From the IMG/VR virus record IMGVR_UViG_3300020436_001049, positions 1 through 42,508 of that record: a DNA stretch of 42,508 nucleotides, one strand, 5' to 3'. A program made the position numbers and the translations under genes. Within the stretch, counting starts at the first letter, position 1. The number at the start of each line of letters is the position of its first letter. The notes under the pieces are model-generated. The model did no database searches. It was not told the DNA's origin and saw nothing but the letters and a program-made list of their open reading frames with translations. Below are positions 1-42,508 of the stretch, piece by piece. The DNA comes from a virus.

Positions 1-3000
1 GTCCGGTAGGTCCAGTACTTCCTTGGGGACCCGTTGGACCAGTTGGACCGGTCCCACCACTACTACCTGTTGGTCCGGTATTTCCTGTTTGACCTTTTTG
101 CCCTTTTTGTCCTTTCTGACCAGTTGGACCAGTACCACCACTACTTCCGGTTGGACCTGTAGGTCCGGCACTTCCTTGAATACCTTGACTTCCCTGGGGA
201 CCCGTTGGACCAGTTGGACCGGTCCCACCTGTACTTCCTGTTTGTCCTTTCTGACCTTTCTGTCCTTTCTGACCTTTCTGACCTGTCGGTCCGGTTGATC
301 CACTTGGACCTGTACTTCCTTGACTTCCTGTTGGTCCAGTAGGTCCAGTTCCACCTGTACTTCCGGTTGCACCCTTTTGACCTTTTTGACCTGTCGGTCC
401 AGTGCCACCTGTACTTCCGGTTGCACCCTTTTGACCTTTTTGACCTGTCGGTCCAGTGCCACCATTTGATCCACTTGGTCCGGTTGGTCCTGTATTTCCT
501 ACTTCACCTTTTTGACCTTTACTACCATTTGAGCCATTACTTCCGGATGGACCTGTTGGTCCAGTTGAGCCAGTATTACCTGTTTGCCCTTTCTGACCTT
601 TAGCACCTGTATTTCCTGTTGGTCCGGTTGGTCCTGTTGATCCGGTGCTTCCTGTATTACCAACCTCTCCCTTTTGTCCCTTAGAGCCATTACTACCATT
701 GCTACCACTAGGTCCTGTAGGTCCAGTACTCCCTTGACTACCTGTTGGTCCTGTTTCACCTTTCTGTCCCTTAGAGCCGTTTGATCCATTGCTCCCTGCC
801 GGTCCAGTACTTCCTTGAGGTCCGGTACTACCTGTTGCTCCCTTTTGTCCCTTGTCTCCATCAGAGCCATTACTACCACTTGGTCCAGTATTTCCTGTAG
901 GACCTGTATTTCCGGTCTGTCCTTTTTGTCCCTTGGCACCTGTACTTCCTGTTGGACCGGTGCTTCCTTGATCTCCGGTAGGTCCAGTAGGTCCTGTTGA
1001 TCCGGTGCTACCCACTTCTCCTTTCTGTCCTTTACTACCATCTGATCCATTTGATCCAGCACTTCCTGTTGGACCTGTATTTCCAACTTCACCTTTCTGT
1101 CCTTTTGATCCAGCACTACCTGTTGATCCAGTGTTTCCTGTAGTTCCTTTTTGTCCTTTCTGTCCTTTGTCTCCACCACTACCTTGAGGTCCAGTAGGTC
1201 CGGTACTACCTGTTGAGCCAGTATTTCCAACTTCTCCCTTTTGCCCTTTACTACCTGTTGGTCCCTGTATTGATCCCCCGGATGTAAAGCTACTGCCATC
1301 ATATATATGAAGAGAATCATCTGATTGAACTATATAAGCGTCACCTTGAGATGGTGTTGGAGAACTTGGTAAGTCTGATGTTGTGGCAACTTGCCCTTTG
1401 AAAGTAATTCCTGTACCGGCACTACCTTGAGGACCAGTAGCTCCACCCTCACCTTTCTGACCTTTGCTTCCTGTTGATCCGGTATTACCTGTATTACCTA
1501 CTTCTCCTTTTTGACCTTTTGATCCATCTGATCCATCTGAGCCGTCATTACCTGTAGCACCAACCTCACCTTTCTGACCTTTATCTCCTGTAGCACCGGT
1601 GTTTCCTGTAGGACCTGTAGAGCCAGTATTTCCTACCTCACCTTTTTGTCCCTTGCTTCCATCTGATCCATTAGAGCCATTACTGCCAGAAGGTCCAGTA
1701 GGTCCGGTATTTCCTGTAGTGCCTTTCTGACCTTTCTCACCTTTCTGCCCTTTACTACCATCATTACCGGCAGAGCCAGTTGATCCTGTATTTCCTGTTG
1801 GACCGGTATTACCTACCTCTCCTTTTTGACCTTTACTTCCATCAGAGCCATTACTTCCACTCGGACCTGTTGGACCTGTATTGCCTACTTCACCCTTTTG
1901 TCCCTTACTGCCTTGACTTCCTGTAGGACCTGTTGGTCCAGTATTGCCTGTTGATCCAACCTCACCTTTTTGACCTTTTGATCCATCATTACCATCAGCT
2001 CCACTTGGACCGGTTGAGCCAGTATTTCCTGTCGGTCCGGTACTACCTACCTCACCCTTTTGTCCTTTGTTCCCTGTTGGACCTACTGAGCCAGTATCTC
2101 CTTGATTACCTTGAGATCCTACTTCTCCCTTTTGACCTTTTGCTCCACTAGGTCCTGTTCCACCGGCACTACCACCCTCACCCTTTTGACCTTTATCTCC
2201 ATTAGAGCCGTTTGATCCACTCGGACCTGTATTACCAATTTCTCCTTTCTGCCCTTTGTCACCTGTTGCACCTTGATCTCCGGTGTTTCCGGTAGGTCCA
2301 GTAGGTCCTACATTTCCTTGGGGTCCGGTACTTCCTTGACTACCAACTTCTCCTTTCTGACCTTTATCTCCATCAGTACCATTAGAGCCATCTGATCCAC
2401 TCTCACCCTTTTGTCCTTTACTACCACTAGGTCCGGTGCTTCCTTGAGGTCCAGTGCTTCCTTGAGTACCAAGTTCACCCTTTTGTCCTTTTTGTCCTTT
2501 ATCACCTGCTGCACCATCAGAGCCATCTGATCCATCATTTCCAGATGGTCCGGTAGGTCCGGTACTTCCTTGGGGTCCTGTTGATCCAACTTGACCAACT
2601 TCTCCCTTTTGTCCTTTGGCACCGGTATCACCTGTTGGACCTGTTGGACCTGCATTACCTTGACTTCCGGTTGGTCCAGTAGGTCCTGTACTTCCATCAT
2701 TGCCATCTGATCCACTTTCACCTTTTTGACCTTTTGCACCTGTATTACCAATATCACCTGTTCTTGCAAATGTAGCTACTAGATTTTCATTTGCAGAGAA
2801 AGAACTTGCTGATCCAGAAACAAATGATATAGGCACTTTGAAATAACCTGTTGCTTCTGTAATAGAGCCCCCAATAGTGAAGATTGCAAAGTCATTTGCA
2901 TTTTCATTATTTGATAATTTTATATGCCCTTTGATTGTTGATGTGGAGTCATCAATAGTTCTTAAATATGACTGAATATCTACACCACTACCATCAGAGT

Positions 3001-3764
3001 CATCAATAAATAATACAGTTGCAGAAGAAACTGTAGAATTATTTAGAGCAAGTTTCCCGGCAGTTGGATCAGCGTCAGTAGTAGAAGTATTAAATTGATA
3101 GCTGAATGTCTGTCCACCAAATCCACCTACTTGTCCTTTTTGTCCCTTGTCACCTTGAACACCTTGACTACCTTGACTACCAGTGTTTCCTGTTTGTCCT
3201 TTCTGTCCCTTATCACCTTTCTGTCCTTTGCTTCCAGTATCACCTGTAGTCCCTTTCTGTCCCTTTTCTCCTTTGTCACCTGTAGTTCCAACTTCTCCCT
3301 TTTGACCTTTATCTCCTTGTATGCCTTGACTACCTACTTCTCCCTTTTGACCTTTACTCCCGGTTGCACCAATCTCACCCTTTTGTCCTTTATCACCTTG
3401 ACTTCCTGTACTACCAACTTCTCCCTTTTGTCCTTTGTCCCCTTGGGCTCCTGTATTACCTACTTCACCTTTTTGTCCTTTATCACCTTGACTGCCAACT
3501 TCACCTTTCTGTCCTTTGTCTCCTTGAGTGCCTTGAGGTCCAGTTGGTCCTGTATCTCCTGTCACTCCTACTTCACCTTTGACACCTTTCTGTCCTTGTA
3601 TTCCTTGATTACCTTGAATACCTTGAGATCCTACTTCTCCTTTTTGTCCCTTATCACCTTGACTACCTGTTGATCCTGTAGCTCCTTTTTGACCTTTATC
3701 ACCTACACTACCTTGTACTCCAACTTCACCTTTTTGACCTTTCAAACCTGTTGATGGTCCCTGC
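1..3764 (-). repeat. collagen-coding tandem repeat array (imperfect 9-base periodicity)
   Basis: Imperfect tandem repeats with a 9-base unit (Gly-X-Y) fill about 3 kb. The most frequent coded unit is Gly-Pro-Thr or Gly-Gln-Lys-Gly-Glu. The array is interrupted by non-repeat stretches near 2762-3120 and 1262-1440. Several other frames stay open across it only because of the repeat. Such arrays often break assemblies and recombine, which may be why the window ends inside it. Confidence 0.85.
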
Positions 3765-4549
3765 CATACACCAGAGGAGTCTATGACTTCTGTACTGCCT
3801 ACATAATAAGCAGTTGCTTGAAAATCATTATCTGCTGTCCATCTGTCTGTAGATTCATTCCAAACAAATTCAACATTGCTTACTGATCCTCTTTCAACTT
3901 CAATACCGGCATTCTCAGATGGTGAGTTCCCTGTATAGTCAGAGTTAAGTGTAAATTTGTTATCTGCAATATTTAGAGTTGCAGTATTGACAGAAGTGGT
4001 TGAGCCAGAGACAGTCAAGTCTCCAGACACAACAACATTGTTGAATGTGACATTGTCAGAAGTACCAACTGCTTGACCAATAGATAATGTGACTTGATTA
4101 CCTGTTGCATTAGAAGTCACACCTGTTCCACCTAAAATAGATAATGTTTCTGAACTTAGAGTAATAGATATAGAATCTGATCCATCAGAAATACCAAGTG
4201 GTGATATTTGACTATCTACATAAGCTTTTATTGATTGTTGTGTAGCAAGAGCTGAAGCACTATTACTTGCCATATTATCTTCATCTTTGATTTCAGATAC
4301 AGTTGCTCCACCACTATTGAAAGTTAGTTCTCTTACTTTGGCAGTTGGACTTGAGTTTTGTGTAGATACAGACCAATGATTATTACCATTGTCATAAATA
4401 AGAAGTCCACCCTCATCTCCACTTGCTAGAGTTATTGAGTTGACAGACTTTGCAAGTATTGTGTTTGGTCCAGAAGCACCTTGAGTTCCAACTGTAATTA
4501 TTGATAAGTTGGTATTGTCTTGAACTGTAATACTACTGACTATACTCAT
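1..4549 (-). CDS. collagen-like phage fibre protein, C-terminus beyond window
   Basis: One reading frame stays open from the ATG at 4549 to the window edge, giving more than 1500 residues and no stop. The start overlaps the stop of the preceding gene as ATGA. The first ~260 residues are non-collagenous and include [14 protein letters not shown], a motif common at the base of trimeric phage fibres. Three Gly-X-Y blocks follow (about 3764-3123, 2761-1441 and 1261-1), separated by a ~120-residue beta-rich insert (about 3120-2762) and a ~60-residue insert (about 1440-1262) holding the phage-fibre pattern [10 protein letters not shown] then GDAYIVQ. Triplets are mainly GPT, GST, GNT, GQK, GDK and GEV. 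Where checked, Pro is always in X; Lys and Thr dominate Y. Such proteins form trimeric fibres. Lying after the capsid genes, it could be a head, neck or tail fibre. Function as a fibre is inferred from family and context. Confidence 0.85.
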
Positions 4550-4899
4550 CTGCTTACATTTCCTCTTATGCTATATGTACCCTCTAATAGTCTGTCTACT
4601 TTTCCATTTGCGTCAGTCAGCTCTAAATCATAAACACCATCTCCGGGGGTAAGATTTGCTGTATCTGTTGCTGATATTAGAAGAGTCAATGTCCCGGCAC
4701 TACCACCATTGGTTATGCCACCATTTGCTGTTGTCAGAGTGACAACTGTTGAAGAATCATCTTGATCAAGTCTAAGGTCCATCTCTGCACCTGTATAACC
4801 TGTTAGATTAATTACAGCACCGGCACTATCTTTTAGTGTAAGTATTTGTTGAAAGGTTGCTCCCTGTTCAATTATAAAATGATGAAAACCAGCACTCAT
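4546..4899 (-). CDS. small beta-rich virion protein preceding the fibre gene
   Basis: The 117-residue product is rich in Thr, Gly and Asp with alternating hydrophobic residues ([38 protein letters not shown]), which suggests a beta sandwich. Proteins of this size and look commonly sit directly upstream of collagen-like or other fibre genes in marine phages, where they are thought to be baseplate or fibre-attachment pieces. Its stop overlaps the fibre start (ATGA), so the two are probably translated together. No catalytic motif or membrane segment is visible. The assignment as virion protein rests on position and composition only. Confidence 0.6.
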
Positions 4900-4987
4900 T
4901 AATTATCCTTTTTCCTAAATTAATGGTGTCTACCATCTTATGCTTCTGCAATATTATATTACTACCAAGTCTTTATGGATGTAAGTG

Positions 4988-5353
4988 CTACTTTTTTTTC
5001 TTTGTTGTTTTCTTTGTAGACTTCTTTTTTGTTGATTTCTTAGGAGCTTTGCCACCTTCCCATGCTTCATTAACATCTGGAGTGTCCGGATCATCTCCCA
5101 TGAGTTGACCTTTTTCATTCCTTGCTCTTTTGGGCTCTTCCTTGACTTCTGCTTCTACATCTATTGATTCATCAACACTATCCATTTTGACTTCCATAGC
5201 AAAACCATTCTCAACAAATTGCACCATCAAGTCCTCTTGCCATTGTTCTTTTGCTTCAATGACTTCATCATGTTTGTAGAGTCTAGCTTCACTTCCAAGT
5301 TCATTGGCTGTTCCTGCCTTTGGAACTAACATTTTGTATTTTTTATTTGCCAT
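4988..5353 (-). CDS. hypothetical protein with lysine-rich tail
   Basis: The 121-residue product is not recognised. The N-terminal half is mixed alpha/beta (KYKMLVPKAGTANELGSE, then HDEVIEAKEQWQEDLMVQF); the middle is acidic; the last ~20 residues are almost only Lys, Thr and Ser (KKSTKKKSTKKTTKKKK). Similar short proteins with basic tails occur between capsid and connector genes of siphophages, where head-tail joining or scaffolding roles have been proposed. The basic tail could contact DNA or the inner capsid. It begins just after a strong hairpin terminator, so it is either read through or has its own promoter. Function is not assignable from sequence alone. Confidence 0.55.
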   Translation of the reverse strand: MANKKYKMLVPKAGTANELGSEARLYKHDEVIEAKEQWQEDLMVQFVENGFAMEVKMDSVDESIDVEAEVKEEPKRARNEKGQLMGDDPDTPDVNEAWEGGKAPKKSTKKKSTKKTTKKKK

Positions 5354-5369
5354 AAATTACTACCTTTTT

Positions 5370-5400
5370 AAAAAAGTGGAGCAGTCATAGACCACTCCAC
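5370..5400 (-). terminator. Rho-independent terminator after the capsid-decoration genes
   Basis: On the minus strand GTGGAG (5400-5395) pairs with CTCCAC (5381-5376); the stem can be extended inward by two wobble and two Watson-Crick pairs. A run of six T follows at 5375-5370. It lies between the stop of the 149-residue gene (5410) and the start of the next (5353). It would end or reduce transcription of the high-expression head genes before the fibre genes. Confidence 0.7.
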
Positions 5401-5409
5401 ATAATAGTT

Positions 5410-5859
5410 TTATCTATCAGAATTGCTACCAGCGTCAGAGCTATGTCTTGCAAAACCTTTCAAAACCATTGCACTTACAGGTGATCCATTTGAATGAGTA
5501 CCTGTAAAGTCAGCAACGATTCTAATATATCTTTTGCCACCTACATATCCAATACTAGCAACTGCTGGTGCTTCTGCATTATCATCAAATGTAGCCCATA
5601 TACCATTTGAATCAATAGCTCCATCTGTAATATCACTATTTGAAGTGACAGCAGAATAAGAACTATCATCATCTGAATGTTCTAATTTGACATCAATTTT
5701 GACTGATCCAGAAAGTGTGTCACCCTCTGCTCCAATATCAAAAACACACATTGCACCCTCAAATCCTTGAAGATCAACTCCAGTACCATTTGCGTCAGCA
5801 GTTCTAACTGCCGGTGCCAATGATTGTACTGCTATTAGATTATTTGCTAAATCCATCAT
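5410..5859 (-). CDS. putative head decoration or stabilisation protein
   Basis: The 149-residue acidic protein follows the capsid gene by 12 bases, the usual place for decoration or head-stabilising proteins. The sequence is beta-rich and soluble, with no signal peptide or membrane segment: VFDIGAEGDTLSGSVKIDVKLEHSDDDSSYSAV and KRYIRIVADFTGTHSNGSP. It resembles the 'excess width distribution' style of small phage proteins that describe residual-like beta domains, but I cannot name a family with certainty. Two ATG codons stand in tandem; an AGGTGA ribosome site fits the second (5856) slightly better. Its role is inferred from location. Confidence 0.6.
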   Translation of the reverse strand: MMDLANNLIAVQSLAPAVRTADANGTGVDLQGFEGAMCVFDIGAEGDTLSGSVKIDVKLEHSDDDSSYSAVTSNSDITDGAIDSNGIWATFDDNAEAPAVASIGYVGGKRYIRIVADFTGTHSNGSPVSAMVLKGFARHSSDAGSNSDR

Positions 5860-5871
5860 AGTTCACCTACC

Positions 5872-7086
5872 TTAAGTTGAGATTTTATGTTTTACAATTG
5901 CTTCTGGTTGTATCACTTGACCACCCACTCTTCTTCTTGCTATGTATCGGACATTCCCGGTTGTAGCTTGAGTGAAAGGATCTCTTAATACAGCTAGAGC
6001 TACCCTATCAACAATTAAGTATGCTCTGTTGAAATCACCAAAGATTACAGGAAAAGCATTTCCAGCTATATCCGGCATATCACTTGCTTCCACATAAGGA
6101 TAGCCAAGGATAGTATTTGGTACTCCATTTTCTAAAGACATACCTGCTTGAAACACATATTGTCCAGCAGTATCTTTGAGCTTTCTGATTGCAGCAAGTG
6201 TATTTCTGTTAAAAACAAATCTACCATTTTGCCCATACTCAGACTTAATTGAATGCACTAATGTTAGTAATCCATCAGCCGTTAAAGCACTAGCACTTCC
6301 ACTAACTGCTTGACCAACAGATGAGTTTGTAAGTAATCCCTCTGGTTTACCAACAGCGTCACCACTAACAAATGCTGCTCCCTCAGCTTTTGCAAATTGC
6401 TCTGCAAATTCTGATTGCATTTCTTGTTCAAGATTAAAGACTGTATCTTCTAAATCTTGTTCTGAAATATCCACTAGAGCATAGTGTTCATGTGCTGACA
6501 ACTGCTCTAAACCAACAGTATAACCTGTTGTCTCAGACCTAGTGCCACTTTCTGCAACCCATTGGGCAGAGAATGTACTTGCTCTTTTTGGTATTTGAAC
6601 TGATCTAGCTGATGTAGTTCTAACCCTTGCAATACTTCTAATAGGTGATATTTCGGTGACTGTTTTCAACAGTTCCCTCACATATTCTGGTGGTGCTAAA
6701 TATCCACCTGTAGAGTCATTGCTTACTGTTAAAGCTTTGACTTCATCTGCTGAAAGTGATTTCTCACCTTTTCGCAAATAGGAATCAAATGCTTTCACAT
6801 TAGAGTCTACTGCTTTGCTATCAAAACCAGAGTTTGGTCTGCTTAATACAGTCTCTAGTTTCTCTAACTTTTCAGTAATCTCTTGTTGCTTTTCAACTGA
6901 TTGGTCATGTGCTTTCTTCTGATCTTCAAGACCTTGTAAATCTTCTTCAATCCTTACAAGTTTTTCCTCTAAACCAGCAACACTTTTACCATCAGCTTTG
7001 TCATCAAGAATCTGATCATTAACTTTCTTGAACTCCTCAAAAGCTTGACCAAAATTCTCAATAACTTGTTTCACATCTTCAGACAT
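5872..7086 (-). CDS. major capsid protein, HK97 fold
   Basis: The 404-residue product has the HK97-family layout. Residues 1 to ~105 are a charged coiled coil (delta/scaffold region, e.g. EKLVRIEEDLQGLEDQKKAHD), then comes NDSTGGYLAPPEYVRELL, the usual junction with the mature shell protein, then ISPIRSIARVRTTSARSVQIPKR (N-arm and E-loop region) and the long P- and A-domain part ending RRRVGGQVIQPEAIVKHK. The delta region is probably removed by the protease encoded just upstream. No cross-linking Lys/Asn pair can be confirmed by eye. Length and neighbours (protease, portal, terminase) agree with the family. Confidence 0.93.
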   Translation of the reverse strand: MSEDVKQVIENFGQAFEEFKKVNDQILDDKADGKSVAGLEEKLVRIEEDLQGLEDQKKAHDQSVEKQQEITEKLEKLETVLSRPNSGFDSKAVDSNVKAFDSYLRKGEKSLSADEVKALTVSNDSTGGYLAPPEYVRELLKTVTEISPIRSIARVRTTSARSVQIPKRASTFSAQWVAESGTRSETTGYTVGLEQLSAHEHYALVDISEQDLEDTVFNLEQEMQSEFAEQFAKAEGAAFVSGDAVGKPEGLLTNSSVGQAVSGSASALTADGLLTLVHSIKSEYGQNGRFVFNRNTLAAIRKLKDTAGQYVFQAGMSLENGVPNTILGYPYVEASDMPDIAGNAFPVIFGDFNRAYLIVDRVALAVLRDPFTQATTGNVRYIARRRVGGQVIQPEAIVKHKIST

Positions 7087-7100
7087 AATTGCCTCCTAAT

Positions 7101-8192
7101 TTACTGATGTTTTAAAGTTAAATTCTCTACAGTCTCCTGTAGTCCCTTGATTGCGTCTACAATCTCAGTATGCTGGTCAACCTCTCGTTGACTAAAACAG
7201 TCTTGAAGTGCTTTTGCACATATTTTTGATTCAGACCGGGAAAGGTTAAAAGCGTCTCGCATTCCTTTTTCCCAATCTCTGATAGAAATATCCTCACCCT
7301 TGACAACAGTAATTGTTGCTTTTGGATTCATTGGAAAAGTCACCAATGATACTTCCATCAAATCAACCTCTTTAATAATCCTTTTCTGTCCTCTATCTTC
7401 ATAGGAGACATCTTTTGGATTTGTTTTAAACCCTATTGATAGACCATCTAATGCACCTATTTTGAGCAACTCATAAGCTTCTGCTCCTGCTCTTGTCTTG
7501 AGTGCAATTCTACCCTTAACATATAAACCTTTTTCATCTTCTGTAATCTCATCATAAATACCAATAGGCATATCTGATTTGTGTTGATATAACAGTTTGA
7601 CTTTTGATGGTGGTCTTGATTCTAAACTTTTTGTAAATGCACCTTTTTGAATAACATCATTGCCAAGGTCAACATTACCAAAGATTGATCCATACCCCTC
7701 AAAAAATCCATATTCTTTGTTTTCATCTTCTTCATCATGATAAGCTTTTAAATCTACAGGAGTTTGAAAACTGTTTAGGATCTCATCATCTTCACATAAA
7801 CAGTCATGTTTTTTCTTGGGTTTTTTGTGCATTCCTGGTTTGCCCTCTTCTGGCATATTCTCATCATTTTCTGTAATTCTTAAATATTCATCATGACTTT
7901 CACATGGCATATAAATTGTTGTCCCATTTTCTTCTACAGTATGAATCCCTCTACAACCTATCTCTCTTGCTCTTGCTTGAGCTTCTCCGGGATTGTCAAA
8001 AGAGTCTTTGCCAACTTCTTCTTTCATCATGTCTTTGGGTTTTTTCTTTTTAGGTTTCTTGCCACCATAAGAGCCGTAGCCCTTTAGATCATCAAGAATA
8101 GATGAGATGTTTTGATACTTTTCTTCTATGTTGTTCTTACTAGAACTTTCTTTAACTACTTCTGTTAAAACACTTTCCTTTTCCTTTGCCAT
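7101..8192 (-). CDS. HK97-family prohead protease (S78) with extra N-terminal domain
   Basis: The protease domain lies in the second half: ENKEYGFFEGYGSIFGNVDLGNDVI, then LLYQHKS (likely catalytic His) and GALDGLSIGF (likely catalytic Ser), as in family S78. It matures the capsid and scaffold. The first ~165 residues are extra: a Lys/Pro-rich stretch (GGKKPKKKKPKDMMKEE), a compact region (AQARAREIGCRGIHTVEENG, then IYMPCESHDEYL) and an acidic linker. I chose the ATG at 8192, which is preceded by GGGAG; an in-frame ATG at 8237 has no visible ribosome site. A C-terminal helix (QHTEIVDAIKGLQETVENL) may act as scaffold. Confidence 0.88.
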   Translation of the reverse strand: MAKEKESVLTEVVKESSSKNNIEEKYQNISSILDDLKGYGSYGGKKPKKKKPKDMMKEEVGKDSFDNPGEAQARAREIGCRGIHTVEENGTTIYMPCESHDEYLRITENDENMPEEGKPGMHKKPKKKHDCLCEDDEILNSFQTPVDLKAYHDEEDENKEYGFFEGYGSIFGNVDLGNDVIQKGAFTKSLESRPPSKVKLLYQHKSDMPIGIYDEITEDEKGLYVKGRIALKTRAGAEAYELLKIGALDGLSIGFKTNPKDVSYEDRGQKRIIKEVDLMEVSLVTFPMNPKATITVVKGEDISIRDWEKGMRDAFNLSRSESKICAKALQDCFSQREVDQHTEIVDAIKGLQETVENLTLKHQ

Positions 8193-8253
8193 AGTGTTTA
8201 ACTCCCTTATTTGCAAATTTAATAAGTCATACACCATAGATAGTATATTAGAT

Positions 8254-8370
8254 ATGGAAAAACCACAATATATTGGACTGATTAATTTAGATGGTGAGGG
8301 TAAGAGAATTTCTTATGAAAGAATTGTTTTATATACACTAGAGGATTACCTAGATACCCTCACCAACTAA
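8254..8370 (+). CDS. possible 38-residue antisense-oriented small ORF
   Basis: A short plus-strand frame lies in the 187-base gap between the nucleotidyltransferase stop and the preferred protease start. It would encode MEKPQYIGLINLDGEGKR then ISYERIVLYTLEDYLDTLTN, which reads like a real acidic protein rather than a shadow, since no minus-strand gene covers it if the 8192 start is right. There is no clear Shine-Dalgarno site; an AT-rich stretch (tagtatatta) precedes it. It would be the only plus-strand gene inside the head cluster. It may equally be chance. Confidence 0.3.
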   Translation: MEKPQYIGLINLDGEGKRISYERIVLYTLEDYLDTLTN

Positions 8371-8379
8371 AAGAATACT

Positions 8380-8784
8380 TTACTTTTGTCTTGATCTCAA
8401 CTCACTACTGCTAAAATTATGCTGTCTTGAATTGTAGTAAATCTGAATGTCTCTTTTTTCACAAATGTCTTTTGCTGTAAATTCTTTGTCTTTATATTCT
8501 TCTCCAATGATTCTGACATCTATTGGTAGAACTACAAACAAGTCCCGGAGCTCTCTTTCTCTGTTATATACAATCACATCATCAACCCATTTTATTGCCT
8601 TGAGTTGTAGTTGTCTCTCAATGATATTTTGTATAGGTTTATTTTTATCTGGTCTGTCTATACTTGGATCAATCTGTAGTGCAACAGTCAGATGGTCACA
8701 AACAGTCTTTGCTTCTTGAAGCATAGATACATGACCGGCATGAAGTAAGTCAAATGCTCCAGCAGTAATACCTCTGATTGTCAT
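8380..8784 (-). CDS. cytidylyltransferase-like nucleotidyltransferase
   Basis: The 134-residue protein starts TIRGITAGAFDLLHAGHVSML, holding the HxGH nucleotide-binding motif (His15-His18) of the nucleotidylyltransferase superfamily; length and the C-terminal FSSSELRSR (compare the usual STT/S-x-I-K/R) match glycerol-3-phosphate cytidylyltransferase (TagD) and related enzymes. The family joins CTP or ATP to a phosphorylated small molecule with release of pyrophosphate. The substrate cannot be read from sequence. Its start overlaps the stop of the MuF-like gene (ATGA), so it is expressed with late head genes, which is odd for a metabolic enzyme; it might modify a virion component or host envelope precursor. 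Confidence 0.82.
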   Translation of the reverse strand: MTIRGITAGAFDLLHAGHVSMLQEAKTVCDHLTVALQIDPSIDRPDKNKPIQNIIERQLQLKAIKWVDDVIVYNRERELRDLFVVLPIDVRIIGEEYKDKEFTAKDICEKRDIQIYYNSRQHNFSSSELRSRQK

Positions 8785-9587
8785 ATATCTCTTTCATCAA
8801 CATAAGCAACAACACATCTACAATTTACTATGTTTTTTGCACTTGCATTTGTTGAATCCCCAGGGTACATCATTCTTTCACCATCAACTATAAATGCTTG
8901 ATCCATATCAATATATGGTTTGCTGTTCATAGCTGAATGTGCGTCTCTTGTTCTTTCATCTCCGGTTGCAATCCATTTTTTCTTCATGGTCATGTCAAGT
9001 TCATCAGCTACAGTTTCATAATAAGTATGATTTGCAAAACTTGCTGCAGAATGTGTCTCTGTTCTTGCAATAAGATTTGCTCTTGCAGAAATACTAGGAC
9101 CTAATACTCTGTCAACATTTCTTGCAATTTGATCTAATGTCAAATCATCTGCTCTACCCTCTTGGATTATTCTGTCTATTTTTTCTGCTAATACTCTTGA
9201 AACACCTGCAAGTATTAAATCCCTAGTCACAAAATAACTAGCAACCAAGTCCTCAAATATTATTGATCTACCAAAGACAAATACTTCCTCTGCTTGTTTC
9301 TTTTCATTCATCTCTATGTTGCCCTCAATAATTGTTTGAAAGACTCTCTTATAGAATCTCTGCAAAACCGGATTGAGTTCTTCTGATAATCTAGCTTGAG
9401 CAACTCCATTTTGATAAGTGCCAAACTCTGTATATAGAAATAGTGTTGAACTCAACCATCTTCTAAAAACAGCTACAAGTTCTCTAAATATTATTCTTTC
9501 AAGATTTCTTCTTATTCTGAGTTGTCTAAACCACTCTTTGTTTAGGTTTACTCTTCTTCTGAGTTCTTGCTTTTCTGCAAGTTCCAT
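8781..9587 (-). CDS. MuF-like minor head / head morphogenesis protein
   Basis: The 268-residue product ends with the MuF/SPP1 gp7 signature: ARTETHSAASFANHTYYE, then KKWIATGDERTRDAHSAMN, FIVDGERMMYPGD and NCRCVVAY. The N-terminal ~150 residues are helical and basic. Proteins of this family bind the portal and inner capsid and are needed for head assembly or early DNA ejection. The gene follows the portal stop by 3 bases, the normal position. Conserved Cys residues of the NCRC motif are present. No toxin domain is fused at the end, unlike some MuF proteins. Confidence 0.88.
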   Translation of the reverse strand: MELAEKQELRRRVNLNKEWFRQLRIRRNLERIIFRELVAVFRRWLSSTLFLYTEFGTYQNGVAQARLSEELNPVLQRFYKRVFQTIIEGNIEMNEKKQAEEVFVFGRSIIFEDLVASYFVTRDLILAGVSRVLAEKIDRIIQEGRADDLTLDQIARNVDRVLGPSISARANLIARTETHSAASFANHTYYETVADELDMTMKKKWIATGDERTRDAHSAMNSKPYIDMDQAFIVDGERMMYPGDSTNASAKNIVNCRCVVAYVDERDI

Positions 9588-9590
9588 TGA

Positions 9591-11747
9591 TTAGTCCTTT
9601 GTACTTTTTGGATGTCCTTTTGGCAATAAATCTCTGTCATGTTGACCACCTTGAAATCTTCCTGTTCTCAAAACAAAAAGCAGACTGTTCACTCTGGCCA
9701 GTCCCCATTGATCAGGTCCGGTCACTCCTGGGCGTACACTTCCCCTATCAGAATAGTAAGCTCCAACACCCCTAAGAAAACAAGCAGAGAGCATTCTATA
9801 GGTTGCTCTTTTGGTTTTATTATCTCCATACTTATCATTGTGATCTGATACTTTCTTTTCTAATGCTTTTTTAATTCTTGCACTTACACTAGGTTTTGGT
9901 GCTTTGCAGTCTAGTTTGTCCCAAGCATAGCTTTTTATTTGAGTGTCTGGGATCTCTTCATCAAGCTGTAATCCACTTTCTTTTCTACCCTCTAACTTTT
10001 TAGTAAGTTCTAAGATTACTGCTTTCATCCCGGAGATACCTAGTTTTGGATTTACGCTTCCCCATTTCATGAGGGCAACAACCCCTTTTACATTACTAAG
10101 GTTTGGCTCAAGACTACCGGACACAAATTGATTGCCATCAACTACAGTATGCCTAGCACTCCAAGCTTCTCTTTCCTTGATCCAATTTAGAACACCTGTA
10201 GTCTCTTCTCCCTTTCTTGCTCTACCCCAAAGAACAAATGCAGTATCACCTCTGATGTTTCCACCGGCGTCCCAAATCTTTTTTCCAACTGCTCCACCCT
10301 CTTTTACATTCTTAGCAAACTCATAATCAAACTGTCTGTATTTACTATTTCTTAGAGATATTTTTTCATCATCTCCTCTTGTTGGAAAGTTTGTTTTTTT
10401 TGTGTCTAAGACATCTTCTGATTTTTCATCAAGTCCACTATATATATCTATATCTTTTTCATTAGCACTTTCCTCTGGAACTTCTGGTGCTTCTGCTCCA
10501 AGTGGGAACAAGGTTGCTGATATATAAAGATCATCTGCTCCATCTAAAGGTGTCAGACCAAGTCTTTCTCTTGCTTCATTTCTTGTCATAATACCTTGAG
10601 CAACTGCATTTGTGACATTTGCATATATCAATCTTCTTCTTTCTGAAAGTGCCGGGATGTCATCAATATTGAAATGTAGATGTATGTCATCCCCATACAT
10701 AGGAATCAACCACTCATTGAGATCACTTTCTAACTTCTTGAGTAGTGGGATTATTGTTTCTTCATATAGACCTAATCTAGCTTCTTGGACATTGTTATAA
10801 GTTTGTGCGTCTGGTACTCCTACCAATTGAGATGGGACACCAAAACACATTGCAATATCTGTTGCAGACATATTTTTTAGATTGAGGAAATCCATGTCCT
10901 TTGGACTTAATCCCATCTCTTTCCAATCAAAGTCCCCCTCAAGCAGAAGAGGTCTACCTGCATTATTGGCTCCGGTAAATCTATTCTTGAGATCAGTCTT
11001 AAGTTGTTGTCTTTGAGATTCAGACAAATTTGTGACCACTCCTGTCTCATCTGTAGGTTTGAAGATAATTGCACCAGATGGTCTAGCACCATTATCTAAT
11101 AGATTTATATTGTGTTTTGAAGCCAAATTATGTTGGTCAATCTCAACTGCTGCAGCAGACAAGGGGGACAAACCATAATAGTCATCTAGGGGATTCCATA
11201 ACTTAATATGTTTGAGATCAGATGTACCTGTCTCTGGATCAACAGCATAGTCACCAACCATTTTTCCATTGATCTTATATTGATAACTATTAGGAATTGG
11301 TCTGCCCTCACCCTTGATCTCAATTCTATCTGGTCTGAGTAAGTGTAGCTCCTGGGGTGGTCTGTTCTCTCCACCCACCTTTAATATATAAGCATTACCA
11401 CTCAGCATTAGATAACCAATTAAACTGTTGAAAAACTCTGAATAACTTTGTAATGGATTTGGTCTTTTTAGAACTTCTATGACCGGATGTTGTTCTACAA
11501 TCTCCTCATCTCTGTTTTTGATCATGAAAGGGACACTTGATACACCCTTGCTGATCTCATTAACACATCTATAAACTATTGCATTTGAGAGATACCCCTC
11601 TTTTGCAAGATCACCATATTTATAGTTTTTACCCTCTGATGTGACATTATGCACTCCTAGAATGTTGCCCATCTGTTTTGTTTCTTCTTCTGTTGGTGTA
11701 TTTCCAAAGAAACCTGTAAATCTCTGAAATAATGTTTTTTCTGCCAT
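9591..11747 (-). CDS. portal protein fused to a C-terminal conserved module
   Basis: Residues 1 to ~420 are an HK97-type portal: YLSNAIVYRCVNEISKGVSS, PNPLQSYSEFFNSLIGYLML, the clip/stem region around LNEWLIPMYGDDIHLHFN, and TRNEARERLGLTPLDGADDLY. The portal is the dodecameric DNA channel at the head vertex. About 300 further residues follow an acidic linker. They hold YRQFDYEFAKNVKEGGAVGKK, then near the end ATYRMLSACFLRGVGAYY, SVRPGVTGPDQWGLARVNS and GRFQGGQHDRDLLPKGHP. This latter pattern recalls a stand-alone phage and large-virus domain of unknown function that I remember as DUF5824-like; that name is from memory. Total 718 residues against ~400-450 usual for portals. The start (11747) lies 1 base after the terminase stop. 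Confidence 0.9.
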   Translation of the reverse strand: MAEKTLFQRFTGFFGNTPTEEETKQMGNILGVHNVTSEGKNYKYGDLAKEGYLSNAIVYRCVNEISKGVSSVPFMIKNRDEEIVEQHPVIEVLKRPNPLQSYSEFFNSLIGYLMLSGNAYILKVGGENRPPQELHLLRPDRIEIKGEGRPIPNSYQYKINGKMVGDYAVDPETGTSDLKHIKLWNPLDDYYGLSPLSAAAVEIDQHNLASKHNINLLDNGARPSGAIIFKPTDETGVVTNLSESQRQQLKTDLKNRFTGANNAGRPLLLEGDFDWKEMGLSPKDMDFLNLKNMSATDIAMCFGVPSQLVGVPDAQTYNNVQEARLGLYEETIIPLLKKLESDLNEWLIPMYGDDIHLHFNIDDIPALSERRRLIYANVTNAVAQGIMTRNEARERLGLTPLDGADDLYISATLFPLGAEAPEVPEESANEKDIDIYSGLDEKSEDVLDTKKTNFPTRGDDEKISLRNSKYRQFDYEFAKNVKEGGAVGKKIWDAGGNIRGDTAFVLWGRARKGEETTGVLNWIKEREAWSARHTVVDGNQFVSGSLEPNLSNVKGVVALMKWGSVNPKLGISGMKAVILELTKKLEGRKESGLQLDEEIPDTQIKSYAWDKLDCKAPKPSVSARIKKALEKKVSDHNDKYGDNKTKRATYRMLSACFLRGVGAYYSDRGSVRPGVTGPDQWGLARVNSLLFVLRTGRFQGGQHDRDLLPKGHPKSTKD

Positions 11748-11748
11748 C

Positions 11749-12969
11749 TCAACTTATCCTAAATACTGCCTTGCCAGAACTCCTACTCAACTCAGTCAAT
11801 GCCCAAACAAGTGCGTCTAATCTATCTGGTGACTCTGTAGACTCCCCTGTATAACTACACATTTGACTTTCTAGTTCCGGGAATCCACCTACATGGCTGA
11901 CCTTACCTTGCTGATAAAGAGCTTGTATTGGCTCTGCCCTTACTAACTTCCCTCTTGTAGCTCTTACTGCCTTATAGGGAATAGTCCTATCTATAGTTCT
12001 TAGTAGTCTTTCCACTAAGTCTCCACCATTGTTGACCTCTGCAACTATTCTATCTGCTTCCCATTCATAGAAAGCTCTGACTGATAGTCTACCCCATTTA
12101 TCTGCTTCATGCACTCCACTTAAGTCCTCAAGCACATAATACTTTCCATTGAAGTCTCTGCCACAAACAATAATTCCTGTTTCATCTGATGATTTTGTTG
12201 AGGTGACTGCCGGATCAATACCAATGATTATTCTTTGTAAAGGTATATCTACATCATCAGACAGTCTAGTTTCCTCTATAAGACCAGGATTCCATAAAGC
12301 CCCATCAACATCATCTATGACTTCTGCATACAATTCTTGGCGTCCTAGAGTAGTTCCCTCATATCTTTCTCTCAACATCTCCAATGCACTCTCAGCTAAG
12401 TTATCTGCATTCTCAAAAGTTGATCCTTTGGTGACAATACAATCTTGTCTATCAATTAAGTCTTTAATTATTTTTGTAGGTTTTGGTGTTGTGGTGATTA
12501 TGCACTTTGGATCATCTCCTAATCTTAGTCCAAACATTAGTTGATCAAATGCTTCCGGGTATCTCCAACTTGCTAACTCATCAACCCAAGCATGATGGAA
12601 TTGTGGACCTCTAAGTCTGTCTGGCTCTGCTGCAGCAAATCCAATTATTTTTGATCCATTATGTAATCTGATTTCTGATACTGTACTTGCATAACCAGCT
12701 TGTTTGCCATCTTGTAAAAGGCATTCATCCGGGATTATGTTTGTCATTGCAGAAAAGCAAACTCTTCTTAAGTCTCCATGAGTAGGAGCTACAACAGCAC
12801 ATTGGACTCCTGGGTTTCTTAGAGCATATAAAACAGTATTATATGCACCGGTGAATGTCTTACCAAAACCTCTACCTGCCAACAACATCCAAATAAAATG
12901 TTCTTGTTCTGGTCTTATCTGTTTTTTCCTAGCTGTTTTTGCCCAATCAATGTAGACCTTGGTTGTCAT
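11749..12969 (-). CDS. terL: terminase large subunit
   Basis: The ATPase/nuclease motor for DNA packaging. From the ATG at 12969 (406 residues) Walker A is AGRGFGKT at residues 31-38, Walker B and catalytic Glu are HHAWVDELA near 126-132, and the motif III region is CIITTTPKPTKII. The RNase H-like nuclease follows with IIIGIDPAVTSTKSSDETGI, IVAEVNNGGDLVERLL and PDRLDALVWALTEL. An upstream in-frame start at 13047 would add residues inside the small-subunit gene; the 12969 ATG gives a 23-base overlap with it and fits the family's usual start shortly before Walker A. It resembles the terminase of GTA-like and alphaproteobacterial siphophages. Confidence 0.93.
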   Translation of the reverse strand: MTTKVYIDWAKTARKKQIRPEQEHFIWMLLAGRGFGKTFTGAYNTVLYALRNPGVQCAVVAPTHGDLRRVCFSAMTNIIPDECLLQDGKQAGYASTVSEIRLHNGSKIIGFAAAEPDRLRGPQFHHAWVDELASWRYPEAFDQLMFGLRLGDDPKCIITTTPKPTKIIKDLIDRQDCIVTKGSTFENADNLAESALEMLRERYEGTTLGRQELYAEVIDDVDGALWNPGLIEETRLSDDVDIPLQRIIIGIDPAVTSTKSSDETGIIVCGRDFNGKYYVLEDLSGVHEADKWGRLSVRAFYEWEADRIVAEVNNGGDLVERLLRTIDRTIPYKAVRATRGKLVRAEPIQALYQQGKVSHVGGFPELESQMCSYTGESTESPDRLDALVWALTELSRSSGKAVFRIS

Positions 12970-13519
12970 CAGATTCCCTTTCTCTGACAACTTGGTCAAT
13001 GAGTTCCATAGCTTCTTGGAATATTTTGCTTTCATCTGTTGTTGCATGAATATCTATTCTGTCTGTAGTTTCTCCTAGTGCCAATTTACCAAACTTCTGA
13101 ATCTTTATACTTGCACTTGCTAGTTGATCCAGATGTTGTGGTGTAAATTCTTTGAAAGAACTATCTTGTTTTTCAGTTATTGTTTTGCCAACTCTCTGCA
13201 ATAGTTTTACAGCAATCTCAAGTGACTTTGAGTCAAACTCTTTACTTGCTTGAACAAACTCTTGAATCCGGATTTGGTCTAATTCTTTCTCTAGTTCTTG
13301 CTGAAAGTTCTCCCTCTTCTGTTGCCACATTTCTCTTTTTGCCAACTTATACAAAGTATTTTCTGACACTCCATGAGCTACTGCTAAGGATCTCAAACTA
13401 GATAAAGTCCTAATCCCTTTACTATCAACTGTTCCATGCACAAACTCTTCACACATTTGGTCACTCAAAGTCTTGGTGATTTTTTTGTATTTAGGTTTTT
13501 TGTTGGTATGTTTTTGCAT
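12947..13519 (-). CDS. terS: putative terminase small subunit
   Basis: The 190-residue basic protein directly precedes and overlaps the large subunit by 23 bases. It carries a helix-turn-helix (LRSLAVAHGVSENTLYKLAKRE), followed by a long charged helical region (ENFQQELEKELDQIRIQEFVQ), the DNA-binding plus oligomerisation layout of small terminases, which select the packaging site. It is the first gene after a strong minus-strand promoter, so it leads the head operon. The assignment is based on position and HTH; the sequence itself is poorly conserved in this family. Confidence 0.78.
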   Translation of the reverse strand: MQKHTNKKPKYKKITKTLSDQMCEEFVHGTVDSKGIRTLSSLRSLAVAHGVSENTLYKLAKREMWQQKRENFQQELEKELDQIRIQEFVQASKEFDSKSLEIAVKLLQRVGKTITEKQDSSFKEFTPQHLDQLASASIKIQKFGKLALGETTDRIDIHATTDESKIFQEAMELIDQVVRERESDDNQGLH

Positions 13520-13550
13520 AGGTTTGGTAATTCTTGTTAATAAGTTGTCA

Positions 13551-13578
13551 GTATAAAGAAACAGAGATTATTTTCAAA
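13551..13578 (-). promoter_or_regulatory. sigma-70-type promoter for terminase/head operon
   Basis: On the minus strand TTGAAA (13578-13573) and TATACT (13556-13551) are separated by 16 bases, close to the consensus. Transcription would start near 13544, about 25 bases before the small terminase ATG at 13519. The rest of the gap up to 13646 must also hold the start signal for the plus-strand early genes; I see only weak candidates there (TTGACC at 13587). Confidence 0.65.
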
Positions 13579-13646
13579 TTACATCTTGACCTTGAATCCA
13601 TTATGGGGTTGAATGTTTATGAATTGTTTTAAATGAGGTACATCAA

Positions 13647-13847
13647 ATGAGTAAAACTACAGACTTAACTTTTGCTAATGCTCAATATAAATATAAGTGT
13701 TTTATGTATGACATTTATGGGATGAGTAATGTTGAATATCCATACAGAGAAAATTCTTATATTGAACAAGGGAATTGGATTCTTAAGGATTGTTGGGGTA
13801 ATTATCTTTGTATGGTTGAGCCAACAGGTTATGTGAGAATCCTATAA
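13647..13847 (+). CDS. hypothetical protein, first gene of the early module
   Basis: The 66-residue product is not recognised. It is rich in Tyr, Asn and Trp (YKYKCFMYDIYGMSNVEYPY, GNWILKDCWGNYLCMVE) with three Cys. There is no membrane segment. A GAGGT ribosome site lies 7 bases before the ATG. Its stop overlaps the next start as TAATG, so it is coupled to the replication initiator. Being first in the early operon, it may act on host functions, but nothing in the sequence shows how. Confidence 0.65.
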   Translation: MSKTTDLTFANAQYKYKCFMYDIYGMSNVEYPYRENSYIEQGNWILKDCWGNYLCMVEPTGYVRIL

Positions 13848-14494
13848 TGGGTTTTAAAGCAGTTGCATGGGGTAGAGAGATCAAGTGCAACACTCCACTT
13901 ACAAAACTTGTTCTCATTATCCTTTGTGAATATGCTGATGAAAGGAATAGTTGCTATCCATCTCAAGGTTATCTTGCTGAGATGTGTGGTGTTTCAGACA
14001 GACAAATCAGAAGATCATTAAGTTGGTTAGCAGAAAAGAAATACATTTCCATAGAACAAAGATTAGGGACTTCAAATAGGTATTATGTGAGTATGGACTC
14101 TGATGTCCACACCCCTTTGGAAGTGGAAGTCCAGACACCCCGGAAGTCTATGTCCCCCAATAATAAAGATAATAAGAAAGATAAACAAAGACTAAAGATG
14201 TATGGAGAAATACTCAAAGACTTTGATCATAAGTTTTGGGTTGCATATCCAAGGAAGATTGGAAAGAAACAAGCTTTGAAAAAATATGTGCAACTATGTT
14301 CAAGTACAGAATCCAATCATGAAGAAATAATGAAAGGTCTTTTGAAACATAAAAAGATTTGGGAACAAAATAAAACAGAACAAAAATTTATACCCCATGC
14401 AAGTACATGGTTGAATCAAGAAAGATTTAGAGATGAATTAGAACAAGAGTCAAATGAAAAGGGAAAAATGAATTTAAGTAAACTTTGGGGATAA
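13847..14494 (+). CDS. replication initiation protein with N-terminal winged helix
   Basis: Residues 1 to ~85 form a winged-helix DNA-binding domain of the HTH_36 type often found in phage replication initiators (TPLTKLVLIILCEYADERN, YPSQGYLAEMCGVSDRQIRR, LAEKKYISIEQR). A polar Lys/Asn/Asp linker follows (NNKDNKKDKQR). The C-terminal part (FWVAYPRKIGKKQALKKY, FIPHASTWLNQERF) is the module found at the end of lambda-O-like and DnaD-like phage proteins. It probably binds the origin and loads the helicase encoded next. An origin may lie within the polar linker DNA, as in lambda, but I see no clear iterons. Confidence 0.82.
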   Translation: MGFKAVAWGREIKCNTPLTKLVLIILCEYADERNSCYPSQGYLAEMCGVSDRQIRRSLSWLAEKKYISIEQRLGTSNRYYVSMDSDVHTPLEVEVQTPRKSMSPNNKDNKKDKQRLKMYGEILKDFDHKFWVAYPRKIGKKQALKKYVQLCSSTESNHEEIMKGLLKHKKIWEQNKTEQKFIPHASTWLNQERFRDELEQESNEKGKMNLSKLWG

Positions 14495-14510
14495 ACCCTA
14501 GGAGATAAAA

Positions 14511-16220
14511 ATGAATGATATATATAAGATATTGTCTGACAACAATATCAAAGTAAAACACACATCTGATGGAAATCAGAAAGTCAAATGTCCACAATGT
14601 CAACCACCACATAATCCAAAAGACAATCCATTATCAGTTAGTATTGATGGTGGTACTGTTCTTTGGAAATGTCATCATTGTGAGTGGTCCGGTGGTCATA
14701 AAGAAAACTATGGTGCTAAGTTCTATAACAAACCGGCAAAAAAAAGCTATTACAAACCACCAATAGTTGAAAAGAATCCAAGTACTGAAATGTATAAATT
14801 CTTCAATGATAGAGGAATATCAAATGAGACAGTCAATAACATTGGAATAAAATCAGATAAAAAGATGATTGCCTTTCAATACTTTGAGGCAGATGGATCA
14901 GTTGCAAATATAAAATATAGAGGTCATAACAAAACTTTTGTACAGACTCCCGGAACAAAACCTATGCTTTATAACTACAACAATATCTATGATCAAGATG
15001 AGATTATTTTTGTTGAGGGTGAAATGGATGTTTGTGCTTTGTGGGAAATAGGTTATACAAATGCAACATCTCTTCCTGGGGGAGCTCCTAAAGAATTTAA
15101 AGGAGATGAGAGAGATAAAAGATTTGCACCTTTGCAGAACTGTCCACTTGCTGCAAAGAAAGTAATAATTTTTACAGATACAGATGATCCGGGAAAAGCA
15201 TTACATAAAGAGTTAGTACATAGATTTGGAAAAGACAAATGTTGGTATGTAGAAACTCCAAAAGATTGCAAAGACGCAAATGATGTTTTGATGAAACATG
15301 GTAGAGAAGTTTTAAATGAGATCCTAAAAGATAGCCAACCATATCCTGTAGATGGATTATATACAGTCAGAGATTACTATGATGAAGTCTTAGATTTATA
15401 TGATGGCAACTTTGAGAAACCTATAAGGATTGGACTTGAGAATGTAGATGATATTTATCAAGTAATGCCGGGAACTTTTAGTGTGGTGACAGGTATTCCT
15501 AATCATGGCAAGAGTTTATTGCTTGATCAGATACTAATATTGTTGGCTGAAAATCATGGATGGAAATTTGTAATGTTTTCTCCAGAACACAAAACAAGTA
15601 TGCACATCAGAAGAATGGTGCAAATGTATTTGCAGAAATCTTTTGAAGAGGGTTTCTCAAATAGAATGACAAAAGAAGAATTAGAGAAAGGGATGAAATG
15701 GATCAACAAACATTTCTTTTTTATGGAAACTCATGATGAAGTACCAAGTATAGATTTGCTCTTAGACATCTCTAAATCTGCCATATACAAGTTTGGTTGC
15801 AAGGGGGTAGTTCTGGACCCATTTAATGAGATAAGTGCAGTCAGAGGGCAAAATCAAAGGGAAGATGAATGGATAAGAGACTTTGTTTCTAAATGTAAAA
15901 GATTTACTAGATTGCATTCTATTTGCTTTTGGGTAGTTGCCCATCCAACAAAAATGGTAAGAGAAAAGGATGGCAAGTATGCTATCCCAGATTCATATTC
16001 AATATCCGGATCAGCACATTGGTCAAACTTATCAGATGTGATCTTGACTGTTTATAGAGATATTGAAGAAAAAGAAACAAAACTAATCACCAGAAAAATC
16101 AGAGAACAAGATTTATATGGAAAGATTGGTGAAGCAGTTTTGGAATATGATATGTCTAACAGAAGATTTGTTGCAAAAACATATCCTATTGATGACTACA
16201 TAAATATCTACAATGATTAG
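14511..16220 (+). CDS. primase-helicase (T7 gp4 / Twinkle type)
   Basis: The 569-residue protein joins primase and DnaB-like helicase. A zinc ribbon comes first (Cys27, Cys30, Cys54, Cys57, with CPQC and CHHC). The Toprim part holds FVEGEMD (Glu170) and FTDTDDPGK (223-226 DTDD). The RecA-like helicase has Walker A GIPNHGKS at 328-335, Walker B GCKGVVLDPFNEI and the later WVVAHPTKM motif. It would unwind the fork and make primers. An AGGAG ribosome site lies 6 bases before the ATG. It follows the initiator by 16 bases. No phage DNA polymerase gene was seen nearby, so host polymerase is probably used. Confidence 0.93.
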   Translation: MNDIYKILSDNNIKVKHTSDGNQKVKCPQCQPPHNPKDNPLSVSIDGGTVLWKCHHCEWSGGHKENYGAKFYNKPAKKSYYKPPIVEKNPSTEMYKFFNDRGISNETVNNIGIKSDKKMIAFQYFEADGSVANIKYRGHNKTFVQTPGTKPMLYNYNNIYDQDEIIFVEGEMDVCALWEIGYTNATSLPGGAPKEFKGDERDKRFAPLQNCPLAAKKVIIFTDTDDPGKALHKELVHRFGKDKCWYVETPKDCKDANDVLMKHGREVLNEILKDSQPYPVDGLYTVRDYYDEVLDLYDGNFEKPIRIGLENVDDIYQVMPGTFSVVTGIPNHGKSLLLDQILILLAENHGWKFVMFSPEHKTSMHIRRMVQMYLQKSFEEGFSNRMTKEELEKGMKWINKHFFFMETHDEVPSIDLLLDISKSAIYKFGCKGVVLDPFNEISAVRGQNQREDEWIRDFVSKCKRFTRLHSICFWVVAHPTKMVREKDGKYAIPDSYSISGSAHWSNLSDVILTVYRDIEEKETKLITRKIREQDLYGKIGEAVLEYDMSNRRFVAKTYPIDDYINIYND

Positions 16221-16423
16221 TCTGAATAAAAATCATTTGGTTGAACTTCTTGATCTGTAGCTATGGTGATTGCTTTCATGTTTGCTTTTGTAGGTATTCT
16301 TGTTTCAAGAATATATTTAGACAGAGTTGTTTGTGGTATAAGTTTGTCTGCTTTTTTCAAAACAACTTTTACAAACTCTCTTTGTGATAGATCATTTTCT
16401 TTTAGATATTGTCTTAGTTTCAT
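16217..16423 (-). CDS. XRE/Cro-like transcription regulator
   Basis: This 68-residue minus-strand protein stands alone among plus-strand genes; its stop overlaps the primase-helicase stop by 4 bases. It is a small Cro/CI-type helix-turn-helix protein: LRQYLKENDLSQREFVKVVL forms the first helices, then PQTTLSKYILETRIPTKANM the recognition part, then ITIATDQEVQPNDFY. The size is that of a DNA-binding domain without an oligomerisation or cleavage domain, so it is more Cro-like than CI-like. It has no clear Shine-Dalgarno site. A promoter and a pair of direct repeats lie just upstream, consistent with self-control and control of the downstream recombination operon. Confidence 0.8.
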   Translation of the reverse strand: MKLRQYLKENDLSQREFVKVVLKKADKLIPQTTLSKYILETRIPTKANMKAITIATDQEVQPNDFYSD

Positions 16424-16432
16424 ATTTTTGAG

Positions 16433-16460
16433 TCCAATATTGATTAATTTATTCCAATAT
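16433..16460. promoter_or_regulatory. putative operator: two direct repeats of TCCAATAT
   Basis: TCCAATAT occurs at 16433-16440 and again at 16453-16460, with start points 20 bases apart, about two helical turns. Both lie between the regulator ATG (16423) and its -10 box, and upstream of the plus-strand nuclease gene (16518). Each copy also begins a partial palindrome (CAATATTG; TCCAATATGGA). The spacing suits two dimers on one face of the DNA. Binding by the XRE protein is inference. Confidence 0.5.
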
Positions 16461-16462
16461 GG

Positions 16463-16491
16463 ATTCTACTATGTTAGGATTTACACTTCAA
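16463..16491 (-). promoter_or_regulatory. promoter for the XRE regulator
   Basis: On the minus strand TTGAAG (16491-16486) and TAGAAT (16468-16463) are separated by exactly 17 bases. Transcription would start near 16456, within the second direct repeat, so a bound regulator would block it. The same interval must carry the start signal for the plus-strand operon from 16518, for which I see no equally good boxes. Confidence 0.55.
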
Positions 16492-16517
16492 CTGAATTTT
16501 TAAAATGAGGAAATAAA

Positions 16518-17363
16518 ATGAATGATGATATTTTTAAAAGATGGGGTATAGAACACCTCTCTCCAAGTTCTATAAATCTATATATAGCTAGTCCACTTCT
16601 CTGGATCATAAGATACATAATGAAAATACAATCCCTTGGATCACCAGCAATGTGGAGAGGTAATGCAGTAGATAAAGCAGTAGGTAGTTATTTTGGTTTA
16701 CATCATGAAGAATTTAAACCCAAGAGCATTACTCAGGTCCAGACTCAAGGTCTAAAACAATTTGATGATGATGTCTATTTAGCAAGTCAGAAGATCAAAG
16801 AAAAAGATAAGAAAGCAGATGACAATACTATCTTTGAAAGAATCCCGGTAGAAAAGTTTAAGATTGAAAGAGAGTTGTTGCCTAGATATATAAAAACGGC
16901 AATAGATCATTACAAAAATTTTGATCAAGCAGACTCTTATCAAGAAAAAGTCATGTATGAGATGAAAGGATTGCCAATACCTATTATTGGATATATTGAT
17001 CTCAAATATGAAAAGGATGGGGTAGTGAGGGATATTAAGACTTCTGGTAGGTCTGTATCAGCACTATCAAATTCTGTTTCAAGGCAACTTGCTCTTTATG
17101 GGCATTGCACTGGAATGCTTCCATTAGCAGACTACATTGTATGCAATAAATCTAAATCAGATGTTGTGTCCCTTGAAGTAGCTAATGTAAAAGCAAGTTT
17201 AGATGAACTAGAGAGGGGTGCTTTAGCAATAAAGAAACTGCTCTCAATATCAGATGATATTCAAGACATGACTTCTTTGTTTGTCCCAGACTTTGATAAT
17301 TTTAGATTTTCAGAGTTGAAAGATGACAAAGAGGTTTTGTCCATTTTAAAAGGAGTAAAATAA
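16518..17363 (+). CDS. PD-(D/E)XK (RecB/Cas4-like) nuclease
   Basis: The 281-residue product has the order of RecB-family nucleases: LSPSSINLYIASPLLWIIRY at the N-terminus, a helical middle, then the catalytic core IPIIGYIDLKYE...VVRDIKTSG (Asp of GYID and Asp-x-Lys of DIKT) and the downstream RQLALYGHCTG (QxxxY motif). Together with the annealing protein encoded next, it would form a two-component recombination system, the nuclease producing single-stranded ends. A GAGGAA ribosome site precedes the ATG. Some relatives carry a 4Fe-4S cluster; only scattered Cys are seen here, so a cluster is unlikely. Confidence 0.85.
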   Translation: MNDDIFKRWGIEHLSPSSINLYIASPLLWIIRYIMKIQSLGSPAMWRGNAVDKAVGSYFGLHHEEFKPKSITQVQTQGLKQFDDDVYLASQKIKEKDKKADDNTIFERIPVEKFKIERELLPRYIKTAIDHYKNFDQADSYQEKVMYEMKGLPIPIIGYIDLKYEKDGVVRDIKTSGRSVSALSNSVSRQLALYGHCTGMLPLADYIVCNKSKSDVVSLEVANVKASLDELERGALAIKKLLSISDDIQDMTSLFVPDFDNFRFSELKDDKEVLSILKGVK

Positions 17364-17364
17364 A

Positions 17365-18075
17365 ATGAATGAATTAACTTATAAAGAAGTGTGGAATACA
17401 CTTACTCAAATTGATGTATCTGACTATACAGATAAAAAGGGTAATTTCACTTATCTAAGTTGGGGTGTGGCATGGTTAGAACTTATGAAAGTCTATCCTC
17501 AAGCACAATATGAGTTTCTTCCGGAAACTATAAATGACAATGGTACTGTAATGGTACATTGCATAGTAAGAATTGGAAATCTTGAAAGGTATATGTGGTT
17601 GCCACCTATGGACTTCAACAATAACAGTATCAAGAATCCAACAACTAGACAAATATCAGACGCAAGGATGAGATGTTTAGTTAAGTGTATAGCTATGTTT
17701 GGACTTGGACATCATATTTTTAGCATGAAAGATTCTTCTGTATATGGTGAAGATTTACCAGATAAGCAAAAAGATAAGTCAGAAATGGGAGTCATATCTA
17801 ATAAATATTCTTTAGTTTCTGTAGAGGGTGAGGATCTCGGAATTTATGTAGGTGAAGTTGAGTTAGTCAAAGAACTTAAAACACATCTAGGAGTTGCTAA
17901 AAAAGACATTCAAGAAGAACATAAAGACTTCTTTAGAATGAATAAAGATACCATTAGAACTGCATTAGAGAATGCTCAAGGTCAAGAACATACAGTCTTG
18001 AATAAAGTTGTTGCTCACTACCATGATGTGTGGGTAGAAGATATTGTAGGAGTTTCTAGTGAAAGCAAAACCTAA
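17365..18075 (+). CDS. single-strand annealing protein, DUF1071 / Rad52-like
   Basis: The 236-residue product matches the DUF1071 (Sak-type) annealing family: WNTLTQIDVSDYTDKKG, FTYLSWGVAWLELMKVYPQA, then MWLPPMDFNNNSIKNPTTRQ and DARMRCLVKCIAMFGLGHHIF. The family anneals complementary single strands during phage recombination, usually with a 5'-3' nuclease partner such as the gene just upstream. The C-terminal ~90 residues are helical and variable. An AAAGGAG site precedes the ATG. The next gene begins inside its last codons. Confidence 0.87.
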   Translation: MNELTYKEVWNTLTQIDVSDYTDKKGNFTYLSWGVAWLELMKVYPQAQYEFLPETINDNGTVMVHCIVRIGNLERYMWLPPMDFNNNSIKNPTTRQISDARMRCLVKCIAMFGLGHHIFSMKDSSVYGEDLPDKQKDKSEMGVISNKYSLVSVEGEDLGIYVGEVELVKELKTHLGVAKKDIQEEHKDFFRMNKDTIRTALENAQGQEHTVLNKVVAHYHDVWVEDIVGVSSESKT

Positions 18076-18340
18076 GAATCTTATGGAATATGTACTGATC
18101 ACCATGTCTGATGGGACATGGTGGACAGATTGGGACTTACAGAGGGCAATTAATAAAAGGTGGGGTTTCTATTCAGAAAGTTCCATAAATGCCCAGAGAA
18201 GAGCTCTGAGGGACTCAGAGAATAGAAAAAGATATGGTTTGCCCACAACAGGGGAGATTGTAATCAAAAGACCTCTTAATATTGATCAATATGGTAGAAG
18301 AGGTTATGAATATAAATTATTAAGGAGTAATGATGAATAA
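18059..18340 (+). CDS. hypothetical winged-helix-like protein
   Basis: The 93-residue basic protein is not a family I can name. MEYVLITMSDGTWWTDWDLQ and then SINAQRRALRDSENRKRYGL and GYEYKLLRSNDE look like a small winged helix that assesses a helix plus beta wing. I chose GTG at 18059 because TAGGAG lies 6 bases before it; an ATG at 18083 has no such site. It overlaps the annealing gene by 17 bases and the SSB-like gene by 11, so it belongs to the recombination operon. It may regulate or assist DNA metabolism. Confidence 0.65.
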   Translation: MKAKPKNLMEYVLITMSDGTWWTDWDLQRAINKRWGFYSESSINAQRRALRDSENRKRYGLPTTGEIVIKRPLNIDQYGRRGYEYKLLRSNDE

Positions 18341-18788
18341 AAAAACTTTTATACCAAAAATGAAAGGAAGAATATTTACAGAATCAAACTGTAAAGTTCT
18401 TAGGTCCGGGAACATACAAGAAGTTTCTGTAAGAAAAGATGAAAATGGTAAACCTGTAAAAGATGAAAAAGGTAGAAATATCTATGACAAAACAGGTGAT
18501 AAACATTACATCAAAGTCATACAGTTTGAGAATGAGCAAACAAAAGAAAAGAAGTTAGAACTTTGTCTGTCTCTTGGTCTTATATATGACAATGAAAAGA
18601 TACCCGGAACTGATGGTACAGATCAATCCGGACCTATAACTATAGATGGTGAGGAACTCAAATATGCTGCTTGGTATGTAGAGGATGGTGAGTTTAGTGG
18701 TAAAGCTTTAGATGTCACCATCAGCAAAGTCATAGACAATGATGAAAATGTATCATCAAAAAGCAATGATGATGAGATTCCTTGGTAG
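18330..18788 (+). CDS. putative single-stranded DNA-binding protein
   Basis: The 152-residue protein is beta-rich in its first ~125 residues (IFTESNCKVLRSGNIQEVSV, HYIKVIQFENEQTKEKK) and ends in an acidic tail, NDDEIPW, nearly the DDIPF-type tip that SSB proteins use to contact partner proteins. Size, tail and position next to nuclease and annealing genes support an SSB role. The fold is not a textbook OB match by eye. AAGGAG stands 2 bases before the first ATG and 5 before the second (18333), so the second may be the actual start. Confidence 0.7.
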   Translation: MMNKKTFIPKMKGRIFTESNCKVLRSGNIQEVSVRKDENGKPVKDEKGRNIYDKTGDKHYIKVIQFENEQTKEKKLELCLSLGLIYDNEKIPGTDGTDQSGPITIDGEELKYAAWYVEDGEFSGKALDVTISKVIDNDENVSSKSNDDEIPW

Positions 18789-18820
18789 TGGTAAAGAGGG
18801 TTGAAGATAGGGAACATCTA

Positions 18821-19111
18821 ATGATAGTAGCAAGTATGAGATGTGTGGTGTGCAAAAAAACACCTGTTCAATGTCACCACTTGCTACAACCCCACTCTGG
18901 ACCCAGAGGTTTATCTCTCCGGAGTGGAGATGATAATGTAATACCACTTTGCTATGAACATCATGCAGAACTACATACAAAGTTTGGAAATGAAAAAAAG
19001 TTTTTTAAACATTATTTTGAGGATGAAGATTATGGAAAAAATAAAGCAAAACAACTCTATGAACAAACAATATATGAAAGAGAAAACCCAGAAGATGATC
19101 TCCCCTTTTGA
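18821..19111 (+). CDS. HNH-type nuclease, phage recombination endonuclease-like
   Basis: A compact zinc nuclease: CVVCKKTPVQCHHLLQPHSG, then GDDNVIPLCYEHHAELHTKFG. The CxxC, HH and C..HH pattern fits HNH proteins related to DUF968/YbcO-type nucleases, which can replace RusA in resolving phage recombination intermediates. I prefer the ATG at 18821, preceded by AGGGA at good spacing; a TTG at 18782 would add 13 residues overlapping the SSB-like gene. The end, RENPEDDLPF, has an SSB-like acidic-aromatic tip. Specific function within the HNH superfamily is inferred from operon context. Confidence 0.75.
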   Translation: MIVASMRCVVCKKTPVQCHHLLQPHSGPRGLSLRSGDDNVIPLCYEHHAELHTKFGNEKKFFKHYFEDEDYGKNKAKQLYEQTIYERENPEDDLPF

Positions 19112-19265
19112 TTGGGTGGATCAAAGAATTGCTGAAATAAACAAAATGCCTTATGCTTCTAATGATGACCACCCATGTTTTGAAGAAGTAATGGAACTAT
19201 ATACAACAAAGGCAAGAAGTTATGCAGAGTTCTTGGTGATAAATCCACAATTCAAAAATGAGTAA
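19095..19265 (+). CDS. small hypothetical protein
   Basis: The 56-residue product (SPFDWVDQRIAEINKMPYAS, HPCFEEVMELYTTKARSYAE) is acidic and helical and not recognised. It overlaps the HNH gene end by 17 bases and the methyltransferase start by 8. The ATG at 19095 has AGAAG directly before it; an in-frame ATG at 19074 would add 7 residues with no ribosome site. Similar short genes often fill recombination operons. No function can be given. Confidence 0.5.
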   Translation: MISPFDWVDQRIAEINKMPYASNDDHPCFEEVMELYTTKARSYAEFLVINPQFKNE

Positions 19266-20871
19266 AAAGAAACCATTTGTTGTTCTATCATTATTTGATG
19301 GGGTTTCATGTGGTCAAGTGGCACTTAATAATATTGGTATCAAACCAGATAAATATTATGCTTCTGAGATTGATAAATTTGCCATTCAAGTCACACAACA
19401 TAATTATCCAAATACAATACAACTAGGAGATGTTTGTGACATCAAGGCAGAAGATTTTGATGAAGAGATCACTCTTCTACATGGTGGCTCGCCATGTCAA
19501 GGATTCAGTTTTGCCGGAGATCAACTTGCTTTTGATGATCCAAGGTCAAAACTATTCTTTGAATTTGTCAGATTAGTTCAAGAGTTAAAACCTAAATATT
19601 GGATGTTAGAGAATGTACCAATGAAACAAGAGTTTGAACAAGTTATAACAGAACATCTTTTCCAATACCCTCACAAAATAAATGCTTCTTTAGTTTCAGC
19701 ACAATCAAGAAAAAGACTCTATTGGACAAATATACCCTTGAAAGAAAAACAACCAAAAGACAAAGGTATTTTGCTCAAAGATATTTTAGAGCCAAATGCA
19801 GACATCAATTTTGATATATCAGAAAAGACTTACAAAAGGATTAAAATGTCAGAAAGAGGACAAGAGTTTTTTACTAAAGATAGTGAAAAGATTGGAACTT
19901 TGATTGCTGGTTATCATCATCTGCCTACTGATGGAGCATATATAGAAGAGAATATTTTTGCAGAGGGACTTGATTCAATGACCACACCAGATGGTAAAGC
20001 ATGGTGTGTGACTGCTACTTATGGAAATGCACATCCGGGAAGTCCTCATCATTCATCAGAAAGGCATGAAAGAACTTTGATACCTGCCGGTATAAAGCAG
20101 ATAGGAGAAGCAGACATAAATGGTCATGATCATCAAAAAAGAATCTATGATCCAAATGGTAAAGCACCAACTTTAACAAGTATGGGTGGTGGCAATTTAG
20201 AGCCAAAAGTTCCTGTTCAAGATGAAACAATACAAGAAACAAAGATTACAAAAGCAATAGGTGGTCAAGTAGTTGGTAGAGCTTATGATGAAAAGGGTAG
20301 AAGAAAAGATCATCATGGATCAGTTGCCGGAGAGACAACACAAATGCTTGAGCCAAGGTCTGATGAAAAATCAAATGCACTTACAACAGTTTCAAAAAGT
20401 TCAATTGTTGGCATAGAAGAAGTCCAAAGTTATAAAGAAGTCAGAACAGAAAATGCCAAAAAGAAAAGAAAAGAAATGAGACAGAAAACAGGTAAAGATT
20501 ATACAGACTTTAGAGACAAAGAACTTGTACCAAGAGATGATGGAAAAATAGGAACTCTGACACCTAACCTAAACAATGAACATCAAATAACAGAAACAGT
20601 AGAAAATAAATTAAGGTGGAGACGGCTTACTCCAAAAGAATGTGAAAGACTCCAGGGACTCCCGGATGATTACACTTCTATGGTAAGTAATACTCAGAGG
20701 TACAGACAATGTGGAAATGGCTGGTGTGTACCTGTAATTGAATTTCTATATGAAAACCTAATAGACAATCCTACACCTTTAGACCCTGTCACTATTTACA
20801 AGCAGACATCTATTTTTGATATGTTTGAAGAAGATATGATAACCCCTGGAATAGGAGAAAAAAATGAATGA
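19258..20871 (+). CDS. DNA (cytosine-5) methyltransferase
   Basis: A C5-methyltransferase of 537 residues. Motif I SLFDGVSCGQ (11-20), ASEIDKFAIQVTQHN (motif II), motif IV GGSPCQGFSF with catalytic Cys80, motif VI ENV (118-120), motif VIII SAQSRKRLYWTNI. The C-terminus has RRLTPKECERLQGLPDDYTS (motif IX) and RYRQCGNGWCVPV (motif X). It transfers methyl from SAM to cytosine C5. The region between VIII and IX is long (~250 residues) and holds several similar pieces ending in TLT (GKAPTLTS, SNALTTVS, IGTLTPN), which may be several target-recognition elements. The start overlaps the previous stop by 8 bases; the stop overlaps the oxygenase start. Confidence 0.93.
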   Translation: MSKKKPFVVLSLFDGVSCGQVALNNIGIKPDKYYASEIDKFAIQVTQHNYPNTIQLGDVCDIKAEDFDEEITLLHGGSPCQGFSFAGDQLAFDDPRSKLFFEFVRLVQELKPKYWMLENVPMKQEFEQVITEHLFQYPHKINASLVSAQSRKRLYWTNIPLKEKQPKDKGILLKDILEPNADINFDISEKTYKRIKMSERGQEFFTKDSEKIGTLIAGYHHLPTDGAYIEENIFAEGLDSMTTPDGKAWCVTATYGNAHPGSPHHSSERHERTLIPAGIKQIGEADINGHDHQKRIYDPNGKAPTLTSMGGGNLEPKVPVQDETIQETKITKAIGGQVVGRAYDEKGRRKDHHGSVAGETTQMLEPRSDEKSNALTTVSKSSIVGIEEVQSYKEVRTENAKKKRKEMRQKTGKDYTDFRDKELVPRDDGKIGTLTPNLNNEHQITETVENKLRWRRLTPKECERLQGLPDDYTSMVSNTQRYRQCGNGWCVPVIEFLYENLIDNPTPLDPVTIYKQTSIFDMFEEDMITPGIGEKNE

Positions 20872-21415
20872 TTGGTGGTTTGCACTTGATAGTGCATTAG
20901 ATAAAAAACAAATAAATGATATAAAAGATATGTATGTAAATCCACACAAAGGCAAAGTGGGTTTTGGAGATGAGAGACAAGTAGACTTTATTAGAAAGTC
21001 TAGTATTGTAGGTTTTGGCTACAACACTCCTGGTTGGGGAGATTTATATAAAATACTAACCCCCCTAGTGAATCTTGCCAATAGGGAGTGTTTTGGTTTT
21101 GATATTTCTGGCATATCAGAGTTTCAGATTGCCAAATATAAAACATCTGAATATTACAAAGAACACATGGATTGCAAACTAAGAGGTGTTCCAACAACTA
21201 GAAAACTATCAATTACAGTTCAGCTTACTGATCCAAAAGAATATGAGGGTGGTGACTTTATATTTGGTAAAGACATTCCACAATTACCACCAGAAACTAA
21301 GAACTTAGGATCACTAATTGTTTTCCCTAGTTTTCTATATCATCAAATCACACCTGTCACCAAAGGAGAAAGATTAAGTTTAGTTGGTTGGTATGAGGGC
21401 AACCAATGGAAATAG
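20864..21415 (+). CDS. 2-oxoglutarate/Fe(II)-dependent oxygenase, prolyl-4-hydroxylase-like
   Basis: The 183-residue protein has the iron triad of the 2OG-Fe(II) superfamily: His101 and Asp103 (YKEHMDC) and His160 (FLYHQITPV), with Arg170 (GERLSLVGWY) placed to bind 2-oxoglutarate. Flanking sequences (KLSITVQLTDPKEYEGGDF, LGSLIVFPS) fit the prolyl-4-hydroxylase/PKHD branch. It would hydroxylate a protein, nucleic acid or small molecule using O2. It overlaps the C5-methyltransferase stop by 8 bases, so the two are made together. Possible substrates are methylated DNA or the collagen-like fibre; neither can be decided from sequence. No signal peptide is seen, so it acts in the cytoplasm. Confidence 0.88.
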   Translation: MNDWWFALDSALDKKQINDIKDMYVNPHKGKVGFGDERQVDFIRKSSIVGFGYNTPGWGDLYKILTPLVNLANRECFGFDISGISEFQIAKYKTSEYYKEHMDCKLRGVPTTRKLSITVQLTDPKEYEGGDFIFGKDIPQLPPETKNLGSLIVFPSFLYHQITPVTKGERLSLVGWYEGNQWK

Positions 21416-21564
21416 TAGAGAATTTTATAGGTGTAGTCTTTGTAATCCTTACTGGCCTATTTGCTTATGCTTCGGCTATCATGGTTGATGAAAAGCAAAA
21501 ATATATTAATAAACATGGCAGAGAAAATTACATAAAAGGATTGAAGAGAACAAAGAAAAAATGA
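21406..21564 (+). CDS. 52-residue single-span membrane protein
   Basis: This short gene starts at the ATG inside the last codons of the oxygenase gene and ends with TGA overlapping the next ATG (ATGA). The product has one hydrophobic segment (FIGVVFVILTGLFAYASAIM, residues 7-26) followed by a strongly basic cytoplasmic-type tail (RENYIKGLKRTKKK). By charge, the N-terminus would be outside or the protein sits as a simple anchor. It is tightly coupled to both neighbours. No family is recognised; an anchor for the modification enzymes or a host-membrane effector is speculation. Confidence 0.65.
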   Translation: MEIVENFIGVVFVILTGLFAYASAIMVDEKQKYINKHGRENYIKGLKRTKKK

Positions 21565-22658
21565 GTGGTAATATAAAACTGTTGATTGGTAATGCCTTAG
21601 ATCAACTTAAAACCTTAGATGATGAATCAGTAAATTGTGTTGTCACCTCACCACCATATTTTAATTTAAGAGATTATGACACTGGATCCTGGGTTGGTGG
21701 TGATCCGGATTGTGATCATAAACCGGGTGAGATCCTAAATATCCATAAAATTAGCTCATCAAATGAGAAACCTCAAGCATTTTATAAAGACATTTGTGAG
21801 AAATGTGGTGCAAAAAGAGTTGATCATCAGATAGGTTTAGAAGCTACACCTCAAGATTTTATAGATAATCTTTGTGAAATATTTACTGAATGCAAAAGAG
21901 TTCTTAAAAAGGATGGTACTTTATGGATCAATATTGGTGATACCTATGCTAGTAAAGTCAAAGGTCTAAAGAATAAAGACCTTATAGGTGTCCCCTGGAT
22001 GTTAGCATTTGCCCTCAGAGACAAAGTTGGACTATATCTAAGGCAAGACATCATTTGGGCAAAACCAAACCCTCTACCGGAAAGTGTAAAGGATAGATGT
22101 ACTAAATCTCATGAATATATATTCCTATTCAGCAAAAGTCCTCAGTATTATTTTGATCATGAATCAATAAGAGAAGATTCTGTAGATTATGAAAATTCAA
22201 AAAGAAGATACCAATATGAACTTATGGGTGGAGAAAAACATGAGAGTGGAAAGTTTTTTACTAATAGAGAAAATCCACATACAAAAGAAATAAAAGAGTT
22301 TGATGGTAAAAGAAGTAAAAGAGATGTTTGGAATGTTTCTGCAAAACCATATTCAGAAGCTCATTTTGCAGTTTATCCACCAGACTTGATTGCACCTTGT
22401 ATTCTTGCCGGATGTCCCCCGGATGGAACTGTCCTTGATCCATTTGCTGGGTCCGGAACTACAGGTATTGTCGCAGCAAACAATTTAAGAAATAGCATTC
22501 TTATAGAACTCAATGAAGATTATGCAAAACTTATAGAAAAAAGATGGCAACAAAATGGCACTCTTTTTACAGACTTTGAATCTAATGTAGAAATTCCAAA
22601 AGAATCTACAAGTTTTGGAATACAAGATGTTGTTGACTTTGAATCCAATTTGGATTAA
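21561..22658 (+). CDS. DNA N4-cytosine or N6-adenine methyltransferase, beta class
   Basis: Motif order is that of beta-class amino-methyltransferases: the catalytic TSPPY (residues 29-33) comes first and the SAM-binding DPFAGSGTTG (293-302) last, with LRQDIIWAKPNPLPESVKDR and YIFLFSKSPQYYFD between. SPPY is commonest in N4-cytosine enzymes but also occurs in N6-adenine ones. A Cys/His cluster (DPDCDHKPGE, ICEKCGAKRVDH, about residues 49-90) probably binds zinc and may help in target recognition. The 365-residue length is normal. It starts in the TGA of the membrane gene. Its target sequence cannot be read here; it may protect phage DNA from host restriction. Confidence 0.9.
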   Translation: MSGNIKLLIGNALDQLKTLDDESVNCVVTSPPYFNLRDYDTGSWVGGDPDCDHKPGEILNIHKISSSNEKPQAFYKDICEKCGAKRVDHQIGLEATPQDFIDNLCEIFTECKRVLKKDGTLWINIGDTYASKVKGLKNKDLIGVPWMLAFALRDKVGLYLRQDIIWAKPNPLPESVKDRCTKSHEYIFLFSKSPQYYFDHESIREDSVDYENSKRRYQYELMGGEKHESGKFFTNRENPHTKEIKEFDGKRSKRDVWNVSAKPYSEAHFAVYPPDLIAPCILAGCPPDGTVLDPFAGSGTTGIVAANNLRNSILIELNEDYAKLIEKRWQQNGTLFTDFESNVEIPKESTSFGIQDVVDFESNLD

Positions 22659-22701
22659 TATTCTTAATGTAATATTAATTTTTTAAATGAAAGGAGATAA
22701 A

Positions 22702-22872
22702 ATGAAAATTACAGAAAAAGAACTAAAAGTAATAAATAGATTCTATGAAAGATTTGATAAGATCAAAGACTTGGTAGATGACTTGGGTTGGGAACACCAA
22801 AGAATGTCATCAAGTGGACAAGAATCTTATGAAAAGCTTTGTGAGATTCTAGGTTGGAAATTTGAATCATAA
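22702..22872 (+). CDS. small hypothetical protein
   Basis: The 56-residue product is mostly helical (ELKVINRFYERFDKIKDLVD, WEHQRMSSSGQESYEKLCEI) and slightly basic. I chose the ATG at 22702 because AAGGAG lies 6 bases before it; the ATG at 22687 has no ribosome site and its codons contain the site itself. It begins a set of small unknown genes after a short gap, all with good ribosome sites, typical of phage early host-takeover genes. No function is assignable. Confidence 0.6.
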   Translation: MKITEKELKVINRFYERFDKIKDLVDDLGWEHQRMSSSGQESYEKLCEILGWKFES

Positions 22873-22899
22873 TTAACTTATAAACTGAAAGGAGAAAAA

Positions 22900-23472
22900 A
22901 TGAAAAAATATTATGAGCATAAAACCCTTGAACAACATAAGTCTGGGGAAGAGGGAACTAAGATTGAGTATGACTTTTATCCTAAGTTCTTTTATAAAGA
23001 AACCTATAATGGCATTAGAAGAACTTATGCAGTCTTATCTGATGTCTTTAACTCTGGTGCCTGTTCTTACAGAATTGAAGTGCTAGTTGGTATAGAAAAA
23101 CTTGTAGATTGCAAAGTCAGACAACAAGAATACAAGGTATGGGAACATACTGACTCTAGTATAAATATAAACCATGAAGAAACAGGTACACCTGTTCTTG
23201 TTTACAATGACTTTGATTACTATGAGGGTGAGCATGAAATGGTAGAGTTTCAGACTCCCGGACATGGTTTTGTGACCTCAATGCACCATCCAATGTTTGA
23301 ACTTGAGATATGGGAACATCTATCTATTGGTGACTTGCAGTTGATCCATAAAGAAACAGGTATAGATTTATTTCCATCTTTACAAGAAGAGGGAATCAAT
23401 GAATCTTTGAAAGTTGATTATTTCAAAGAGTTCAAATGGGGTTATCATTCAAAACCCTATGAGAGGTCCTAA
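22900..23472 (+). CDS. hypothetical protein
   Basis: The 190-residue product is acidic and aromatic (many Tyr, Phe, Glu), with beta-like stretches (YFYPKFFY-like region IEYDFYPKFFYKETYNGIRR, SYRIEVLVGIEKLVDCKVRQ). No membrane segment or motif is recognised. GGAG lies 7 bases before the ATG. The stop overlaps the next ATG (TAATG). It is the longest of the small distal early genes. Function unknown. Confidence 0.65.
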   Translation: MKKYYEHKTLEQHKSGEEGTKIEYDFYPKFFYKETYNGIRRTYAVLSDVFNSGACSYRIEVLVGIEKLVDCKVRQQEYKVWEHTDSSININHEETGTPVLVYNDFDYYEGEHEMVEFQTPGHGFVTSMHHPMFELEIWEHLSIGDLQLIHKETGIDLFPSLQEEGINESLKVDYFKEFKWGYHSKPYERS

Positions 23473-23768
23473 TGAAATTTTATGTAATATCTGGTGGTCT
23501 ATATAATGATAGCTTTTGCTTTACATCAAAGAAAGAAGCATTGAGATATGCCAATAAAGACCTTGGTATATATCCTAGAGAATGGGAATATGATTGGAGT
23601 ATCTCTGATGAGAATAAGGATTACCACGAAGCAGATAAATGTTATGGCAAAAGGTCTGTCAAAATACTTGCTTATGCTCCCGGCAATGAGGGAGAAACTT
23701 ACTTTTTAAAATATGTTGATATTCATAACTCAAGGTATGAAGTTATGAGACTCATAGAAGTTTTATAG
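23472..23768 (+). CDS. hypothetical protein
   Basis: The 98-residue product (KFYVISGGLYNDSFCFTSKK, REWEYDWSISDENKDYHEAD) is rich in Tyr and acidic residues and appears alpha/beta. The start overlaps the preceding stop as TAATG, with GAGGT four bases upstream. The N-terminal pattern of a beta strand then a Lys-rich helix with ALRYANKD resembles small proteins that read a cell-display or time-course role only in name; I cannot place it in a family. Part of the distal early operon. Confidence 0.6.
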   Translation: MKFYVISGGLYNDSFCFTSKKEALRYANKDLGIYPREWEYDWSISDENKDYHEADKCYGKRSVKILAYAPGNEGETYFLKYVDIHNSRYEVMRLIEVL

Positions 23769-23778
23769 GGGGATAAAA

Positions 23779-23976
23779 ATGTACTATGTTTATATAATGT
23801 GTCCACATTTCAAAGGATATAGATGGGTGTGTAGATACAAAGATAACTTTACTGCTCTTGAGTCTTGTAATAGAAAAAGAGAAAAAGGTATAGATAGCTT
23901 TGTTTCTGAGAGAAGTGACATAGGTTTGTCAAAAGAACTTGGATTGGATTGGGAAAACTCTGGGGACAAACATTAG
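23779..23976 (+). CDS. small hypothetical protein
   Basis: The 65-residue basic product (YYVYIMCPHFKGYRWVCRYK, then FTALESCNRKREKGIDSFVS) has three Cys and one His in the first half that do not form a clear zinc motif. A GGGGGAT ribosome site precedes the ATG by 5 bases. It ends exactly before the next ATG (TAG then ATG). No function is assignable. Confidence 0.58.
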   Translation: MYYVYIMCPHFKGYRWVCRYKDNFTALESCNRKREKGIDSFVSERSDIGLSKELGLDWENSGDKH

Positions 23977-24198
23977 ATGTCAATAAAGAATCAAGATCAT
24001 TTAGAATTTGTCTATGATTTAGATGTATCTGATGATGATAACTTTGCTAGATTTATGAGATACTGTATTGCTCATAGAGAATTGCAAACACTATTTTTGG
24101 GTGGAGATTTACCACCACTAGAATTGGAAGCAATGAGATATATGTTTGACAAACTAAAAGATTTATTTCCTAAAAGATCAAGAAAAATAATACATTAG
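23977..24198 (+). CDS. small hypothetical protein, last plus-strand gene
   Basis: The 73-residue product has an acidic N-terminal half (HLEFVYDLDVSDDDNFARFM) and a helical C-terminal half ending in basic residues (FDKLKDLFPKRSRKIIH). It directly follows the previous stop. It ends 15 bases before the inverted repeat that separates it from the convergent minus-strand operon. Function unknown. Confidence 0.58.
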   Translation: MSIKNQDHLEFVYDLDVSDDDNFARFMRYCIAHRELQTLFLGGDLPPLELEAMRYMFDKLKDLFPKRSRKIIH

Positions 24199-24212
24199 TT
24201 TGAGGGGTGGTG

Positions 24213-24240
24213 TGGCAATCCTATCCTATCCTAATTGCCA
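24213..24240. terminator. inverted repeat between convergent operons
   Basis: TGGCAAT (24213-24219) and ATTGCCA (24234-24240) form a perfect 7-base-pair stem with a 14-base loop made of CCTAT-type repeats. It sits at the meeting point of the early plus-strand operon and the late minus-strand operon, where a two-way terminator is expected. Neither side has a long T run, so it may be factor-assisted or serve mainly to stabilise the message ends. Confidence 0.45.
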
Positions 24241-24470
24241 TTTGTCACACTACCTTTCTTCTCAGATTTATACATTATATTTAGTCCTGCCAAAGTAGTA
24301 AGTCTATTCTTTTCATCAAGTCCTTTTTCTGTAATCTTAAAATCATTTCCAACAACTTCTAAAAACTCTAACTTGATTAATTCATTGACTACTTCTGATG
24401 GCACTTCTTCATTAAACATTACTGATAATAATGCACCCAATCTTTTATTTTGAGTTTTACTTAATGCCAT
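24231..24470 (-). CDS. small winged-helix-like hypothetical protein
   Basis: The 79-residue product (LSKTQNKRLGALLSVMFNEE, then VVNELIKLEFLEVVGNDFKI and TEKGLDEKNRL) looks like a small winged helix, with the pattern of a recognition helix and then a beta hairpin. I place the start at the ATG at 24470, which overlaps the endolysin stop (TAATG), in preference to a TTG 15 bases upstream. It is the last gene of the late operon. A late regulatory role is possible but not shown. Confidence 0.55.
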   Translation of the reverse strand: MALSKTQNKRLGALLSVMFNEEVPSEVVNELIKLEFLEVVGNDFKITEKGLDEKNRLTTLAGLNIMYKSEKKGSVTNGN

Positions 24471-24916
24471 TAAACTGTATGCCAATCTCCATTAGATTCA
24501 AAGAGCATACTTTCTGCAAGTCTGCGTCTTTGTAATCCCTCTAAAACTTTACCCCCTGCTTTACACCACTTCCTCATTTCTGATGGTACAAGATCATACT
24601 TGCCCTCATTCAAAACTTTGAGCATTGTGGATGATTTTAAATTTGCCGGACCTAGGTTGTAAACCCAAGAACACAATGCGTCAAACTGACTTTGATTTAA
24701 TGGTACTGACACCATATCATTTATGTAATTCTCATACTCAACAATGTCTCCATCAAATCTTTCATCAGCATAAGATTGAGACCAGACATCTCCCTCTTTT
24801 ACATCTTTGGTCGCACCCCATCCATTTGTCCAAACTCCTGCTGAACATTTATAAGCTTCTAGTCTGCAACCCTCAAATTTTTTTATTAATGCTTTTCCCT
24901 CTTCTGAAATATTCAT
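24470..24916 (-). CDS. endolysin, T4-lysozyme/R21-like muramidase (GH24)
   Basis: From the ATG at 24916 (148 residues) the N-terminal region LIKKFEGCRLEAYKCSAGVW-T holds the catalytic Glu15 and Thr30 with Cys24 at the place of the usual Asp/Cys, with the exact spacing (E +9, +15) of phage lysozymes. NQSQFDALCSWVYNLGPANL and GLQRRRLAESMLF complete the family pattern. It cleaves the glycan strand of peptidoglycan. There is no signal or SAR segment, so export depends on the holin. An upstream in-frame start would extend into the nuclease gene and is rejected. Confidence 0.9.
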   Translation of the reverse strand: MNISEEGKALIKKFEGCRLEAYKCSAGVWTNGWGATKDVKEGDVWSQSYADERFDGDIVEYENYINDMVSVPLNQSQFDALCSWVYNLGPANLKSSTMLKVLNEGKYDLVPSEMRKWCKAGGKVLEGLQRRRLAESMLFESNGDWHTV

Positions 24917-24920
24917 AACT

Positions 24921-25313
24921 TCATTCCCATATTTTTGTTTTTGTTCCACCATCATAATCAACTGCCAAAGGTGGATTATGTGCTTTGAGCAGATCAACAA
25001 TATTTCCTTTACTGCAAAAAACATCTGCTAACACTCTCCCATATTTATCAGGTCCATAGGATTTTATTGTAATGTCTCCCACTAACCATTCTTTAAGTTT
25101 TTCTTTTGCTAATAGTCCTAACTCTTTTTCTCTTGCTCTATGTGGATATTTTTTTGTGTTGATCCGGGACTCCGGAGTGTCAATAGAATTTACCCTTATG
25201 GTTTTATTATACAAATAAATATCATAACCAAGAGAGATTGTTCCTCTGATAGTATCTCCATCTATAACTTTTGTGAGTTCTAACCTATAGATATATTTTT
25301 CTGGACTTTCCAT
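24921..25313 (-). CDS. staphylococcal-nuclease-like (SNase) protein
   Basis: The SNase fold is clear: LTKVIDGDTIRGTISLGYDI, then TIRVNSIDTPESRI (catalytic Arg and Glu region) and GPDKYGRVLADVFCSKG (second catalytic Arg). Members cut DNA or RNA with calcium. There is no signal peptide. It sits between holin and endolysin, so it is a late gene; it may degrade host DNA at lysis or in the cytoplasm. The ATG at 25313 gives 130 residues but lies right after a hairpin and T run with no ribosome site; a TTG at 25328, preceded by AAGG, would add 5 residues and put the hairpin in the coding part. The true start is uncertain. Confidence 0.82.
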   Translation of the reverse strand: MESPEKYIYRLELTKVIDGDTIRGTISLGYDIYLYNKTIRVNSIDTPESRINTKKYPHRAREKELGLLAKEKLKEWLVGDITIKSYGPDKYGRVLADVFCSKGNIVDLLKAHNPPLAVDYDGGTKTKIWE

Positions 25314-25314
25314 A

Positions 25315-25336
25315 ACAAAAAAGGGCAACTGCCCTT
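25315..25336 (-). terminator. strong Rho-independent terminator-like hairpin
   Basis: On the minus strand AAGGGC, AGTT, GCCCTT (25336-25321) is a perfect stem with a four-base loop, followed by six T (25320-25315). It lies 7 bases after the holin stop and directly before the SNase start. It either ends most of the curli/spanin/holin transcript or controls translation of the nuclease gene by sequestering the site. Confidence 0.75.
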
Positions 25337-25343
25337 AATAAAA

Positions 25344-25508
25344 TTATTTATCTTTTGCTTTCAAAATATTTAATGCACATAGATCAATTAACTTATAAAG
25401 TTTGCCAATCCATACATCATCTTTTGGAGTAGGTGTGATTGCTGCGACTATTGAACTGATTGTCACTATTGCAGTCACTATGCCTACTATATCTCCTATA
25501 AATCCCAT
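25344..25508 (-). CDS. putative holin, 54 residues
   Basis: A short gene with an excellent ribosome site (GGGAGG, 5 bases before the ATG). The product has one hydrophobic segment (MGFIGDIVGIVTAIVTISSI, continuing VAAITP) followed by a polar C-terminal half (TPKDDVWIGKLYKLIDLCAL) ending in Lys. Such 50-60-residue membrane proteins next to spanin and endolysin genes in marine phages are called holin-like. A single or hairpin span cannot be distinguished. It would open the inner membrane at lysis. The assignment is from topology and place. Confidence 0.62.
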   Translation of the reverse strand: MGFIGDIVGIVTAIVTISSIVAAITPTPKDDVWIGKLYKLIDLCALNILKAKDK

Positions 25509-25546
25509 ATTGCCTCCCGGTTTATATTGAATATCTCAAGATAGTA

Positions 25547-25927
25547 TCACTTTTCTTCTTCTTCTTCATCATCTTTGTCCAAATCTCTGTAATACTTATT
25601 TATAGCTAAAATGTTTTTTAGATACCTTTTGAACTCTGCCATGTTCATAGATAAGTTCTCATACTCTTTACTTGTAAGGGCATAATAAGCTTTTCTTGGT
25701 GCATTACCCTCTTCAATATCTTTCAGATATTGTTCCATAATTTCTGGTGTTAGGATCTCAAAATCTACATCAACTAATGCTAGTTCTCTTGGTAATGGTG
25801 GATGAAATATAGGTGGTCTTTCTGCTACCCTTACAACTTCTACAGGTTGCTCAGATTTTGGAATCATACTACAACTAGCAACTAAAAATACTGCTAGACT
25901 AATTACTATCTGTTTCAACTTCATCAA
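25547..25927 (-). CDS. putative outer-membrane spanin (Rz1-like lipoprotein)
   Basis: The 126-residue protein starts with a lipoprotein signal, LAVFLVASC, with the lipidated Cys at residue 19. The mature part begins Pro-rich (AERPPIFHPPLPRE) as in Rz1-type spanins, then is helical (YALTSKEYENLSMNMAEFKR) and ends in a run of Asp and Glu. It overlaps the inner-membrane partner by 29 bases, the arrangement typical of Rz/Rz1 pairs. It would sit in the outer membrane and fuse it with the inner one during lysis. At ~108 mature residues it is longer than lambda Rz1. Confidence 0.7.
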   Translation of the reverse strand: MMKLKQIVISLAVFLVASCSMIPKSEQPVEVVRVAERPPIFHPPLPRELALVDVDFEILTPEIMEQYLKDIEEGNAPRKAYYALTSKEYENLSMNMAEFKRYLKNILAINKYYRDLDKDDEEEEEK

Positions 25928-26306
25928 ACTGATCTGGATTTGTCAGAGTTATAAGATCATCTTTAACTCTTTTGGTTGCTTTGTTTACTCTTGTTTCTAT
26001 AAGTCCTGGTTTAGCTAATGCAAGATTATCTAAATCATGCCTTGCAAAAGTATCTCTTAATTTATTGACTTCTCTTTCTGCTTCATTCTTTTCCTTTTCC
26101 ATAGAAGTTATCAAACTATTTTGTTTTTGATTTTGTTCAATCATATTTTTGATTTGTTCATTTTGGGTTTTGATCTCATTTTGTAAAGTAATTTGATTGC
26201 CTTTTAGAGTTGCAATCTGATCTTGTAAATAATCTATATACCAAATGCAACCACCAATAATAGATATTGCTATTGCACCAATAATTAGATTGAGTCTGAG
26301 TCCCAT
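25899..26306 (-). CDS. putative inner-membrane spanin (Rz-like)
   Basis: The 135-residue product has an N-terminal membrane anchor (LNLIIGAIAISIIGGCIWYI) followed by a long periplasmic coiled coil (QIATLKGNQITLQNEIKTQN and onward to EREVNKLRDTFARHD). This is the standard inner-spanin layout. It overlaps the lipoprotein gene by 29 bases and the cyclase gene by 22 bases, so lysis genes and the cyclase are on one message. Recognition is from architecture, since spanins are poorly conserved. Confidence 0.72.
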   Translation of the reverse strand: MGLRLNLIIGAIAISIIGGCIWYIDYLQDQIATLKGNQITLQNEIKTQNEQIKNMIEQNQKQNSLITSMEKEKNEAEREVNKLRDTFARHDLDNLALAKPGLIETRVNKATKRVKDDLITLTNPDQFDEVETDSN

Positions 26307-28072
26307 GTAAATACTTCCAACATTTCTTCTTTACCCTTTACCTTTATTGGATCAAGAGGTGTCAATTCAAATGATAAACCTTTTTCAGTTTCCTTTCCAA
26401 TTAGGATGTGTGCATTTGCTTCTTTGGTAGCACTCTCTAGTCTTGCTGCAGTATTTACAGGATCACCTATTGATGTATAGCAAAACCTTTTTGTGCTTCC
26501 ATGATTTCCTGTAATACTATACCCGGACTGAATCCCACAACCAATTTCAATTGGTGGTAATCCTCTTTCAGCAAATTTTAGATTAAGTTTTATAAGTTCT
26601 GATCTCATTTCTAATGCACAAAGTACAGCTTTTTCTTCATGATTTTCTAATGGGAAAGGAGCTCCAAAGATACCAAAACAAGCGTCACCAATATAGTTTG
26701 AAATAAGACCACCATGTTTTAGAATACACTCAGTTTGCATATCAAGAGATTTGTTCATAATTTCTGTCACTTCTTCTGGTGACAATTCTTCTGACATTGA
26801 AGTAAAGTTCCGGACATCTGTAAAAAGATAAGTGCAATATCTTTTTTCTCCACCTAATCTTAATAACTTGGGATTTTCTTGTAATCTTTTGACTTGCCTT
26901 GGATCAAGATATGTTTCAAATTGTTTTTTGATTTGTTGTCTAAGTTTATATTGTTCTCTATAGTTTAAATAAAATGCTGTCCCACCTGTAAAAATACCAG
27001 AGAACATTGCATAAGATACATCAATAAGTGTCCCATTTTGTATTATTAGAGCTCCAGAAATGCCCTCTAAGGCAATGATTGATGTAAATAGACCTAGTGA
27101 TATACCTAAATTAAACCTATGAAGTACAAACCAAACCATTAGTATAGTCATAATTATCAACAGCATTTCAACAGCAATAGCATAATCTGGGATTGATGGA
27201 CTGTTTTTTATAAGCAAAGATTCAGCTAGAGCAGTTTGAATTTCTTGAGGAAAAAGTAAACCATTGGGTGTTGCAGTTTGAGGTAATATCCCTGGAGCAG
27301 AAACTCCTATGATTACAAACTTACCCTCAACATCCATTTCTTCCAAAGTAGTAGTAGGAGACTTTACATAGCTGATCCATTTTCTACCCAAGTTATCAGT
27401 TGGTATTTGTCCAATGCCTTGTATAGTAATCTCTTCAATGCCATATTCACTTTGTTTGACAATATAAGTATCTGACTCTGCTAATCTTTTTATGATTTGT
27501 GTGGCAAATGCTGGGGTATAACCACCCTCAGTTTTATACAACAAAGGTATTCTTCTTAACAGGTTATCCACATCCACCGGTGCTGAAACCAAACCCTCTA
27601 AAGAACTTTCTCTTATGCTCTCAATGTTTGGCATATACCCATCTACTTTTACTCCAGGGACTTCATCTGCATATCCTAGAATTACTGTTCCTGTAAGTGG
27701 GGGTTGTAGACCATTATCATTTTCAAATGTAGCTACAACTGTTGGTAAATCTTTTATGAAATCAGTAAATATTTCATCTTGTCCAAATCTATCTGGGTAA
27801 GTGAAGTTCATTGTCCATCCAACTCCAATAGCACCCTTTTTCATAATGTCATATTGTATTTGTGCATACATTGATCTAGGAAAAGGAAAACCACCTCTCT
27901 CTCTTATATCTTTTTCTGTTATAGATATGGTTGTGAAATATCCGGATGGTTGTTGTTCCTCTACAAATGCGTCAAAAGTTCTAAGTTTTATTGTCTCAAC
28001 CATTGAAAAATTTGCTAAATATATAGCACTAAATATAAAAAGAAGAGATCCTAGTACCTTTAAATTACCCAT
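26285..28072 (-). CDS. CHASE2-domain class III adenylate/guanylate cyclase
   Basis: A 595-residue membrane cyclase. After an N-terminal hydrophobic segment (5-22), residues ~25-285 are an extracytoplasmic CHASE2 sensor (TFDAFVEEQQPSGYF, GGFPFPRSMYAQIQYDI, WISYVKSPTTTLEE, GKFVIIGVSA). Three membrane segments follow (about 297-370), then a linker (QFETYLDPRQVKRLQENP) and the catalytic domain: metal-binding Asp419 (LFTDVRNFTS) and Asp463 (YIGDACFGIFGAP), and transition-state Asn540 and Arg544 (GDPVNTAARLE). The active-site residues look intact. The product would be cAMP or, less likely, cGMP. In bacteria CHASE2 cyclases often neighbour FecR proteins, as here. It overlaps the FecR gene by 8 bases. 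It is very unusual in a phage lysis region. Confidence 0.92.
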   Translation of the reverse strand: MGNLKVLGSLLFIFSAIYLANFSMVETIKLRTFDAFVEEQQPSGYFTTISITEKDIRERGGFPFPRSMYAQIQYDIMKKGAIGVGWTMNFTYPDRFGQDEIFTDFIKDLPTVVATFENDNGLQPPLTGTVILGYADEVPGVKVDGYMPNIESIRESSLEGLVSAPVDVDNLLRRIPLLYKTEGGYTPAFATQIIKRLAESDTYIVKQSEYGIEEITIQGIGQIPTDNLGRKWISYVKSPTTTLEEMDVEGKFVIIGVSAPGILPQTATPNGLLFPQEIQTALAESLLIKNSPSIPDYAIAVEMLLIIMTILMVWFVLHRFNLGISLGLFTSIIALEGISGALIIQNGTLIDVSYAMFSGIFTGGTAFYLNYREQYKLRQQIKKQFETYLDPRQVKRLQENPKLLRLGGEKRYCTYLFTDVRNFTSMSEELSPEEVTEIMNKSLDMQTECILKHGGLISNYIGDACFGIFGAPFPLENHEEKAVLCALEMRSELIKLNLKFAERGLPPIEIGCGIQSGYSITGNHGSTKRFCYTSIGDPVNTAARLESATKEANAHILIGKETEKGLSFELTPLDPIKVKGKEEMLEVFTWDSDSI

Positions 28073-29153
28073 CTGATTGATTAATTTTTATAACAGTAGA
28101 GCTACCACCATTGATTTTAACATTATTGCAGACACCATCTTGGCATAGAAGAATACTATATGATCCATCAACTGCTAAATCTAATCTTGTTGACTCTGAT
28201 ACTTGTCTTTGAAGAGTAATTATATTATCTGTAATAAAGGTGGTGATTTGTGTTTCTGCGTCTTGACCAAAATTTGTTCCTACTAAATTAACACCAGAGA
28301 CTTCTGCCAAAACATCCTCATCATCAGAGATAGCTAACTCATCAATAATATCAAGTAAGTCCTCAAGAAAATTTATGTCAAGGGCGTCATAATCAATCTC
28401 ACTAAAATTCAAGTCCTCACTTTCCAAAAAGTCCTCTGCCAAAAAATCAAAATCTAAATCATCTTCTGTAAGTATCTCAGTTTTTTTTGTTTGATCTTGA
28501 GTCTCTTGACTTACCTCAATCTCTTTTGGTGGAGTCACAATCAAAAGATTGTCAATAAGTTCTAAAGTTATATCTAAAAGAACAGGTGGAGATGGTGTGC
28601 TTTCAAATACAGAAACAGTAGTTGCTTGAAAAGGTCTGTTGAGTATGACACTTCCAGCTCCTGTAATTACTTCTATTTCACCACTAGATAGTCCAAACTC
28701 ATCCGGAAGAAGTATTACCAAAGTTTCACCCAACTCATTTATTGTCATTGTGAAATCTGTACCATTTATTCCCACAAAAGCAGTTGGTGTTTCAATCTTA
28801 ATATTTGCTTTATTTATATTGTTTAGTTTTGAAGATAAAAATCTTGCAGTACCTAGAGAAAACTTTAGACCTAGTTCACTCTTATTAGGGTCCGGGGAAT
28901 ATACATATTTTGAAATAAAGAGTTTTGAATACTCTGTCAACCACACTTGAGATGAATCTAAAAATGTAATTCCCATTCTGCCATTCTTTGTAATAGCAGT
29001 ATCATTCTGTTGTATTGGTAATTTTAATTCAGCAATAAATGGCTCATCCCTTACAATTTGGGCATTGCCATTTAATTCTGAAACATCTCCTATTGGGTTT
29101 GCATTAACAGGAAGTTGAGCCAGAATCAGACTGAATAATACAAATGTTCGCAT
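28065..29153 (-). CDS. exported FecR-domain protein with acidic C-terminal region
   Basis: The 362-residue product has a signal peptide (MRTFVLFSLILAQLPVNA) and then a FecR domain (about 20-170): GDVSELNGNAQIVRDEP, AITKNGRMGITFLDSSQVWL, then GTARFLSSKL, IETPTAFVGINGTDF and SGEIEVITGAGSVILN. A stretch from about 220 to 290 is very rich in Asp, Glu and Leu (DFDFLAEDFLESEDLNF). The domain occurs in periplasmic or surface regulators and carrier proteins. It begins 50 bases inside the curlin-like gene with an AGGAA site, and ends overlapping the cyclase start. It may present a signal to the CHASE2 domain; that is inference from coupling. Confidence 0.85.
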   Translation of the reverse strand: MRTFVLFSLILAQLPVNANPIGDVSELNGNAQIVRDEPFIAELKLPIQQNDTAITKNGRMGITFLDSSQVWLTEYSKLFISKYVYSPDPNKSELGLKFSLGTARFLSSKLNNINKANIKIETPTAFVGINGTDFTMTINELGETLVILLPDEFGLSSGEIEVITGAGSVILNRPFQATTVSVFESTPSPPVLLDITLELIDNLLIVTPPKEIEVSQETQDQTKKTEILTEDDLDFDFLAEDFLESEDLNFSEIDYDALDINFLEDLLDIIDELAISDDEDVLAEVSGVNLVGTNFGQDAETQITTFITDNIITLQRQVSESTRLDLAVDGSYSILLCQDGVCNNVKINGGSSTVIKINQSDG

Positions 29154-29814
29154 TGTTTCCTGTCTGAATGATCTTTAGATAATCTAAAGCAAGAGTTGAT
29201 TGTTGCTGAATAGTAAACTGTCCATCATCTCCTGTAGAGTCTAAGTAGAAATATCCACCTGCATAACCATCTCCATCATAGGTTATTGTATTGTCATCTC
29301 CATCTAAATCTACATAAGATGTAGCACCATCAATATCTATATTGAAACTCATGGTATTTCCAGAGCCGTTTACTAGCCAATCAAGGTCAAGCTGTTCTGC
29401 TAATGCAGCAGTTCCTTGGTTTAATGTGAAAGTGTTTGTGTTGCCAGAAACATCCACATTCCAATTTGAACTATCAGCAGAATAGGTATCTGTCGGATCA
29501 ATTTGTATGGTGAATAAATTAGTGTCACCATTGAACTCAAAAAAACCTGTTGAATTGTCAGCAAAAATATCACCAAGAAACTTGTTTGAATCACCTAATT
29601 GATTGATGTCCAAAACCATAGTTCCACCATCAAGGTCAAAAGCCACTAATGAGCCAGATGATGAGTTCAGACCACCAATCATATTTGATGATCCAAGTTG
29701 TTCAAGGTCAATACTAGAGTTTGCTCCAGATTGATCAACATAGATTTCATTATCAGTTGCTACTGCAACAAGACTGTTTAATAATAATGAAAACATAAAA
29801 GTCTTTTTAATCAT
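29104..29814 (-). CDS. curlin-like amyloid subunit (CsgA/CsgB-type repeats)
   Basis: From the ATG at 29814 (236 residues) a signal peptide (MIKKTFMFSLLLNSLVAVA) is followed by repeats with the curlin look, alternating polar and hydrophobic residues with Gln, Gly and Asn: IYVDQSGANSSIDLEQLG, TMVLDINQLGDSNKFLG, NVDVSGNTNTFTLNQG, YVDLDGDDNTITYDGDG and IIQTGNNANICIIQSDSG. Repeats are looser and more acidic than in E. coli CsgA. The C-terminus has two Cys. It should be secreted through the CsgG pore encoded just upstream (8-base overlap) and form surface fibres. An in-frame ATG further upstream lies inside csgG and lacks a signal peptide. Confidence 0.78.
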   Translation of the reverse strand: MIKKTFMFSLLLNSLVAVATDNEIYVDQSGANSSIDLEQLGSSNMIGGLNSSSGSLVAFDLDGGTMVLDINQLGDSNKFLGDIFADNSTGFFEFNGDTNLFTIQIDPTDTYSADSSNWNVDVSGNTNTFTLNQGTAALAEQLDLDWLVNGSGNTMSFNIDIDGATSYVDLDGDDNTITYDGDGYAGGYFYLDSTGDDGQFTIQQQSTLALDYLKIIQTGNNANICIIQSDSGSTSC

Positions 29815-30637
29815 GTTTCCAAAATCTCCTTTCATATCCTTGGGATATGATTTCATATAATGCACTCTCTATTGCTTTTTGTAAAGCAATGGTAGTTGCC
29901 TCATTCTCTGCATTACCAACTTCAATCTCAAGAAGTTGTGTCTGCATATCATAGAATCTAAAGACATCCTCAGATTGTCCATAGCTATAAATTGTTTTTG
30001 TTGCCATTGTCTCTAATAGTATTTCTCCGGTAGAAGTGCTTATCATCCTTAGACTTACAGTCACTTGATCCATTTTATATCTGACTGATTTTCCTACCCC
30101 TAACCATCTGGACCCTAAACCCCCGGACAAGATATTTGTGTCATAAGAAACAACAGCACCATCAAATAAAACACCTGCAAAAAGTAATGGCATAAGTTCT
30201 TTTTTTTCTCCATCTGCATTTACAAGTTGATCTCTTGTACTTCTAATCAACTGTCTTTCCTTTGTGAGTGAGTCTAAATTTTGTCTTTCTACAACAACAA
30301 AGAACTGACCATTTGCTGTATGTTTTAGAGCATGGATAAGTAAACTTGAGGGTTGTTGTGTTATAGCAGTAGAGAATAAAGCAAATTCAGAGTTTGATTT
30401 TCTCTGCCCTGTTTGATCAGAGAATGCTGTAGAGTAAACACCAACTACTGGCTTGATGTCTGGGATCTCAACATTTAACAATTCTTCACTATAAAGAGTT
30501 CTTGTTTTAGCTATATTGAGTTTTTTGCTTGGGAATCTTTCTTGTTTTGTGTCCTCAATGACATGAAAGATACTACATCCGGGGAGCAGTAATATTAGTA
30601 ATCCTATTGATAAGGTTTTAAAATGTGAATGTCCCAA
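29807..30637 (-). CDS. csgG: CsgG-like curli secretion channel lipoprotein
   Basis: The 276-residue product has a lipobox (LLILLLPGC, Cys21) and then clear similarity to CsgG: VVGVYSTAFSDQTGQRKSN, TAITQQPSSLLIHALK, FFVVVERQNLDSLTKERQLI, GSRWLGVGKSVRYKMDQVTV, LRMISTSTGEILLETMATKT and DVFRFYDMQTQLLEIEVGNA. CsgG makes a nonameric outer-membrane pore for curlin subunits. The beta-barrel and plug-loop regions appear complete. The start is TTG, 20 bases inside csgF, so expression depends on coupling; no ATG is available nearby. Together with CsgF it makes a plausible working export unit. No CsgE-like gene is seen. Confidence 0.92.
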   Translation of the reverse strand: MGHSHFKTLSIGLLILLLPGCSIFHVIEDTKQERFPSKKLNIAKTRTLYSEELLNVEIPDIKPVVGVYSTAFSDQTGQRKSNSEFALFSTAITQQPSSLLIHALKHTANGQFFVVVERQNLDSLTKERQLIRSTRDQLVNADGEKKELMPLLFAGVLFDGAVVSYDTNILSGGLGSRWLGVGKSVRYKMDQVTVSLRMISTSTGEILLETMATKTIYSYGQSEDVFRFYDMQTQLLEIEVGNAENEATTIALQKAIESALYEIISQGYERRFWKHD

Positions 30638-31139
30638 TTGGCAAAGTTATCTCAGTCACCACTCCATCTGGTGTGGTAATAATTAATGTTATAAATAATC
30701 CATCTTCTGATACTGAGTATTCAATGGTGTTTCCCATCAATTCTAAAGTACCACTTGTCATTGGTGTTTCACCAAATAAGTTATCCACAAGCTGTCTACT
30801 GAGTTGAGCAAAGATTCTTGATTCTAAATTTCTTATGAATCTAGCAAGAGTTGTGTTTTCTTTATCTCTCTCAAGCTGTTCTTGTAGTGCTTTTATGTCA
30901 GCTTTGATAGATTCTTTTCTATTAAATTCTTGATTCTCTATAGTCAAATAATGACTAGAAGTATTGACACCACTAAAGGATGGACTTTTAAACTTATGCA
31001 CAATCTCATCTGCTTTTAGATTTTGTGCAAAAATACCAATAACAAGTATGACACCTATTACTGCAATGATCTTTATGAGTTTATCTTTTTGTTGCTCTAG
31101 TTCTTTTTTTTGAGCTTTTGTTTGCTTTGCTTTTACCAT
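30618..31139 (-). CDS. csgF: CsgF-like curli assembly protein
   Basis: The mature part matches CsgF: EIVHKFKSPSFSGVNTSSHY (the N-terminal segment that enters the CsgG pore), a charged helix (ESIKADIKALQEQLERDKEN), IFAQLSRQLVDNLFGE, then the beta-rich end NTIEYSVSEDGLFITLIITT and VVTEITLPIGTF. CsgF sits on the CsgG pore and helps attach the nucleator. The signal sequence is unusual: ~24 basic and polar residues (VKAKQTKAQKKELEQQKDK) precede the hydrophobic core IIAVIGVILVIGIFA and a likely cleavage after LKA. I use the ATG at 31139; a TTG lies 6 bases upstream. It overlaps its neighbours on both sides. Confidence 0.82.
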   Translation of the reverse strand: MVKAKQTKAQKKELEQQKDKLIKIIAVIGVILVIGIFAQNLKADEIVHKFKSPSFSGVNTSSHYLTIENQEFNRKESIKADIKALQEQLERDKENTTLARFIRNLESRIFAQLSRQLVDNLFGETPMTSGTLELMGNTIEYSVSEDGLFITLIITTPDGVVTEITLPIGTFTF

Positions 31140-31374
31140 TATCAAATTCCACTATGTTTTTATAAGTGTTCAGCTTTTGCTGTAATCTGATAAGGTCATT
31201 ATCCAACACCCTAATTCTATCTATCAATCCTATCAGAATTGTATTGGTTTCGGCAAGTTTGGGTTTGATTTTTTCAGTTATAAATTTCCATATAAAATAT
31301 ACAAACCAAAGCAATCCAAGAACTGCAATGATTGGAAATCCATAATCTGCTATAGCATTTGAGAGACTATCCAA
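31081..31374 (-). CDS. small membrane protein with coiled coil
   Basis: The product has one hydrophobic segment (GFPIIAVLGLLWFVYFIWKF) near the N-terminus and a helical, basic tail (LIRLQQKLNTYKNIVEFDNG, ending KKRTRATKR). Layout resembles BhlA/holin-like phage proteins. I prefer a TTG start at 31374, which has AAAGG 6 bases before it; a TTG at 31401 lacks one. It overlaps csgF by 59 bases and the 65-residue gene by 25. It could be a second holin, or an inner-membrane adaptor for the curli genes. Confidence 0.55.
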   Translation of the reverse strand: MDSLSNAIADYGFPIIAVLGLLWFVYFIWKFITEKIKPKLAETNTILIGLIDRIRVLDNDLIRLQQKLNTYKNIVEFDNGKSKANKSSKKRTRATKR

Positions 31375-31547
31375 ATCAAACCTTTGATTATAAAGTACCA
31401 ACTAGCTAAGCAGATAACAGTCAACATTACTAAAGCAAAAACATTGCTTGGTAATTCTTGATCTCTAAATGATTTTATAGATGTGTGGTTTAGAAAACCT
31501 TTTCTACCCCATCTATTTTTAATCTCTTCTGGCGTCATTTTTTCCAT
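31350..31547 (-). CDS. small single-span membrane protein
   Basis: The 65-residue product has a polar, basic first half (EEIKNRWGRKGFLNHTSIKS) and a hydrophobic second half (NVFALVMLTVICLASWYFII then KGLIWIVSQML), so its C-terminus is in or beyond the membrane. It overlaps the genes on both sides, showing that these four small genes are one translational block. No family is recognised. Role could be lysis control. Confidence 0.55.
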   Translation of the reverse strand: MEKMTPEEIKNRWGRKGFLNHTSIKSFRDQELPSNVFALVMLTVICLASWYFIIKGLIWIVSQML

Positions 31548-31800
31548 CTGCTCTTGCTATCCTATCTAGGTCCGGGGCAATGCCAAGGACTGAACAAATT
31601 GTATTATCTACCCTAATGGTATCATGATTCATTGTTTTCACTCTATTATCTAATGCTTTCACAATACCCTCTATACCAGCAACTTGATTCAATACACTTT
31701 CTAATATGTATTTAATTGTTAAGAAAATAAAGAATCCAGATATAATTGCCAATGCTATAGGAAACCCTACATCAGATATTAGAGTCAAAACATCTTGCAT
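31519..31800 (-). CDS. small membrane protein, BhlA/holin-like
   Basis: The 93-residue product begins with a membrane segment (LISDVGFPIALAIISGFFIF) and continues with an amphipathic helix (VAGIEGIVKALDNRVKTMNH) and a charged end (PDLDRIARADGKND). The DVGFPIA start is like that of the neighbouring protein at 31081 (DYGFPIIA), suggesting the two are related copies. The layout is that of BhlA-type holin-like proteins. Its start overlaps the preceding stop (TAATG). Confidence 0.58.
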   Translation of the reverse strand: MQDVLTLISDVGFPIALAIISGFFIFLTIKYILESVLNQVAGIEGIVKALDNRVKTMNHDTIRVDNTICSVLGIAPDLDRIARADGKNDARRD

Positions 31801-32189
31801 TAGTTATCCTCACCCTTGAACTTTTTGCTCTGACCAGAAGTACCTGCATAAATTCCAAATACTGCTGCCATAGCTCCAACAACAATTGATACTAAAGCAG
31901 ACTGTTCTATGTTTGGGTCCGGCAATTCCATAAACCACATGACAACTTTGTATAAAAGAAATATGTAAACACCAACAAATATCCTTGGAAATATTCTCCA
32001 AGAATCTATTGCCTTTGCTAAGTGAATCCATTTTTGATGAGGGTTTACTCTTTCATCATCTTCAAGTTCTCTGATTTTATCTTTGAGTTGAGATATTTCT
32101 TCAATCATTGACATGAACTTTGACAAGTCCATCTCTACTTCATTTCTATCCATATCCCCTGCAAATCTACCTCTGTTCATATCATCCAT
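31800..32189 (-). CDS. membrane protein with two C-terminal spans, holin-like
   Basis: Residues 1-70 are charged and helical (MDLSKFMSMIEEISQLKDKI); two hydrophobic segments follow (IFPRIFVGVYIFLLYKVVMW and ALVSIVVGAMAAVFGIYAGT), with a short basic end. The second span followed by GTSGQSKK resembles holin-like proteins of marine phages. An AGGAG site lies 6 bases before the ATG. It directly follows the 122-residue gene and precedes the other small membrane genes. It is the best holin candidate of the group other than the gene at 25344. Confidence 0.6.
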   Translation of the reverse strand: MDDMNRGRFAGDMDRNEVEMDLSKFMSMIEEISQLKDKIRELEDDERVNPHQKWIHLAKAIDSWRIFPRIFVGVYIFLLYKVVMWFMELPDPNIEQSALVSIVVGAMAAVFGIYAGTSGQSKKFKGEDN

Positions 32190-32190
32190 G

Positions 32191-32559
32191 TTATGCTCCT
32201 ATTTTTTGATCTGTTAATATTTTTAATCCTTGTAAGTTCAAGGAATCATTCTCATGATGATTTCTAATCCATGTTATCAAATCATCTGGTATTGTTAAAC
32301 TTGCATAAGAAGTAAAATCACTTCTACTTTGATATGCACTTTCAGTTATTAGATTATCTGACTCATCATATTTTTGTCTTGATCTTGGAATAACTGTATC
32401 TACTGAGTCATAAGGAAAATTTAAAGACAGATCAAAACTTGCACTTTTGCCATCTGATCTTGAGGCATTTACTGTATAGGCAATATTTGTAATTACATCT
32501 TGTCCTTTATATTGGATGAATGTATGTGTAAGAATTGTATAGCTAAATGTATAAGTCAT
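32191..32559 (-). CDS. hypothetical protein after the tail tip gene
   Basis: The 122-residue product is beta-like in the first half (TYTFSYTILTHTFIQYKGQD, NIAYTVNASRSDGKSASFDL) and polar in the second (SLTIPDDLITWIRNHHENDS). No signal or membrane segment is seen. Proteins with the theme 'IAYTVNAxRSDG' are common downstream of tail fibre genes in marine phages, but I do not know their function. It starts 2 bases after the tip gene stop. Confidence 0.55.
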   Translation of the reverse strand: MTYTFSYTILTHTFIQYKGQDVITNIAYTVNASRSDGKSASFDLSLNFPYDSVDTVIPRSRQKYDESDNLITESAYQSRSDFTSYASLTIPDDLITWIRNHHENDSLNLQGLKILTDQKIGA

Positions 32560-32561
32560 AA

Positions 32562-35500
32562 TTATTGCAGTTGAGTATTACTTTCAAAACCACCACCGGC
32601 ACTACCACTACCACCACCACCACTAAAGGATGGTGTATATGTTCCGGTAGTAGTCACACTAAATGTTGCAGAAGTACCACCAATCTCTACTGTAGCACTT
32701 CTTGTTGTCCCGGCAGTAGCACTTGCAGTTAGTCTAATTTCAAAAGTTTGGTTTGCTGTTATTGTTCCAACATTTGCTGCATTAACAAATGATCCACCAT
32801 TCACACTCACCAGGGCAGATGAATTACCACTAAGATTTACTTGTTTGCTCCCTGTAAAACCACTAACAGTTATAGTACCAGAGTCTTGAGTTGAACTTGC
32901 TGTAGCATTACTTACTGATGATGTAAAACTTGTAGTGTTAAATGATACAGTTTCAGCACCAAATTTAACTGCTCTCATTTTCACTATGCAAGTAGTGACT
33001 GAGTCATTGGAGTCACCATTTACAAATAAATTAAGTGTGCCTGTTCCTGTATAAAAGAATCCAAACTCTAAGTGCATTACAGGTAAATCATTATTATCTC
33101 CAAACTGATCACCGGCGTCATAATATTGATTGCCCTCTTTTATTCCTATAGGCCAGTATTTTGTATATTTAATAGTAGTGTTTTCTTTTATGTCTATGTG
33201 CAATGAAGCTCCCCTAATATCATCATTTTGGACATCATCTATTTCTATTGAACAAGTACCCATATAGAATCCCGGACCTGTACCTATTGATCCAAGAGAT
33301 ACAGAAGTCATGCTTGATCCAAAATTAACTGTCTGACCATTAGCAGATGTTCCCTCAGTTGGTAAAAATAGCTCATTTAATTTTAGCAAAGATGTATTTA
33401 TTTCACCTGCATTGAGAGCTCCTGCATTTATGCTTTGAGTTCCACTAGCAAGATTCTGAACTACACCTGCAACATTGGTTTGAACACCGGTAATGGAGTT
33501 TGTAATATCTGCTTTTGCAACAGAATTTACATTGTTTGTATCATTAGAAGTTCCTTGGTTTGTGACCACATCAGAGCTTGCAAGATCATTGTTATTTTCA
33601 TCAACCAAATTGTCATCAAGTTTTGCACCTACTGTTGCATTTGCTTCTATGCCTGTCAGTTTTGTGTTTTGTGCTGAATCTAAACTTGCAAGATCAGATA
33701 GACCTACATTGCCTTTATTAAATGCTTGAGTGTCAATTACTGTACTTCCTTTTTTGATTCTAAATGTAGTATCTCCTGTAAAGTCTACAGACAGATCACT
33801 ATTTCTTACATCTTCATCTCCCAAAGAATTGTTGCTAGAGTCTTTAAGGTTTGTACCAAGTTTTGCACCAACTGTTGCATTCTCCTCAATATTAGTTAGC
33901 TTAGTATTTTGTGTGCTATCTAAGTCACCAAGATTATTTAGACCAACATCTGATCCAGTAAATTCACCAAAGTTTCCGGTGACTGATCCAACAAATGCAG
34001 AATGATTACCTAAATGATTGACTGCTCTTACCCAAAAAAAGTAATTAGTGCCTGGTGATAGATTCTCTGGATAACCTTGTCTGACTCTCATTATCTTGCC
34101 GGGCTCACCTGTAAGCGTTTCTACAAGATCAGTATCATCAGTAGGTGTAGTATTTGCTGTCTTTCTATAAACCTTTATTGATCTAAGGTTTGTATCTGAT
34201 GGGTTTGTCCAAGAAAGGAATATAGCAACTCTTCTTCCTGTAGTAGCTGACAAGTTGGTAGGATCACCTGGATTCCCTGCTGTACTAACAGCAACATTTA
34301 CAACAGAGCTAAAATCAGAAAAGATACCATCCGGTGTAAAGTGCCTTACTCTAAGATTATAAGTTTTGTTGTCAGACACATTAGCAATAGTCAGATTTGT
34401 GACACCTTTCATAACTCCTATTGATGAGTATTCAGAATCAGTTGATAATTTATATTGGACATCAGTTCCAGAAATGTTGTCATTTGTAGCATTTGTCCAA
34501 CTTGCAATGATATTAATTTTATTTGTAGGTCCATCAATAATGGATTGAACAGTACCACTCAAACCACTTGGAGCAGATATACTTCTATCATCTGAGTCTC
34601 CCGGATCATCATCAGATATTGGTGTTGAGTATTCATTGAATGTAAAAGATGTGACATCTGCACTTGCCTCTCTGAGTGTAAGTTTAGTTGTTAGAAATAC
34701 AGTATCTTCCTCTTCATTAGGCACTAGAGAAGTATCTTGAACTTCAAAAACTTTATTTGTATATCCCAATCTGCTATTTGTAAGATACACCCAATCTCCC
34801 GGTTGAAGTCTCATAAATCCTATTGTGGTTGTAATACCTACTTGAGCAACTTGTCTGCTTTCTCTGAGAAATATTCTTTGCAGTCTTTGAGCTCTAGTTT
34901 GTGAAGTAGTAAAAGGCAACTGCATTTCCATCATCTTTCTATAGTTTGCACTTGACTCACCTGTAGGTGTATCTTCTGCAAGAAATGTACTGCTTTCTTC
35001 AACAGGGCAATCTGTAGCTACATAATCACTATTCTTATCTGGGAAAATAGCTTTTACAGAATTGAACATCTGACCTGTAATTGCTTTTGTTGTAAATGTT
35101 GGTGGTGTAAGAATATCATCATCAGTAATAGTCAGAGATGGTGTCTGAGCAGAAGCAACTATAAGATTGAACTTACCATCAATATAACTTAATTTACCAC
35201 CACATGAAGTCAGCATACTTCTTATAACATCTTCTGGTTGAGCTCCCATATCTGTAAAACCATTGAGTGTATATCTTGTTTCTTGAGTGCCTAAATTATT
35301 GATTGTGACTGATTGATCACAAGTGTTCGCAGCAGATGAAAAACCACCTGCATTAGTTGTATCATTCAACTCTTCTGTTTTTGCTTTCATTCCATAAGTA
35401 GTATTTGAAAGATAATCTCTTATACAAAGAGCTGGATTTGAGCTGAAAGCAGTTGAGTCATCTCTTGGATCAAATACTTCTTTACCTTTTACAATAAAAG

Positions 35501-36143
35501 AAAAATTAGGGAAACTACCAAACTTCTCTTGATCATAGATACATTCAATATAGATATAAGCAACATCAATACCTATGTCATTACTCAACATACCAGGCAT
35601 TGCACCAACAACATGAGAATCTGCTGATGTTTGTGATCCATCAACAAATCTAAATCTAATTAGAGATCCCCCTGTAAAAGCATTGTCATTATCTGTATTT
35701 ACAAATTTAGCTAGAGTCACTCTTTTAAATTGACCAAGAGTTGCTGTCTGACCACTAGGAGCTAGTGATATATTATCTGCTCCTATTTTTATACTTTCTA
35801 AAGAGTTTAGTTTGTGACCGGCAAGAGCTATAACTAAATGTAATTTATGATTGTCAGTCCCAGAAGTCTTTATATTAACTATAGTTCCACCTATTCTGCA
35901 TTCACCATAAACAATTGGTCTTGGTGCAAGAGATGTTCTGTTGGCAAATTTAGTACCAAAGTTTTGACTACCAGCGTCAGTACCTTTGGAAAAAACTGAT
36001 TGCAGAAATGTAGAAGCAAAACTAGCAAAAACACTTGTTAAGAATAAGTCTTTTGAAATCCACTTGAAAACAGCATAGGGCATATACAAAACAACTGCTA
36101 TGAAAAGTGCTGCTTTTATGGCTCTCTTTATATGCTTAGCCAT
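32562..36143 (-). CDS. tail tip / host specificity protein, gpJ-like
   Basis: A 1193-residue tail tip protein. After a hydrophobic N-terminal stretch (IKAALFIAVVLYMPYAVF) it has the tip-protein core (RPIVYGECRIGGTIVNIKTS, CIRDYLSNTTYGMKAKTEEL, DMGAQPEDVIRSMLTSCGG). Two fibronectin type III domains follow (about 520-720; PSGLSGTVQSII and NPGDPTNLSATTG). Then come two copies of a repeat with QNTKLT and NATVGAKL, the fibre signature AGALNAGEINTSLL, a beta-rich receptor-binding-type region and a Gly-rich end (SGGGGSGSAGGGF). It initiates tail assembly and contacts the host receptor. It overlaps the preceding peptidase-like gene by 8 bases. Confidence 0.88.
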   Translation of the reverse strand: MAKHIKRAIKAALFIAVVLYMPYAVFKWISKDLFLTSVFASFASTFLQSVFSKGTDAGSQNFGTKFANRTSLAPRPIVYGECRIGGTIVNIKTSGTDNHKLHLVIALAGHKLNSLESIKIGADNISLAPSGQTATLGQFKRVTLAKFVNTDNDNAFTGGSLIRFRFVDGSQTSADSHVVGAMPGMLSNDIGIDVAYIYIECIYDQEKFGSFPNFSFIVKGKEVFDPRDDSTAFSSNPALCIRDYLSNTTYGMKAKTEELNDTTNAGGFSSAANTCDQSVTINNLGTQETRYTLNGFTDMGAQPEDVIRSMLTSCGGKLSYIDGKFNLIVASAQTPSLTITDDDILTPPTFTTKAITGQMFNSVKAIFPDKNSDYVATDCPVEESSTFLAEDTPTGESSANYRKMMEMQLPFTTSQTRAQRLQRIFLRESRQVAQVGITTTIGFMRLQPGDWVYLTNSRLGYTNKVFEVQDTSLVPNEEEDTVFLTTKLTLREASADVTSFTFNEYSTPISDDDPGDSDDRSISAPSGLSGTVQSIIDGPTNKINIIASWTNATNDNISGTDVQYKLSTDSEYSSIGVMKGVTNLTIANVSDNKTYNLRVRHFTPDGIFSDFSSVVNVAVSTAGNPGDPTNLSATTGRRVAIFLSWTNPSDTNLRSIKVYRKTANTTPTDDTDLVETLTGEPGKIMRVRQGYPENLSPGTNYFFWVRAVNHLGNHSAFVGSVTGNFGEFTGSDVGLNNLGDLDSTQNTKLTNIEENATVGAKLGTNLKDSSNNSLGDEDVRNSDLSVDFTGDTTFRIKKGSTVIDTQAFNKGNVGLSDLASLDSAQNTKLTGIEANATVGAKLDDNLVDENNNDLASSDVVTNQGTSNDTNNVNSVAKADITNSITGVQTNVAGVVQNLASGTQSINAGALNAGEINTSLLKLNELFLPTEGTSANGQTVNFGSSMTSVSLGSIGTGPGFYMGTCSIEIDDVQNDDIRGASLHIDIKENTTIKYTKYWPIGIKEGNQYYDAGDQFGDNNDLPVMHLEFGFFYTGTGTLNLFVNGDSNDSVTTCIVKMRAVKFGAETVSFNTTSFTSSVSNATASSTQDSGTITVSGFTGSKQVNLSGNSSALVSVNGGSFVNAANVGTITANQTFEIRLTASATAGTTRSATVEIGGTSATFSVTTTGTYTPSFSGGGGSGSAGGGFESNTQLQ

Positions 36144-36573
36144 CTACTCTCCATGCCTTAACAATCTTGCAACTTGTCTTTAAAGATATGCCATCTTCTC
36201 CCGGACCCATAATGTTATACCCATCACAAATTCCAGCTAGTTCTGTTTCTTCTTTAAAACAAACTAGATCACCTTTTTGAAGAAAATTAAATTTTGACTT
36301 TGGTACTTCTTTCATACCTTTTTCAACAACTGCTTTATTGATTGCTCCTGCTAGAGTCTTTCCATAATTCTTAATTGATGACATTGCTTGTTTTTCATCT
36401 TTCCAAGAATCCAAACCTTTTGCACCTTTTACAATGTCAGTTCCAGTGATAGCTTTTAGATAAGCATTTACAAACTTTATACAATCCCATTTACCCCAAA
36501 CAAACTTATCATCTTTGTGTTTCAACAAAAATTCAAAGTGCTTCTCTTCCCAATCTATCTTCTTCTTGATCAT
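36136..36573 (-). CDS. NlpC/P60-like tail assembly protein (DUF6950-like)
   Basis: The 145-residue product has FVWGKWDCIKFVNAYLKAIT, where WDC supplies the likely active Cys, as in the NlpC/P60-related tail proteins that precede tip proteins in siphophages. A His is expected in the second half but no obvious HV motif is visible, so peptidase activity is doubtful. FNFLQKGDLVCFKEETELAG and GPGEDGISLKTSCKIVKAWR complete it. It lies between the hub-like gene and the gpJ-like gene, the usual place. Confidence 0.75.
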   Translation of the reverse strand: MIKKKIDWEEKHFEFLLKHKDDKFVWGKWDCIKFVNAYLKAITGTDIVKGAKGLDSWKDEKQAMSSIKNYGKTLAGAINKAVVEKGMKEVPKSKFNFLQKGDLVCFKEETELAGICDGYNIMGPGEDGISLKTSCKIVKAWRVDG

Positions 36574-37238
36574 CTTAAACTTATAGTATGTCTTTCATTA
36601 CCACCAGCTCTACCACCGGCACTTCCACCACCACCACCAGAGCTTGCAGTTCTACCCCAAAGTATTTCTTTGTCTTGAATACTTTTAACAAATCTAAAGA
36701 ATGTATCTGTTGTACTACCTGCAACATATTTTTGTGATTCATTTGTGAATCTAAGATTTGATGGTCTTGTCAAATCAACTAATCTGTTTTCACATTGGAC
36801 TTCTATAAAAGGTGCTGTTGGATCATCTAATATACTGATGTTTGTCATTCTTCCTCTGAAAATAATAAATGTTCCTGCAACAGAGTCTTTATTTGATCCA
36901 TCCATAAAGCCCATTCTCAATTCAATATCTCTGTTCTGATAGTTTTCTGTAGTTGCAATAGTCATTATCTGAGGAGTTATACTTGCTAACTGAATTGAAA
37001 TACCATCAGATTGTATTTCTCTTGTTTCTTTTATCTCAGATATTCTTATTAAATTACCACTACCAATATATGATTCATTGGCATTACTGTTTCCTGTTGG
37101 TAAATTAATATCTTCAAATCCACTCCAAAGTCTTATAGTGTCAGAATCAAACTCAGCTTTTAGAGCAAAGAAAATACCTTGTTGATGTTGTTCAGCAAGT
37201 CTTGTTTGGAGTTTACTTGTTAGGTTTCTGGTTGCCAT
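36570..37238 (-). CDS. tail hub-type protein (DUF2163-like) with Gly-rich end
   Basis: The 222-residue product (QQGIFFALKAEFDSDTIRLW, then RISEIKETREIQSDGISIQL, FRGRMTNISILDDPTAPFIE and VQCENRLVDLTRPSNLRFTN) is like baseplate hub or DUF2163-type proteins of GTA-like tails. The C-terminus is Gly-rich (SSGGGGGSAGGRAGG), similar to the end of the tip protein. It overlaps the NlpC-like gene by 4 bases. The family assignment rests on position and overall pattern. Confidence 0.72.
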   Translation of the reverse strand: MATRNLTSKLQTRLAEQHQQGIFFALKAEFDSDTIRLWSGFEDINLPTGNSNANESYIGSGNLIRISEIKETREIQSDGISIQLASITPQIMTIATTENYQNRDIELRMGFMDGSNKDSVAGTFIIFRGRMTNISILDDPTAPFIEVQCENRLVDLTRPSNLRFTNESQKYVAGSTTDTFFRFVKSIQDKEILWGRTASSGGGGGSAGGRAGGNERHTISLR

Positions 37239-38137
37239 TAGACTACCTCAATTGCTGTTATGCTCACTCCATATCTGCTTACATGATCGGCGTCCCACTC
37301 AACAACAGGTGTTGCAAGTCTAAATAGACCTTTTGGACTTATAAATTTGACAGCATTAGAGTCAGCTAAGTCTTGTCTAAGTGGTGGCATTACCTTTACA
37401 GAAAAGTGATTTTTATCAGAGTTTCCATTATCTGTTTCTGTTGCATTCTCAGTCACCATTACATACTGAACAGGATCAAGAACTAGATTTGCATTTGATA
37501 TATCACTTGCTCTAATACCAAGATAGTCACCTTTTAATATTGTTCCATTTCCTGTATTACCACTAGCTCTAAGTGAAAGAGCATTTGCACCTTGGACATT
37601 TTGTTTAACAGAACAGCTTGAGACTGAGCTTTCATCTGTAAGATATGCAGAAACTTCTACAACTGTTGCACTTACTTTATTTGTTATTTTAAAAGTACCA
37701 TTGTTGTCATTATTGGTGAATCCAGCAATATGAATATAATCTCCATTTACTGCATTTGTAAAAATAGAAGTTGTGCAAGTAATTCTTGAAGTAGACCTAG
37801 TTGCAGATAAAGTCACACTCCCGGCGTCTACTCTTTTTTCTGTTAGCAGATCAGAACTACCATCAAAAGTTCCTTGGTTTGTGAGTGCGTCTGGATCAGC
37901 AAACTCAAAAACATTCTTAGGTCCCTCACAATCTAAAAGAAAGCTTTGCCAATTTCTTGCTTGAGTTCTTGTCATTGGTGGTAAAGCACCAGAGAAAGAC
38001 CAATATGCTCCACCAAAATCTTGAGTATAATCTTTACCTGTATAGATACTTGCACCAGAGCCCACAACTCTAATTAGTTGAAAATTAGAACTCACAAAGT
38101 TTGGTGAGTTTGGCATAGTTATTTTTCTTCTTGCCAT
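37238..38137 (-). CDS. distal tail-type protein
   Basis: The 299-residue beta-rich protein (FQLIRVVGSGASIYTGKDYT, GGAYWSFSGALPPMTRTQAR, NWQSFLLDCEGPKNVFEFAD, and the end KFISPKGLFRLATPVVEWDA) lies between tape measure and hub, where distal tail proteins (Dit, DUF2460 or like) belong. The GALPPMTRTQARNWQSFL theme is frequent in this gene position in marine siphophages. An insert of about 80 residues (GTFDGSSDLLTEKRVDAG onward) looks like an added beta domain. Overlaps its neighbours by 1 base. Confidence 0.72.
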   Translation of the reverse strand: MARRKITMPNSPNFVSSNFQLIRVVGSGASIYTGKDYTQDFGGAYWSFSGALPPMTRTQARNWQSFLLDCEGPKNVFEFADPDALTNQGTFDGSSDLLTEKRVDAGSVTLSATRSTSRITCTTSIFTNAVNGDYIHIAGFTNNDNNGTFKITNKVSATVVEVSAYLTDESSVSSCSVKQNVQGANALSLRASGNTGNGTILKGDYLGIRASDISNANLVLDPVQYVMVTENATETDNGNSDKNHFSVKVMPPLRQDLADSNAVKFISPKGLFRLATPVVEWDADHVSRYGVSITAIEVV

Positions 38138-40887
38138 TATGTACCTCTCAGACTTCTTCTAAAACTACCACCTCTCATTGCACCCTCTGAGACAGCTTGC
38201 TTACTTGCTTCTGTAATTTGTGGCATAAGTGACATAACCTCTGCTCTTACTGTTTGTTGAACACCTGTTGAGAAGTTAAGACTTTGATTTATTATTATTG
38301 GAGTTCCACCCATTGCTCCTTTTGTATTCATATTATTCATCATAGTTCCACTTTGATCCGGGACAAATAACTCCATACCTCTTTCACCTACAAGATATGG
38401 TTTACCTCTTTGCATTCTGCCACCACTAGCACTTTCTCCAAATACATTAAGTTCTGGTTGATACCCCTCATCCCCAGGACTGAGGTTGAATATAGAATTT
38501 ATAATTTTATTGATGATTGCCATTTGCAAAAATATTGAAATAATTTGACTGACAATATTTTTAGCAAAACTTTTAAAACTTTCTAATGCGTCTTGACCAT
38601 CAAGTAGAGCTCTAACAAAGTCATTTGTAAATGAGTTTGTAGCTGATACAACTGCTTGGAGCAACTCTCCAGAGAATATATCAGAAGCACTCTCTACAGT
38701 ATCTCTTAGTGACTCCACTCCATTTTTTGAATGCTCTATAAAATCATCAACACTTTCAAACATAGTTGGATATTTTGCATTAATCTCATTAAATAGTTTT
38801 GTCATTTCAGTTCTATTGTTGAGGATTTCATCTGTAAAATCTTCAAAGGTTATAACTGGATTTTTAGCTTCATCTGCAATTTTTTTCAATGCGTCTGCCA
38901 TTGGTGACAGAACAAGTAAGGATCTCTCCCCCTCATCAACAATTTCTTTTAAGAATGTTTGGAACAGTTTTAGACTTTGTACATCATCTCCAAGTCCCGG
39001 TGGCAACAATCCCTCTTCTTGCAATAGATTTTTATATGCTTTTAAACTTTCTATATTCTCATCCATAGAGAAGAATTTAAGTGTTTCAAACTCACCACCA
39101 CCAGAGAAACCTAATGACTGAGAATCTCCTATACCTTTGTCAATAGCACTTAAAAATTGCTTTGTTGCTTTTTGTATATTCCCTGCTGGTAAGAAATGTT
39201 CAGCAATTCTGCTCATATCTGCATGATCTTTAAATCCTAAGAACTGAGCAAATCTATCCTCACCTGTAAGATTGCTAGCTGATTCTGCTTCAATACCTCT
39301 GATGAATCCTTTGACAATTACTTCACCATCTTTTTCTACTTCTCTAGCTATTATTTGTGCGTCTACAAATCCCTCATCAAGAAAGAGATTTGTCATTATG
39401 TCTCTGTTGGCATTGAGTTGATTTATGGTGTCTTGGTTATTGAAGTCCATAAAGAAACCAAGTTGATCTGCCGGGACTTCTTTTACAATTCCTTGTTTTA
39501 CAAAACCCTCATTGTTTAGTGCTTCAAGAAGTTTTCTATCAGTAAATATTTTTCTCATAATATCCAACTGATTATTAAATGCCTTTGTTCTATTTTGCAG
39601 ATCAAAACCAAACATAGAATTTAGTCTATGTTCTAATTTGGTTTTGACTTTAGTAAGGTCTTGAGTGACTGCAATCATGTCCCTTTCTGATTTTGTAAGC
39701 AGTTGGGTTGCGTCTAAACTCTTCATCATGATTTGTGATAATCTAGTTTCTTCTCTTTGTTGGGCTTGTTTTATAGCTATGTCATCTTCACCAAGATCAT
39801 TATTCTCTTCTGTCACTTTGTTTAGTTCTCTCATGACTGCTGTTGTGACAGCACCGGTCAGAGCTCCCATTGTTAGTAATGCAACACCTCTGGTTTTAAT
39901 TGCAAGATAGATTCCCTCTGCAATAGCAAGAGCTGTAGTAGCAGTTCTGAGCTTATTAACAAGTGAAATAAGACCACCAATACCGGTGATTATATTTGCT
40001 GCGAACATACCTATTAAAGCACCGGTGACTGCTCCAATAATTACATCAAGATTTTTGAGGGCAACTGCAAGAATTTTTGTTGCACCTGCAAGAGTACTAC
40101 CTATAGTTTTTGCACCCCTATCAGACTCTCTAAAGAAATCTGTCAAGTCTTTGGCAATCTCAATGAGTACCGGTTTGAACTCCATACCAATCTTAAATTG
40201 AAACATATCAAATGCGTCTTGTAAGTTTGATATTGCACCTGTAAGAGTATTTGCTCTATCTTCTAATGCAGTTGGAAAGTTTGTTCTTGAGATGTTTCTG
40301 ATATATTCAGAAATTGCCATACCATTTCTATCTACTGATGTTGTGACTCCATTAAATGTTGCCTTGAACTTATCACCCTCAACTTTCATAACAACATTGA
40401 ACTGTTTGAGCATTTCCATTTCACCGGTCATTGCTCTAAATACAGCTTGAGCAAGTACAGAAATGTCTTTGTCAAACGCTGCAGCGAGATTACCAAAGTC
40501 TTGTAAAGCGTCTTGAGTTGGAGTAATACCAGCTTGTAGTAAGGTGATAAATGCTTGAGTCACACCTTGAAGTTGGAATGTTGTTGTTGCTGTAAACTTC
40601 TCAATGATACCAAAAGATATTTCTGCTCCCTCAACAGAGCCAGTCAATGCTTTTAGTGTTGCTTTTAAATCTTCAAAAGACCGGGTGGTTTGAACTATTG
40701 ATCCAAGGGCTTGTACTGCTCCAACTGCTGCAAGAGCAGTTGCAACATTTTTGAGAGAGAGATTTAGACCTTTAGATGATTTTTCAGCTTTATCAAGCTG
40801 ACCTTTCATCTTTTGTAAGTCTTTTTGAAGCTGAGCTGTTTCTGCTCTTATCTCAACTATTAACTTATCTGTGACTGTTCCTTGCAT
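38137..40887 (-). CDS. tail tape measure protein
   Basis: The 916-residue product has the marks of a tape measure. First comes a coiled coil (TAQLQKDLQKMKGQLDKAEK), then the TMP core (TTTFQLQGVTQAFITLLQAG, AFDKDISVLAQAVFRAMTGE, EDRANTLTGAISNLQDAFDM). Hydrophobic segments (LDVIIGAVTGALIGMFAANI) follow, then long helices, and near the end IVSQIISIFLQMAIINKIIN and GERGMELFVPDQSG. It sets tail length and probably forms the channel in the inner membrane. The size predicts a tail of roughly 130-140 nm at 1.5 angstrom per residue. It is the longest tail gene but one. Confidence 0.92.
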   Translation of the reverse strand: MQGTVTDKLIVEIRAETAQLQKDLQKMKGQLDKAEKSSKGLNLSLKNVATALAAVGAVQALGSIVQTTRSFEDLKATLKALTGSVEGAEISFGIIEKFTATTTFQLQGVTQAFITLLQAGITPTQDALQDFGNLAAAFDKDISVLAQAVFRAMTGEMEMLKQFNVVMKVEGDKFKATFNGVTTSVDRNGMAISEYIRNISRTNFPTALEDRANTLTGAISNLQDAFDMFQFKIGMEFKPVLIEIAKDLTDFFRESDRGAKTIGSTLAGATKILAVALKNLDVIIGAVTGALIGMFAANIITGIGGLISLVNKLRTATTALAIAEGIYLAIKTRGVALLTMGALTGAVTTAVMRELNKVTEENNDLGEDDIAIKQAQQREETRLSQIMMKSLDATQLLTKSERDMIAVTQDLTKVKTKLEHRLNSMFGFDLQNRTKAFNNQLDIMRKIFTDRKLLEALNNEGFVKQGIVKEVPADQLGFFMDFNNQDTINQLNANRDIMTNLFLDEGFVDAQIIAREVEKDGEVIVKGFIRGIEAESASNLTGEDRFAQFLGFKDHADMSRIAEHFLPAGNIQKATKQFLSAIDKGIGDSQSLGFSGGGEFETLKFFSMDENIESLKAYKNLLQEEGLLPPGLGDDVQSLKLFQTFLKEIVDEGERSLLVLSPMADALKKIADEAKNPVITFEDFTDEILNNRTEMTKLFNEINAKYPTMFESVDDFIEHSKNGVESLRDTVESASDIFSGELLQAVVSATNSFTNDFVRALLDGQDALESFKSFAKNIVSQIISIFLQMAIINKIINSIFNLSPGDEGYQPELNVFGESASGGRMQRGKPYLVGERGMELFVPDQSGTMMNNMNTKGAMGGTPIIINQSLNFSTGVQQTVRAEVMSLMPQITEASKQAVSEGAMRGGSFRRSLRGT

Positions 40888-41075
40888 TAATCTGGATATA
40901 ACTCCCTAAGTTCATCAAATTCATCTCTGGCTAATGGTGGTGGTTTCCCATCACTATTAAACTCAGCGAATCCTTTTACAGCATTTTGGACTTCTATCCA
41001 GGATGACTTCCAGAAACTCTCCGGAGTCCACCCAATCATCCCACAACAGATTTCAAACAATCTTTCTATGGGCAA
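40887..41075 (-). CDS. tail assembly chaperone, rcc01693-like (DUF2376 / TAC_6)
   Basis: The 62-residue product has the full pattern of this GTA-type family: CCGMIGWTPESFWKSSWIEV, a short helix with VKGFAEF, then PPPLARDEFDELRELYPD. Members act with the next protein upstream as tail assembly chaperones on the tape measure protein. It ends overlapping the tape measure start by one base and follows the rcc01692-like gene by 14 bases. Its presence ties the tail to alphaproteobacterial GTA-like siphophages. Confidence 0.85.
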   Translation of the reverse strand: MPIERLFEICCGMIGWTPESFWKSSWIEVQNAVKGFAEFNSDGKPPPLARDEFDELRELYPD

Positions 41076-41089
41076 CTCATCATCAGCAG

Positions 41090-41434
41090 TTAATCCTGTT
41101 CTGACTTTTTTGAGCTTTGATCATCCTCACTTGGATTGAGTGTCTTACCAAGAATTTGTGATACAGCTGTTGTTGCTGAAACAATCCCTGCTTTATCTAC
41201 TAATTTCATAACATCTTGTAATGATAAATCATTACCACCACCTCTAAGTGCTGGATGAAGTATATTTATAAGATGGGTGACTGAAACATCACCATTAGAC
41301 ATCTGACTAGCAACTTTGAGCAAAGAAGAATTTAGAGCAGTTTCAATGCCCATAATTGCTTCTATAGTCAATCTTGCTTTGTAAGATTTTCCTGCTAAAT
41401 CAAATTCAATCTGACCTTTCAATGGATTTGTCAT
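41090..41434 (-). CDS. tail assembly chaperone, rcc01692-like (DUF3356 / TAC_11)
   Basis: From the ATG at 41434 (114 residues) the sequence TNPLKGQIEFDLAGKSYKAR, then LTIEAIMGIETALNSSLLKV, TVTHLINILHPALRGGGNDL-type region (VTHLINILHPALRGGGND) and SATTAVSQILGKTLNPSEDD fits the GTA gp10 family. GGAGAA stands about 7 bases before the ATG; a start at 41467 would lack one. It overlaps the preceding gene by 29 bases. Unlike lambda G/GT, the two chaperone genes are separate, and no slippery sequence is needed. Confidence 0.82.
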   Translation of the reverse strand: MTNPLKGQIEFDLAGKSYKARLTIEAIMGIETALNSSLLKVASQMSNGDVSVTHLINILHPALRGGGNDLSLQDVMKLVDKAGIVSATTAVSQILGKTLNPSEDDQSSKKSEQD

Positions 41435-41666
41435 TTGACTTTTCTCCTTTATCACTTGCCATTGCAAGTTTGATTTTTAAAATATCATCTCTCTCATCTA
41501 CCTCATAAGAAAGAATCTTGTATTGCTTTTTTGCAATACTTAAAGATTCACCTAATGCTTTGACAAAAGGGATGTGGAGTTCACCCACACCCTCATCATC
41601 AAACCATTTAAAGTCACCTTTGATTGATTTGTTGTTTACCTTTAAATCAACTTTTTGCCAACTCAT
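41406..41666 (-). CDS. hypothetical tail-region protein
   Basis: The 86-residue product has a first half of beta strands (KVDLKVNNKSIKGDFKWFDD, GVGELHIPFVKALGE) and a charged second half (YEVDERDDILKIKLAMASDK). It lies between the tail tube gene and the chaperones. Short proteins here are often described as tail assembly factors. I do not recognise the family. The stop lies inside the rcc01692-like gene. Confidence 0.6.
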   Translation of the reverse strand: MSWQKVDLKVNNKSIKGDFKWFDDEGVGELHIPFVKALGESLSIAKKQYKILSYEVDERDDILKIKLAMASDKGEKSNDKSIERSD

Positions 41667-41677
41667 TGTAAATCCTA

Positions 41678-42085
41678 TTAGCTAAAACTAATTGTGCCAC
41701 TACCCTCTAAGGACAATGAATATGTGACCTCTCCATTAAATTCACCAGCATATTCTAGTGAAGTTATTTGGAAAGCACCCTCATAAGTTCCTAAGTCCGG
41801 TAAGACCACTTGATAATTTGCAAATGATCCACTAGCAAAATTAGTTCTTACTGTAAGTTCAGATGGTTGATCAGTAAAGACTCCAGAGCCAGAAACAGAA
41901 ATAGAGTTAATTCCTGCACCTGCTAGTAAAGTCCTTTTACCACCACTATCTTTGTTGGTCACATCAACAGTTTCATCATTCAATGCAATACTTGTTGATC
42001 TTAGACCTGCAACAGTAGTAAAAGTTTCTGGTGATCCACCATTACCAACTTTAAGTAATAATAATGCTCCTTTTTGTGCTGCCAT
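41678..42085 (-). CDS. major tail (tube) protein
   Basis: The 135-residue product matches the TP901-1/phage_tail_2 tube family: KGALLLLKVGNGGSPETFTT, LRSTSIALNDETVDVTNKDS, ISVSGSGVFTDQPSELTVRT and GEVTYSLSLEGSGTISFS. Hexamers stack to form the tail tube. Position after the tail completion gene and before the chaperones is standard. It is a single-domain version with no Ig-like addition. Confidence 0.9.
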   Translation of the reverse strand: MAAQKGALLLLKVGNGGSPETFTTVAGLRSTSIALNDETVDVTNKDSGGKRTLLAGAGINSISVSGSGVFTDQPSELTVRTNFASGSFANYQVVLPDLGTYEGAFQITSLEYAGEFNGEVTYSLSLEGSGTISFS

Positions 42086-42101
42086 ACTTACTCCTAATAA
42101 A

Positions 42102-42508
42102 TTAAGTAGTTCCTAATATTATTGCCCGGAATCGCATGACTCCATGTCTAGTTGATCCATCTGAATCTTGCAAAATGTCAGAGAAGTCAAATCTCATGTT
42201 AATAAGATTGAATCCACTAACACTTAGACTACTATTGTGAAGTAAAGAATGCAATCTGTCCATAATTTGTTTGCATTCTTTTGATCCTTTGTATTGTGAC
42301 CAGATGTGTAATTCCACTAAACTTTCACCACCAACAAAATCTTTTGTTGAATAGTCAGATGATCTTGCTTCTCCAATTTTCACAAATGGATATGAAGTTC
42401 CATGTGGAACATCATCAACAATAGTAGCTCCTAAAGTATCTGTAAGAGTTGAGTCATTATTCAATGCTGTAAATATTGCTTGTTGTAATTCTAATTGTCC
42501 AAAACTCA
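42102..42508 (-). CDS. tail completion protein (DUF3168), start codon cut by the window edge
   Basis: The frame continues past the internal TTG at 42464 to the window edge: SFGQLELQQAIFTAL then NNDSTLTDTLGATIVDDVPH, FVKIGEARSSDYSTKDFVGG, LHIWSQYKGSKECKQIMDRL and MRFDFSDILQDSDGSTRHGV. This is the DUF3168 family (HK97 gp10 / lambda U neighbours) that caps the tail tube at the head-tail joint. The last two bases of the window read TG in frame, so the start ATG would be completed by a single A just outside. Only one base of the gene is missing under that view. Confidence 0.85.
   Translation of the reverse strand, partial: SFGQLELQQAIFTALNNDSTLTDTLGATIVDDVPHGTSYPFVKIGEARSSDYSTKDFVGGESLVELHIWSQYKGSKECKQIMDRLHSLLHNSSLSVSGFNLINMRFDFSDILQDSDGSTRHGVMRFRAIILGTT

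Follow-up and report, generated by a model that had tools for sequence, protein, structure and literature searches.

The locus raises the question of why a tailed phage would carry a curli (type VIII) secretion set between its tail and lysis genes, and what this set could do for the phage.

Phage identity and arrangement of the curli module

The window, meaning the whole stretch of DNA that was analysed, is a 42,508-base IMG/VR virus record. Its head genes were of the HK97 type, with a portal (PF04860, 3.4e-83), protease, major head protein and terminase, and its tail genes (tape measure, distal tail protein and J-like tip) were those of a long tail. The early genes were on the strand opposite to the module. 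The window is a tailed phage and not a host fragment, as the original prediction had argued from the flanks of the module, where a J-like tail protein was found before it and a lysozyme after it. No DNA-level match of the module region to known phage records was found. The nearest matches of the window TerL and capsid included Roseobacter and Rhizobium phages (45-47%) among mixed matches, and one related contig with the module was binned in a Pelagibacter MAG; these are hints only to the host.

Elsewhere in the window, a collagen-like Gly-X-Y repeat protein (1-4551, minus strand) of at least about 1,500 codons with GxKGQKGE units runs off the left end of the record and accounts for the high GC and strong skew there. 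The C-terminal third (450-713) of the 718 aa portal (9591-11747) matched separate hypothetical proteins of Salinibacter phages (42%) and is possibly a fused extra domain. In addition, a C5-cytosine methylase, a 2OG-Fe(II) oxygenase and an N4/N6 methylase were arranged consecutively at 19258-22658, a possible DNA modification set.

The minus-strand order was tail tip, four small membrane proteins, CsgF, CsgG, curlin-repeat protein, FecR, CHASE2 cyclase, two spanins, nuclease and lysozyme, with the following features:

Before the module, minus strand: J-like (lambda-J-like) tail-tip protein (phrog_5616, 1.6e-76)
31800..32189, minus strand: tmD, two predicted spans, holin candidate (phrog_10198, function unknown)
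31519..31800, minus strand: tmC, 93 aa, one span and a coiled coil (phrog_18771)
31350..31547, minus strand: tmB, 65 aa membrane protein
31081..31401, minus strand: tmA, 106 aa, one span, paralogue of tmC (phrog_18771)
30618..31139, minus strand: CsgF homologue (PF10614, 5.2e-14, over the curated cut-off)
29807..30637, minus strand: CsgG outer-membrane pore homologue (PF03783, E=1.2e-43, 149 bits against a cut-off of 20.8; lipobox LPGC)
29104..29814, minus strand: curlin-repeat (CsgA/B-like) secreted protein (predicted signal peptide, GxxN repeats, C-terminal Cys pair)
28065..29153, minus strand: FecR-domain protein (PF04773, 5.9e-8, over the curated cut-off)
26285..28072, minus strand: CHASE2 and class III nucleotide cyclase (CHASE2 9e-26, Guanylate_cyc 2.5e-18, both over the curated cut-offs)
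25899..26306, minus strand: inner-membrane spanin, Rz-like (phrog_739, 1.4e-16)
25547..25927, minus strand: outer-membrane lipoprotein spanin, Rz1-like (phrog_812, 5.8e-14)
25321..25336, minus strand: terminator-like hairpin by consensus match only, G+C-rich stem, just past the outer spanin
24921..25328, minus strand: SNase-type nuclease (PF00565, 1.7e-7)
24470..25024, minus strand: phage lysozyme, endolysin (PF00959, 4e-45)

From tmD through the outer spanin, the genes were co-directional and overlapped one another. The overlaps were 20 nt for CsgF/CsgG, 8 nt (ATG at 29814) to 59 nt (GTG at 29865) for CsgG/curlin, 50 nt for curlin/FecR, 8 nt for FecR/cyclase, 22 nt for cyclase/inner spanin and 29 nt for inner/outer spanin. 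The original prediction had described a chain at 25899-31139 in which each gene overlaps the next and the cyclase overlaps the inner spanin; these coordinates and overlaps were correct from CsgF to the spanins, but the small membrane proteins at 31081-32189 also belong to the chain. The predicted lysis flank was present with spanins and endolysin, although a nuclease gene separates the two. The spanins form an Rz/Rz1-like pair, in which the gene of an inner-membrane coiled-coil protein overlaps that of an outer-membrane lipoprotein, and the true start of the lysozyme is probably inside the ORF 24470..25024.

No terminator-like site was found on the coding strand between CsgF and the outer spanin, and the sole other such site on the minus strand was upstream, inside tmD, with a weaker stem. 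A promoter scan gave sites no commoner than in shuffles. The gene arrangement is consistent with a single late message, and the module would then be expressed late, alongside the last tail gene and the genes for lysis.

Proteins of the module

Four of the predicted identities, CsgF, CsgG, FecR and the CHASE2 cyclase, were confirmed by Pfam scores over the curated cut-offs. The window CsgG matched the E. coli CsgG structures with an E of about 7e-41. The viral loop at the E. coli constriction position differed (TGQRKSNSEFALFS versus TGQFKPYPASNFS), and pore width or gating may therefore differ; in E. coli this loop is KPYPASNF, and RRSNSxFAxF-like loops are found there in the phage CsgG family. 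The mature N-terminus of CsgF kept the pattern F-[KR]-x-P-x-F-x-G with F52, P55, F57 and G59 invariant in 17 aligned rows, and its equivalent in E. coli CsgF sits inside the CsgG barrel. The window CsgF was in register with E. coli CsgF (PDB chains 6l7a_J/6lqh_a) in a weak match (E 0.024), and a CsgG-binding N-terminal motif is thus a likely reading of the alignment. A loss of pairing between CsgG and CsgF in phages has been suggested as a possibility, and the phage Melnitz was said to be without fibre genes (PMC9004378); the Melnitz record annotates two curlin-repeat genes.

The curlin-like protein of the original prediction scored 16.1 bits in Pfam, under the curated cut-off of 20.7, and is backed by other evidence. 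It had 7 GxxN motifs against 2.4 expected on shuffling (0.6% of shuffles reach 7), and the Gly and Asn of most motifs were invariant in 43-45 relatives. The AlphaFold2 model was a confident, all-beta repeat protein (pLDDT 86), and a search of solved structures with the protein gave 8c50, a curlin-associated repeat protein, as a weak top match (E 0.0015). Foldseek of the model against the PDB produced no match at E<=0.001; the CsgA fibril of E. coli reached only E=0.91, so the model supports beta-rich repeats and not a formal fold match. Overall, repeat pattern and position, rather than a curated score, suggest a secreted curlin-repeat subunit.

The CsgE adaptor stimulates curli export and is not strictly required. 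No CsgE match was found among the module proteins scanned and CsgC and CsgD were likewise absent, as predicted. A CsgG pore left ungated for lack of CsgE might serve nutrient or cofactor uptake, as proposed earlier (PMC7029224, PMC9599517), and the name FecR hints at iron. However, curlin and CsgF would then be superfluous. The exported FecR protein also does not imply a role in iron, since the cytoplasmic portion found in the sigma regulator FecR is missing from it, and uptake is considered very unlikely.

The FecR protein showed a predicted signal peptide, no other membrane span, an acidic linker and a C-terminal beta region; its structure model was poor (pLDDT 55) and was left out of use. 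In the predicted topology of the cyclase, the CHASE2 sensor is periplasmic between membrane spans and the cyclase domain is cytoplasmic, which would place CHASE2 in the compartment that receives the exported FecR protein. In 30 alphaproteobacterial genomes, those with the strongest CHASE2 matches, a FecR gene was found at most 5 kb from 20 of the 53 CHASE2 genes against 0.5 expected. This supports FecR and CHASE2 as working partners and agrees with their co-occurrence in bacteria as stated in the original prediction.

The window cyclase retained the metal residues Asp419/Asp463 and the transition-state residues Asn540/Arg544. Position 459, where Lys is the adenine-recognising residue of class III adenylate-type cyclases, was Asn in the window and Lys in the other 91 aligned rows and in all 51 further relatives with a readable motif. 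Positions 422, 458, 466 and 531 also differed from near-invariant residues, and a sequencing error is an unlikely cause of several changes at once. Since the window cyclase is atypical at its substrate-recognition site, the cyclic-nucleotide signal that had been predicted cannot be assumed to be cAMP, and the enzyme may differ from its relatives in activity or substrate. The scanned genes of the window included no recognisable cyclic-nucleotide receptor.

The proteins of the tmC and tmA family, phrog_18771 (function unknown), are about 90-130 aa long and have a single membrane span as well as a coiled coil. Among the best 80 CsgF loci, tmC was ahead of CsgF in 68/68 with enough upstream sequence, and tmD homologues were directly ahead of tmC in many relatives. 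tmC was weakly similar to the holin family phrog_4898 (E=0.0024) and to YvrJ PF12841 (E=0.014). The charge distribution of tmA and tmC gave no clear orientation. In the published phage cluster, one or two short histidine kinases (HK) were described as coming first in every case (PMC9599517). Pfam gave no kinase domain in the gene before CsgF (93-106 aa, one span), and this small one-span protein may be what was published as a histidine kinase.

Known systems, conservation and origin of the module

The original prediction left open whether such sets had been reported in phages, and the module itself is already known in ocean phages. HK, CsgF, CsgG, CsgA/B, FecR and adenylate cyclase were described in Pelagibacter podo- and myophages in mSystems in 2022, with CsgA/B-type genes identified in myophages and phage T8SS genes among published metatranscripts (PMC9599517). 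Phage CsgGF was reported in 2020 (PMC7029224) and in Melnitz in 2022 (PMC9004378), and csgG was listed among marine phage genes (PMC7003362). A literature search that covered mainly open-access journal articles gave no paper describing curli genes in HK97-type siphophages, and none that places the module beside spanins. Added here are the strict conservation, the selection, a further phage lineage and the frequent lysis-gene neighbourhood.

The pelagiphage T8SS cluster (HTVC023P-type podoviruses and pelagimyophages; PMC9599517, PMC7029224) has the same genes in the same order and no CsgC/D/E, and the window order CsgF-CsgG-CsgA/B-FecR-cyclase fits it. In contrast, the phage of the window and its five relatives have an HK97 portal and a J tail, and the window has one curlin gene instead of two, a module inserted between tail tip and spanins, a gene before CsgF without a kinase domain and a cyclase without the conserved Lys. 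HTVC008M (a Pelagibacter myophage) and Melnitz (a Methylophilales myophage) share with the window the order tmC-tmA-CsgF-CsgG-curlin-FecR-(curlin)-cyclase at 30-50% protein identity. They differ by an extra gene that follows FecR and precedes the cyclase, which the Melnitz record annotates as a curlin repeat protein, and by T4-like genomes of 140-147 kb in which baseplate or tail genes follow the module on the other strand. Alphaproteobacterial curli loci have CsgF-CsgG in common with the phage module, and curlin genes nearby in several, but their CsgG formed a clade separate from phage CsgG. CsgG and CsgF of E. coli csgBAC/csgDEFG are homologous to those of the phage, whereas the phage is without CsgE, CsgC and CsgD, has an altered constriction loop and its CsgF is weakly similar only.

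Peptide-pattern scans of IMG/VR gathered at least 594 CsgF and at least 599 cyclase relatives in viral contigs. Among the best 80 CsgF loci, a best-scoring sample that leans towards the window's kind, CsgG, curlin and FecR were found downstream of CsgF in 44/44 with enough downstream sequence and the cyclase in 43/44. A spanin or lysozyme was present within 6.5 kb downstream in 25 of these 44; the remaining loci had lysis genes upstream, or none seen nearby. For the cyclase loci, likewise the best-scoring relatives, CsgG and FecR were upstream in 48/48, and a spanin or lysozyme was downstream in 30/47. The predicted tie to lysis timing therefore held as a recurring neighbourhood but not as a demonstrated mechanism. 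Median dN/dS over 25 close-relative pairs per gene was 0.079 for CsgF, 0.066 for CsgG, 0.071 for curlin, 0.073 for FecR and 0.080 for the cyclase. All five core genes are under equal purifying selection and none is drifting, so no part of the module is a relic, and values of about 0.07 throughout count against a pore-only view.

The lysis neighbourhood also fits a role in lysis itself, in which the CsgG/CsgF pore and the small membrane proteins would permeabilise the outer membrane or act like a pinholin, with cyclase and FecR for timing and curlin as an accessory. This is close to the lysis role proposed for Melnitz (PMC9004378) and agrees with the weakly holin-like tmC. However, the curlin gene is always present and constrained as much as CsgG, CsgF retains the CsgG-binding motif, spanins and endolysin are already encoded, and in the parts of HTVC008M and Melnitz that were read, no annotated lysis genes adjoin the module. 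A lysis role is judged unlikely.

A chimeric assembly or host fragment, which the original prediction had named as an alternative, is refuted and keeps next to no probability. No support for it was found; hundreds of independent viral loci had the same order, and the set was also carried by five further contigs whose TerL (65-67%) and portal family were those of the window.

Of 22 long contigs tested, these five had a window-type TerL, an HK97 portal and the same module, and the other 17 neither this TerL nor this portal, which shows that the module is not confined to a single lineage of phages. The CsgG tree put contig L085 in a different, well-supported clade from L062, L163, L175, L220 and the window despite the same terminase lineage. 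This points to at least two acquisitions, or a swap of the module, in this lineage; the window was on a long branch and its exact place is uncertain. PF12236, a head-tail connector and podovirus marker, matched nowhere, controls included, and was uninformative.

Thirteen module matches in bacterial MAGs (L095-L107; labelled Pelagibacter, Maricaulis, Flavobacteriales, Planctomycetaceae, Synechococcus and others) all showed the phage layout. They were rejected as genuine bacterial modules and are most likely phage contigs in bins, which could mislead bacterial curli surveys. Viral profiles gave no FecR, cyclase, tmA or tmC within about 9 kb of five genuine alphaproteobacterial csgFG loci. Since FecR-CHASE2 pairs are nevertheless common in bacteria, the phage module looks like a curli operon to which a signalling pair of FecR and CHASE2 and a small membrane protein of phage type were joined.

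Proposed role of the module

The preferred explanation, to which about an even chance is given, is a late type VIII (curli) secretion module, encoded by the phage, whose product would coat the dying cell, with FecR-CHASE2 as a periplasmic sensor pair. Exported CsgG and CsgF would form an outer-membrane pore with a surface anchor, curlin would be exported through this pore, and a beta-solenoid amyloid would assemble on the infected cell surface shortly before the cell is broken by spanins and endolysin. Exported FecR would be the periplasmic partner of the CHASE2 cyclase and may report envelope state or curlin export to a cytoplasmic cyclic nucleotide. Such late amyloid remodelling of the cell surface, as originally predicted, agrees with published proposals (PMC7029224, PMC9599517). 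Counting against it are the lack of CsgE, CsgC and CsgD, the curlin score under the Pfam cut-off, the altered constriction loop and the lack of a cyclic-nucleotide receptor among the genes scanned.

The most likely benefit would be that neighbour hosts or progeny are kept near the burst ('sibling capture') or that competing phages are excluded. Melnitz, which carries the module, showed no clumping in culture (PMC9004378), and this is the strongest published point against sibling capture. Superinfection exclusion as the main function, where other phages would late in infection be kept from adsorbing by an amyloid coat or a changed surface, draws on the same molecular evidence as the preferred explanation, and curli-borne biofilm has been argued to limit phage penetration (PMC9599517). 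However, late expression would protect only briefly, and no result here separates exclusion from sibling capture; exclusion is regarded as unlikely.

A similarly doubtful proposal is a lysis-coupled amyloid burst system, in which the curli pore and the FecR-CHASE2 cyclase would work as a unit with the holin-like tmC/tmA, respond to curlin export or to the condition of the envelope, and trigger lysis once the cell is coated. If this were true, curli export would belong to the release of the phage, and its genes would not be an auxiliary metabolic set.

Ocean phages widely carry curli genes. Strong selection on every gene of the module, fibre subunit included, in several unrelated phage lineages suggests a defined device rather than an auxiliary gene list. 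Small membrane proteins always accompany the module, and such a device is open to testing in laboratory E. coli. Finally, the frequent adjacency to spanin and endolysin genes provides a concrete hypothesis on when during infection the module may act.
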